Origin: Rhodoferax sp.
Lineage (GTDB): Bacteria > Pseudomonadota > Gammaproteobacteria > Burkholderiales > Burkholderiaceae_C
Direction: 5' to 3'
DNA length: 46,515 nt
Assembly (NCBI GenBank): GCA_013791765.1
Contig: VMTC01000039.1
Coordinates: forward strand, 1 to 46,515
Made by a program: the position numbers and the translations under genes. The notes beneath the pieces were generated by a model, which did not search any database, was not told the DNA's origin, and was given only the letters and a program-made list of their open reading frames with translations. Position 1 is the first letter of the stretch; the number at the start of each line of letters is the position of its first letter. This document shows positions 1 through 46,515 of the stretch, one piece after another.

Positions 1-250
1 CCACGAACACACCCAGATTTTGCAAGCACTGACGATCAAGAAACCCACCCTTCCCGCCCAGTTGACCCTTTTGTAGTGGCGCGTTTGCAGCGCACCCCTA
101 TATAGATCAACACGTTACAAATTTAAGTGGGGAACTCGGGCGGGCTCGAGCTACGGATTGCTCATGCGGTGGCCCAACCCGTCTGCAGTTGTTCTCTGAT
201 CCGCCTGGCTTCTGGCAGCCGAGCATGGTCATGCGCGGTCAACGCGGTGC
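1..250. other. Intergenic stretch at window edge, no gene seen
   Basis: I see no convincing coding region here. A TTGACC at 62-67 and a TATATA at 99-104 on the plus strand are about 31 bases apart, too far for a standard sigma-70 promoter. Any gene to the left is outside the window. Confidence 0.4.
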
Positions 251-355
251 TCAGGTGCACCCACGCATGAAAAACAACAGCAACAGGATTGGGACCGGGA
301 TTCCCACGAGCCAAAGCAAAATCCACCCAATCTTTCCTTCTTCTTTGTTACGCAT
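251..355 (-). CDS. 34-residue single-span membrane protein
   Basis: A short ORF reads MRNKEEGKIGWILLWLVG, then a proline break (IPVPI), a leucine run, and ends FFMRGCT. It has a charged N-terminus, one hydrophobic helix (residues about 9-29) with a central PxP, and a basic, cysteine-containing tail. The ATG is preceded at good spacing by AGGAAAG, a strong Shine-Dalgarno match, which favours real translation. A perfect hairpin lies just upstream at 375-397. The composition is that of short inner-membrane proteins; I do not know its function. It could be a chance ORF, but the RBS and clean membrane topology argue against that. Confidence 0.5.
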   Translation of the reverse strand: MRNKEEGKIGWILLWLVGIPVPILLLLFFMRGCT

Positions 356-374
356 AGCAACTTTCCTTTCTTTC

Positions 375-397
375 AAGCCAGGAATTTTTCCTGGCTT
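375..397. terminator. Perfect 10-bp-stem hairpin upstream of the 34-residue ORF
   Basis: The arms AAGCCAGGAA and TTCCTGGCTT are exactly complementary around a 3-base loop. There is no T run after the stem on either strand, so intrinsic termination is not assured. Its place, 20 bases before the start codon of the small minus-strand ORF, would also suit an mRNA 5' stabiliser or a block to upstream transcription. Confidence 0.4.
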
Positions 398-512
398 TGT
401 GCATTGCCTGTATGCCAAGGCTCAACCGATTTTCCCGTTGCAACTGGCGTGTGATGGCCGCCAGCGCTCAGACAGGTGCGAAGCACCGCCTAATGGACAA
501 TCTCGGTTGAAT
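398..512. other. Intergenic, nothing recognised
   Basis: No ORF with a ribosome binding site and no recognisable protein similarity was seen on either strand. It lies downstream (minus sense) of the hydrolase remnant and may be further decayed sequence of the same gene. Confidence 0.3.
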
Positions 513-622
513 GGTCAAAGCCCCCGGTCGTAGCCAAGGGCCCGGCAACCCGCATCGGCAAGCGCCATCGCCTGTTCATCCCAGCTGTCCGATGACAGCG
601 GTCACCCGTGAATCAGAATCAC
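513..622 (-). pseudogene. Decayed alpha/beta-hydrolase (chloroperoxidase-like) fragment
   Basis: Read on the minus strand, one frame gives VILIHG, a stop (TGA where Trp is usual), then PLSSDSWDEQAMALADAG and CRALGYDRG before another stop. This matches the oxyanion-hole LIHGxPLSSxSWxxQ block and the YDRRGFG strand of the non-haem chloroperoxidase branch of the alpha/beta-hydrolase fold. No start codon, nucleophile elbow or C-terminal catalytic His is present. Only about 37 of some 275 residues survive. Stops inside the conserved block show it is not functional. Confidence 0.6.
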
Positions 623-706
623 GTCTCAACCCTCGCCTCAATCCTGGATACAAAGCTCGGTTTGGTCGGCGGATGATCGCGCTGCCGCGTGCTGGGACGA
701 CGGGGC

Positions 707-1258
707 TTAGTTTTTACCGAATTTGGCTTTGGCGGCTGCCACGCAGCTGGTCTTGGCATCAGCTGTCAGGGCGTCGCATTTTTCGACGGCGACCTTGTAG
801 TTGGCATCGCTCTTGTCATCAGCCGCCTCTTTCTTGGCTTCACCGATCTGCTTGCCCAGCTTGGCGTCCGCCAGGGCCTTGACTTCTACCGCCTTGGCTT
901 CCTTGACGCAGACATCTTTGGGGTTGCCGGCCAGGTCGTCGCACTTCTCTTTGGCAACAGCATAGGCCGATTTGGCCTTGGCTTGCAACACCTTGGTCAT
1001 GTCAGCTGCTTTGCCGGTGTAGCTGTATTCCAGCTCGGCGAGGGCCACTTTTTCCTTGGCCTTGGCTTCTTCGACGCAGACATCCTTGGCGTTGTCCTTT
1101 AATGTGGCACAAACTGCTTTGTCAGCTTTGTAGTCAGCGCTGATGCGGGTTTTTTCGGCCTTGTATTCGGGCTTGGTGAGGGTGGCAGCCTGGGCTACCG
1201 AGAAAGACAGCAGGGCCGCAACAACGAGTGAGGCTTTGAAGTTGAAAGATGTGCTCAT
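707..1258 (-). CDS. Exported protein with three CX10C repeats
   Basis: The 183-residue product starts MSTSFNFKASLVVAALLSFS and has a Sec signal peptide ending VAQA. The mature part is alanine- and lysine-rich, probably helical. It carries three related segments in which two cysteines are spaced exactly ten residues apart (C-ATLKDNAKDV-C, C-DDLAGNPKDV-C, C-DALTADAKTS-C), each followed by EAKA/AAKA. Paired cysteines in an exported protein suggest three disulfide-closed helical hairpins. The ATG at 1258 is chosen because AAGGA precedes it and the signal peptide starts there; the longer reading frame upstream adds a segment unlike any leader. I do not recognise a named family. TolA-like composition is a possible but weak comparison. 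Confidence 0.75.
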   Translation of the reverse strand: MSTSFNFKASLVVAALLSFSVAQAATLTKPEYKAEKTRISADYKADKAVCATLKDNAKDVCVEEAKAKEKVALAELEYSYTGKAADMTKVLQAKAKSAYAVAKEKCDDLAGNPKDVCVKEAKAVEVKALADAKLGKQIGEAKKEAADDKSDANYKVAVEKCDALTADAKTSCVAAAKAKFGKN

Positions 1259-1377
1259 GAAAATCCTTGGTAAGTGCCAGCAATTGAATGTTCGAGGCGG
1301 TTGCCTCTCGCCACGCACGGGCCCAATGGCCGCATGTGAGATGTGACGTGGATTGAGAATACAAAGACCCATGACGT

Positions 1378-1405
1378 GGGTCTGTGCGCTGGCCCACGCA
1401 GACCC
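1378..1405. other. Hairpin upstream of the CX10C-repeat gene
   Basis: GGGTCTGTG pairs with CGCAGACCC (one G-T wobble) around a 10-base loop. It lies about 120 bases upstream of the start codon at 1258, in the probable 5' untranslated or promoter region. No T run follows it. Its role is unknown. Confidence 0.3.
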
Positions 1406-1414
1406 GTTGATGGT

Positions 1415-1428
1415 TTGATAACTCGCAA
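1415..1428 (-). promoter_or_regulatory. Upstream element shared with the hsp20 gene
   Basis: The minus strand reads TTGCGAGTTATCAA. The same 14 bases occur at 10651-10664, and 4 of the 6 bases on one flank also agree. Here it lies 157 bases before the CX10C-protein start; there it lies 113 bases before the small heat-shock gene start, in the same orientation. This could be a common operator or promoter element, but a 14-base match by chance is possible in a window of this size. Confidence 0.25.
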
Positions 1429-1599
1429 TCATCGTGCACACCGACATGGAATGCTGGAGGCAATCAAGCCCGCCTTGATCGCTTGGCCACGCGCCCCCAC
1501 GAAGCAGATCAAGTCAGTGCGCACGTCAGCGATCCGGTCGTCAATGCCGCCCACCAGTGACAGCCATGGCAACAGCCGTGACTCAAGATGGGCAGGCCA

Positions 1600-1760
1600 A
1601 GGTCAATTCACGCTTACGGAAGTTCAGTCATACCCAAGACCACCGCCTTGCAGCCCAGCTGCACGACCTTCGGGATCGGTCGGCTGGCGGTGCGGTCACT
1701 GATGATGTTGCGCCCTGACATGCTCCAGCGCCTCGGCGGCACGGCTGGCAGACACGCGGG
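1600..1760 (-). pseudogene. Possible STAS-domain (RsbR-like) remnant
   Basis: One minus-strand frame gives ISDRTASRPIPKVVQLGCKAVVLGMTELP, quoted here as ISDRTASRPIPKVV and QLGCKAVVLGM. This resembles the D-T-A...K-VV...LGC-AVV-GI stretch of RsbR/RsbS-type STAS domains. After in-frame stops the frame continues IDLGLPILSHG, which resembles the next helix and strand of that fold. Stops and a probable frame change upstream mean it is not translated as one protein. The similarity is from memory and short. Confidence 0.35.
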
Positions 1761-1839
1761 TTTGCATCTGCAAGCAAGGACTGACTGGGCCGACCGCGGC
1801 CATGCGGTCGGTGATTGAACTTAGAGAACGGCCTGTTTT

Positions 1840-1893
1840 GGCCCGTAGCTCTCGTCCAGAAAGCGTCAAATGCTATCTGTTTTTTGAATAGCG
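1840..1893 (+). repeat. Comamonadaceae-type palindromic repeat, copy 1 (intergenic, degenerate)
   Basis: This is a copy of the repeat best seen at 38701-38763. It keeps the terminal inverted pair GCTATC...AATAGC around a T-rich loop and a diverged CCCGTAGCTC block in place of GGCTCTAGCCC. It lies 12 bases past the stop codon of the ABC permease gene. Confidence 0.5.
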
Positions 1894-1905
1894 TTCCTTG
1901 GGGTT

Positions 1906-4524
1906 TTACCAATCCTCCTTCACCGCCAGCACGGCGTCTTTGCCTGCTGCTGCGCGCCCGGCCAGCCAGGCGGTCACCGTGCCGGCCAGCACCACGGCCA
2001 GGCACAAGAGCAGCAGGCGGCCCCAGGGCAGCATCAGCTCCATGGTCCAGTGAAAGCTCTGCGGGTTCACCACATGCACCAGCACCACCGACACCGCCAG
2101 CCCCAGGCCGAGCCCGGCTATGGCGCCCACGCTGGTCCAGGCGCTGCCCTCCAGGGCGACCAATTGCAGAATCTGGCGCCGCGTCAGCCCCAGGTGCGCC
2201 AACAGGCCAAACTCCTTGCGCCGCGACAGCACCTGGGCGCTGAAGCTGGCCGCCACACCGAACAGGCCAATCGCAATCGCCACGGCTTGCAGCCAGTAGG
2301 TCACGGCAAAACTGCGGTCAAAGATGCGCAGCGAGGTGGCGCGAATCTGGCTGGCGGTACCAAATTCGAGCAGCTCGCTGGTGGCGCCGTTGCGCCCCGA
2401 AATGGCGCTATCCGTAGCACCCGTAGCTGCGCCATTGGCCATGCCAACGCCCTGATCGGCCAGTGCGCGCACGGCTTGCTGCACCGCCTCGGCCGCGCCC
2501 GGTTTGTCAAGCCACAGCGCCAGGTCGTTGGCGCGCCGGTCGCCGGTGAGGCGCTCGAACACGCGCTGGTCGATCGCGATGGCACCACTTTGGCGGGCAT
2601 AGTCGCGCCACACGCCTGCTACATAAAAAATAGCTGATTGCGCACTATCGACGGGGGCTAGAGCCTGAAATGATGCTGAAAGTGGGGCAAAGACCGTGCC
2701 CAGCCTGACGCCCTGCAGATCGAGCATCGCCTCGCTCACATAGATGCCAATCTGCCCGGGCGGCACCGCCAAAGCATCGCCCACCAGCGGCAGGCTGCGC
2801 GCGGGCTCCAGCAGGTCGCGCGCGATCAACGCCACCGGTGGCTGCGCCGGGTCCAGCTTGAGCGACACCAGGCGTTGCGACTGCAGCTTCTGGACCCCCG
2901 GCAGTTGCGCGACTAAGCGCACAAAATCAGGCGTGAAGTACACCGTGTCGCTGGCGCTCAAGCTTCGGGCGCTGCGAACATACAGGTCAGCGGGCAGTAT
3001 GCGGTCCAGCCACACCGTCACCGATTCTCTAAAGCTCGCCACCATCACCGTTAGCGCCACCGCCAGACTGAGCGAGGCCACCACCCCGCTGACCGCCACC
3101 GCCGCCGACTCGCGTTGCCGCCGCGCGCGCTCCACCGCGAGCAATGGCAAGGTGTGACGCGCCACGCGCGGCGCCAGCCGGTCCAGCAGCACGCCAATCA
3201 GCCACGGCAGCGCCGTGATGCCGCCCAGCAGCAGCAAGCCGACCGATACATAGGCCGCCAGTGGAATGCCAAAAACGGCCGGAGCCCTCGTCAACAGGGC
3301 GCCAGAAGCTATTAAAAAAATACTGATCCAGTGGCTGTGGCGGACGCCCTGGGTGCTGTCCAGCCCTTTAAGCGTTTGTGCCGGCGGCAGGCTCTGCGCC
3401 CGCCTTGCGGGCCACCAACCGCCCACCAGCGCGGCGACCAGCCCCAAAGCGCCGTAGCCCAGCGCGGCCCAGCCGCTCCATTGCAACTGCGGTGAGCCTC
3501 CGGCAAAAAAACCGCCACCCAGGTCGCCGCCGAGCAGGCGCAGCGCCAGCGCCGCCAACGCCGTGCCCAAGGCAATGCCGGCCGCGCTGCCGACCAGGCC
3601 CAGTGCCAATGATTCCCACAACACCAGCGCCAGCCGCTTGCGTGCGCTCAGGCCCAGCACCGCCAGCAAGGCAAACTGCTGCGCGCGCTTGGCCACGCTC
3701 AAGGACAGCACCGAGAACACCAAAAATGCCCCGGTGAACAGCGCAATCAAGGCCAGCACGCTGAGGTTGACGCGGTAGGCGCGCGACAGGTCCTGCGCCT
3801 GCGTTTGCGCGTCACCGGGTGGGCTCAAGCTCAGGCCGGCCGGCCAGTCGGGCGCGGCCTGCAGCGCGCGCGCAAGCCCGAGCGCATCCACGCCCGCTTG
3901 CAGCCGCAGGTCGATGCGCGTGAGCTGGCCCTGCTTGTCAAACAGCTCTTGCGCCGCGCCAATGTCCATCACCGCCAGCGCCGCACCGCCCGCCCGCACC
4001 TTGCCCGCGACCGTGACTGTGTGCATCTGCAGGCCGCTTTGCAGGCGCAGCGTGTCGCCCTGCACGAGTTTTTGCGCGGCGGCGTTCAGGAACACCGTGT
4101 CGGGGGCAAATAGCGCCAGCCGGTCGGCGGCTTTTGAGGGCAGCGGCATCAGGTCGGGCGCCACAAAGGGAACCACCAGCGCGTCGACGCCCACCACGCG
4201 CACGGAAGCGCGGCGTCCGTCAGGTGCCAGCGCATAGCTGCCCAGCTCCAGTACCGGGCTGGCGAGTTGAACCTGAGGGTGGCGCGAGACCCCGGCAAAC
4301 AAGGTTTCATCAAAACTGCCCTGCACACTGCTCAGCTCCAGGTCGGGCTGGCCATTGACCGAACGCACCGCCTGAGAAAATTCGTCCAGCGCCGAGGCGT
4401 TGATGAGTTGCACCGAAAACGCCAGCGCCACCCCCAGCATCACCGCCACTACGGCCGCCGCATTGCGCCACGGGTGCTGGCGCAGCTCTTGCCAGGAGAA
4501 GGTTTTCAGAAGGTCAAACATCAT
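1906..4524 (-). CDS. Large FtsX/MacB-type ABC transporter permease
   Basis: The product has 872 residues. The order is an N-terminal membrane helix (about 22-45), a periplasmic MacB-core-like domain (about 46-260), an FtsX domain with three helices (about 265-375), two central helices (about 395-450), a second periplasmic domain (about 475-735), and a C-terminal FtsX domain (about 740-865). This duplicated layout is typical of the large permeases of the LolC/MacB superfamily, which act in the inner membrane on lipoproteins, peptides or envelope substrates with a separate ATPase. The ATPase gene at 6712-7368 is the obvious partner, although three unrelated genes separate them. Two palindromic repeats lie in frame, at residues about 401-416 and 617-635, in opposite orientations. 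Substrate unknown. Confidence 0.85.
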   Translation of the reverse strand: MMFDLLKTFSWQELRQHPWRNAAAVVAVMLGVALAFSVQLINASALDEFSQAVRSVNGQPDLELSSVQGSFDETLFAGVSRHPQVQLASPVLELGSYALAPDGRRASVRVVGVDALVVPFVAPDLMPLPSKAADRLALFAPDTVFLNAAAQKLVQGDTLRLQSGLQMHTVTVAGKVRAGGAALAVMDIGAAQELFDKQGQLTRIDLRLQAGVDALGLARALQAAPDWPAGLSLSPPGDAQTQAQDLSRAYRVNLSVLALIALFTGAFLVFSVLSLSVAKRAQQFALLAVLGLSARKRLALVLWESLALGLVGSAAGIALGTALAALALRLLGGDLGGGFFAGGSPQLQWSGWAALGYGALGLVAALVGGWWPARRAQSLPPAQTLKGLDSTQGVRHSHWISIFLIASGALLTRAPAVFGIPLAAYVSVGLLLLGGITALPWLIGVLLDRLAPRVARHTLPLLAVERARRQRESAAVAVSGVVASLSLAVALTVMVASFRESVTVWLDRILPADLYVRSARSLSASDTVYFTPDFVRLVAQLPGVQKLQSQRLVSLKLDPAQPPVALIARDLLEPARSLPLVGDALAVPPGQIGIYVSEAMLDLQGVRLGTVFAPLSASFQALAPVDSAQSAIFYVAGVWRDYARQSGAIAIDQRVFERLTGDRRANDLALWLDKPGAAEAVQQAVRALADQGVGMANGAATGATDSAISGRNGATSELLEFGTASQIRATSLRIFDRSFAVTYWLQAVAIAIGLFGVAASFSAQVLSRRKEFGLLAHLGLTRRQILQLVALEGSAWTSVGAIAGLGLGLAVSVVLVHVVNPQSFHWTMELMLPWGRLLLLCLAVVLAGTVTAWLAGRAAAGKDAVLAVKEDW
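2621..2674 (-). repeat. Palindromic repeat, copy 2 (in frame inside ABC permease)
   Basis: On the minus strand it reads CATTTCAGGCTCTAGCCC, then GATAG, then CAGCTATTTTTTATG. This matches the ileS copy at 38701-38763 block for block. It encodes residues about 617-635 of the permease (SASFQALAPVDSAQSAIFYV) without breaking the frame. Confidence 0.75.
3279..3324 (+). repeat. Palindromic repeat, copy 3 (in frame inside ABC permease, degenerate)
   Basis: The plus strand reads GAGCCCTCGTCAACAGGGCG and then AGCTATTAAAAAAATA. It keeps the GCCC, AGGGCG and AGCTATT blocks of the ileS copy in the same order and at similar spacing. It encodes residues about 401-416 (FLIASGALLTRAPAVF) between the first FtsX domain and the next helix. 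It is more diverged than copies 2, 4 and 7. Confidence 0.5.
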
Positions 4525-4799
4525 TCATACATTGAAAGGGCCAGGCTCGGATCAATTCAAGCCTGAATTGATTTTGATGGGTTCGAGATTGGGTTGGGCT
4601 TGGTTTGCCCCTGGTTTAGCCCCATTTTTGCATTCATTTTCTGGATTCACCCAAGCGTCCACCGCGGCCCGTCTATTTGCCCTGTTTCTTGACAAAGCTC
4701 AAGCGCGCGGGTGGGGTCTGCTTCCAGAATCGGCGCTAACTGATGGGCTTCTGTCCATCTTTGTATTTGTCACACGAGGCAAAAAAAGGGAGAAAAAAA

Positions 4800-5273
4800 A
4801 TGGGTGAACGATTAACCACCGGCGAGATATGCACCCGCAACGTCAGCATCGCCTTGCGCGAAACGACCTTGCCGGGTGCAGCCCGCCTGATGCGGGAGAA
4901 CCATGTTGGCTGTCTGGTGGTGGTCGATGAGGTGGCGGGTAAGCGCGTGGTGGCCGGCTTGCTGACCGACCGCGACATCGTCACGGCGGTCATCGCCGCT
5001 GACATTGACCCGGCCACGCTGCGGGTCGAAGACGTCATGAGCACGGATTTGGTCACCGCGCGCGAGGATGACTCGCTGATTGACCTGATGCACACCATGC
5101 GCCGCAAGGGCGTTCGGCGCATTCCCGTGGTGGGCGCCCAGGATGAGTTGGTCGGTTTGGTCACGCTCGACGATGTGCTCGACATCCTGGCGCAAGAACT
5201 GGGGCTGCTGGTGGCCACCATCGACAGCGAGGGCCAGCGCGAACGGCAGTTGCGCAAGTCAGCTGCCGCTTGA
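4800..5273 (+). CDS. Two-CBS-domain protein
   Basis: The 157-residue product consists of little but two CBS domains (about 10-70 and 76-140). The typical segments are GLLTDRDIVTAVIA, VEDVMSTDLVTA, and GVRRIPVVG followed by GLVTLDDVLDILA. CBS pairs bind adenine nucleotides and act as energy or stress sensors, usually as dimers in the cytoplasm. The start at 4800 is chosen because GGGAG lies 7 bases before it; a longer frame starts at 4743 but would put a basic, non-conserved leader in front. A TTGACA at 4689-4694 lacks a clear -10 partner. It stands alone, with divergent and convergent neighbours, so the target is unknown. Confidence 0.85.
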   Translation: MGERLTTGEICTRNVSIALRETTLPGAARLMRENHVGCLVVVDEVAGKRVVAGLLTDRDIVTAVIAADIDPATLRVEDVMSTDLVTAREDDSLIDLMHTMRRKGVRRIPVVGAQDELVGLVTLDDVLDILAQELGLLVATIDSEGQRERQLRKSAAA

Positions 5274-5308
5274 GCGGGCCAGGCTCGGCCAAACGCAGGT
5301 CCTTAGGC

Positions 5309-5719
5309 CTAGGCAGGATCGCCCAGCGCCGCCAGCACCTGCTCTGGCATGCGCCGGGGGCGCAAGCTGGTGGCCTGAACACAGCCCACCCGAATCAAGC
5401 CTGTCGCCAGCAGCGTGTCGCCGCGCCAAGCTTGTTGCTCCAGTTGCATCGACGCCTGCCGCTGCGCCACCACCTTGACAGTCACCTGGATCAGGTCGTC
5501 CAGTTTGGCTGAGGCCAGATAACGCAATTGCACTTCAGCCACCACAAAAATAGCGCCGGTTTGCGCTTGCAGGACGCTTTGCTCGATCCCGAGAGCGCGT
5601 AACCACTCGGTGCGGGCACGCTCGAAGAATTTGAGGTAATTGGCGTAAAACACCACGCCGCCAGCGTCGGTGTCTTCCCAGTAGACGCGTAGGTTGAAGG
5701 GGTTACAGCGTTCAGGCAC
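5309..5719 (-). CDS. ybgC: YbgC-type acyl-CoA thioesterase
   Basis: This is a single hot-dog-fold enzyme of 136 residues, close to the 134 of Escherichia coli YbgC. It has the family motif YWEDTDAGGVVFYANYLKFF with the catalytic Asp at residue 18, then ERARTEWLRALG. It hydrolyses short acyl-CoA thioesters in the cytoplasm and is usually found beside tol-pal genes; here it is not. There is no ATG. GTG at 5719 gives the family length; TTG codons at 5728 and 5776 are alternatives, and none has a good ribosome binding site. Confidence 0.8.
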   Translation of the reverse strand: MPERCNPFNLRVYWEDTDAGGVVFYANYLKFFERARTEWLRALGIEQSVLQAQTGAIFVVAEVQLRYLASAKLDDLIQVTVKVVAQRQASMQLEQQAWRGDTLLATGLIRVGCVQATSLRPRRMPEQVLAALGDPA

Positions 5720-5783
5720 GGTTTTCAAATTGACGGACTCGGTTTGCGGGTGGCCACAACGCCTGCACCAGCTCAAGGGGCCC

Positions 5784-6404
5784 CTAATGGGCCTGCGCCG
5801 TTGCGCTTTGCACGATCATGAAGATGACGGCGTTGCGCATGTCGGTGTCGCTCAGGTTGTTCAGACCTGCGCGCGCCGGCATTGACTTGTGGCCGCTGAC
5901 GGCAGAGCGTGCCAGGGCTTCAACCCCGACTTGCAGACGCGGCTTCCAGGCCGCGAAATCATCGGCCCGGGGCGCGCCCGCTTTGCCGTCACCGTGGCAG
6001 TTCAGGCAGTGGCTTTGCACCAGCTGCTCTGGGTTAATGGTGCGCGGCGACGCATACGGCTTGGTGGGATCGACGGCATGGCCAAAACTGACCATGTAGG
6101 CAATGGCGCGGCTGATTTCAAGGTCGCTCAGGGCGGGTTGCCCGCCGTGGGCCGGCATGTTGCCGAGCCCTGAAATGGCGTGCTCCGCGAGCTTGCCCAA
6201 GCCCTGCTTGGCATGCTGCGTCCAGGCCCCGACGTCGCCGATCATGGGCGCGCCATCTTTGCCCGTGGCGTGGCACGCAGCGCAAACCTGTTGCACCACC
6301 TCGAGCCCGGTCTTGTCTGCCGCCATTGCGCTTGAAACTCCCAGCATCAGCACGGCAAGCATGGTGCGCGCGCTGTGGCTACGTGAACATTGATTATTCA
6401 GCAT
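5784..6404 (-). CDS. Periplasmic diheme cytochrome c (c5-like)
   Basis: The 206-residue precursor has a signal peptide ending SSAMA. It has two tandem class I cytochrome domains: CAACH at residues 41-45 with a likely axial Met at 83 (NMPAHGG), and CLNCH at 133-137 with Met175 (SMPARAG). Both domains resemble cytochrome c5, which shuttles electrons to terminal oxidases or reductases in the periplasm. The ATG at 6404 is preceded by GGAGGC at good spacing. A -10/-35 pair lies just upstream (6446-6473). The two halves are alike, suggesting internal duplication. Confidence 0.88.
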   Translation of the reverse strand: MLNNQCSRSHSARTMLAVLMLGVSSAMAADKTGLEVVQQVCAACHATGKDGAPMIGDVGAWTQHAKQGLGKLAEHAISGLGNMPAHGGQPALSDLEISRAIAYMVSFGHAVDPTKPYASPRTINPEQLVQSHCLNCHGDGKAGAPRADDFAAWKPRLQVGVEALARSAVSGHKSMPARAGLNNLSDTDMRNAVIFMIVQSATAQAH

Positions 6405-6711
6405 GTCGCCTCCGGTCGGTTCTGGGTGGTTACCCAATCTCGCAAATTATAGGCAGCGCAGTTTGTTTGTCTATTGATTGAACGCATCGAAGGCGCGTCG
6501 GCGCTGGCCCCATGGCGCCAACCGGGTCGCGCTGACGTCGCGGTCTGAATACTGGGCCGGCGCGTTGAGTCAAAAAATTCCGGATGGCAACGCCATGCTG
6601 GTCGCACCAGGCGGAGATGTTGGGTAATTGACAAATCAATGAGGGCGGCAGGAGTGAGATAAAGCAGATGTCAACCGACGCGCAATCAGTGGCCTGCGAT
6701 CATGCCGAGCC
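6405..6711. other. Intergenic region between cytochrome c and ABC ATPase
   Basis: Apart from the promoter at 6446-6473 I see no gene or strong hairpin. It separates the end of the ABC ATPase gene from the cytochrome gene, both on the minus strand. No intrinsic terminator was recognised for the ATPase-miaA unit. Confidence 0.4.
6446..6473 (-). promoter_or_regulatory. Sigma-70-like promoter of the diheme cytochrome c gene
   Basis: On the minus strand TAGACA (6473-6468) is followed after 16 bases by a perfect TATAAT (6451-6446). Transcription would start near 6439, giving a leader of about 35 bases before the ATG at 6404. Confidence 0.55.
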
Positions 6712-7368
6712 TCAACGCGCCAAGGGGATTAATCCATCGGCCCCCAGCCGCAGTACCCGGTCAGCGCGGGTCGCTGCGGCTTGCGAATGGGTCACCAGTA
6801 CCAGCGAGGCGTGCTGTTGGCGGGCCTGCTCGATCAAGGCGTCCATCACGCGGGCGGCGGTGCTGGGGTCCAGGTTGCCGGTGGGCTCGTCGGCCAGCAG
6901 CAACTTTGGGCGGTGCACCAGGGCCCGGGCAATCGCCACGCGCTGCAACTGGCCACCACTGAGCTGCTGCGGCAAGCGCGCGCCCAAGCCGTCCAGGCCG
7001 ACGGCCGTCAGCATGGCTTGCACCCGGTCGTCGTCGTGCTGTCCCAGCAGCATCAGGGGCAGCGCCACGTTTTGCGCCACATCCAGATGCGGCAGCACGT
7101 GAAAGGCCTGGAAAACAAAGCCGATCTTCTCGCGCCGCAGGCGCGCCAACTGCTCATCGTTCAATTGGCTCAGATCAAGTTCGTCAAGTACGACGGACCC
7201 GCTGTCCCACTGGTCCAGCCCGGCCAGGCAATTGAGCAGGGTTGATTTGCCCACACCCGACTCGCCCACGATCGCTACAAACTCGCCATCGGGCACAGTC
7301 AACGACACGTTCGCAAACACCGGCACGTCGCCGTAGTGTTTACTCAAATTGGACACAACCAGACTCAT
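6712..7368 (-). CDS. LolD/MacB-type ABC transporter ATPase
   Basis: The 218-residue product has Walker [10 protein letters not shown], the signature [15 protein letters not shown], Walker [13 protein letters not shown], and a switch His in VTHS. The sequence [20 protein letters not shown] is typical of the LolD/MacB/FtsE branch, which drives FtsX-type permeases rather than importers. Its start overlaps the miaA stop by four bases (ATGA), so the two are translationally coupled. The FtsX-like permease at 1906-4524 is the only permease of matching type nearby, and I infer that they work together. Confidence 0.85.
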
Positions 7369-8390
7369 GGATGACCTTGCAGCTTGTTGGTTAGGGATTC
7401 GAATTCACGCGCCAGCGCCAGCACCTGCGCCAGCGCATCGGGTGCGTCGCAGGCCACGACGCGGCGCTCTGGCATGGATCGCAGCCAGGTGATCTGGCGC
7501 TTGGCCAACTGGCGTGTGGCGCAGATGCCTTTGTCCGACAGCTCATGCATCGGCCACAACCCGTCCAGCGCCTGCCAGGCCTGGCGGTAGCCGACGCAGC
7601 GCATCGCGGGCAAGTCGGCGTTCAGGTCGCCGCGTGCGCGCAGCGCTCTGACTTCGTCCATGAAACCACTGGCCAGCATGGCGTCAAAGCGCAGGGCGAT
7701 GCGCTGGTGCAGCCAGGCCCGGTCTTGCGGTTCGAGTGAAATCAGCAAGTGCGCATTTGTCTCAAAATTTATATCATTTCGGGCTCCAGCCCACGTCTTA
7801 TCTATGTTTGTAGCTATCAATTTACTGGTATGAAAGGACGACAATGGCTGCCCTGACAGCCGGTATACCTCCAGCGCGCGGCCAATGCGTTGCGAGTCTG
7901 CCGGGTGCAGGCGCTTGGCGGTGATCGGGTCCACGTCGGCCAGTGCGGCGTGCAGCGCGGGCCAGCCTTGCTCGGCTGCCTCAAGCGCAATCGCGGCGCG
8001 CGTGGCCGGGTCAGCCTTGGGCATCGGGTCCAGACCTTCCAGAAGTGCTTTGAAATAAAGCATGGTGCCGCCCACCAGCAGCGGCAGTTTGCCGCGTGCC
8101 GTGATGTCGGCGATCAGCGCGCGCGCATCCGTCACAAACTCGGCGGCGCTGTAGGCCTGCAGCGGGTCGCGGATGTCAATCAGGTGATGCGGCACTGCCG
8201 CCAGTTCGTCGGCGCTGGGTTTGGCCGTGCCGATGTCCATGCCACGGTAGACCAGGGCCGAGTCGACGCTGATGATCTCCACCGCATGCTCGCGCGAAAT
8301 CGCCAGTGCGGCAGCGGTTTTACCGGCGGCGGTGGGCCCGGCAATCGCCAGATAGCGCAATGGGCGCAGGGTGCGGTCAGTGTTCGTCAT
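7365..8390 (-). CDS. miaA: tRNA dimethylallyltransferase MiaA
   Basis: The 341-residue enzyme transfers a dimethylallyl group to N6 of A37 in tRNAs that read UNN codons. It has the P-loop GPTAAGKT near residue 18, the [16 protein letters not shown] substrate loop, [25 protein letters not shown], and [12 protein letters not shown] near the end. A palindromic repeat encodes residues about 188-207 ([20 protein letters not shown]), making this region longer than in E. coli MiaA without breaking the frame. It overlaps the MFS gene upstream by 14 bases and the ABC ATPase downstream by 4, so the three form one minus-strand unit. Confidence 0.95.
7771..7828 (+). repeat. Palindromic repeat, copy 4 (in frame inside miaA)
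   Basis: The plus strand reads ATATCATTTCGGGCTCCAGC, then CCACGTCTTAT, then GTAGCTATCAATTTACTGG. The CATTT, GGGCTCnAGCCC and TAGCTAT blocks match the ileS copy. It is transcribed in antisense to this orientation as part of miaA. Confidence 0.75.
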
Positions 8391-9609
8391 GGTGGCCTTG
8401 TCGTTGCACCAGCGTCCACGCCGCCAGCGCGATCAACACGCTCCAGAACCACACGCCCAGCGCCAGCGGCAGTACCGTGCCGTCCATGTGGGCACCAAGC
8501 CATCCGCCCATGCCAAAGGCGGCGACCATCATCAGGAATCCGTTCAACGCGGATGCCGCACCAGCCGCTTGCGGGAACGGCCCCACCGCGCCGCTCTGAC
8601 TGCAGGGCTGGTGCACGCCGTGGCCGAGCATGAACAGGTACTGCGGCAGCATCAGGGACCAACCGCTCTGCAGCCCGGCCAGCGCCATGACGCCCATCAA
8701 GCTGCCCCCGCTGAGCGACAGGCCACCTGCCAGCGCCACGGCGCGGCGCACGCCAAAGCGCGCCAGCCAATAGCGGCACAAAAAAGTGCCCAGCAAATAG
8801 GCCAGGGCGTTGCTGAACATCAGCAACCCGTAGGCACTGGTGCGCCAGCCCAGCACCTGAATAAAGACAAATGAAGATGCCGCCAAAAACGTGAACAAAC
8901 CCGCATAGGACGCTGCTGACAAGGCTGAAAACGCCACAAAAGTCGGGTTGCGAACAATCGTCAGCCAGGTGCGCCCCAGGGTGCCAGGCTGCAATGCCTG
9001 TGGGTTCTTCTGCGCCAGCGTCTCGGTGAAACGCCAGGCGATCAGCGCCAGGCAGAGCGCACCAAAAACGGCCAGCGCCAGCAGTGCCATGCGCCAGCTG
9101 AACCACCCTGCCAGCAGGCCACCCAATGGTGGGCTCAAGCAGGCGATCACGCCCAGCCCGCTCAAGCCCTTGGACATGACGCGCGCACCCGCAAGCGGCG
9201 TGTAAAGGTCACGCACGATGGCGCGCGCGCACATCACGCCCGCGCCCATGGCTGCGCCTTGCACCGTGCGCCAAAAAATCAACAGGGCCATGTTGGGGGC
9301 GAGCGTGCTGGCCACGGACGCGAGCACATAGGCGCTCATGCCGATCAGCAGAATAGGGCGCCGGCCAAAACGGTCCGACAGCGGCCCCCACACCAGTTGC
9401 GACAGACCGAATGCCAGCAGCAGTGCGCTGAGCGTGAGCTGTGCCTGCGCCATCGGTGCGGCAAAACCAGCGCTGAGCGCGGGCAGGGCAGGCAGGTACA
9501 AATCGGTGGTGATGGGCTGCAGCCCCAGCAGCAAGGACAACAGCACAACGACCAGGCCGGGCGGCATGGCAGTGACGACGGGTTCTGGGGCGGCGGGTTG
9601 GGCAGGCAT
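8377..9609 (-). CDS. Bcr/CflA-type MFS drug exporter
   Basis: The 410-residue product has 12 predicted membrane helices. The N-terminal block [20 protein letters not shown] is characteristic of the Bcr/CflA branch of the DHA1 proton antiporters. The loop 2-3 motif is [16 protein letters not shown], and [17 protein letters not shown] follows in helix 4-5. Such proteins export bicyclomycin, sulfonamides, chloramphenicol or peptides; the actual substrate here cannot be read from sequence. It is the first gene of the unit with miaA and the ABC ATPase. Confidence 0.9.
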
Positions 9610-9639
9610 CAGGCTAAGCGTAGCAGATCATCTTTGAGT

Positions 9640-9651
9640 GCTATCGATAGC
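9640..9651. repeat. 12-bp perfect palindrome
   Basis: GCTATCGATAGC is self-complementary and resembles the joined ends (AGCTAT...ATAGCT) of the repeat family. It lies between the MFS start and the inverted-repeat remnant. It could be an operator for the MFS gene or a leftover repeat end. Confidence 0.3.
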
Positions 9652-9661
9652 GGCGCCGCAA

Positions 9662-9967
9662 GGGTGCGATTCAAAGTTATGTGGGCTTCAGATGAATGGT
9701 TCTTTTCCGGAGCACCCTGGTGCGTCTATTGGATCGGTGCAGACATCACGGTGGTTGTTGAATCGGCCGGGCGATACGCTTTGCTACGTGTCCCCCGCCC
9801 GCTTCGCGTGCTCCTCCTTTACCTCCGCAAAACGCATCACCCGACTGATTCTGCGGGCGGTTGGGTATGCTGGCAGGGGGAATTCAAAAGGTGCCTGCGG
9901 TGCGGTGGCGCGAATTGACGTGCGGCCTTGATTTCTTCAGCGTGCCACAACACTTTGAATCGCACCC
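9662..9967. mobile_element. 306-bp remnant bounded by inverted repeats
   Basis: GGTGCGATTCAAAGT near 9663 is repeated in inverted orientation ending at 9967. The 21-base arms (9663-9683 and 9946-9966) agree at 19 positions, and one further G/C pair extends them outward. The interior has no intact ORF with a ribosome binding site. One minus-strand frame gives ARRISRVMRFAEVKEEHAKR before a stop, which looks like the end of a decayed protein. The layout fits a miniature or internally deleted insertion sequence. No clear target-site duplication abuts the arms. I cannot name the IS family. Confidence 0.45.
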
Positions 9968-10106
9968 GCGCCGGAATAAAAGGCGTGCGGCCCGGCCTGA
10001 TCACGTTGCCATCCGCGCGCGGCAGCAGCGCGAACGGGCAACCCGGGTGAAAGCTAGCTCACACGGTGACAAACCACGCACAAAACGCAGTCTGCCCCCG
10101 GCTGCG
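9968..10106. other. Intergenic, downstream of hsp20
   Basis: This short region follows the stop of the minus-strand small heat-shock gene. No hairpin with a T run and no ORF of note was seen. Confidence 0.3.
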
Positions 10107-10538
10107 TCAGTGAATTTCCAGTTTCTTTGCTTCTGTGGTGGCCTTTTTGGGCAATTCGAGCGACAACACACCGTCTTCGTACTTGGCGACGGCCTTGGCT
10201 TCATCCACGTCTTGCGCCAGGGTGAAGCTGCGCGAGACCGAACCATAGTAGCGCTCGCTGCGCAGCACTTTGCCGCCCTCGCCCTTGAATTCTTTTTCAC
10301 CCTTGGTCTCGGCGTCAATTTGCACCAGATTGCCGTCAATGCGCACGTTGATGTCTTCTTTTTTTACACCGGGAAGGTCGGCGCGCACCAGGTAGGAGCC
10401 GTTCTTTTCGACCACATCGACCCGGATGTCCAGGTCGTCCAGGGTGCGGTCGCTGCGCATGGGCGCCACAAAGCGCCGCAGCATGGTGTCAAAAGGATCG
10501 GTGAGGGGGGAGGGTTCAAACAAGCGTAAGCTGGCCAT
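10107..10538 (-). CDS. Small heat-shock protein (Hsp20/alpha-crystallin)
   Basis: The 143-residue product has an N-terminal arm (1-40), an alpha-crystallin domain (about 41-135) with YLVRADLPGVKKEDINVRID and YGSVSRSFTLAQDVD, then KYEDGVLSLELPKK. Such proteins form oligomers that hold unfolding proteins in the cytoplasm. The C-terminal tail is very short (KKLEIH) and only partly keeps the IxI-type motif. The ATG at 10538 follows AAAGGAACC at good spacing; longer frames upstream have no conserved sequence. An upstream element shared with the gene at 707-1258 lies at 10651-10664. Confidence 0.9.
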   Translation of the reverse strand: MASLRLFEPSPLTDPFDTMLRRFVAPMRSDRTLDDLDIRVDVVEKNGSYLVRADLPGVKKEDINVRIDGNLVQIDAETKGEKEFKGEGGKVLRSERYYGSVSRSFTLAQDVDEAKAVAKYEDGVLSLELPKKATTEAKKLEIH

Positions 10539-10650
10539 AATGGTTCCTTTCTGTGGAGGGTTTGCACAAGGGTTTGTGCGTCGCGGCCGCCACGGCGCTG
10601 GCCGCAGCGCAGGCAACGAGACAAGGTTAGTCATGGCAGCGTCCGTTGGC

Positions 10651-10664
10651 TTGATAACTCGCAA
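10651..10664 (-). promoter_or_regulatory. Upstream element of hsp20 shared with the CX10C gene
   Basis: TTGCGAGTTATCAA on the minus strand is identical to 1428-1415. Further upstream, CCCCATCCT on the minus strand (about 10715-10707) resembles a sigma-32 -10 element, but its -35 partner (CTTACAAAG) is spaced too widely. Heat-shock control is therefore likely from function but not shown by sequence. Confidence 0.25.
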
Positions 10665-10832
10665 GATTGATTTAAATAGTGGGGCGCCTGCCCCGGCGGG
10701 CGATTAGGATGGGGTGCGTTTCATGTAATACTTTGTAAGCACTTTGTGGTTGCTTCATTCACTCTCATCACTGCGACTTTTCAAGAACACCATGGCTCCC
10801 ATCCAACGCATCAAGACTGACTGAAGTTGCGC

Positions 10833-12668
10833 ATGGACACGCCTCTTTCTTTAGATACCGCACGCAAGCTCGACGTCGGCTATCGGCTGCTGTTCGAGAA
10901 AAATCCGCTGCCGATGTGGGTTTATGACGCGCAATCTCTGCGCATGCTGGCGGTCAACGAGGCCGCGCTGGCGCAGTACGGCTACAGCAAACAGGACTTT
11001 GTGGGCTTGAGCGTTCTGGACCTGCATCTGCCAGATGACGCTGCGCAAGCACAGCAGCAGCTGCAACTGGCTTGCGGGGAGTCCGTCACGCAGAAGCTGT
11101 GGCGGCACCGGCTGGCCGATGGCGAGGTGATTGACGTGGAAGTGGTAACCGAATTTGTCGAGATCGATGGCATCCAGGCGCGTCTGGCGCTGGTGCGCGA
11201 CCTGACGGCGCAACGGCGTGCCGAAGAAGCGCAGCGCGAGTTGACCGAGCGCCTGACGAACACCCTCGAGAGCATCACCGACGCTTTTTTCATGGTCGAT
11301 GACGATTGGTGCTTTACCTACGTGAATGCGCAGGCAGGCAAGCTGCTGCGCCGGGCACCGGGTGAATTGCTCGGGCGCAATGTCTGGCAGGAATTTCCGC
11401 AGGCGGTGGGCACCATTTTTCAGATAGAGGGTGAGCGCGCCGTGCGCGAGAAGACTGTCGTGACCTATGAGGCCGTATTTGCCCCGTATGACGAATGGCG
11501 CGAAGTGCACGCCTACCCTTCAGAGCGGGGTCTGGCGGTGTACTTCCGTGATGTCACCGAGAAACACTTGGCCGAACAGCGCTTGCGCGAGGAGCACCAG
11601 ACTCTGTCTGCCGTGATGGATTCCACCACTGACGCCATCATCAGCATCAATGTTGATGGGGAGATCAGGATGTTCAGCCCCGGGGCCGAGCGCATTTTTG
11701 GCTACAGCGGCGCGCAAATGGTGGGTCAAAACATGGCGCTGCTGTTGCCCGAGCGCTACCGCGCGGCGCATCCGCAGCAGCTGCGCTCATTTGCCGATTC
11801 GCAGGCGACCAGCCACATGATGGGCATGGGGGTGGTCAAAGGCTTGCACTTTGACGGCCGGGAGCTGGACCTGGAGGGCACGCTCTCCAAGGTCAAGATC
11901 AACGACGCCCAATTGCTGATTTCGTGCCTGCGCGATGTGACCGAGCGTGCCGTCTCGCAGTGCCAGCTGCAGCAATCCAGGGCGCAACTCTCGGAGCTGA
12001 CGCAGCGGCTCATGACGCAAGAAAAAACGCTGGTCAAGCAATTGGCCAAGACGCTGCATGATCAACTAGGCCAAACCTTGGCCGCGATTCGCATGTCCAA
12101 CGAGACCATGCAGGCCCTGCAGCCCAAGAAGGGTAGCAGCCCCGCCTTGCAGCGGCAACAGGCGCAATTGGGCAAGCTTGTCGACCAGGCCATTCGCCAG
12201 GTCAGGCAGGCGCTGCTTGATTTGCGCCCGCCCTTGCTGGAAGATCAGGGCCTGGTTGCCGCACTCGACAATGAGCTGCGCAACCGCTCGATGACGCACC
12301 CGCAGCTTGATTTCTCAATTGACGTGCCGTGTGGGCTTGAGTCGATGCGCTGGCCGAGTGAGATTGAATACGCCGCTTTCATGGTGGCGCGCGAGGCGCT
12401 GGAAAACGCCTTGCGCCATGCCCGCGCCTCGGCCATTGCGGTGCAATTGAGCGGCACGGCGACCTTATTGCAGTTGCAGCTGGTCGACAACGGTGTCGGC
12501 ATCGCGGCCGGTGCCGTGGTGCCAACAGGCCACCTCGGCATGTTTGGTATGCACGAGCGGGCGCAGGCGGTTGGGGCGAGCGTGACCGTGGGCGCGGGCG
12601 AAGACGGCGGCACCTGCGTCAGCTTCACCTGGCAGCCCGAGTCCGGCTCGAATTGGTGTCCTCTATGA
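10833..12668 (+). CDS. Triple-PAS sensor histidine kinase, NarX-type
   Basis: The 611-residue product has no membrane helices. It has three PAS domains (about 10-130, 137-260, 265-385), a short coiled coil, a HisKA_3 dimerisation domain with the phospho-acceptor His409 in KTLHDQLGQTLAA, and an HATPase domain with N525 (ALENALRHA), VDNGVGI and GHLGMFGMHERAQAVGA. It would autophosphorylate and pass the phosphate to the response regulator encoded next, which it overlaps by ATGA. A soluble multi-PAS sensor beside a Crp/Fnr gene suggests redox, oxygen or ligand sensing, but no haem, flavin or metal ligand motif is evident. The ATG at 10833 has only a weak ribosome binding site; TTG at 10827 is an alternative. 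Confidence 0.9.
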   Translation: MDTPLSLDTARKLDVGYRLLFEKNPLPMWVYDAQSLRMLAVNEAALAQYGYSKQDFVGLSVLDLHLPDDAAQAQQQLQLACGESVTQKLWRHRLADGEVIDVEVVTEFVEIDGIQARLALVRDLTAQRRAEEAQRELTERLTNTLESITDAFFMVDDDWCFTYVNAQAGKLLRRAPGELLGRNVWQEFPQAVGTIFQIEGERAVREKTVVTYEAVFAPYDEWREVHAYPSERGLAVYFRDVTEKHLAEQRLREEHQTLSAVMDSTTDAIISINVDGEIRMFSPGAERIFGYSGAQMVGQNMALLLPERYRAAHPQQLRSFADSQATSHMMGMGVVKGLHFDGRELDLEGTLSKVKINDAQLLISCLRDVTERAVSQCQLQQSRAQLSELTQRLMTQEKTLVKQLAKTLHDQLGQTLAAIRMSNETMQALQPKKGSSPALQRQQAQLGKLVDQAIRQVRQALLDLRPPLLEDQGLVAALDNELRNRSMTHPQLDFSIDVPCGLESMRWPSEIEYAAFMVAREALENALRHARASAIAVQLSGTATLLQLQLVDNGVGIAAGAVVPTGHLGMFGMHERAQAVGASVTVGAGEDGGTCVSFTWQPESGSNWCPL

Positions 12669-13336
12669 CCCGCATTTACCTCGTCGATGACCACCAAATC
12701 ATGCGCGAAGGTTTGCGCGCCCTGCTCGAGGCCAAGGGCCACAAGGTAGTGGGCGAGTCTGCCGACCCGACCGAAGCCCTGGCCGACCTGCTGCGCCTGC
12801 GCCCCGAGGTGCTGCTGCTCGACCTGAATCTGGGCGAGCGCTCGGGCTTTGAGCTGCTGGCAGAAGTGCAGCGGCGTCACCTGCCCACGCGCTGTGTAGT
12901 GCTGACCATGTCGGCGCAGCCGCGCCACGTGGCCGAGGCGCTGCGCATGGGGGCCAGCGGCTATGTACTCAAGGGTTCGCCCGGCAGCGACCTGATCTGC
13001 GCCATTGACGCGGCTGTACACGGTAAAAAGCATCTCGGTGCCGACGTGGCCGACCTTGCGCTGCAGGTCTTCACGCTCAAAGACGAAGACCCCTTAAGCA
13101 CGCTGTCTCCGCGTGAGCAACAAATCATCATCATGGTGGTCAAGGGGGCTTCAAGCTCGCAAATTGGCAGCCAGCTGCATTTGTCGCCCAAAACGGTCGC
13201 CACCTACCGCAGCCGCCTGATGGCCAAACTCGGCGTCAGTGACGTCCCGGCCCTGGTGCGGCTGGCTGTGCGTCACAAGCTGATCGATGCCGAAGAATTC
13301 GCCAGCCGCAGTCGTCGCGCTTCAGACGGTCAGTAG
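12665..13336 (+). CDS. NarL/FixJ-family response regulator
   Basis: The 223-residue product has a receiver domain (1-120) with the acidic pair in LVDDHQ (D8, D9), phospho-acceptor D53 in LLLDLNLG, and K104-region ASGYVLKGSPG. It has a LuxR-type helix-turn-helix (about 150-210) with LSPREQQIIIMVVKGASSSQ and LHLSPKTVATYRSRLMAKLG. It is the cognate regulator of the preceding kinase, with start and stop codons overlapping (ATGA). Its targets are unknown; the genes just downstream are candidates. Confidence 0.92.
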   Translation: MTRIYLVDDHQIMREGLRALLEAKGHKVVGESADPTEALADLLRLRPEVLLLDLNLGERSGFELLAEVQRRHLPTRCVVLTMSAQPRHVAEALRMGASGYVLKGSPGSDLICAIDAAVHGKKHLGADVADLALQVFTLKDEDPLSTLSPREQQIIIMVVKGASSSQIGSQLHLSPKTVATYRSRLMAKLGVSDVPALVRLAVRHKLIDAEEFASRSRRASDGQ

Positions 13337-13509
13337 TGGCCCCCAGCCGCAGCGAATGTGGCTGCCCCATCGCACTCATAGTCCATGCCTGCCTGCGCAA
13401 GGCGTCTAACTCTCCCTACAGACGAGGCGTAGTGCGCTGCTTACAGTTGGTTGCAGAAGTTGGCTCAGACGCCCACCGGGCGCGGCCTCCGGCAGGAGAG
13501 TAAATCGAC
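13337..13509 (+). promoter_or_regulatory. Region upstream of the Crp/Fnr gene
   Basis: It carries an interrupted inverted repeat, CTAC-AGACGAGGC-GTAG at about 13417-13433, which could be a LuxR-type regulator site. AGGAGAG near 13494 is the ribosome binding site of the following gene. No FNR-type box (TTGAT N4 ATCAA) is present, so autoregulation of that kind is not supported. Confidence 0.25.
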
Positions 13510-14268
13510 ATGATGAATGTACAAACACTACCGAGTCCGGCTCGCTGGCATCAATCTTTCAGTCAACCCGTTCTCAAGCTTGAGAGCGACGAGCGCTGGT
13601 CCGATTTTGATGAGGTGCTCAAGCTGCTGCGCTTTGACGGCCATGTGCAGGGTCTCAATGACACCAGCTTGTTTCGGCGTCGGCGCCTGAAGGCCGGCCA
13701 GACCGCCTTGAGCATGGGGCAGGCCTTCGACGGGCTTTATGTGGTTCGGCTGGGGGCCTTGAAGACTTCCATGACGCATGTGGACGGCGCCGAGCATGTC
13801 TTGGCTTTCCCCATGAAGGGCGACCTGCTGGGTTTTGACGGCGTCTGCAAAAACAAGTACCTCAGCGAAGTTACGGCACTGACCGACTGCGATCTGATCA
13901 AAATTCCCTCGACCGAGTTGTTTTCACCGGGGCGCAGTTGCAATGACATTGAGCGCATGGCCTATTGGGCCATCAGTCGCGAGATTGTTCAGGAGCAGGC
14001 CGCCTATGCCTCCTACCATTCAACCAAATCAGAGGCACGGGTGGCGCGCTTTTTACGCATCCAGTCGGAGCGCTTCAACACCATGGGCTACTCGCCCAAC
14101 CGCTTCACCTTGCCGATGACGCGCCGCGACATTGGTAACCACCTCAACGTGACGCTCGAGACAGTGAGCCGGGCTTTTTCCGCGCTCGATCATCTGGGCA
14201 TCATTGCGGTGGAGCGGCGAGAAGTCAAGATCCTCTCGCTGGACGCGCTGCGTAAATTTGAGCATTAG
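13510..14268 (+). CDS. Crp/Fnr-family regulator without Fe-S cysteines
   Basis: The 252-residue product has a cyclic-nucleotide-fold domain (about 45-135), a dimer helix (about 140-172) and a winged helix-turn-helix (about 174-245). The recognition helix NVTLETVSRAFS carries E217, S220 and R221, the E--SR pattern with which FNR reads TTGAT half-sites. The N-terminal cysteine cluster of FNR is missing; the only cysteines are at 113, 127 and 144. It therefore probably senses something other than oxygen through a 4Fe-4S cluster, for example NO, a ligand, or redox through thiols. The FNR-type box at 34104-34117 in the nos locus is a plausible target. Confidence 0.9.
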   Translation: MMNVQTLPSPARWHQSFSQPVLKLESDERWSDFDEVLKLLRFDGHVQGLNDTSLFRRRRLKAGQTALSMGQAFDGLYVVRLGALKTSMTHVDGAEHVLAFPMKGDLLGFDGVCKNKYLSEVTALTDCDLIKIPSTELFSPGRSCNDIERMAYWAISREIVQEQAAYASYHSTKSEARVARFLRIQSERFNTMGYSPNRFTLPMTRRDIGNHLNVTLETVSRAFSALDHLGIIAVERREVKILSLDALRKFEH

Positions 14269-14273
14269 CCATC

Positions 14274-14819
14274 ATGGCATCGAGCAACGTTGTGCCGCTG
14301 CAAAGGGACGGGTCCAAATTTGAGTCGATTTTGGTTCCGGTGGATGGCTCTGCCCTGTCAATGGCGGCAGCAGTCAAGGCGGTGGAGTTTGCACAGCGTC
14401 TGCAGGCGCGCATCATTGCTTTCAATTCGATCCCGGTTTACCAGTACCCGGTGTATGTGGGCGGCATTCCCTTCGAGTACCCGTCGGAGGCAGATTACGA
14501 GGCGCAATGCCGCGCCATCGCAGATCGCTATCTGGGTCTGGTGGCCGACACCGGCAGTGAGCACGGCGTGCCCGTGGATACGCGGGTCGAATTCAACGGC
14601 AGCCCGGCGCAAGCGATTGTGGAGGTCGCCCAGCGCGAACGCTGCGGCATGATCTTTATGGGATCGCACGGGCGGGGCGGTCTGTCCAGCGCGTTCCTGG
14701 GCAGTGTCGCGTTCAAGACGCTGACGCAGGCCCATATTCCCGTCATGGTGGACCACCCGACGGATGAAGAAGTCGCCCGCGCGGAAGCGTTGATGCGCGA
14801 ACACGCCATAGAACCCTGA
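14274..14819 (+). CDS. Universal stress protein (UspA family)
   Basis: The 181-residue single-domain protein begins its fold at FESILVPVDGSALSMAAA and ends with the ATP-binding pattern G-2x-G-9x-G-S (GSHGRGGLSSAFLGSVAFKT, residues about 127-146), so it is the nucleotide-binding type. The central part (PVYVGGIPFEYPSEADYEAQ) is an insertion relative to short Usp proteins. It starts five bases after the Crp/Fnr stop and is very probably cotranscribed with it. Usp genes under Fnr-type control often serve survival without oxygen; that is an inference here. Confidence 0.9.
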   Translation: MASSNVVPLQRDGSKFESILVPVDGSALSMAAAVKAVEFAQRLQARIIAFNSIPVYQYPVYVGGIPFEYPSEADYEAQCRAIADRYLGLVADTGSEHGVPVDTRVEFNGSPAQAIVEVAQRERCGMIFMGSHGRGGLSSAFLGSVAFKTLTQAHIPVMVDHPTDEEVARAEALMREHAIEP

Positions 14820-14902
14820 TCTGTGGGTCTGAAGTGTGTGGTGGCGGTGGCGGTTGCGGGGCCGGTTAGCATCGGGCCACCCGCCATCACCAGGAAAACA
14901 CC

Positions 14903-15721
14903 TTGAGCAGAAGTGACAGAGAAGAAAACAAGTCGGTCGCACTTTATTGGGACTTCGAGAACCTGCACGCCAGCCTGTGCGAGGCGCGCTTGGGCGAGGG
15001 TGCTTACAACAAGCCCGACGGTCGCTTCAAGGCGCAGGAGCCGCTGGTGGACGTGCAGGCGATTGTGGAGCTGGCAGCCTCTTTTGGCCCGATTGCGATC
15101 AACCGCGCCTACTGCAACTGGCAGTATTTTGGCCGCTACCGCGATGCCCTGCTGCAGGGCGCGGTGGAACTGATTCAACTGTTTTCCCCCGGTGCGTCAG
15201 CAAAAAACGGCGCAGACATCAAGTTGTGCCTGGATGCGGTAGAAGACATCAGCCGCTTTGGCCATATCGGCACCATCGTGATTGTGGGCGGCGACAGTGA
15301 CTTCATGCCGGTGTCACAAAAGATCAAGGCGGCCGGGCGCACGCTCATTGGCGTGGGCGCGCGCAAGTCAACCAACCGGCATTGGGCCAAGAGCTGCCAC
15401 GAGTTTCGCTACTACGAAAACCTGGTGGAAGCGTCGGCCCCAAGCGATGGTTTGCAGCCGGAGCTGCCCGTGCCAACTGCACCGGCGGAGCCGCCCAATG
15501 CCGCCGCCGAGATATTCAAGCGCGCTGTTCGCCTGCTGGCCGAGACCCAGGGCGATGCCTGGGTCAACAAGGGGTCGATCTGGCACATGATCAAACGGCT
15601 CGACCCTACTTTTGACACCAAAGACCATGGCTACGCCAGCTTCTCTGCGATGGTGAAGGCGCTGGAGGCGCTGGTGGAGATTCGCAAAGGGGAGTCGGAC
15701 CAGGTGCTGCGCTTGCGCTGA
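14903..15721 (+). CDS. NYN-domain RNase with C-terminal LOTUS (OST-HTH) domain
   Basis: The 272-residue product has an N-terminal NYN/LabA-type PIN-like nuclease domain (about 10-170). Acidic residues are at D17 (ALYWDFENLH), in NGADIKLCLDAVED, and in IVGGDSDFMP. A Pro/Ala linker follows (about 176-195), then a winged-helix LOTUS domain (about 198-268; GDAWVNKGSIWHMIKRLDP, then HGYASFSAMVKALEAL). This architecture is known from bacterial proteins proposed to cut or bind RNA. The start is TTG at 14903, preceded by AGGAAAA; no ATG or GTG fits. It may be cotranscribed with the usp gene. Confidence 0.85.
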   Translation: MSRSDREENKSVALYWDFENLHASLCEARLGEGAYNKPDGRFKAQEPLVDVQAIVELAASFGPIAINRAYCNWQYFGRYRDALLQGAVELIQLFSPGASAKNGADIKLCLDAVEDISRFGHIGTIVIVGGDSDFMPVSQKIKAAGRTLIGVGARKSTNRHWAKSCHEFRYYENLVEASAPSDGLQPELPVPTAPAEPPNAAAEIFKRAVRLLAETQGDAWVNKGSIWHMIKRLDPTFDTKDHGYASFSAMVKALEALVEIRKGESDQVLRLR

Positions 15722-15789
15722 ACGCTGGCGTGTGCTGGTGAGGGTTTCATTAATCCGCTAAAAATAGACAAGAACCGACAGGAAAATCG

Positions 15790-16356
15790 ATGAAATTCAA
15801 GATGCCCCCAAACTCGCTGTTTGCGATTCTTCTGCGCTCGCGCTGGTGGGTCAGCTTGCTGGTGGTGGCTGCGATCGTGCTGCTGTCAGCGGCCTTGTTG
15901 CCCGGGCCTTATGTGCCGTTCGGCGTGGTGGGCGCGCTGCCGTTTCTGGTGATTGCGCTGCTGGCGGCCTGGCGCCAGCGCCACGCGCCCGATCCGGCGC
16001 GCGTGGCGGCGGTACTCGCCCAAACGGCTTCAATGTCATGGCGTGATTTCGCCGCGCTGCTGGAGGCGGCTTTTCAGCGCCAAGGTTATGGGGTCACGCG
16101 GCTTAACCAGCCCGGCGCGGATTTTCAGTTGATCAAGGGCACGCGCACCACGCTGGTCAGTGGCAAGCGCTGGAAGGCGGCCAACACCGGGGTGCAGCCG
16201 CTGCAAGCGCTCTCCAACGCCCAGAGCGCTTTGGGCGCCAGTGCCAGCACCTTCATCAGCCTGGCACCGGTGAGCGACAGCGCTCAGCGCTTGGCCAAAG
16301 CGCAGGACATCCACCTAATGAGCCTGGCTGAATTGGCGCAACTGCTTGGTCCATAG
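15790..16356 (+). CDS. Membrane-anchored Mrr-like restriction-endonuclease-fold protein
   Basis: The 188-residue product has two membrane helices (about 20-37 and 43-62) and a cytoplasmic domain (about 80-188). WRDFAALLEAAFQRQGYGV, GADFQLIKGTRTTLVSGKRWK and GVQPLQALSNAQ align with the Mrr_cat pattern (GxDxx...xxK, then VQ). The usual QxK acid/polar position is SGK here, so catalytic activity is uncertain. GACAGGAAAATCG precedes the ATG. A role in DNA restriction is unproven; membrane-anchored Mrr-like proteins are common singletons in betaproteobacteria. Confidence 0.7.
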   Translation: MKFKMPPNSLFAILLRSRWWVSLLVVAAIVLLSAALLPGPYVPFGVVGALPFLVIALLAAWRQRHAPDPARVAAVLAQTASMSWRDFAALLEAAFQRQGYGVTRLNQPGADFQLIKGTRTTLVSGKRWKAANTGVQPLQALSNAQSALGASASTFISLAPVSDSAQRLAKAQDIHLMSLAELAQLLGP

Positions 16357-16467
16357 GGAGAACGCTGATGTTTGAATCAGCGAGAGGTCGGCCAAGCGAG
16401 TCGGTTTGGGCCCTAAATGCCCGATCTGGGCGGAGCTTTAAAACACTGAAAAATCTTAAGCAAATAA

Positions 16468-16515
16468 TTGCTGTAGCCCACGTATCCATTGAGAATGTAG
16501 CTATCAAAATAATTT
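16468..16515 (+). repeat. Palindromic repeat, copy 5 (intergenic, degenerate)
   Basis: GCTGTAGCCCACGTATCCAT is followed by GAGAATGTAGCTATCAAAAT. The AGCCCACGT and TGTAGCTATCAA blocks match the miaA copy at 7771-7828 closely. It ends eight bases before the heptanucleotide array. Confidence 0.6.
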
Positions 16516-16522
16516 AAATTTA

Positions 16523-16610
16523 GCAGACAGCAGACAGCAGACAGCAGACAGCAGACAGCAGACAGCAGACAGCAGACAGCAGACAGCAGACAGCAGACAG
16601 CAGACAGCAG
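16523..16610. repeat. Heptanucleotide tandem repeat, about 12.5 copies
   Basis: The unit GCAGACA is repeated without a single error over 88 bases. Perfect identity suggests recent slippage or active copy-number change. A unit of seven is not a multiple of three, so any ORF across it would shift frame with each unit gained or lost; no convincing gene crosses it. It lies about 460 bases before the PFOR start. Confidence 0.95.
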
Positions 16611-16889
16611 GTGGCGGGCATGTCATTGCCTGCACCGCGTGGCCGGCAACTGCTGAACAACGCGGCTGGCAAGCCATGGCTTGATTTCTAAATATGGGTT
16701 TTTTGGTCCGTTGGCTTGCTGCAAAAATTGATTTATCCATCAGAACTTTGATCCATGCGTGATGCCGGGCTGATAAGCCCTTTTTTTTTGACATTGAATT
16801 TCCTATACTGAAAATTGGCTATCAGCCGAGCGGCTCAACTGCTCGTCTGCTGTTTTGGGGTCGGTGTTAAGCCACTTGCCTGTTTGTAG

Positions 16890-16962
16890 GCCGGAGAACC
16901 TCCGGCAAGCGCCGTGCGAGCTTTCCTGCCGGGTGCTCCCAAGGCGCCGGGCAGGAGCTTTC
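16890..16962 (+). promoter_or_regulatory. Hairpin pair in the leader of the PFOR operon
   Basis: GCCGGAG and CTCCGGC (16890-16896, 16900-16906) form a tight stem. A second stem pairs CCTGCC near 16925 with GGCAGG near 16950. The second hairpin is framed by direct copies of GAGCTTTC (16918-16925 and 16955-16962). There is no T run directly after it. This could be an attenuator, an RNA-binding-protein site or an unrecognised structured leader; it matches no riboswitch I know. Confidence 0.35.
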
Positions 16963-17067
16963 ATCGATTCAGTTTTTAGAGCCGGCTTGACGGCCTGCTG
17001 CAGCGCGCGCAGGTGATCGGGCTTGGAACTTGAGATCAATTGACAACTCACGGACGCACACAGCAAG

Positions 17068-20000
17068 ATGAATACCAACAAGGCCAAATACCCCGGCATC
17101 CCCAATGTGATCCACGGCAACGGCGCGGTCGCCTACGTCATGAACCATGTCTGCAGCGGTGTAATCGGTTACCCCATCACCCCGTCGACCGAAATTGCCG
17201 AGATTTACGAGGCCTTCCGGGCCGAGGGCGGTATCAATGTCTGGGGCAAACACCCGTTTTTCTTCGGCCCGGAGGGCGAGCATTCGGCCCAAAGTGGTGC
17301 GCTGGGGGCCGCCTTGACGGGTGGGCAGTTCATTTCCAATGCCTCGTCGAGCCAGGGCATCTTGTACGCGCTTGAATCGCATTACGTGACCGTCGGCAAA
17401 AAGGTCGGTGGCTTTGTGCTGCAGGTCGCCGCGCGCGTGGTGTCCAAACATTCGCTCAACGTCATGGCCGGTCATGACGATGTTTATGCGTTGATGTCCT
17501 CGGGTTACACCATTTTGTTTGGTGCCAACCCGCAGGAAGCGGCCGACCTGGCGGCCATTTCTTACCGCGTGGCCTCGCTGTCGCTGATTCCAGTGGCCAA
17601 CGCCATGGACGGATTTGCCACCAGCCACATGCTGTGTGAAGCGCTGATGCCCGAGCCCGAACTGCTGGCCGAGTATCTGGGCGACCCGGCCGGGCGCATC
17701 AAGGCGCCGACGCTGGCACAGGAAATGCTCTACGGTGCCAGAGGCCGGGTGGCCCAGTTGCAGCAGTACCTGGCGCGCCGTCAGGCGGACTTGACGCCGG
17801 AAAACTTGGCCAAATTGCAGGTCTATCTTGACACCAACGCCGCCGAAGTAGAACAAGACAACGCCGGCCAACTCGTCGCCCGGACGCTGGGCTGGCTGCC
17901 CGAAGAATTGCACGGTCAATGGCAGCGCCAGTGGGTCAACGCCTTCGAGAAAGGCACGCGCCAGTTGGTGCCCGCCCTGGTGGATGTGAACAACCCGGGG
18001 CTCACCGGCGCGGTGCAAAATCAGGCCGACTTTCAGGCCGGTGCGGTCGATCACCGCACCCACTTTGTCAACGCGGTGCCTGGCATCGTGCGCCAGGCGA
18101 TGGACGAATACAGCGCATTAACCGGGCGCCAATACGCGCCGGTGCAGACCTTTATGTGTGACGATGCCGACACCGTGATGGTGGGCCTGGGCTCGGTCAC
18201 GGACGACGTCGAAGCGGTGGTCAGCCACCTGCGCGGCTTGGGCCAGAAGGTGGGCCTGATCGCCATCAAAATGCTGCAGCCCTTCCCGGAAGGCGAGCTG
18301 GTCGCTGCGCTGCAAGGCAAAAAGGCGGTCACCGTGCTGGAGCGCTCGGATCAGACGGCGCTCACCGGCCTGGTGACGCAGGCCTTGTTCAAGGCGCACG
18401 AAAACGCCGTGCAGTTGCGCCACCCGGGCATCCCGGCATTGAGCGCCAGCCCGCTGCTGACCACGGCGATCTTTGGTCTGGGCGGCCATGATTTGCAGCC
18501 GCGCCATTTGATTGCGGCTTTCAAGAGCATGCAAGACGGCAAGGTGGCGCCCTTGATCTATCTGGGCTCGCAGTTCTTTTCGCAAACGGCAACGCCGCGT
18601 GTGGCTGAACTGCAGGCCCGCCTGAAGCTGGCTTACCCTGAAACCGAGCTGATGGCGCTTGAAACCGAGGCCAATCCGAAGCTGCTGCCCGATGCCGGCT
18701 TTCGGGTGCGCTTTCACTCGGTCGGCGGCTACGGCACCATTGCCTCGGGCAAGCTGCTGACCGATATCCTGGCCGGTGTGCTGGAGATGCACTCCAAGTC
18801 GGCGCCCAAATACGGCTCCGAGAAAAGCGGCGCACCGACCAACTACTACATCACCCTGAGCCCGGAGCCGGTCAAGATCACCAACGCCGAACTGGAGGAT
18901 GTGGAAGTCGTCATCGCCCCGGATCACAAGGTGTTCAGTCACACCAATGCGCTGCTGGGGCTGGTCGCGGGCGGCACTTTTATTCTGCAGTCGAATGCGA
19001 CAGCCGAAGAGGTCTGGCAGGAGCTGCCGGCCCAGGCGCGCAAGACCATTCGCGCGCGCAGCATCAACTTTTTCATTGTGGATGCCTTTGCCGTGGCCAA
19101 AAAGCACGCGCCAACGCCGGAGCTGGCGACCCGCATGATGGGCATCGCCTTTATCGGCGCTGTCGCCGGTCACGTCAGTCAGGTCTCCAACGGCGCCGCG
19201 CCGGAGGTGATCCTGGAGAAAGTCCGCCAGCAAATTGCCAAGAAATTTGGCGGCAAGGGCGGCGCGGTGATGGAAGGCAACATGGCGGTCATCCGCGAGG
19301 GCATTGAGGCGACGCAAAAGGTGGATTACGCGCTCGATGCGTTTGCGCGTATCGACGCCAGGCCCGCGCCAATTGCGATTCACGATGCGTCGCTGTCGGC
19401 GTCGATGTGCCAGAGCGCAGGCAGCTCAAGCTGCGCAGGCATGTTTGACCGTGAATACTACGACGACATGGTGCTCAACCCGTTCCGCGAAGGCACCATT
19501 GGCGAAGCCCCGGTGCTGCCCGGCACCGGGCTGTTCATGCCCGCGGGCAGCGCAGGCGCCAAGGACAAAGGGCTGTTTCGCCGCAGCGTGCCCGAGTTCA
19601 AGGCCGATTTGTGCACCGGCTGCATGGAGTGCGCGCTGGTCTGCCCGGACGGTGCCATTCCTAACAGCGTGCATGACATTCATGAGCTGCTGCTCACGGG
19701 CATTGGCCAACTAGAGCTCCCACCGGCCCAGCATGAGGTCATGCGCGGCCATGTCTATGCGCTGACGGAAGGCGTGCGTGAAGCGTACCGCCAGAGCAAA
19801 CAAGCGCGACCGTTCCATGAGCTGGTGGCCGAGGCGGCGACCAGTCTTGAGACCGACAACGTCACCGTGCTGCGCAATTTCAGCAAGCTGATCGAGGCCT
19901 TGGCGCTCTATCCGGTGGCGCGCACGCGGCCGTTTTTTGATGCCATGGAAAAGGCCAAGCCCGGCAGCGGCGCGCTCTACGGCGTCAGCGTTGATCCGTG

Positions 20001-22059
20001 GAAATGCACCGGTTGCCTGGAATGTGTGGAGGTGTGCGGCCCAGGTGCCTTGGTCACCCGCGAGCAGGATGCGGCCCTGCTGCAAACCCTGCAACAGCGC
20101 TTTGATTTCCTGAGCAAGACACCCAACACGCCGGCGCGCTTTGTGGCCGATGCGATCAAGCCCGGCGGCGAGATCAAGCGCCTGCTGCTCGACCGCGCCA
20201 ACTACTACAGCACCACCGGCGGCCACGGCGCCTGCCGTGGCTGTGGCGAGGTCACTGCCACCCGTCTGGTCATGGCCACCAGCCATGCCCTTGCCGACAG
20301 ACGTCAGCGCGCGCATAGCCATGAGTTGGAGCGCCTCATTGACGGCATGAAGGACAAGCAAGCAACGCTGGCCGACGATGGTGCAGAGCGTCATCTACGC
20401 CTTGGCGCGCTCATCAGCACGCTGGAAAAGAGGCTTTATCTGTACGAGAGCGGCCCTACCGGCAACGGCCCGGCCGGCACGGTGGTGGCCAATTCGACCG
20501 GCTGCAGCAGTGTCTACGCCTCCACCTTTCCGTTCAACGCTTTCAAAGACCCGTGGGTCAACAGCCTGTTCCAGGACGCGCAGCCACTGGCCAAAGGCAT
20601 CTTTGAGGGCATTGCAGCGCAGACCGTCGGCGACGTGCGCGCGCTGCGCCTGGCGCGGCTGGAGCTCGCCGATGCTTACGACGCGCCAACCCATGACCCT
20701 GCCTTGCGCATGTTGTCGTGGGAGCAGTTCAGTGCGGCCGAGCTCGGCCTGATGCCCACGGTGATCACCATCGGTGGCGACGGCGCCACCTACGACATCG
20801 GTTTTGGCGCGCTGTCGCGCATTTTGATGAGTGGCACGCCGCTTAAAGTTCTGGTGCTCAATACCGGCTCTTATTCCAACACCGGCGGCCAAGCTTCTAC
20901 CTCGAGTTTTCTGGGGCAGGACTCTGACCTGGCGCGCTTTGGCTCTAACGCCACGGGCAAGCACGAGTCGCGCAAGGAACTCGGCCTGATCGCCGCTTTC
21001 CACTCCAATGTGTTTGTGTGCGCCACCAGCACCGCGCTGCAAGGCCACTTTCTGAAGAACACGATGGAGGCCCTGAGTTACACCGACGGGCCCGCTCTGC
21101 TGGATGTCTATACCCCTTGCCAGGGCGAGCAGGGCATTGGCGATGGTGCAGCGTCCGAGCGCTCGCGCTTGGCGGTCGAGAGCCGCATGAGCCCGGTGTT
21201 CGTGCATGACCCCCGCCGTGGTAGCACGCTGCACGACTGGTTCTCGCTCGAAGGCAACCCCGATCCGCTGCAGACCTGGGCCGCAACGACGCTGGAATAC
21301 CAGGATGACGAAGGCCAGCTCAAACTGATGAGCATGGCGCTGACACCGGCACACTTTGCCTTGGGTGAAGTGCGCTTCAAGAAGCAGTTTCACAAGCTCG
21401 GCGCCGACGAGGCCAGCGCAGTGCCGGTCGAAGCTTATATTGAGCTGTCCAAGGCCGATCGTGCGGGCAAGACCGCGTTCATCTGGTCCACCGACGCCAA
21501 CAAGCGCTTGGTCAAGATCGAAGTGGTCCAGGCCATCGTGGCGCTGGTTGAAGAGCGGCGCAAATACTGGCATTTGCTGCAGTTCCTGGACGGGCAGCAT
21601 GTGGCCAAAATGGACGAGAGCCATCGGCTCGGCATGGCCGCCTTGCAGGCCCAGTACCTTGATTCGGTGACGCAGCGCGACAGCTCGCTCGACTCGTTTG
21701 CGCGTGCCATGTCCGAGCTGGCCGCCGCCAGCAAGGCGCCGGTTGGCAGCGCCCGGGTCATACCGATCATGGCGCAATCTGCAAGCGCTGGCAGCGCCTC
21801 GGCCAGCCCTGCCGTTGGCGCGACGACTGAAGCGCTGGTGACCTACGACATCGCTGACCAGGTCAAATGCACCGACTGCAAGACCTGCTACCAGGATTTG
21901 CCCGAGCTGTTCGAGAAAACCCGCATCGTCGTGCATGGCGAGTCGCGTGATGTGGGTCAGCTGATTGTGGGCGCCATGGAGCGCATCAAAGTCACGCCCG
22001 AGTTGCAAATCCGCATCAAGCGGGTGGCGGCCAATTGCGACGCGGAGATTATTTCGTGA
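17068..22059 (+). CDS. Pyruvate:ferredoxin oxidoreductase-like enzyme with C-terminal ferredoxin domain
   Basis: The 1663-residue product follows the NifJ domain order: POR N-terminal domain (about 10-260, GYPITPSTEIAEIYE), domain II (about 355-480), gamma domain (about 540-720, FRVRFHSVGGYGTIASGK), EKR and two-cluster ferredoxin domain (C849-TGCMECALVCP, C980-TGCLECVEVC), and a TPP domain with C1056 and C1059 (GHGACRGCGE), GGDGATYDIGFGALSR and NTGSYSNTGGQAST. It is about 480 residues longer than E. coli YdbK. The extra length includes a further C-terminal part with Cx2Cx2C at 1601-1607 and C1657, resembling a single-cluster ferredoxin. It should oxidise pyruvate or another 2-oxoacid with CoA to acyl-CoA and CO2. 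It overlaps the next gene by GTGA. Confidence 0.85.
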   Translation: MNTNKAKYPGIPNVIHGNGAVAYVMNHVCSGVIGYPITPSTEIAEIYEAFRAEGGINVWGKHPFFFGPEGEHSAQSGALGAALTGGQFISNASSSQGILYALESHYVTVGKKVGGFVLQVAARVVSKHSLNVMAGHDDVYALMSSGYTILFGANPQEAADLAAISYRVASLSLIPVANAMDGFATSHMLCEALMPEPELLAEYLGDPAGRIKAPTLAQEMLYGARGRVAQLQQYLARRQADLTPENLAKLQVYLDTNAAEVEQDNAGQLVARTLGWLPEELHGQWQRQWVNAFEKGTRQLVPALVDVNNPGLTGAVQNQADFQAGAVDHRTHFVNAVPGIVRQAMDEYSALTGRQYAPVQTFMCDDADTVMVGLGSVTDDVEAVVSHLRGLGQKVGLIAIKMLQPFPEGELVAALQGKKAVTVLERSDQTALTGLVTQALFKAHENAVQLRHPGIPALSASPLLTTAIFGLGGHDLQPRHLIAAFKSMQDGKVAPLIYLGSQFFSQTATPRVAELQARLKLAYPETELMALETEANPKLLPDAGFRVRFHSVGGYGTIASGKLLTDILAGVLEMHSKSAPKYGSEKSGAPTNYYITLSPEPVKITNAELEDVEVVIAPDHKVFSHTNALLGLVAGGTFILQSNATAEEVWQELPAQARKTIRARSINFFIVDAFAVAKKHAPTPELATRMMGIAFIGAVAGHVSQVSNGAAPEVILEKVRQQIAKKFGGKGGAVMEGNMAVIREGIEATQKVDYALDAFARIDARPAPIAIHDASLSASMCQSAGSSSCAGMFDREYYDDMVLNPFREGTIGEAPVLPGTGLFMPAGSAGAKDKGLFRRSVPEFKADLCTGCMECALVCPDGAIPNSVHDIHELLLTGIGQLELPPAQHEVMRGHVYALTEGVREAYRQSKQARPFHELVAEAATSLETDNVTVLRNFSKLIEALALYPVARTRPFFDAMEKAKPGSGALYGVSVDPWKCTGCLECVEVCGPGALVTREQDAALLQTLQQRFDFLSKTPNTPARFVADAIKPGGEIKRLLLDRANYYSTTGGHGACRGCGEVTATRLVMATSHALADRRQRAHSHELERLIDGMKDKQATLADDGAERHLRLGALISTLEKRLYLYESGPTGNGPAGTVVANSTGCSSVYASTFPFNAFKDPWVNSLFQDAQPLAKGIFEGIAAQTVGDVRALRLARLELADAYDAPTHDPALRMLSWEQFSAAELGLMPTVITIGGDGATYDIGFGALSRILMSGTPLKVLVLNTGSYSNTGGQASTSSFLGQDSDLARFGSNATGKHESRKELGLIAAFHSNVFVCATSTALQGHFLKNTMEALSYTDGPALLDVYTPCQGEQGIGDGAASERSRLAVESRMSPVFVHDPRRGSTLHDWFSLEGNPDPLQTWAATTLEYQDDEGQLKLMSMALTPAHFALGEVRFKKQFHKLGADEASAVPVEAYIELSKADRAGKTAFIWSTDANKRLVKIEVVQAIVALVEERRKYWHLLQFLDGQHVAKMDESHRLGMAALQAQYLDSVTQRDSSLDSFARAMSELAAASKAPVGSARVIPIMAQSASAGSASASPAVGATTEALVTYDIADQVKCTDCKTCYQDLPELFEKTRIVVHGESRDVGQLIVGAMERIKVTPELQIRIKRVAANCDAEIIS

Positions 22060-24899
22060 GCACCGACGGCCCCAACCCAGCCAGCGGCGACGAATTGGGC
22101 CGCTACCGCAGCGCGAGCCGCACGCTTGATGCCACGCGCTCGCAAATCGACGCCCTGGAGCAAACCGAAGCGGTCGAGACATTTCATCGTCAGTTGGCGC
22201 TGTTGCGCCGTCGCCTGCTGAGCGAGCCGCAGGCCTTTCGCGACATCTTCATCGCTGACGGCAGCGAGGCCATGGTCTGGGAGTTTCAGCAAGACGAACT
22301 GGGCGCCGATTTCATGCGCACGCTGTGGGCCTTGATGCTGCGGGACGACGACACCAGCAAGGTGCTGATGCGCTTTGTCTGGAACGTGCCGCTCAAGCTT
22401 AAGCGCAAATTTGTGCGCGCCATCGACACCCATTTGTCAGACCGCTACCCGATGTTCAAGGGCCTGTCGCAAAACTGGCCGGCGGAGAATTACATTCCAC
22501 CCTTTATGCGTGACGCTGTGGAGCGCTCGCAAGACTTCGGCCTGGTGAACCAAGGTTACCTGGGCTACATGAGCCAGGGCTACAGCGCGCGCGAGGTTGA
22601 GATGTTTGTCTGGCTGGAAGCGCTGCGCGACAAGCAGTGCGAAGACAAGCCCTGCGAGCTGGGTCTGCATGTGGCAGGCCAAGCCGAGCCCAAGGGCGGC
22701 TGCCCGGTCAAGATTCATATCCCGGAAATGCTGGAACTGCTGGGCACTGGGCGCTTTCGCGAAGCGATGGAACTGATCGAAAACTGCAACCCTTTGCCCA
22801 ATGTGACCGGGCGCGTCTGCCCGCAGGAATTGCAGTGTCAGGGCGTTTGCACCCACAACAAGCAGCCGATCGAGATCGGCCAGATCGAGTGGTACCTGCC
22901 GCAACGCGAAAAGCTGGTCAATGCAGAGGGCATTGCGGCGCGCTTCGCCAATATTCCCGACCCCTGGGCCAAAGCCGACAAGCCGCCGGTGGCGGTGGTG
23001 GGCTCCGGACCCGCAGGGTTGATCAATGCGTACTTACTCGCCTCCGAGGGTTTCCCGGTGACGGTGTTCGAGGCCTTTCATGCCCTGGGCGGCGTGTTGC
23101 GCTACGGCATCCCTGAGTTCCGGCTACCCAACGACCTGATCGACGATGTGGTCGGCAAAATCAAACTGCTCGGCGGTAAGTTCGTCGCCAACTTTGTGGT
23201 CGGAAAAACGGCGACGCTGGAGGACCTGAAGCAAGCCGGCTTCTGGAAGATATTCATCGGCACCGGCGCCGGTCTGCCGCGTTTCATGAACGTGCCGGGC
23301 GAGCACCTGCTCAACGTCATGTCGGCCAACGAGTTTTTGACGCGCGTGAACCTGATGCAAGGCCTGCACCAGGACTACGAGACCCCGCTGCCCGAGACGC
23401 GCGGCAAACGCATCATGGTCATCGGCGGTGGCAACACGGCGATGGATGCCGCGCGCACGGCACGACGCCTGGGCGGCCTGGTCACCATCGTCTACCGCCG
23501 CACGCAGGCCGAAATGCCGGTGCGGGTCGAGGAATTGCACCATGCGTTGGAAGAAGGCATTGAACTCAAGGAACTGCGTGCGCCGCGTGAGTTTGTCGGC
23601 GACGACAAGACGCATTTTGTGACCCACAGCCTGCTGGATGTGATCGCGCTGGGCGCGCCCGATGCCTCGGGCCGGCGCAGTCCGGTCAGCACCGGCGAGT
23701 CCGAGTCGATGGCGGTGGACCTGGTCATCATGGCGCTGGGCAACACACCCAACCCGATCATCAAAGACTCCGAACCCAGCCTCAAGACCACCCAATGGGG
23801 CACCATTGATGTGGCGGCGGGCTCGCAACAGACCTCACTGGCGGGGGTGTATTCGGGTGGTGATGCAGCGCGTGGCGGCTCCACGGCGATTCGCGCCGCC
23901 GGTGACGGTCAGGCCGCCGCGCGTGAAATCGTCGGTGACATCAACCTGAGTGCGCGCGAGATCAGTGCCATGGTCAGGAGCGCTGCGCACTACACCAAAA
24001 TGGGTGCGGCGCCGCAGACGATTTTGCAGAAGATTGATCTGGCCGACGGCATTGTCGAGTTCATTGTGCATTCACCGCTGGTCGCCCAGGCAGCGCAGGC
24101 CGGCCAATTCGTGCGCGTGTTGCCGTGGGACAAGGGCGAGCTCATTCCGCTCACGCTGGCGGACTGGGACGCGACAGCTGGCACCATCTGCCTGGTGGTG
24201 CAAGCCATGGGCGCCAGCAGTATCGCTATCAACCATATGAAGGTGGGCGATGCCTTTACCGGTATCGCCGGTCCGCTGGGCTTGCCCAGCGCCGTGCACC
24301 GCTATGAAGGCCAGCAGACGGTGGTGTTCACTGCCGGTGGCCTGGGCTTGCCGCCGGTCTACCCGATCATGCGGGCGCATCTGCGCCTGGGCAACCACGT
24401 CACGCTGATTGCGGGCTTTCGCAATGCCGACTTGCTGTTCTGGGTCAAGGCGGGCGAGCGCGTTAGCCAACTGCAAGCCGAGTTCCCTGATTTGCTCAAC
24501 GTGATTTACACCAGCAACGACGGCAGCTTTGGCGCAAAGGGCTTTGTCACCACGCCGCTTGAAGCCATGCTCAAGGATGGGCAGACCAGCAAGGGTCGCA
24601 ACATCGCCGAAGTCGTCACCATTGGCCCGCCCTTGATGATGCGCGCTGTCAGTGATATGACCAAGCCCTATGGGGTGAAGACCGTTGCCAGCCTGAACTC
24701 GATCATGGTCGATGCCACCGGCATGTGCGGCGCCTGCATGGTGCCGGTGACGATTGACGGCAAGATGGTGCGCAAGCACGCCTGCGTTGACGGCCCCGAG
24801 CTCGACAGCCACATCATCGACTGGGACAAGTTCCTGCCGCGCTTTAACCAGTTCAAGCCGCAAGAGCAGGCCAGCCGGGTCACGCACGGCTTTGCCTGA
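22056..24899 (+). CDS. NfnB-NfnA-like fusion oxidoreductase with novel N-terminal domain
   Basis: The 947-residue product has an unrecognised N-terminal domain (1 to about 190). It is followed by a GltD/NfnB part: Fe-S cysteines C195, C200, C216, C255, C261, C265 (GRVCPQELQCQGVC), FAD motif VAVVGSGPAG near 312-321, and NAD(P) motif VIGGGNTAMD near 455. Next comes an NfnA/ferredoxin-NADP-reductase part (about 640-947) with AGQFVRVLPW, FTAGGLGLPPVYPIMRA and a 2Fe-2S-type set C891, C894, C910 (MCGACM...HAC). In Thermotoga and Clostridium, NfnA and NfnB are separate subunits that bifurcate electrons from NADPH to NAD and ferredoxin; here they are one chain in B-A order. GTG at 22056 has GGAG upstream and overlaps the PFOR stop. 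Confidence 0.8.
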   Translation: MSTDGPNPASGDELGRYRSASRTLDATRSQIDALEQTEAVETFHRQLALLRRRLLSEPQAFRDIFIADGSEAMVWEFQQDELGADFMRTLWALMLRDDDTSKVLMRFVWNVPLKLKRKFVRAIDTHLSDRYPMFKGLSQNWPAENYIPPFMRDAVERSQDFGLVNQGYLGYMSQGYSAREVEMFVWLEALRDKQCEDKPCELGLHVAGQAEPKGGCPVKIHIPEMLELLGTGRFREAMELIENCNPLPNVTGRVCPQELQCQGVCTHNKQPIEIGQIEWYLPQREKLVNAEGIAARFANIPDPWAKADKPPVAVVGSGPAGLINAYLLASEGFPVTVFEAFHALGGVLRYGIPEFRLPNDLIDDVVGKIKLLGGKFVANFVVGKTATLEDLKQAGFWKIFIGTGAGLPRFMNVPGEHLLNVMSANEFLTRVNLMQGLHQDYETPLPETRGKRIMVIGGGNTAMDAARTARRLGGLVTIVYRRTQAEMPVRVEELHHALEEGIELKELRAPREFVGDDKTHFVTHSLLDVIALGAPDASGRRSPVSTGESESMAVDLVIMALGNTPNPIIKDSEPSLKTTQWGTIDVAAGSQQTSLAGVYSGGDAARGGSTAIRAAGDGQAAAREIVGDINLSAREISAMVRSAAHYTKMGAAPQTILQKIDLADGIVEFIVHSPLVAQAAQAGQFVRVLPWDKGELIPLTLADWDATAGTICLVVQAMGASSIAINHMKVGDAFTGIAGPLGLPSAVHRYEGQQTVVFTAGGLGLPPVYPIMRAHLRLGNHVTLIAGFRNADLLFWVKAGERVSQLQAEFPDLLNVIYTSNDGSFGAKGFVTTPLEAMLKDGQTSKGRNIAEVVTIGPPLMMRAVSDMTKPYGVKTVASLNSIMVDATGMCGACMVPVTIDGKMVRKHACVDGPELDSHIIDWDKFLPRFNQFKPQEQASRVTHGFA

Positions 24900-24992
24900 G
24901 GGTGCTGGGAGACGCTTGAATGTGTCAGCGCAGCGTCGTCCATGATGCTGCGGTCTATCAATCAGTGCCGGTCAGTCCTGAATTCTTCCTGA
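24900..24992. other. Convergent gap between the Nfn-like and nos genes
   Basis: Ninety-three bases separate the two stop codons. I see no stem with a T run on either strand, so the terminators here are not identified. Confidence 0.3.
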
Positions 24993-25676
24993 TTACTGCA
25001 TGCTGTGCGTGTGGGCCGGCCGGGTATCGAGCGCACTGAGCAAGGCCGGCGTGATGTCCCCGGCAACCCGTACTGTCCCGCCGCGCTGCTGTGCGAATTG
25101 CTCGGCTGCACGCTTGTTGGCGAAGGCCGGCAAGTTGCCATTGCGCATGGGGCCCAGTGCCGTGGAGCCGTGCACATAAAAGGCTTGCCCGGCGGGCGTC
25201 CACTGACCGGTCTCGGTGTCCGTGACATAGGTGGCCGCAATCTCGCTGGCACTGCGTCCCGGGCTATAACGCGGCACCGCGTTCAGGTAGAGGTAAAGGC
25301 TCAGCGGCGAGTCAAAAAAATGGGCGTCACCATTGCTGAAGATCAGCTGCCCCGCCCATTGCGGCGTGCGTGCCGGGTACATGCCGCAGACCGGGCAGCG
25401 CGCGTCTTTTGGAATGGCGCGCGCTGCCAGCATGGCTTGAGGCCAGGCCGGGTCATAAGCTTGCGGCGGTGCCATCACACAGATGTCGTCGGGCACGGCG
25501 CCCATCTGGTTGGGGCTGGGGCGGGTCAGCGGCAGCGCAATCAGCAGCAGCGCCGCCAAGCTCAAGGCTGCGGCGATCACAAGCGCGCGGATTCGCTGCC
25601 GACTCGTCAATCCGCCGGACATGACGGAGCGACACCGAAAAAGCAGACCCTTGCGCGTCATGGCCACAGCGCTCAC
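24993..25676 (-). CDS. Second NosL-like protein, membrane-anchored
   Basis: The 227-residue product has an N-terminal membrane helix (about 30-50) and then a NosL-type domain. The motif CPVCGMYPARTPQWAGQLIF (C94, C97, M99) and the later GPMRNGNLPAFANKRAAEQF match the NosL copper-site region and C-terminal block. NosL proteins carry Cu(I) to NosZ assembly in the periplasm. It starts with GTG overlapping the nosL stop (GTGA), so it is coupled to nosL; ATG at 25661 is an alternative start. A second, larger NosL paralogue at the operon end is not part of the basic nos set. Confidence 0.75.
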   Translation of the reverse strand: MSAVAMTRKGLLFRCRSVMSGGLTSRQRIRALVIAAALSLAALLLIALPLTRPSPNQMGAVPDDICVMAPPQAYDPAWPQAMLAARAIPKDARCPVCGMYPARTPQWAGQLIFSNGDAHFFDSPLSLYLYLNAVPRYSPGRSASEIAATYVTDTETGQWTPAGQAFYVHGSTALGPMRNGNLPAFANKRAAEQFAQQRGGTVRVAGDITPALLSALDTRPAHTHSMQ

Positions 25677-26257
25677 ATCCGTGTGTCGTGCAGGGCGCCA
25701 CCGCTCAGGTCCACCATCTCGGGCTTCACGTCTTCATGGCGCAGCAATTTGCCACCATATTGCGCGATGAATTTCTCTGCATCGGGCGCTTGGGCGAAGC
25801 TGGCAATCGTCGGCCCCATGGAACCGTGGCGTTTGCTGCCCAGGACGTAAAGAGCGGTTTTGGCGTCGATCCAATGGCCACGCGGCTGCTCCCAACTGGC
25901 TTGGCCCATGTCCTGGACATAGACGGCGACCACTTTACGCACCTGCTCGGGCCGCAACAGCGTGTTGAACAGCTCGACCGTGTCGCAAAAGAAGACCGGT
26001 GCGGCTTGCCCGGCGTAAAAGATCTGCGCCTTGGGGCCAGGGTAGTCAGCCAGCAGCATGCCGTCGAGCTCGCAACTGGTGGCAGCGTCGATCTCCAGCG
26101 GCGCCAGTGCGGTGCCACTACCTGCACGTTCGCCGCAGGCGGTCAAGCCGGTGACTGCCGCGAGCGCGCCCAGCACGGCTAGGCTAAGGAGTTGGCGGCG
26201 CTCGCCGTCGGGGGTATTGATGGCCGCATCTTGGCGGCAGGAACAGGTGGTTTTCAT
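25673..26257 (-). CDS. nosL: NosL, copper chaperone lipoprotein for nitrous oxide reductase
   Basis: The 194-residue product has an RRQLLSLAVLG signal ending in the lipobox LTAC (C41). The mature protein has SCELDGMLLADYPGPKAQIF (C62, M67), the typical NosL metal-binding start, and GSMGPTIASFAQAPDAEKFI. It delivers copper for the Cu centres of NosZ, anchored to a membrane in the periplasm. Its start overlaps the nosY stop by four bases. The N-terminus also carries a CSC pair ahead of the signal, which is odd. Confidence 0.9.
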   Translation of the reverse strand: MKTTCSCRQDAAINTPDGERRQLLSLAVLGALAAVTGLTACGERAGSGTALAPLEIDAATSCELDGMLLADYPGPKAQIFYAGQAAPVFFCDTVELFNTLLRPEQVRKVVAVYVQDMGQASWEQPRGHWIDAKTALYVLGSKRHGSMGPTIASFAQAPDAEKFIAQYGGKLLRHEDVKPEMVDLSGGALHDTRM

Positions 26258-27069
26258 GGTTTGAATCTCCAGCGGGCAAATAGCAAGGGCACAACAATCC
26301 AGGCCAGCATCACCGCGCCCATCAGCCAGGGTTTGGCTAAGGCGGGGGGCACTATGCTGGTCAAGCCATACAGGGTGCGAACATCTTCCAGCGAGAAGAT
26401 ATTGAGGATGCGAAAAACATCGGCCGGGTTCAGCAGCAGCAGCCAGGCAAAAGCGTCGCCGCCATAAGCACCTCCGGTGGCGACCAGCGCGCCCAGCAGC
26501 AGCAAGTCAAACACCAGAACGAAGAAGAACCACAGTGCAATCGCCAGGCCGGAAGCGCGAGTGCGCTCACGCGTGAGCACCGACATCAACACCGCCAGAC
26601 TCAAAAAGGCCAGGCCCAGCAGCACGGAACTGATCATGAAGCCCAGATAATGATACAGCCCGGCCCAGCTGAACTGCTGGAACAAAAGCAGTGCCACCAG
26701 ACCAAAGCCGGTGAGCGTCGAGAGTGTGAGTGCAGCGGCCAGCCCCAGGTACTTTCCGAGCAGCAATTCGAGCCGGGTGATCGGCAGCGCCAGCAGCAGG
26801 TCGAGCGAGCCGCGCTCGCGCTCGCCCACCACGGCGTCAAAGCCGAGCAGCAGCGCAATCAGCGGAATCAGGTAAATGACCAGGCTGACCAGACTGGCAA
26901 TCGTGAATTCAATCGAACGCAGGCCGAGCTGCCCTTGCTGGGCGCCGCCAAAATAAGTGATTACGAGGGAGAACACCGTGAACACCAGCGCCACCACCAG
27001 CACCCAGCGGTTGCGCAATCGATCGCGAAACTCTTTCGCGGCCAGGGTCAGGATTTGGGTCCATTGCAT
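26254..27069 (-). CDS. nosY: NosY, ABC permease of the nos system
   Basis: The 271-residue product has six predicted membrane helices, starting ILTLAAKEFRDRLRNRWVLV. It includes AVVGERERGSLDLLLALPIT, the coupling segment common to NosY and other ABC-2-type permeases. With NosF it forms an ABC transporter that, together with NosD, is needed to mature the CuZ site. It lies 66 bases after nosF and overlaps nosL. Confidence 0.93.
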   Translation of the reverse strand: MQWTQILTLAAKEFRDRLRNRWVLVVALVFTVFSLVITYFGGAQQGQLGLRSIEFTIASLVSLVIYLIPLIALLLGFDAVVGERERGSLDLLLALPITRLELLLGKYLGLAAALTLSTLTGFGLVALLLFQQFSWAGLYHYLGFMISSVLLGLAFLSLAVLMSVLTRERTRASGLAIALWFFFVLVFDLLLLGALVATGGAYGGDAFAWLLLLNPADVFRILNIFSLEDVRTLYGLTSIVPPALAKPWLMGAVMLAWIVVPLLFARWRFKP

Positions 27070-27135
27070 TGTTTCACCTCAATCCGAAAACAAGCCTTCA
27101 GAGAAGACATTACTTGCACTCAAGTTATGTCCTCA

Positions 27136-28077
27136 CTAAAAGCCAAAAAAAACATCTTCCAGGGACGGTTCCTGGATGTTCAAGTCCAGCAACTTCGCGC
27201 CCAGACCGCCGAGTGCGCCCAGCACGGCCATCTTGGCCTCGCGCGGGCAACTCACGCGCAGGCCTGCCTCGGTGACGTCAGCGTGCACCCCGGTGATTGC
27301 GCCCAACAGCTGCTGAGCCTGCGCGACGCTTGAGGCGGCCAGGCGCAGTGTCAAGCTTAGTGGCAGCTGCATCTGATGGCGCAGATCCTGCACGCTGCCC
27401 ACCGCAGCAATTTTGCCGACCGCCATGATGGCCAGGCGGTCCACCCGCTCCTGCAACTCGGCCAGGATGTGGGAGGTGATCAGGACGGTGACACCGGCAT
27501 CACGCAAGTGGCGCAGCGTGACGTAAAAGTCGCGAATGGCCTGTGGGTCAAGGCCATTGGTGGGCTCATCGAGAAACAGCACGCTGGGTTCGCCCAGCAG
27601 CGCTTGGGCGAAACCCAGGCGCTGGCGCATGCCCTTGGAATACTCGCGCAGTGGCCGCTTGGCCGCATCAAGCAGACCGACGCGCTCCAGTGTGGGTTCA
27701 CATTGCGAAAAGGGTGCGCCCTTGAGCCGGGCAAAGAAGCGCAAGGTCTCCAGGCCGCTCAGGTTGTCGTACAGCACCACGTTTTCGGGCAGGTAGCCGA
27801 TGTGCCTGCGCGCCGCGCGAAAGTCACGTCCGCGTACCGACGCGCCATTGACCAGGATCTCGCCGGCGCTGGGCTCTGTCAACCCGAGCATCATCTTGAA
27901 CAGCGTGCTCTTGCCGGCGCCGTTGTGGCCGATCAGACCAAAGATTTCGCCGCGCTGCACGCTCAGGTCCACGCCGTCCACAGCATGCAAGGCGCCATAG
28001 TATTTTGCGACGCCGCGCGCTTCAATTGCCGGGCTCTCAAGCGCCGGGACTTTACTGGCCAGGGAAGTGCTTGCCAC
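27136..28077 (-). CDS. nosF: NosF, ABC ATPase of the nos system
   Basis: The 313-residue product has Walker A GHNGAGKST, signature YSKGMRQRLGFAQALLG, Walker B VLFLDEPTNGLD, and a C-terminal domain of about 80 residues as in other NosF proteins. It powers the NosDFY complex. The start is taken as GTG at 28077, with GGAG 9 bases upstream; this makes it overlap the end of nosD by 26 bases. A longer frame opens at 28134 but lies wholly within nosD and adds no conserved sequence. Confidence 0.92.
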   Translation of the reverse strand: MASTSLASKVPALESPAIEARGVAKYYGALHAVDGVDLSVQRGEIFGLIGHNGAGKSTLFKMMLGLTEPSAGEILVNGASVRGRDFRAARRHIGYLPENVVLYDNLSGLETLRFFARLKGAPFSQCEPTLERVGLLDAAKRPLREYSKGMRQRLGFAQALLGEPSVLFLDEPTNGLDPQAIRDFYVTLRHLRDAGVTVLITSHILAELQERVDRLAIMAVGKIAAVGSVQDLRHQMQLPLSLTLRLAASSVAQAQQLLGAITGVHADVTEAGLRVSCPREAKMAVLGALGGLGAKLLDLNIQEPSLEDVFFGF

Positions 28078-29314
28078 GCCATTGACTCCATTGTGTGTTT
28101 TGAGGATGCATGCGCGGCTTGGGGTCCACCACACTGGGCACGCGCAGCACCGGAAATTGCTGGCCCACCAGGCGCAGAGCCTGCACCGCCGGGCTGGCCA
28201 GCAGCAGTTTGATGCTGGGGTAGCGCCAGGTCAGGCGGTCCACCATGTCATTGGCCTCATAGCGCACGTCACCGATGCCGTTGGCGTCGCGATCCCAGCC
28301 GAGATAGTTGCCCCAGTGGTTGCCACTCTGGGCACCCCAGACCTCGTCGCGCGCACCGATATAGCGCACTTGCTCCCGGTTGGCAACAAAGTCATTGCCT
28401 TCCACCACGTTGCGGGTCGAGCCCGCCGCCAAATGCACACCCACCACGTTGTCCACCACCAGGTTGTTCTTGATCGTCACGTACTCGACATCGTAGATAA
28501 AAAGGCCGCGGTTGTTGCCTGCCACGACGTTGTTTTCAATCACCGAATCTTGCATGGTGCGCAGCATGATGCCGTGGTCCGAATTGCCCCAGGCCCGGTT
28601 ATTGCGTACGACCTGATCACGCACCTCCATCAGCGCCAGGCCGCCGCGGTTGTAGTAGCTGTCGTTGTCTTCCCACAGGTTGTAGTAAGAGTTCATGTAA
28701 TGCGTGCCGTAACGGCTGTGGTGCAGCCGGTTACCCTTGAACAGGGCGTGGTGCGACACATCGACGTAGAGCGCATCGCGCACGAAGCTGATGTTGTTGC
28801 CGATGATGCGCGCACCCTTGGTGTTGTAAAGCTGCACGCCGTTGCCGCGCTGCGAGGAGTTGTACTCGCGCTTGCCGGTGATGGTGTTGGATTCGATCAG
28901 CACGTCGTTGGCCTTCTCAATCCACAGGCCGAACAGGTTGTAGGTGAGGTCGCAGTGGCGCACCACGGCCCGATGCGCACCGGGGTAAATGTAAATACCC
29001 GAGTTCTGGTCTTTCAGGCTGTCGCCGGAATCGCGCACGATGATGCCTTCGATGACCACATCAGTCGCCGTCACGCGCACGGTGTCCCCGTGCTGGCTAC
29101 CACTGAGCGTGGGGCGATTTAGGCCACGCAGCGTGAGCGCCTTGTTGATCAGGAAGTTGCCGGTGTAAAAACCGCGCTCAATCTCCACCACATCGCCGGC
29201 TTGGGCGGCTTCAATCACCTGCTGCAGCGATTCGCCCGGCTTGACGCGCAGCGTCGCCGCTGGCGCGTTTGCCAGCCAGGCTGTCAGCAGCAGGAGAAGA
29301 AGAGGGCGCAGCAC
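28052..29314 (-). CDS. nosD: NosD, periplasmic beta-helix maturation factor
   Basis: The 420-residue product has a signal peptide (LLLLLLTAWLANAPAA) followed by a right-handed beta-helix of carbohydrate-binding/CASH repeats. Examples are SGIYIYPGAHRAVVRHCDL, NGVQLYNTKGARIIGNNISF and HGIMLRTMQDSVIENNVVAG. The C-terminal part has NHWGNYLGWDRDANGIGD. NosD binds NosL and the NosFY transporter on the periplasmic side. It starts with GTG five bases after the nosR stop. Confidence 0.95.
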   Translation of the reverse strand: MLRPLLLLLLTAWLANAPAATLRVKPGESLQQVIEAAQAGDVVEIERGFYTGNFLINKALTLRGLNRPTLSGSQHGDTVRVTATDVVIEGIIVRDSGDSLKDQNSGIYIYPGAHRAVVRHCDLTYNLFGLWIEKANDVLIESNTITGKREYNSSQRGNGVQLYNTKGARIIGNNISFVRDALYVDVSHHALFKGNRLHHSRYGTHYMNSYYNLWEDNDSYYNRGGLALMEVRDQVVRNNRAWGNSDHGIMLRTMQDSVIENNVVAGNNRGLFIYDVEYVTIKNNLVVDNVVGVHLAAGSTRNVVEGNDFVANREQVRYIGARDEVWGAQSGNHWGNYLGWDRDANGIGDVRYEANDMVDRLTWRYPSIKLLLASPAVQALRLVGQQFPVLRVPSVVDPKPRMHPQNTQWSQWRGKHFPGQ

Positions 29315-29318
29315 AGCG

Positions 29319-31967
29319 TCAGATTACCAACAGACCCAGCGCCTTGAGAGCGAGGAACAGCGCGGCACCGATCAGCAGGTTCTTGAAGCCCACATAACTC
29401 AGCATGTCCATGATGCTGGCGTAGCGGTAATGAGCCTGCCACCAGGGCCCGTCCTTGACATAGCGACGCCCGGACAAGCGAATCAAGACTTCGTACACGC
29501 TCCAGCCGATCCACCAGCCGATGATCGCGCTGGCCGACAGACGCCCCGTGGCCGCAAGTGCCCAAGCCACAGTGGCGGCCAGCGCCAGCGAAAAACCTGC
29601 AATTTGCAGCGCGCGCTGCGACTTCCAGCCCTGCGCTGTCCACGGCCACAGGTGGTCGACCAACTCCAGCCAGAGCGACTTCAAGCCGCTGGCCTGCGCC
29701 TTGTAGGGGCGCGCCACCGAATCGGTGGGCATGCGCGGGTCCGGGCCGTTGGCGGCCTTGCTGCTGATTTGCGACGTCACGCCGTCCGTGACCAGGCGGA
29801 TCGGAATGAAGTAGCCGTCGCGCCCGATCGGCGTGATCTCCAGCCCGTCGCGTTCACGGCGCTTGCGCTCCTTGGCCAGCGGCGGGCAACCTTTGACGTC
29901 GGTGTAGAGCACCATGCAGTCCAGGCAGTGCAGACATTCACGGTGGTCAATGCGACCGTCGGCGTCAATCGCCTGGGCGCCGCAACCGACGGCGCAGGCT
30001 TTGCAGCTGTTGCAGTCCTGCTTGCGCTTCAGGCCAAACCAGCGGAAGGTGCTGGGCATGGCCAGGGCAGCACCGAGCGGGCAGATGTATTTGCAGTAGG
30101 GGCGCTCGATGAACAGAGACAAGCCCAGAATCGCGCAGACAAACAAACCATAGGGCCAGGCCCGGTTGCTGATGCCGACCAAAAAGGTGGTTTTGAAGGG
30201 TTCGACCTCGGACAGTATTTCGGCCAGACCCATGGAGAACATCGACACCGTCAGCAGGCCAAAGAAGATGGCGTACTTCAGCCACTTGAGCCGGTCATGC
30301 CAGACGCGCGGCAATTGGCCTTGAAAGCGCTTCAGCCCGATCAGGCCACCAATTTTGTAGATCGCCTCGGACAGCGAGCCAAAGGGGCACAGCCAACCGC
30401 AAAACAGGCCGCGCCCGAATAAAAACACGGTCAGGATGATGAATATCCAGAACAGGAAGAGGAACGGGTCAGACAGAAAGAGCGACCAGGTCCAGTTGAA
30501 CAGCAGCGCGTGCAGCCAGGTCAGCACCTGTGTGATGGATGGCTGCGCCATGACACCAAATCCGACAAAGCCAATGCTCAGGGCCCAGGCGCTGTACTTG
30601 AAAGCATTGACCGGCCATTTGTTTTTGTGCGTCGAGCGGCGGGTGAGCTTCTCGCGAAACGCGTACACCACAGTGACGGCGATCAGCAGCAAGGCAAAAA
30701 AAACAATGCCGACGGCGCGCGACTTCCATACCTGCACCCAGGGCGCGTCCGGTTCCACAATGACCGGTCGGCCGCCTTGCAGCAACTCAGGTGCCAGCCA
30801 ATACTTGGTGCTGAAACTGGTAAAGCTGCGCTTGCCGGTGGCGGCGTCGACGCGGTTGCCCAGGAACGAGAGTTCCCAGGGATGGGCCGCCGAGAACGAT
30901 TTGGTGCGGATGATAAAGATGCCCGACTCGGTGAAGCTCGGTGCCCCGGCAGCCTCCAGACCGTACAGGTTGAGGTAGTCAGTGTCGCGGAAGGTGAATA
31001 AATCGGCGCCCTGTCTGACCTGGATGCGGTCGTAGATGCCGCCGCGAACAAAGCCGGAGCCTTTGAAGGATTCGTTGCCAGCGGTGCGCACGACGAAGAG
31101 CGCGCTTTCGCCCTCTTTGAGTTGCAGGCGCAGGTTGTTCCAGCTGTTGTTGCCCAGCACACTGGCACCGACATCGGGGTGATTGAGGTCACCAAACCAA
31201 AGTTCGATGAAGGGCTCAGGGCCCCGCGCCAGACCCACTTGTTCCGGCTTGACGAGCAGTCGCTGCACGCTGCCCTGCTTGATCAGTTGCTCCCAGCTCA
31301 GGCGTTGGCCGGTCGCCGCAAAACGCGCGGACTCTCGCATGGTCGGCGCCAGAATGCCCACTTGACGCGCCACTGCCGTGCCCGACGTCATCATGACCTG
31401 GTTTTGCGCGATCACCGTGACGGTGGCGCCTGAAATCGCGTCCACGCCCAGCACGCCTTCATCGGGGCGCGACTGACCGACCTCAATTTTGTCTGCGACC
31501 GACTTGCCAATGTACTGGTTATTGAAGTTCAGCAGAGCCGATTCGGGAATGCCCAGCAGCAGGATAGGCTCGGAATGCTTGAGTACCTTCACGCCAACAA
31601 AGTGGCCTGTGAGGTCGATGCCAATGAGTGTGACCACCGGCTTGCCCGAGTAGGCCGGCGTGTCAGTGATGTCGGTGGACAGCATGACGTAGCCCAGCAA
31701 TTTCTTTTTGCCAGCCTCGGGCTCGCCGTAAGCCTCAACATAAGGCGGTTGGCCCATGCGTTCGGAAAAGCTCCTGGCGCCCGGGAACACGTCGGTACAC
31801 GGCACCAGTGCGCACAAATCTTTGGCGCTATTGAGTTCCGGCGATAGCTCGACGTTGTAGGCGCCGCTGGCCGCGCGCGCGCCCGTCGCTGCCGTGAGCA
31901 GCATCAAAAAAAGAGCGACCAGGCAGAGTACTACGTTGGTCGCCAAACGTTTGCAGTGCAAATCCAT
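29319..31967 (-). CDS. nosR: NosR, flavo-iron-sulfur membrane protein, with C-terminal extension
   Basis: The 882-residue product has a signal peptide, a periplasmic FMN-binding domain with the flavinylation motif SGATVT (T182), membrane helices from about 415, and cytoplasmic Fe-S segments: RGLFCGWLCPFG, YCKYICPLGA, CNSCKACAVGCGAQAID and CLHCLDC. NosR passes quinol electrons toward NosZ and is needed for nos expression. FMN would be attached by the ApbE/NosX protein encoded at 34666-35700. The last 130 or so residues add about three membrane helices; the 725-residue Pseudomonas stutzeri NosR lacks these. Confidence 0.95.
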   Translation of the reverse strand: MDLHCKRLATNVVLCLVALFLMLLTAATGARAASGAYNVELSPELNSAKDLCALVPCTDVFPGARSFSERMGQPPYVEAYGEPEAGKKKLLGYVMLSTDITDTPAYSGKPVVTLIGIDLTGHFVGVKVLKHSEPILLLGIPESALLNFNNQYIGKSVADKIEVGQSRPDEGVLGVDAISGATVTVIAQNQVMMTSGTAVARQVGILAPTMRESARFAATGQRLSWEQLIKQGSVQRLLVKPEQVGLARGPEPFIELWFGDLNHPDVGASVLGNNSWNNLRLQLKEGESALFVVRTAGNESFKGSGFVRGGIYDRIQVRQGADLFTFRDTDYLNLYGLEAAGAPSFTESGIFIIRTKSFSAAHPWELSFLGNRVDAATGKRSFTSFSTKYWLAPELLQGGRPVIVEPDAPWVQVWKSRAVGIVFFALLLIAVTVVYAFREKLTRRSTHKNKWPVNAFKYSAWALSIGFVGFGVMAQPSITQVLTWLHALLFNWTWSLFLSDPFLFLFWIFIILTVFLFGRGLFCGWLCPFGSLSEAIYKIGGLIGLKRFQGQLPRVWHDRLKWLKYAIFFGLLTVSMFSMGLAEILSEVEPFKTTFLVGISNRAWPYGLFVCAILGLSLFIERPYCKYICPLGAALAMPSTFRWFGLKRKQDCNSCKACAVGCGAQAIDADGRIDHRECLHCLDCMVLYTDVKGCPPLAKERKRRERDGLEITPIGRDGYFIPIRLVTDGVTSQISSKAANGPDPRMPTDSVARPYKAQASGLKSLWLELVDHLWPWTAQGWKSQRALQIAGFSLALAATVAWALAATGRLSASAIIGWWIGWSVYEVLIRLSGRRYVKDGPWWQAHYRYASIMDMLSYVGFKNLLIGAALFLALKALGLLVI

Positions 31968-32066
31968 ATTTCGTTCTTACCAGGTAAACGCCGCTGATGG
32001 GGCGGCGCTTGAAGGGCGGCGGCGGGGCTCGAGTCCGCGCGCCACCCCAAATTCAAAGCCTGCGGA
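31968..32066 (-). other. nosZ-nosR intergenic gap
   Basis: The 99-base gap contains GCCGCCGCCC-type G+C-rich sequence near 32015 that could fold into a stem limiting read-through from the abundant nosZ message. No T run follows it. No separate nosR promoter is obvious. Confidence 0.3.
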
Positions 32067-34001
32067 TCAGGCCTCGACGATCATGCGCGTGCGCATTTCC
32101 AAGTGCAGCGCATGGCAGAAGTGGGTGCAGTAGCACCAGTAGACGCCTGGCTTGTCGGCGATGAAAGTCACCGAGACTGTTTCCAGTGGGTTGACGATGA
32201 AGTTGACGTTGTACTTCGGGATCGCAAAGCCGTGCGTCAGGTCTTCGATCTTGTCCAGGTTGGTCAGGATCAGCGTAACTTCGTCGCCCTTCTTGAGCTT
32301 GAACTCGCGCAGGCTGAAAGCGGGGGCCTGCGAGGTCAGTCTGACGGTGACCTTCTTGCCGTTGCGGACCACGCCGGAGTCCTTCGGGTCCTTCGTCGCC
32401 AGCGGGAACTCGTCCAGCGTGTAGACCTGTTTCGGGCGCACCAGATCGCGCTTGAAGATGATGAAGTCATGCGGCTCGCCGCGCACCGGGTGATCGGCCA
32501 GCAAGACCATCTTCTCTCCCGAAATATCGATCAGCTGCTCGTTTTCCGGGTGTAGCGGGCCGACCGGCAGGAAACGATCCTTGGAAAACTTGCAGCCCAC
32601 CGCCAGGTACTTGCCATCGGCAGCCCGGGTTTCGGATTGTGAAGCGTTCACGTGGCCTGGTTGGTATTGCACGTCCAGGCGGTCGACTACATATTTGGCG
32701 GTCTTGTCACCGGCGTGGAACTTGATGGCGGCTTCCACATTCCACTTCACCATCTGGCTGTCCAGGAACAGGGTGGTGTAGGCGTTGCCGCGACCGTCAA
32801 AGGCGGTATGTAAAGGGCCCAGGCCCACCTCGACTTCGGCCACAACGGCAGCGTCGAGTTTTTCCAGCTTTCCATCGAACCAGTCCAGCACCTTGGCCAG
32901 TTCGATCACCGTGACGGTGGGGGAGAGCTTGCCGGCGCAGATGAAATATTTCGCGTCGGGGCTGGCATTGACACCGTGCGGATTTTTCGGCACCGACACA
33001 TAGGCGGTGAGCGCGGTCTTGGGGTCCTTGTTGCCCTCGTGGGTGCCATCGACGACCGGCACTTTGGAGTCGCCGTAGGTCTTGAATTTACCGGCCTTCA
33101 CGGCTTCTTCAATGCGGGCCACATTGAAGAACAAGCAGGCGTCGCGCTCGGCGGACATCATGTCCTCGTACTTGACACCCATCTCGGTGTTGTACTGGTT
33201 GACCGCGGCCAGCTTGCCATCATAGGAGGTGGCAGTCAGGTCGCAGTTGCCGTCGATCAGAACCTGCCAGCGCACCTCCATGCTCTCGGCATCCACGCAA
33301 GTGAACAGCGAGTGGTATTTTTCGGGCTTGTCCGCGTCGGCCGCAGTGTTGGGCAAGGGAATAGCGAACTCAGCGCCGCAGAACACACGCGTGGTGTAGT
33401 TGATGGCCGGATCGACCGGGTCGGCCTTGTCCGGGAAGATGCCATGGAAGCCCTGGATGTTGGGAATCTCGGTGATTTTGTCGCAGGTGAAGTAGTCCAG
33501 ACGGATGCGGGCGATGCGGCTGTTGATCTTGTCGTTGATCCAGGCGTAGCGGCCGTCGTAGTTGCCGTCCTTGTAGGAGGCATGCGTGTGGTGACTGTCA
33601 GCCACCGTGTACTTCAGGCTGCCGTCGGCCTTGGTTCCCATGATCTTCTTGGATTCATTGGTGATGCCCCAGCCCACCAGCGCGTCCGGCACAAAACAGG
33701 GAATGCGGTGGAGTTCGCGTCCTGAAGGCAGACCCAACACACGCATATCGCCGGTGTGACCACCGCTCCACAAGCCGTAATAAGTGTCCAACTCACCCGG
33801 CTTCAAGTGGGTTGCATTGGCACTGGCGTGTCCACCTTCGGCCGGCGCTGAGGCGGCGGGTGCCACAGGCGCTGTGGCGCTGGTGGGCTTGTCGGTACAA
33901 GCCACCACGCCGCCCAGGCTGACCAGCGCAGCGGTGTTGATGAACTTGCGTCGACCCATGATCTGGGAAGTCTCGGGCTTGGGCTGTTGCTCTTGCGTCA
34001 T
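32067..34001 (-). CDS. nosZ: NosZ, nitrous oxide reductase (clade I, Tat-exported)
   Basis: The 644-residue enzyme reduces N2O to N2 in the periplasm. It has a twin-arginine signal (GRRKFINTAALVSLGG), a seven-bladed propeller with the CuZ histidine segment DSHHTHASYKDGNYDG, GPLHTAFDGRGNAYTTLF and GHVNASQSE. The C-terminal cupredoxin domain holds CuA ligands in CYCTHFCHALHLEM. The Tat signal places it in clade I. Directly after the signal is VVAC, a lipobox, and then a Thr/Ala/Pro-rich linker, so the enzyme may be a lipoprotein. GAGGA precedes the ATG at good spacing. Here nosZ is upstream of nosR, unlike the nosRZDFY order of Pseudomonas. Confidence 0.97.
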   Translation of the reverse strand: MTQEQQPKPETSQIMGRRKFINTAALVSLGGVVACTDKPTSATAPVAPAASAPAEGGHASANATHLKPGELDTYYGLWSGGHTGDMRVLGLPSGRELHRIPCFVPDALVGWGITNESKKIMGTKADGSLKYTVADSHHTHASYKDGNYDGRYAWINDKINSRIARIRLDYFTCDKITEIPNIQGFHGIFPDKADPVDPAINYTTRVFCGAEFAIPLPNTAADADKPEKYHSLFTCVDAESMEVRWQVLIDGNCDLTATSYDGKLAAVNQYNTEMGVKYEDMMSAERDACLFFNVARIEEAVKAGKFKTYGDSKVPVVDGTHEGNKDPKTALTAYVSVPKNPHGVNASPDAKYFICAGKLSPTVTVIELAKVLDWFDGKLEKLDAAVVAEVEVGLGPLHTAFDGRGNAYTTLFLDSQMVKWNVEAAIKFHAGDKTAKYVVDRLDVQYQPGHVNASQSETRAADGKYLAVGCKFSKDRFLPVGPLHPENEQLIDISGEKMVLLADHPVRGEPHDFIIFKRDLVRPKQVYTLDEFPLATKDPKDSGVVRNGKKVTVRLTSQAPAFSLREFKLKKGDEVTLILTNLDKIEDLTHGFAIPKYNVNFIVNPLETVSVTFIADKPGVYWCYCTHFCHALHLEMRTRMIVEA

Positions 34002-34062
34002 GTTGAAATCCTCGTTGGTTTATGGAAATCTTCAGTTAAAAGGTGCTGGGAACCGGCTCAAT

Positions 34063-34075
34063 TCTTTAACTTGCC
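34063..34075 (+). repeat. Upstream direct repeat, copy A
   Basis: TCTTTAACTTGCC recurs at 34152-34164 as TCTTTAACTTGTC, in the same orientation and 89 bases away. The two copies frame the FNR-type box in the nosZ/cytochrome intergenic region, so they may bind a regulator. Confidence 0.35.
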
Positions 34076-34103
34076 ATGGTGAAGGAATGCGGCTTGGACC
34101 TGT

Positions 34104-34117
34104 TTGAGCATCATCAA
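34104..34117. promoter_or_regulatory. FNR-type operator in the divergent nos promoter region
   Basis: TTGAG-CATC-ATCAA differs from the consensus TTGAT-N4-ATCAA at one base. It is centred 110 bases from the nosZ start and about 131 bases before the cytochrome ATG. A perfect TATAAT on the plus strand at 34143-34148 puts the box near position -42 to -45 of the cytochrome transcript, the activating position for FNR-like proteins. The Crp/Fnr protein at 13510-14268 has the matching recognition helix. A weaker TTGAT-GTGC-ATATA lies at 34133-34146. Confidence 0.65.
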
Positions 34118-34142
34118 CAAAGCAAAAAAGATTTGATGTGCA

Positions 34143-34148
34143 TATAAT
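34143..34148 (+). promoter_or_regulatory. -10 element of the cytochrome c/apbE transcript
   Basis: TATAAT is a perfect -10 hexamer with no good -35 in front; instead the FNR-type box stands there. This is the usual arrangement of a class II activator-dependent promoter. Transcription would start near 34155. Confidence 0.55.
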
Positions 34149-34151
34149 ACA

Positions 34152-34164
34152 TCTTTAACTTGTC
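34152..34164 (+). repeat. Upstream direct repeat, copy B
   Basis: TCTTTAACTTGTC matches copy A at 12 of 13 bases. It overlaps the predicted start of transcription for the cytochrome gene. Confidence 0.35.
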
Positions 34165-34241
34165 GGGTTTTTTTCCTGACTAAGAAAAAGTTCAAAAGAT
34201 TCCTTCACAATAATCCTCATTCTATTTTTCTGAGATAAACC

Positions 34242-34646
34242 ATGAATAAAACCACCCTCTTGTTGGCTTCCTTGAGCTTGGCGCTGCTGTCCGCCTGCGG
34301 ACAAAAAGACACTCCTGCGCCCGCTGGCGAACCGGCCCCCGTTGCTGCGCCAGCACCGGCGCCAGCGCCTGCGGCACCGGTCGTGGCCGAAAACACGGTC
34401 GGCAAATCGGTCTATGGCAAGGTCTGTGCCATGTGCCACGCGGTTGGCGCGGCGGGTGCGCCCAAGCCGGGCGACAAGACTGACTGGGCCCCACGCATCG
34501 CCCAAGGCAACGACACGCTGTATAAGCACGCGATTGAGGGCTTTACCGGCGCCAAAGGCATGATGCCCGCGCGCGGTGCCAATGCCACGCTGAGCGATGA
34601 CGAAGTCAAGGCCGCCGTCGATTACATGGCAGATCAGGCGCGCTGA
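34242..34646 (+). CDS. Lipoprotein cytochrome c (c5-like), likely nos-associated
   Basis: The 134-residue precursor has a lipoprotein signal ending LLSAC (C19), a 25-residue Ala/Pro linker, and one c-type haem domain with CAMCH (62-66) and axial Met near 108 (MMPARG). It would be lipid-anchored in the periplasm. Its place opposite nosZ, under an FNR-type box and in front of apbE/nosX, suggests electron delivery to NosZ, which carries a similar lipobox and linker. This partner role is inferred. GAGATA serves as the ribosome binding site. Confidence 0.88.
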   Translation: MNKTTLLLASLSLALLSACGQKDTPAPAGEPAPVAAPAPAPAPAAPVVAENTVGKSVYGKVCAMCHAVGAAGAPKPGDKTDWAPRIAQGNDTLYKHAIEGFTGAKGMMPARGANATLSDDEVKAAVDYMADQAR

Positions 34647-34665
34647 CCCGTTTGAAGGCGTGATC

Positions 34666-35700
34666 ATGACTTCTCATACGCCTGATCGCATTCAACTCGG
34701 ACGGCGTCGGCTCGCCTTCGCCTTGCCGCTGCTGGCCTGCGGCTTGGTGGTGCCCTCGGTGCAGGCCAGGGCTGATGTTCATCAGACCGCGCAAATCTTG
34801 ATGGGCACACGGGTTGACCTGACGCTGCAGGGCAATGAAAGCGCCGCCTTGGTCGAGGCGGCAAAGGCGGCATTCACCGAGATGAACCGGTTGGCCGACA
34901 TGATGAGCCGCTACCGTGTGGCTAACGCACTTAACGCCATCAACCTGATGGCGGGTCTGCAACCGGTGCCGGTACCACCGGAGTTGCTGCGTGTGCTGTT
35001 GATGGCGCGCCAGGCGGGACAAGCCAGTGGCGGTGCTTTTGATGCCACGGTCGGGTCTTTGCGCGGCTGGGATTTCAGCCCCGAGCATCCGTCCATCCCC
35101 TCAAAGCAGCAGATCGCAGCGCAATTGCGGCTTGTTGATCAAAAGGCAGGCCTGGTCATCAATGAACATGCGGGCACGGCCTATCTGACCCAAAGAGGCA
35201 TGCTGTTGGATCTGGGCGGCGTCGCCAAACTGCCCATCCTTCAGGCGGGCCTGAGGCAACTGCAGAGCCGCGGTGTCGTTAACGCGATGATCAACGGCGG
35301 TGGCGACGTGCTGGCGATGGGCCGGTTGAATGGCCGCCCCTGGCGCGTGGGTCTGCGTGACCCGCGTCAACCCAGCCAATTGTTGGGTGCGGTGTCGTTG
35401 ACCCAGGGTTTTGTCGCGGCCTCCGGCGATTACGAACGTTTCTTGATGCAAGGTGGCAAGCGCTTGCATCACATTCTTGATCCCAAGACGGGCTACCCCA
35501 GCACCGGTCCCCACGGCGTGACCTTGATCAGCGAGCAACTCGAACTCATCAATGGGCTGGGCGCGGCCCTGATGGTGGCGGGCGGCGATGCGGGGCGAAG
35601 CCGCGTCGCCAACACGCCTGGACTCGACGCCTTGATCGTCGATGCTGACAGCAGCCTCTGGCTGTCGCCCGGCATGGCGCAGCGGCTCAAGCACGCCTGA
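34666..35700 (+). CDS. nosX: ApbE-family FMN transferase (NosX-like)
   Basis: The 344-residue product has a Tat-like signal (LGRRRLAFALPLLACGLVV). It has the ApbE fold with MGTRVDLTLQG, SGGAFDATVGSLRGWD, INGGGDVLAMG, SGDYERFLMQGGKRLHHILD and PKTGYP. ApbE proteins move FMN from FAD onto a Thr of the target; NosR has the acceptor motif SGATVT. The usual DLGGIAKGYAVD motif reads DLGGVAKLPILQ (182-193), losing the Gly and the Asp. ATG at 34666 starts 20 bases after the cytochrome gene. Confidence 0.88.
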   Translation: MTSHTPDRIQLGRRRLAFALPLLACGLVVPSVQARADVHQTAQILMGTRVDLTLQGNESAALVEAAKAAFTEMNRLADMMSRYRVANALNAINLMAGLQPVPVPPELLRVLLMARQAGQASGGAFDATVGSLRGWDFSPEHPSIPSKQQIAAQLRLVDQKAGLVINEHAGTAYLTQRGMLLDLGGVAKLPILQAGLRQLQSRGVVNAMINGGGDVLAMGRLNGRPWRVGLRDPRQPSQLLGAVSLTQGFVAASGDYERFLMQGGKRLHHILDPKTGYPSTGPHGVTLISEQLELINGLGAALMVAGGDAGRSRVANTPGLDALIVDADSSLWLSPGMAQRLKHA

Positions 35701-35829
35701 CGCGGCACGACAAACAGCCGAGCTGGGCGAGCCGGCAGTGCCCGGCACGGTCGGCAGGTGGGCTAAGGACATGCTGGCTGAGGGGGCGCCACCCCGGGCA
35801 CCCTTTGATGTGCTTGGCTTGGGGATTTG
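35701..35829. other. Convergent gap between nosX and EamA exporter
   Basis: It contains G+C-rich self-complementary sequence (GGGGGCGCCACCCCGGGC near 35783). No T run follows, so it is not a standard intrinsic terminator. Confidence 0.3.
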
Positions 35830-36780
35830 TCAGCGTCGCGATGACGACACTGCAATCCCACCGACGATCATGATGAACGCGAGCGCGTGGTACAGGTGCG
35901 GCACCTCGCCCAAGAACGCGCTCGACAACACCGCGGTGAATAGGGGCGTCAGGTTGACAAAAAATCCCGCGACCGAGGGTCCGACTCGGGTGACGCCAGC
36001 GCCGTAACAGCGGTAGGCCAGGACCGCCGGGCCGACGGCAATGAACAGCAGCGCGCCGACCAAAAGCCAACTCCATTGCAGCCGCCCCAAGCCCAAGGAC
36101 CACTCGGCGCCCGCAAACAAGCCCGACCAGACCAGACCAAATGCCACTTGCGCCAGCAAAAAGGCTGACCAGTCGCGCCGAATGTCGGGCGATTCGGTCG
36201 TGGGATGTGCCAGCATCCAGCTGTAATAAGCCCACGCCGCTGAAGCCAGCAAAATGTACAGGTCACCGGCGACCAGGCGCACCTGCAGCAAGACCTCAAG
36301 CTCGCCCCGGCTGAGCACCAGCAACACGCCGCTGATGGACAGCGCTGCCCCCAGCCATTGTTTGCCGGAAATGGGCATGCCAAAGAAAACACGACCAATC
36401 AGCAGCATCCACACCGGCGTGATCGAGCCCACCAGCGTCACGTTGATCGGGGCCGAGGTATTCAAGGCCAGATACAGCAGGGCGTTATAGCCGCCAATAC
36501 TGAGCAAGGACAGGCCGGCAAAGCGCTGCCAGCTCGGCCACAAGGCGCTTGAGCGGCGCAGCACCGGCGCTGCCAATGGCAGCAGCAGCATGAAAGCAAT
36601 GGCCCAGCGCAACAGGTTGAGCGTCATGGGCGAGGCCAATGGCGCCATCAGGCGTCCGACCACGGCGTTACCGGCCCACAGAATGGGCGGCAGCGTCAGC
36701 AGCACAATGGTGCTGGGCGTGAGCCGCGGATGTGTCAAGGCAGGGCCCGTTCTGAGACCAACAGAACGCCAACCAGCCAT
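35830..36780 (-). CDS. EamA/DMT-family exporter
   Basis: The 316-residue product has ten predicted membrane helices in two EamA repeats (about 25-150 and 165-310). The first repeat has ILWAGNAVVGRL and RWAIAFMLLLPLA, the second AWAYYSWML and LGEVPHLYHALAFIMIVGGI. Such proteins export amino acids or other metabolites from the cytoplasm; the substrate cannot be read from sequence. The start has no strong ribosome binding site and could lie some codons later. Confidence 0.88.
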   Translation of the reverse strand: MAGWRSVGLRTGPALTHPRLTPSTIVLLTLPPILWAGNAVVGRLMAPLASPMTLNLLRWAIAFMLLLPLAAPVLRRSSALWPSWQRFAGLSLLSIGGYNALLYLALNTSAPINVTLVGSITPVWMLLIGRVFFGMPISGKQWLGAALSISGVLLVLSRGELEVLLQVRLVAGDLYILLASAAWAYYSWMLAHPTTESPDIRRDWSAFLLAQVAFGLVWSGLFAGAEWSLGLGRLQWSWLLVGALLFIAVGPAVLAYRCYGAGVTRVGPSVAGFFVNLTPLFTAVLSSAFLGEVPHLYHALAFIMIVGGIAVSSSRR

Positions 36781-36985
36781 GCCAATGCCCGGCGCAGCAG
36801 GCGCGCCATCAAATGGGTGCAGAGTGACAAGGGAAGCTGTGACATGGCAGGCGAAGACAATGGCCCGATTTTGGCAGCAATTTGTCTGCGTTCATGGCCG
36901 ATGATGCCGGGTAAATGGCCTATCCGCCAGGCGTTCTCGATTCATGGCAACATGCTGGCGCCTACCTATTTTCCGGAGACCCGAT

Positions 36986-37981
36986 ATGAGCCCCATTCCT
37001 TCCCGCGCCGTCCGCATTGACCAACATGGCGGTCCCGAGCAACTCAAAATGGTGAACGTCACCGTGGGCGAGCCCGGCCCAGGTGAAATTCGCATCCGTC
37101 ATCACGCGGTCGGCCTGAACTTCATTGACGTTTACCAGCGCAGCGGCCTGTACGCCTTGCCGATGCCGTTGCAACTGGGCATGGAAGCGGCCGGCGTGGT
37201 GGAGGCGGTGGGCGCAGGTGTGACGCACCTCAAGGTGGGCGACCGCGCTGCTTACGCCTCGCAGCCGCCGGGCAGCTACTGCGACCTGCGGGTCATGCCG
37301 GCCAAGTGTGTGTGCCAGCTGCCCGATGCGATCTCTTTTGACACCGGCGCGGCCATGATGCTCAAGGGCTTGACGGCGCAGTACCTGCTCAAGCGCACCC
37401 AGCCCCAGGGTGGCCTGCAGGCCGGCGATTTTGTGCTGTTTCACGCTGCAGCCGGTGGCGTCGGCCTGGTCGCCTGCCAGTGGGCCAAAGCCATGGGCCT
37501 GCAACTGATCGGCACGGCGGGGTCGGATGCCAAATGCGCGCTGGCCAAGGCACATGGGGCCGCTTATGTCATCAACTACGCCACAGAAGACTTTTTGACG
37601 CGGGTGAAAGAAATCACCGCGGGCCAAGGCGTCAAGGTGGTGTACGACTCGGTCGGCAAAGACACCTGGGACAAGTCGCTCGATTGCCTGGCACCCTTTG
37701 GCTTGATGGCCAGCTTTGGCAATGCCTCGGGGCCGGTGGCGCCGTTTTCTCCCGCCATTCTGGGGACCAAAGGCTCGCTCTATGTCACGCGCCAGACCTT
37801 GTTCACCCACATTGCCACGCGGGAAAGCACGCAGGCCATGGCTGATGATCTGTTCGCCGCGGTGACTGGCGGCCACCTCAGCATCCGCATCGACCAGCGC
37901 TACAAGCTCGAAGACGTGCAGCAGGCGCACCGCGATCTGGAAGCGCGCAAGACCACCGGCTGCAGCATCTTGACGCTGTGA
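36986..37981 (+). CDS. qor: NADPH:quinone oxidoreductase (zeta-crystallin-like)
   Basis: The 331-residue product is a zinc-free medium-chain dehydrogenase. It begins AVRIDQHGGPEQLKMVNV, followed by NFIDVYQRSGLYALPMPLQL, the Rossmann motif AAAGGVGLVACQWAKAMG, and YDSVGKDTWDKSLDCLAPFG. Length and motifs match E. coli Qor (327). It reduces quinones one electron at a time with NADPH in the cytoplasm. ATG at 36986 has GGAGA upstream; an ATG at 36944 has none. Confidence 0.9.
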   Translation: MSPIPSRAVRIDQHGGPEQLKMVNVTVGEPGPGEIRIRHHAVGLNFIDVYQRSGLYALPMPLQLGMEAAGVVEAVGAGVTHLKVGDRAAYASQPPGSYCDLRVMPAKCVCQLPDAISFDTGAAMMLKGLTAQYLLKRTQPQGGLQAGDFVLFHAAAGGVGLVACQWAKAMGLQLIGTAGSDAKCALAKAHGAAYVINYATEDFLTRVKEITAGQGVKVVYDSVGKDTWDKSLDCLAPFGLMASFGNASGPVAPFSPAILGTKGSLYVTRQTLFTHIATRESTQAMADDLFAAVTGGHLSIRIDQRYKLEDVQQAHRDLEARKTTGCSILTL

Positions 37982-37989
37982 TGTTTTTT

Positions 37990-38048
37990 GGATAAAACGG
38001 GGCTCTAGCCCTCGTTGAATAAGCGTGGTGTGCTACTAAAAATAGAGT
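37990..38048 (+). repeat. Palindromic repeat, copy 6 (intergenic)
   Basis: GGGGCTCTAGCCCTCGTTGA is followed by ATAAGCGTGGTGTGCTACTA and AAAATAG. The GGGCTCTAGCCC block is perfect; the AGCTATT end is diverged. It fills the convergent gap between qor and lspA. Confidence 0.65.
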
Positions 38049-38071
38049 TAGGAGGCGTTGGACAAAGCCGA

Positions 38072-38581
38072 TCAGCGCTCGCGTCGCACGCGCAGCAGTT
38101 CGTCCAGGATCAGGCAGGCCGCGCCGATGGTGATGGCGCTGTCGGCCACGTTGAACGCCGGGAAATGCCATGTGCCCCAGTGAAAGTCCAGAAAGTCCAC
38201 CACGTAGCCATAGAGCACGCGGTCGATCACATTGCCCACGGCACCGCCCAGAATGCAGGCCATGGCAAAGGCAAACAGCTTTTGTCCGGAATGCGATTTG
38301 AGCAGCCACAAAATCAGGCCCGCGGCCAGCACGCCGATGACGGTAAAGAACCAGCGCTGCCAACCGCCCGCACCGGCCAGAAAGGAAAACGCCGCGCCGC
38401 TGTTATGCACCCGCACCACGTTGAAGAAGCTGGTGACGTAGGTGCTGTCACCCAGCTGGTAGAACCCCAGAATCATGACCTTGGTGAACTGGTCCGCCAT
38501 CAAGATGATGGTGGCCAGGCCCAGCCACTGCATCATGCTGGCCTGGCTGCTGGAGCCCATCGAGAAAGTGCGGCGCGCCAT
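38072..38581 (-). CDS. lspA: Lipoprotein signal peptidase II
   Basis: The 169-residue product has four membrane helices and the two catalytic aspartates in [15 protein letters not shown] and [11 protein letters not shown]. It also has ADQFTKVMI and [12 protein letters not shown]. It cleaves prolipoproteins at the inner membrane. The start ATG shares one base with the ileS stop (TGATG), so it is coupled to ileS, as in many proteobacteria. It would process NosL, the lipoprotein cytochrome and possibly NosZ encoded nearby. Confidence 0.95.
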
Positions 38582-41454
38582 CAGGCAAAGCCCCGCTCTT
38601 CGCCAACGCCGTACAGGTTGCTGATGCAGCGCCCGCACAGTGTCGGGTGGGTGTTGTCGTGGCCGATGTCGTCAACGTAATGCCAGCAGCGCTCACACTT
38701 TATGTCATTTGAGGCTCTAGCCCTTATGGATAGGGCGTCACCAGCTATTAATTCAATAGCTGACGTGATGAAGACGAATTTCAGGTCGCGGTCCAGGCTG
38801 AGCAGCAGCGCGTAATCGTCGGTCGTGACGGTGAGCGCCACGTTGGCTTGCAGTGATGAGCCGACCTGGCCCTCTGCGCGCAGGGTCTCGATCTCTTTGT
38901 TCACGGCGTCGCGCAGTTCGCGGATGCGCGTCCATTTGGCCAGCAAGGCAGCATCCAGCGCTGGTAGCGCCACGTAGCCGTCCATGAAGATCGATTCTTT
39001 CGTCGCCTGCGGCGTCTTGCCCGCCGCACCCAACACCGCCCACGCCTCTTCAGCGGTGAAGCTCAGGAACGGCGCCATCCAGCGCAGCATGGCATGCAGG
39101 ATCTGCCACAGCGCGGTCTGCGCGCTGCGCCGCGCGAGGGACTTGGGCGCGGTGGTGTACAGGCGGTCTTTCAGCACGTCGAGGTAAAACGAGCCCAGGT
39201 CTTCCGAGCAATAAATCTGCAGCTTGGCCACCACCGGGTGAAATTCATAGACCTCGTAATGCGCCAGGATATCCAACTGCAATTGGGCGGCGCGGCTCAG
39301 GGCGTAGCGGTCAATCTCCAACATCTGGTCCAGCGCAACGGCGTCCACAGCCGGGTCAAAGTCGCTCACATTGGCCAGCAGGAATTTGAGCGTGTTGCGG
39401 ATGCGGCGGTAGGTGTCGACCACGCGCGCCAGAATCTTGTCGTCCCCGGCAATGTCGCCCGAATAGTCGCTGGCGGCCACCCACAGGCGGATGATTTCGG
39501 CCCCTAACTTCTTCGAGGTTTCTTGCGGGTCCACGCCGTTGCCAGCGCTTTTGCTCATCTTGTGGCCCTTGCTGTCCACCGTGAAGCCGTGCGTCAGGAT
39601 ACCCTTGTAGGGCGCGCGGCCGTACATGGCGCAAGCGGTCAGCAGACTGGAATGGAACCAGCCGCGGTGCTGGTCGTGGCCTTCCAGATACAAGTCCGTT
39701 TCCGGTCCATCCGCATGGCCGGCGCCGGGGTGTGAACCCTTGAGCACGGTAGTGTGGGTGGTGCCGGAGTCAAACCAGACTTCCAGAATGTCGCTGCTCT
39801 TGGTATAGCTGGGTGCGTCAAGCGCACAGTCCACTTGGCCCAGGATTTCTTCGGTACTGGCCTTGCTCCAGGCCTCAATGCCACCGAGTTCCACCATGCT
39901 GGCGGCAATGTCCAGAATCTCCATGGTTTTGGGGTGCAAGTCGCCGCTGTCTTTGTGCAGAAAGAAGGGCAGCGGCACGCCCCAGCTGCGCTGTCTGGAA
40001 ATGCACCAGTCGGGCCGACCGGCAATCATGTCGCGTAGGCGGGTCTTGCCGTTTTCCGGGTAAAACGCGGTTTGCTCGATCGCGTCCAGCGCAATTTTGC
40101 GCAGGGATTGGGGCGCCTTGTCTTTAGTGAAAACCCCTTCGCCCTCGTCCATGCGAATGAACCATTGGGCCGCAGCGCGGTAGATCACCGGCGTCTTGTG
40201 GCGCCAGCAATGCGGGTAGCTGTGGGTGATGTTCTCGGTGGCGAACAGGCGACCGGCCTCACGCAGCGCATCGATGATGACGGGGCAGGCTTTCCAGATG
40301 TGCTGGTTTCCAAACAGGGGCAGCTCGGGCGCATAGACGCCGTTGCCCTGCACCGGGTTCAGGATGGCATCGATGGCCATGCCATGTGCCACGCAGCTGT
40401 TGAAATCCTCCACCCCATAGGCAGGTGACGAATGCACGATGCCGGTGCCGTCTTCGGCGCTGACGTACTCCGCCAGGTACACCGGGCTGAAGCGGTCATA
40501 ACCGGCATCGACGTGTGCCAGCGGATGCTTGAAGTTGATGCCGGCCAGGGCCTTGCCGTTGGCCGTGGCCAGCACCGTACCGGTCAGGCCAAAGCGTTCC
40601 AGGCATTTGGTCACCAGGTCTTGCGCCAGCACCAGCAGGCCGCGTTCGGTGTCGACCAGCGCGTAGGTCAATTCAGGGTGGGCGTTGAGTGCCTGGTTGG
40701 CGGGGATGGTCCAGGCAGTGGTGGTCCAGATGACGGCAAAGGCGTCTTTGGTCAGCGCATCCAGACCAAAGGCGGTGGCCAGCTTGGCCGGCTCGGCGCA
40801 CAAAAAACCCACATCCAATGTCTGCGACTTCTTGTCGGCGTATTCGATCTCGAATTCGGCCAAGCTGGAGCCGCAGTCAAAACACCAGTACACGGGTTTA
40901 AGGCCGCGGTAGACAAAGCCACGTTCCACCACACGTTTGAAAGCGCGGATTTCATCGGCTTCGTTTTTGAAGTCCATCGTGCGGTAGGGGTGGTCCCAGT
41001 CGCCCAGCACGCCCAGGCGCTTGAAGTCTTCGCGTTGCAGGTCAATTTGCTCGGTGGCGTAGGCACGGCTCTTGGCCTGCATGTCGTCACGCGCGAGCTT
41101 GCGGCCAAACTTCTTCTCGATCGCGTTCTCGATCGGCAGGCCGTGGCAGTCCCAGCCGGGAATGTAAGCGGCGTCCATGCCTTTGAGTTGGCGCGCCTTG
41201 ACGATCATGTCTTTCAGAATCTTGTTGACCGCGTGGCCCATGTGGATCTGGCCGTTGGCGTAGGGCGGGCCGTCGTGCAGCACAAATTTGGGCGCGCCGC
41301 AGCGCGCCGCGCGCAGCTTCTGGTAGACGCCTTGGTCTTCCCATTGCTTGACCCAGACCGGCTCGCGCTTGGGCAGGTCGCCGCGCATCGGGAACGGGGT
41401 GTCGGGCAGGTTCAGGGTGCTGCGGTAATCGGGCTTGGGGGTGTTGGTGGTCAT
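38581..41454 (-). CDS. ileS: Isoleucyl-tRNA synthetase
   Basis: The 957-residue class I synthetase has HMGH as its HIGH motif ([19 protein letters not shown]), the editing domain, [14 protein letters not shown] (KMSKS), and a C-terminal zinc motif CERCWHYV...CGRC. A palindromic repeat encodes residues about 898-918 ([20 protein letters not shown]) just before the zinc motif. ATG at 41454 aligns with the start of E. coli IleS; an earlier ATG at 41490 would overlap ribF. Confidence 0.97.
38701..38763 (+). repeat. Palindromic repeat, copy 7 (in frame inside ileS; best copy)
   Basis: The plus strand reads TATGTCATTTGAGGCTCTAG, CCCTTATGGATAGGGCGTCA and CCAGCTATTAATTCAATAGC followed by TGACG. It contains two nested inverted repeats: GGCTCTAGCCC-type and AGCTATT...AATAGCT. 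This copy is used as the reference for the family in this window. Confidence 0.85.
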
Positions 41455-41461
41455 GGTGGCG

Positions 41462-42430
41462 CTATTTTGAAAAGTACGCTCGCGCATCAAGGCAATCCTG
41501 TCGGATGCCAGCGGTGAGGGCGTCCAGAGAGTCGTACTTCAGCTCGTCGTGCAGTTTATGGAGAAGTTCTACCCGGATAATTTTACCGTAGGCCCCCTCG
41601 GGGCCCAGGGCGTCGGGCCAGTCCAGGCAATGGGTTTCCAGCAGCACCCGGCCCCCATTTACATCGCGCGGGTCCAGTGACGGGCGAATGCCCATGTTCG
41701 CCACGCCCGCCAGCGGCGCCGGGCTCAGGCCATGTACGAGCACCACAAAAATGCCGCTGGCGGCAGGCTTCCAGTGGGCAAAGCGCAGGTTCAGGGTTCT
41801 GAAGCCCAAATCCCGCCCGAGTTTGCGGCCATGCACCACATGGCCCGAGATACGGTAGGGGCGCCCCAGCAGGCGCGCCACATCCTGCAAGCGGCCTTGG
41901 CCGAGCGCGTCGCGCACCGCCGAACTCGACACCCGCAGGCCATGCACCTCGTAGCTGTTCATGCGCGCCACGTCAAAGCCTTGGGCCATGCCGGCGGCAT
42001 CGAGCAGGGCGTAGTCGCCCGCGCGCTTGGCACCAAAGCGAAAGTCATCGCCCACCAGAACATACCTGGCGCCCAGTCCCTGGAGCAGCACCTCGTCGAT
42101 AAAGGCCTGCGGCGACAGCGCTGCCAGGCGCGCGTCAAAGGGCAGGATCACGGCCTGGTCAACGCCGCTCAAGGCCAGGTCGGCCAGTTTGTCGCGCAGG
42201 GTGCCAATGCGCGCTGGCGCCAATTCAGGTTTGTGGCTGGCGGCGGCAAAGTAGTCGCGGGGATGGGGCTCGAAGGTCATGGCGCAACTGGGCACGCCGC
42301 GTTGCTGGGCCTCGCCCTTGAGCAGCGCAAGCATGGCCTGGTGGCCGCGATGCACGCCGTCGAAATTGCCGATCGTCAGGGCGCAGGACTGGGCCACGTC
42401 GGGATGGTGAAAACCGCGGAAAACCTTCAT
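41462..42430 (-). CDS. ribF: Bifunctional riboflavin kinase/FMN adenylyltransferase
   Basis: The 322-residue product has the FAD synthetase domain (about 1-180) with [16 protein letters not shown] and [15 protein letters not shown]. The riboflavin kinase domain (about 185-310) has [20 protein letters not shown] and GVANMGIRP. It makes FMN and FAD in the cytoplasm, which the flavoenzymes of this region need. It ends 7 bases before the chosen ileS start, in the usual ribF-ileS-lspA order. Confidence 0.96.
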
Positions 42431-42436
42431 TGGGAC

Positions 42437-42478
42437 GTTATATTTTTAATAGCAACCTGCGCACATTGCTCAAGCGCT
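42437..42478 (-). repeat. Palindromic repeat, copy 8 (intergenic)
   Basis: The minus strand reads AGCGCTTGAGCAATGTGCGC and AGGTTGCTATTAAAAATATA. The GCTATTAAAAATA end and the CGCAGGT block match the family. It lies between the divergent ribF and HNH genes, where it must sit within or next to their promoters. Confidence 0.6.
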
Positions 42479-42595
42479 GGCAGTCGATTGGACACATAAA
42501 GAGGGTATATTGTGTCTCAGCGGCTCAGTCGGGATTTTTTGAGCTGCCAGCGACAGTTGCATTTCGTGTCAATGGATTTTTCCAGGAGGCGTGTT

Positions 42596-43153
42596 TTGAA
42601 AGTCTTGAAGCTGTCAGCCCAAGGGCTGCCCCAATCGTGGATTTCGCTGGAGCAGGCGGTGATTCATTACGCCGCCGCCGAAGTGCGCTGGGAAATGGGC
42701 GCGCAAGTGGCTGTGTTCCATGGGGGCCACAACGCTTTGAGCGGTGCGCAGTCCATCATCATGGTCAACAGCATCATTGGCACCAAGGGCGTGCCCAGCA
42801 TCAATCCATTCAAGCTCAAGCCGGGCCTGACCAACGCCAAGTTGTTTGCGCGGGATCGGCAGCTTTGCGCCTACTGTGGTGAACAGTTTGGTGAAGAAAT
42901 GCTGACGCGCGAGCACATCATCCCGTTCGCGCAAAACGGCATCGACACCTGGATGAATGTGGTCACCGCATGCCGCGCCTGTAACCACCGCAAGAGCCAC
43001 CGTACCCCTGAGCAGGCGGGCATGCCGCTGCTTTACACGCCCTATGTGCCCAGCCTCTGGGAAGATTTCATTCTGCGTAATCACCGCATTTTGGCTGATC
43101 AGATGGAGTTTTTGATGGCACACGTGCCCAAATCCTCGCGGCTGCTGGTCTGA
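42596..43153 (+). CDS. HNH endonuclease-domain protein
   Basis: The 185-residue product has an N-terminal region (LKLSAQGLPQSWISLEQAV) and an HNH domain (about 105-155). The domain has a zinc pair CAYCG, then LTREHIIPFAQNGID, and NVVTACRACNHRKSHRTPEQ. TTG at 42596 is chosen because AGGAGG stands six bases before it; GTG at 42512 is a weaker option. Single HNH proteins of this type are common beside housekeeping genes in betaproteobacteria; their role is not known. Confidence 0.82.
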   Translation: MKVLKLSAQGLPQSWISLEQAVIHYAAAEVRWEMGAQVAVFHGGHNALSGAQSIIMVNSIIGTKGVPSINPFKLKPGLTNAKLFARDRQLCAYCGEQFGEEMLTREHIIPFAQNGIDTWMNVVTACRACNHRKSHRTPEQAGMPLLYTPYVPSLWEDFILRNHRILADQMEFLMAHVPKSSRLLV

Positions 43154-43231
43154 GGCCTTGGCCGGTCTTTGGTTGTGTACCTTGGGCTTCGGACCTTATC
43201 GATCAGGCCTCAGCCTGACAGGGAGGAATAT

Positions 43232-44134
43232 ATGAGCTTTGAACAAGTCAATTGGCGTCTGGTGCCCTTGGGCCTGATGCTGGGCGGCACGTGCTTGACT
43301 GCTGCGGCAGCGGCTGCGCTGGACCCGCCTGCACTGCCTAAGTCGGCGGCACCTGCCAGCGCGCAGCCTCTGCTCATGCACGCCAAATGGTGGCAAGCCG
43401 GGCAGGCACCCAGCGCTTTTCTGGTCAGTGAAAAGCTCGATGGCGTGCGGGCTCATTGGGACGGCCAAACCCTGCGCTTTCGCAGTGGGCGTTTGATTGC
43501 CGCACCTGCCTGGTTCACGGCCAGCCTGCCCAAGACCGCGTTGGACGGTGAGTTGTGGCTGGGGCGAGGCCGCTTTGATGAACTTTCCGGCATCGTGCGC
43601 CACCTGGTTCCAGTCGATGCGGACTGGCGTTCCGTGCGCTACATGGTTTTCGACTTGCCCGGCAGCGCCGAGACCTTTTCCAAGCGTGCCGAACAAATTA
43701 AGCAGGCGCTGCTGCAGGCGCCCCAGCCGTGGCTGCAGGTGGTGGCCCAGCAACGCGTGCCCGATGCCGCTGCGCTGCAAAACTTGCTGGTGCAAACGGT
43801 GAAGGACGGCGGCGAAGGCCTGGTCATGCACCGCGCTAACGCACTCTGGTCGCCCGGACGCAGCGACGCACTGCTCAAACTCAAGCCCACGCCCGACGAG
43901 GAAGCGCGTGTGGTGGCGCACTTGCCCGGCAAAGGTCGCCATCAAGGTCGCATGGGGGCCCTGCTGCTGGAGATGCCCAATGGACAGCGTTTTGCTCTGG
44001 GGACTGGTTTCACCGACTTGCAGCGCGCTGACCCGCCCGCGCTGGGTACTTGGGTGACTTACCGCTACCGTGACCGTACACCCCGGGGATTGCCCAAGTT
44101 TGCTTCGTTTCTCAGGGTGCGGTCGGTGGAGTAG
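43232..44134 (+). CDS. Exported ATP-dependent DNA ligase (LigE-like)
   Basis: The 300-residue product has a hydrophobic export signal (residues 7-29). It has the minimal ligase core: motif I SEKLDGVR with catalytic K68, DGELWLG (motif III), EGLVMH (motif IV), LLKLKP (motif V), then an OB-fold with ALGTGFTDLQR and TYRYRDRTPRGLP. It lacks the extra DNA-binding domains of larger ligases. Exported ligases of this type are thought to act on DNA in the periplasm or outside, perhaps in uptake or biofilm. GGAGGAATAT precedes the ATG. Confidence 0.88.
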   Translation: MSFEQVNWRLVPLGLMLGGTCLTAAAAAALDPPALPKSAAPASAQPLLMHAKWWQAGQAPSAFLVSEKLDGVRAHWDGQTLRFRSGRLIAAPAWFTASLPKTALDGELWLGRGRFDELSGIVRHLVPVDADWRSVRYMVFDLPGSAETFSKRAEQIKQALLQAPQPWLQVVAQQRVPDAAALQNLLVQTVKDGGEGLVMHRANALWSPGRSDALLKLKPTPDEEARVVAHLPGKGRHQGRMGALLLEMPNGQRFALGTGFTDLQRADPPALGTWVTYRYRDRTPRGLPKFASFLRVRSVE

Positions 44135-44202
44135 GCCGCGTGGCATCATGCGCAGGGCTCTGCGGGGCGAGCGGGCAGTTCTACACCCTTACAATTCCTC
44201 TC
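44135..44202 (+). promoter_or_regulatory. Promoter region of the thi operon
   Basis: TACAAT at 44190-44195 resembles a -10 box and would start transcription near 44202, right at the edge of the TPP riboswitch. No consensus -35 is seen. Confidence 0.35.
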
Positions 44203-44279
44203 TCACCGGGGGTGCCCGTCGCAAGGCGGGCTGAGAAATACCCCACTCACCTGATCTGGATCATGCCAGCGTAGGGAGC
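44203..44279 (+). ncRNA. TPP riboswitch (THI element)
   Basis: The conserved parts are GGGTGCCC...GGCGGGCTGAGAAATACCC and ACCTGATCTGGATCATGCCA, ending GCGTAGGGAG. CTGAGA is the pyrimidine-sensing loop, and CTGATCTGGATCATGC with GCGTAGGGA forms the P3/P4 arm. It lies 88 bases before thiB and controls a thiamine uptake operon. When TPP is plentiful, expression should fall, most likely by hiding the ribosome binding site. Confidence 0.96.
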
Positions 44280-44366
44280 GTGAAGCCTATAGGTCTGCTG
44301 GCCAGCATCTGCCGGCCCTGCCTTTGGCCCAGCGCTTGTTGTGCTGGCGCACTGAAAGGCTTTGCC

Positions 44367-45389
44367 ATGAACCGTCGTCTTTTTACTTTCGCTGCCACTG
44401 CGCTGACAGCTCTGTCCGTGTCAAGCCACGCCCTTGCGGCCGATGAACTGCGCGTGATGGTGCACAGCTCCTTTTCACTGCCCAAGCCTCTGTTGGCGCA
44501 GTTTGAGTCGCAAAACGGTATCAAGCTTGCCATCATCAAGGGCGGTGATGCGGGTGAAATGCTCAACAAGCTGATTTTGACCCGCGCCCAACCCATCGCC
44601 GACGTGGTGTTTGGCATCGACAACACGCTGGTGGGCAAGGCGTTGGCTGCCGGCGTGCTGGAGCCTGCGCTGCCCCAGGTGCAAGACGCACCCGATGCCA
44701 ATCTGGGGGCTGCGCTGGCAGCCGTTGACTATGGCTTTGTGACCTTGAATTACGACAAAGCGGCCGTGGCCAAGAGCGGCATGGCTTTGCCGAAAACCTT
44801 GCTGGATTTGACGCTGCCCGCTTACAAGGGCTGGTTGGTCACACCCAACCCCGCCACCAGCAGTACCGGCTACGCCTTCATGTTGGCCACCATTTCTGCC
44901 ATGGGCGAAGAGCCCGCTTTTGCCTGGTGGGCGCAGATGCGCGGCAATGGCCTCAAGGTGGTCAAGGGCTGGAGCGAGGCCTATTACACCGACTTTGCAC
45001 GCAACAAGGGTGGCTACCCGCTGGTGGTGAGCTATGCCACCAGCCCGGCCGCCGAGGTGTTTTACAGCAAAGAAAAAATACTAGAGTCACCCACTGCCAG
45101 TCTGAACCTCAAAGGCGGTGTCTTTCGCCAGGTGGAAGGTGTGGGACTGGTCAAAGGCGGTGGCCAGCGCGCGGCCGGGCTGAAGTTTGTGGACTTCATG
45201 CGCTCGGCCCCGGTGCAAGAGGCGCTGCAAACGGCGATGTGGATGTACCCGGCGCAGGCCAAAACCCCGTTGGCCGAGGTGATGCGCCACGCCGCCGAAC
45301 CGAACGAGTTTGAGGCCCCAGCGACTCAGGTGGTGGCCGGCAAGGGTCCGCAGTGGGTCGCACGCTGGACCAAAGTGGTTCTCAAGTAG
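44367..45389 (+). CDS. thiB: Thiamine/TPP ABC transporter, periplasmic binding protein
   Basis: The 340-residue product has a signal peptide (MNRRLFTFAATALTALSVSS...ALA). It has the ThiB features HSSFSLPKPLLAQFE, IKGGDAGEMLNKLILTR, ADVVFGIDNTL, VDYGFVTLNYDK and NPATSSTGYAFMLATI. It binds thiamine and its phosphates in the periplasm for the ThiP permease encoded next. ATG at 44367 follows AAAGG and starts the signal peptide; an in-frame ATG-like start at 44280 would lie inside the riboswitch. The riboswitch upstream supports the assignment. Confidence 0.93.
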   Translation: MNRRLFTFAATALTALSVSSHALAADELRVMVHSSFSLPKPLLAQFESQNGIKLAIIKGGDAGEMLNKLILTRAQPIADVVFGIDNTLVGKALAAGVLEPALPQVQDAPDANLGAALAAVDYGFVTLNYDKAAVAKSGMALPKTLLDLTLPAYKGWLVTPNPATSSTGYAFMLATISAMGEEPAFAWWAQMRGNGLKVVKGWSEAYYTDFARNKGGYPLVVSYATSPAAEVFYSKEKILESPTASLNLKGGVFRQVEGVGLVKGGGQRAAGLKFVDFMRSAPVQEALQTAMWMYPAQAKTPLAEVMRHAAEPNEFEAPATQVVAGKGPQWVARWTKVVLK

Positions 45390-45400
45390 CGCGGCAGTCG

Positions 45401-46515
45401 ATGGCGCCTTTCGTCTTGCCGGGCTGGTTGCGTCGCAGCGTCTGGCTCGGGCTGCTGCCCGCTGTTGCGCTTTTGGTGCTGCTGATTGCGCCGCTGGGTC
45501 GGCTGGTGCTGGCTGGGTGGGCGGGTGATGTCAGTTTGCCCGGTGCAGCCGCCACAGAGGCATGGTCGCTTTGGTCACCCTGGCAAGATGATTACCTGCG
45601 CTGGCGCGTGCTTTGGTCACTGGCGCAAGCGGGCATCACCTGTGTGCTGGCGTTTTTGCTGGGGTTGCCGCTCGCATGGGTGCTGGCGCGTTTCGAGTTT
45701 GCAGGGCGATCGCTGGTGCTTCGCCTGTTGATGCTGCCATTTGTGGTGCCCACATTGGTCGCGGCTTTGGGGGTGCTGGCCTTGTGGGGGCCGCACGGCG
45801 TTCTCAGTGGCTGGATCGGTATCAACCTGCAAGATACACCCGTGTTGCTCCTGTATGGCAATCTGTTTTTCAACTTGTGCCTGGTGGTGCGGGCCGGGGT
45901 CGATGCACTCGGCCAGGTCAATGCCCGTCAGGTGGCAGCGGCGCGCTCCCTGGGGGCCACGCCGTGGCGCGCGTTTTGGCGGGTCGAGTGGCCGTCGATC
46001 GCGCCGTGGCTGATGTCGAGCCTGTGCCTTGTGTTCTTGTATTGCTTTGCGGGTTTTGGCTTGGCCTTGGTGCTGGGCGGCCAGCGTTATGCCACGGTCG
46101 AAGTCGAAATTTACACCCTGGTGGCGCATGAGTTGCAGCTCGGCCAAGCCAGCGTGCTGACACTGTGGATGCTGCTGCTGACGGGTGCCGTCGCACTTAT
46201 GTATGCCGTGCTGGAGAGGCGCTTGGCCGCTCCTCAGCGCGTCGAGCCGGTGGGGCGCCGCAGGCCGCAAGGGGTGGCTCAATGGCTGGCCGTGCTGGCG
46301 GCGCTCGGTGTTCTGTTTGTGATTTGTGCGCTGCCGATTCTGGCCATCGTCTGGCGCGCGCTGGATGCAGGCTGGGCTACTTGGGCCACGGTGCTGGATG
46401 CCGAGGTGCGTGCGGCGCTTTGGAATACCTTGCGCTTTTCTGCGCTGGCCTTGGCTGTGGCGACGCTGTTGGGTGTGCTGCACGCGCTGGCGGCAGAGCG
46501 CTCGGTGCTTTGGCG
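45401..46515 (+). CDS. thiP: Thiamine ABC transporter permease, partial at window end
   Basis: The reading frame is open from the ATG at 45401 to the last base, giving about 371 residues of an expected 530 or so. It has the first binding-protein-dependent permease module: helices near 15-35, 70-95, 105-130 and beyond, and the EAA-type loop NARQVAAARSLGATPWRAFW. A second module starts after about residue 290. It begins 11 bases after thiB and is surely in the same operon. The missing part, and a thiQ ATPase, should follow outside the window. Confidence 0.92.
   Translation, partial: MAPFVLPGWLRRSVWLGLLPAVALLVLLIAPLGRLVLAGWAGDVSLPGAAATEAWSLWSPWQDDYLRWRVLWSLAQAGITCVLAFLLGLPLAWVLARFEFAGRSLVLRLLMLPFVVPTLVAALGVLALWGPHGVLSGWIGINLQDTPVLLLYGNLFFNLCLVVRAGVDALGQVNARQVAAARSLGATPWRAFWRVEWPSIAPWLMSSLCLVFLYCFAGFGLALVLGGQRYATVEVEIYTLVAHELQLGQASVLTLWMLLLTGAVALMYAVLERRLAAPQRVEPVGRRRPQGVAQWLAVLAALGVLFVICALPILAIVWRALDAGWATWATVLDAEVRAALWNTLRFSALALAVATLLGVLHALAAERSVLW

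Follow-up and report, generated by a model that had tools for sequence, protein, structure and literature searches.

Overlapping genes for a PFOR-type oxidoreductase and an Nfn-like flavoprotein raise the question of whether low-potential electrons from a 2-oxoacid are handed directly from the first protein to the second. Such a pair lies in the window (the whole 46,515-nucleotide stretch of Rhodoferax sp. DNA that was analyzed). With moderate confidence, we read the two proteins as one electron-transfer complex, a putative pyruvate:NADP(H)/NAD(H) oxidoreductase that has a tethered electron-carrying arm and works by confurcation. Co-transcription is no proof of a complex. That electrons pass straight from one protein to the other within a single complex is nevertheless the best inference from the sequences, because the PFOR carries its own ferredoxin, the genes are coupled, the two strictly co-occur, and the partner holds an Nfn-like chain of flavins and Fe-S clusters.

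The features of the pair are listed in Table 1. The TGA stop codon of the PFOR gene (22057-22059) overlaps a GTG codon (22056-22058), and the mechanical ORF list places the start of the second frame at TTG 22035. The GTG is the likelier start of the Nfn fusion, because a 4-nt (A/G)TGA overlap is found in 62 of 77 related loci. The overlap was 11 nt in 7 further loci, and in 6 of the 77, labelled Gammaproteobacteria, Chromatiaceae or unclassified Proteobacteria, there was no overlap, the nearest in-frame start following after a gap of 3-174 nt; broken frames made the junction unreadable in the other two (L039 and L087). The translational coupling to a single-chain NfnB-NfnA protein that the first-pass annotation had proposed is thus borne out by the stop/start overlap and its recurrence. 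A scan with TTGATNNNNATCAA allowing 2 mismatches detected no FNR box at 16357-17068, upstream of the PFOR gene, and a PLSDB search for plasmid carriage gave no match at E 1e-100.

Table 1. Positions of the PFOR-Nfn gene pair and its features in the window.
Feature	Position	Strand	Support
Long PFOR-type 2-oxoacid oxidoreductase, 1663 aa, ATG start	17068..22059	+	ORF, domain and profile evidence
PFOR insert, residues ~226-300	17743..17967	+	Four-sequence alignment; conservation 0.62
First 4Fe-4S motif of the PFOR ferredoxin domain (C849, C852, C855, C859)	19612..19644	+	62/62
Second 4Fe-4S motif of PFOR (C980, C983, C986, C990)	20005..20037	+	62/62
Presumed proximal-cluster ligands (C1056, C1059, C1146, C1351) and TPP-binding domain	20233..21120	+	Each Cys 62/62
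Ala/Pro/Gly/Ser-rich linker, PFOR residues 1556-1592, presumed flexible arm	21733..21843	+	
Tethered single-cluster ferredoxin domain (C1601, C1604, C1607, C1657)	21850..22056	+	
GTGA overlap of PFOR stop and likely Nfn fusion start	22056..22059	+	
Fused NfnB-NfnA protein, 947 aa from GTG; NF009415/PRK12779, Pattern C Nfn	22056..24899	+	
N-terminal helical domain of Nfn fusion, residues 1-191	22056..22628	+	
Distal cluster motif R-D192-x2-C195-x4-C200, Asp in place of the first Cys of classical NfnB	22629..22655	+	74/74
NfnB/GltD-like part: proximal cluster, b-FAD and NADP(H) sites	22692..23930	+	
NfnA/PyrK-like part: a-FAD and NAD(H) sites	24012..24875	+	
2Fe-2S motif D886-x-TGMCGxC...C910	24711..24785	+	74/74

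The first protein had been described as a 2-oxoacid:ferredoxin oxidoreductase with its own ferredoxin-like tail, and its anatomy agrees with that description. Pfam domains POR_N, PFOR_II, POR-gamma, Fer4 and TPP (TPP_enzyme_C) were all present, together with three 4Fe-4S clusters and a C-terminal CxxCxxC...C tail. In an alignment of 62 PFOR sequences (16 of the 77 loci were omitted as partial or frame-broken), the core Cys residues 849, 852, 855, 859, 980, 983, 986, 990, 1056, 1059, 1146 and 1351 were invariant, as was each of the tail residues 1601, 1604, 1607 and 1657, making a total of 16 Fe-S Cys unchanged in 62/62. By analogy with other PFORs, C1056, C1059, C1146 and C1351 are the presumed ligands of the proximal cluster. 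The score against the pyruvate-specific equivalog TIGR02176 was 391.8 bits, far under the cut-off of 911.35, and the substrate is therefore uncertain. The YPITPST motif occurs in 61 of the 62 PFORs and a VAAR segment aligns with the PFOR structure 6cin; both presumably have a role with respect to the substrate.

The tail is joined to the core by a linker of 33-46 aa in which A, P, G, S, T and N make up 74% of the residues, compared with 41% over the full-length protein (measured in 58 of the 62 sequences). Conservation falls to 0.44 in the linker and goes back up to 0.64 in the tail ferredoxin. In its composition and conservation, this linker-ferredoxin segment is the pattern of a putative swinging arm. 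The tail had no Pfam match and showed a weak match in the PDB to ferredoxin 7m1o (E 0.0037). Of the two inserts, the one at residues ~226-300 is a candidate docking part; in a four-sequence alignment it was missing in the two Rnf-linked sister PFORs and in this genome's own classic PFOR. The one near residues 867-970 is shared between the window PFOR and the Rnf-linked sisters.

The Nfn fusion scored 1853 bits against NF009415, above the curated cut-off of 1519. This score and the recurrence of the pair in 77 of 80 loci place the gene pair beyond chance. Among 14 control genomes, none exceeded the NF009415 cut-off and all 14 had matches below it. By its score, by a GltD part placed ahead of a PyrK part and by about 200 extra residues, the protein is a member of NF009415, the fused Nfn of Pattern C, and thus belongs to an already catalogued family. 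Its GltD/NfnB part (residues ~213-625, numbered from the GTG) precedes its PyrK/NfnA part (~653-940), so that the domain order NfnB-NfnA of the first-pass annotation holds in the naming of PMC6405883. Pattern C is presented in passages of that paper (Liang et al. 2019, PMC6405883) as uncharacterised and as occurring in Actinobacteria, Alphaproteobacteria and Gammaproteobacteria. The window protein shares the score class, the domain order and the ~200 additional residues with this pattern, whereas the surveyed passages of the paper draw no tie between Pattern C and a PFOR. In the parts of PMC6405883 that were available, PFOR is named once, in the legend of the gene-arrangement figure, where a PFOR neighbour may be drawn.

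Among solved structures, the fusion is closest to P. furiosus NfnI and T. maritima Nfn, to the large as well as the small subunit of each, and in profile scoring the NfnI small subunit reached 277 bits, versus 147 bits for that of Xfn. An AlphaFold model (mean pLDDT 81) matched P. furiosus NfnI with TMt values of 0.87 for NfnB and 0.89 for NfnA, the best GltD reaching 0.83. The pLDDT fell below 50 at residues 199-202, 343-355 and 887-890, stretches that adjoin the distal-cluster, b-FAD and 2Fe-2S motifs, so that the local cofactor geometry is unsupported by the model. Residues 1-191 form a helical, conserved N-terminal domain for which no PDB relative was found by sequence at E 10. No PDB fold relative was found either (best E 1.3), in a search with a weak model of this domain (mean pLDDT 73). 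These ~190 residues were absent from the first-pass annotation.

A glutamate synthase-like role of the fusion was considered and ruled out: instead of a GltB partner and a GltD part standing alone, the protein has a PFOR partner in 77/80 loci, an NfnA part, and a higher score against Nfn than against GltD.

The cofactor motifs, as defined in PMC6405883, were then scored in 74 sequences (7 of the 80 loci were omitted as partial or frame-broken); alignment A1 held 46 of the 80 loci and alignment A2 40 loci, each with the window sequence added. The proximal motif GRVCPQExQCx3C and the following Gx2E were present in 74/74, with W replacing the R that follows the E of the published motif in the Nfn fusion. 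The strict distal motif RCx2Cx4Cx3CPV was found in 0/74, and RDx2Cx4C in all 74, Asp always standing in place of the first Cys. The register of D192 with the RCLMC of the genome's separate NfnB was read by eye, and MAFFT placed it differently. The distance from the distal motif to CPV was 14-19 residues in the 71 of 74 sequences measured, and 15 residues in 59 of these. Likewise, the strict 2Fe-2S motif DGTGMCGxCRx10CV was found in 0/74, with its Asp and three Cys retained in every sequence around a longer loop, and the strict a-FAD strand ERxPxT gave way to GELxPxT in all 74. The segment GIPEFRLP, which holds the presumptive flavin N5 Arg, and the motif YRR were both present in 74/74. In T. 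maritima, Arg187 is the N5 Arg of b-FAD (PMC6405883), and the Arg of GIPEFRLP is in register with 4ylf_B, as counted by hand on a profile alignment. We read YRR as the published Arg pair for the NADP phosphate. The N5-type Arg alone is no proof of bifurcation, because two further GltD-like proteins of the same genome also carry it.

The absence of the strict distal, 2Fe-2S and a-FAD motifs weighs against the mechanism that we propose. In our reading, the pair probably turns pyruvate directly into acetyl-CoA and NADPH, confurcating with NADH. The PFOR would convert pyruvate and CoA to acetyl-CoA and CO2, and the electrons would run from TPP through the three 4Fe-4S clusters to the ferredoxin swinging on its Ala/Pro-rich linker. 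The arm ferredoxin would then dock where the Nfn fusion has its Asp-ligated distal cluster, and the N-terminal helical domain, possibly the part that receives the PFOR arm, may guide it there. From the distal cluster, electrons would pass to the proximal 4Fe-4S cluster and on to b-FAD, the predicted site of NADP+ reduction, while the second branch of 2Fe-2S and a-FAD would admit electrons from NADH. The confurcating balance would be 2 ferredoxin-type electrons + NADH + 2 NADP+ -> NAD+ + 2 NADPH, and with NADH entering by the 2Fe-2S/a-FAD branch the complex would thus yield up to 2 NADPH per pyruvate at low oxygen. This balance corresponds to the chemistry given for Nfn, 2 Fd- + NADH + 2 NADP+ -> NAD+ + 2 NADPH (PMC5861303).

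NfnAB of C. kluyveri, T. maritima and P. furiosus (NfnI) likewise has b-FAD, two 4Fe-4S, 2Fe-2S and a-FAD modules, and its NADP Arg pair and flavin N5 Arg position are also found in the window fusion. In contrast to NfnAB, the window protein is fused in the reversed gene order, carries the extra N-terminal domain and has a dedicated PFOR, and it differs further in the Asp for one distal Cys, in the insert behind the distal motif (15 residues in 59/71) and in the longer 2Fe-2S loop. The solved PFORs 1b0p and 6cin have the same catalytic and Fe-S domains as the window PFOR, which is ~430-490 aa longer owing to its inserts and the C-terminal ferredoxin arm.

The first-pass annotation had held that in known systems these activities belong to separate soluble enzymes, which is overstated. 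Phenylglyoxylate:NAD+ oxidoreductase and the 2-oxoglutarate:NADP+ oxidoreductase of Azoarcus are single complexes in which a flavoprotein subunit links the 2-oxoacid oxidoreductase to NAD(P), and work by Hirsch et al. from 1998 reportedly bears, by its title, on such complexes. In these enzymes the 2-oxoacid oxidoreductase is hard-wired to NAD(P), as we propose for the window pair. They consist of separate small subunits without an NfnA part, and they therefore have no second pyridine nucleotide site. PNO of Euglena and Cryptosporidium also resembles the window pair in being a PFOR made NADP-dependent by an attached reductase, in that case a fused flavodoxin/P450-reductase part. A PNO-type fusion was ruled out for the window PFOR, in which no flavodoxin Pfam match was found. 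The coupled design thus varies on PFOR and Nfn systems that are already known.

The same complex and arm could also serve a non-bifurcating pyruvate:NADP+ oxidoreductase in which electrons go solely to NADP+ at b-FAD and the NfnA part is vestigial or otherwise used, as in P. furiosus NfnII/Xfn. The departures at the distal cluster (Asp), in the 2Fe-2S spacing and in the a-FAD strand would fit this reading, and apparently non-bifurcating Nfn homologues are described in parts of PMC6405883 and PMC5861303. However, the NfnA part is complete, its 2Fe-2S ligands are invariant in 74/74 and it scores higher against NfnI than against Xfn, and we consider a purely NADP+-linked enzyme unlikely.

A scan of contigs with the Nfn fusion and six peptide patterns confirmed 137 stretches, of which the 80 best were taken as loci, so that distant relatives are under-sampled. 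A window-type PFOR lay directly upstream in 77 of the 80 (best segments 53-96% identical), which answers the proposal to examine co-occurrence across genomes. In two of the three loci without a PFOR the match begins at the contig end (L047 and L082), and the third (L076) has 328 upstream bases with no PFOR match. Among 89 genomes of the same genus, 20 had NF009415, 24 had the window-type PFOR and 19 had both, with the two genes adjacent on a single contig in 18 of them; the genus counts and those from the 80 loci are not independent of each other, because several of these genomes are the same records as loci. In genome G592 the contig terminates within the Nfn gene, after the PFOR. In each of the six genomes with a single gene, the contig terminates within or just past that gene, and in G582 the contig runs on through residues 1-216 of the Nfn frame before it stops.

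When 250 genomes sampled from the family were searched (E 1e-200/1e-150), either gene turned up solely in the window's own genome; in the class, 2 of 274 genomes had NF009415 at E 1e-200, one of the two as a fragment. The pair is thus rare, patchy and, where testable, inseparable. PFOR and Nfn distances were correlated (r = 0.93, Mantel test, 60 entries, 0 of 999 permutations), and of the 45 ORF clusters listed, none outside the pair reached more than 14 of 81 loci. By record label, the loci span Alpha-, Beta- and Gammaproteobacteria and Actinomycetes, and the carriers include Rhodoferax, Accumulibacter, Propionivibrio, Paludibacterium, Rhodopseudomonas, Blastochloris, Roseiarcus, Cohaesibacter, Chromatiaceae, Tetrasphaera, Demequina, Cellulomonas and Bifidobacteriaceae, although single labels may be wrong because many loci come from MAGs. 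Overall, the pair is genuine and conserved, and it is under tighter constraint than the first-pass annotation had it.

This distribution also bears on the direction of electron flow. PFOR is reversible, and carriers labelled Rhodopseudomonas, Blastochloris and Accumulibacter are acetate assimilators, in which the pair might run in reverse. Nfn is reversible as well (PMC5861303). Against this, no additional gene travels with the PFOR-Nfn pair. The pair also occurs in Propionivibrio and in MAGs labelled Bifidobacteriaceae and Demequina, which are fermentative or heterotrophic, and we hold the reverse direction to be quite improbable. Two soluble enzymes of one operon that share free ferredoxin, as classic PFOR and Nfn do, with the tail as a mere extra cluster, are the least probable arrangement. 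Against it speak the ferredoxin-like tail, whose Cys are invariant and which hangs on a flexible linker, the additional domain of the Nfn partner and coupling in 77/80 loci.

The forward, confurcating complex was also viewed against the rest of the genome, a draft of 136 contigs. Besides a classic PFOR of ~1203 aa (C18), it contains a Por gamma-alpha-beta set with a GltD-like flavoprotein gene behind it (C24) and an NfnA-NfnB-KorA-KorB cluster (C48). RnfC_N had no match in this draft genome and matched in 9 of the 14 control genomes, and NifH-type matches were weak and partial (best 36 bits); few known sinks for low-potential electrons were thus found. Two PhaC genes are present and are a possible NADPH sink, which fits NADPH as the outlet. 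The C24 set was also considered as PadEFGHI-like and rejected, since the PorA, PorB and PorC models score nearer than the Pad models; none of its subunits reached the equivalog cut-offs shown.

A second type of long PFOR, a sister with 33-36% identity, likewise ends in a C-terminal ferredoxin (Fer4_13 in locus L030). It lies between RnfB and RnfC-RnfD in all seven genomes of the genus that have it and in L030, where this sister PFOR is situated just downstream of the PFOR-Nfn pair. At E 1e-100, the two long PFOR types occurred together in 0/89 genomes of the genus (24 versus 7), an exclusivity that could be due to chance (P = 0.10, relatedness ignored). The Rnf-operon sister hints at a general design in which a ferredoxin-armed PFOR is joined to a dedicated partner. 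We put forward, as a tentative reading that may well prove wrong, that long PFORs with a ferredoxin arm serve facultative anaerobes as a modular platform, in which the swinging arm would carry pyruvate electrons to a dedicated partner and replace the free ferredoxin pool. The partner would be either a bifurcating Nfn fusion with soluble NADPH output, as in the window, or an ion-pumping Rnf, as in the sister clade with its RnfB-PFOR-RnfC-RnfD operons.

On this reading, the PFOR-Nfn pair would be a case of a pyruvate oxidoreductase in physical coupling with flavin-based electron bifurcation, and we know of no described one. No description of the PFOR-Nfn pair was found in the titles and abstract starts of the literature surveyed, nor one of the constant PFOR partner, the tethered ferredoxin, the distal Asp or the orphan N-terminal domain in the portions of that literature available; the survey included PMC6405883, PMC5861303, PMC2755013, PMC9765128 and PMC9012536, and the statement extends to these surveyed sources. 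Pattern C is reported to hold the earliest branches of a rooted Nfn tree (PMC6405883, citing Poudel 2018), and the present reading proposes a function for this uncharacterised Nfn, together with a testable model of electron delivery by a tethered carrier. If it is true, low-potential electrons of pyruvate would be channelled to NADPH with an input of NADH, bypassing the free ferredoxin pool, and facultative anaerobes, including lineages labelled Accumulibacter, Propionivibrio and Rhodopseudomonas, would have a route that supplies acetyl-CoA and NADPH together.

FNR-box-like sites were scanned for over the whole window, allowing two mismatches, and were compared with 100 shuffles. The window contained 28 such sites against a shuffle mean of 9.4, and none of the 100 shuffles reached 28. 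At the same threshold, no site was found within the 700 bases upstream of the PFOR gene. A short head-to-tail repeat was also seen in the intergenic DNA preceding that gene. One FNR-box-like site was noted with the nitrous oxide reductase cluster.

The sister long PFOR with a C-terminal ferredoxin was enclosed within an Rnf operon in the order RnfB-PFOR-RnfC-RnfD. This order was seen in all same-genus genomes having the sister PFOR (7/7), and also in one Rhodocyclaceae MAG.

At C24 in the window's own genome, Por subunit genes adjoined a GltD-like flavoprotein (NF009410) that carries a ferredoxin end, a further pairing of a 2-oxoacid oxidoreductase with a pyridine-nucleotide flavoprotein. C48 in this genome provided a further case, besides the window pair, of a 2-oxoacid oxidoreductase next to Nfn. 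The 781-aa ORF there, for which a Pfam search returned zero matches, had a weak match (24% over 330 aa) to the window PFOR, falling in the latter's TPP/post-TPP part.

Features of the window, its own genome (C24, C48) and related loci
Feature	Location	Position	Strand
Two ORFs on the upstream side of the PFOR-Nfn pair: one NYN/LOTUS-domain, one Mrr_cat (restriction endonuclease-like)	window	14903-16356	
CAGACAG-type repeat	window	about 16530-16611	
NosL, NosD, NosR-like, NosZ	window	24993-34001	minus
FNR-box-like site TTGAGCATCATCAA	window	34104-34117	
Rnf operon with sister long PFOR	L030 (also L100, L105-L110)	6490-14892	
Por gamma, alpha, beta and GltD-like flavoprotein	L102 (C24)	4205-8781	
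Separate NfnA and NfnB genes, KorA/KorB-like genes directly downstream	L103 (C48)	about 4775-10219	
781-aa ORF downstream of KorB	L103 (C48)	10161-12506
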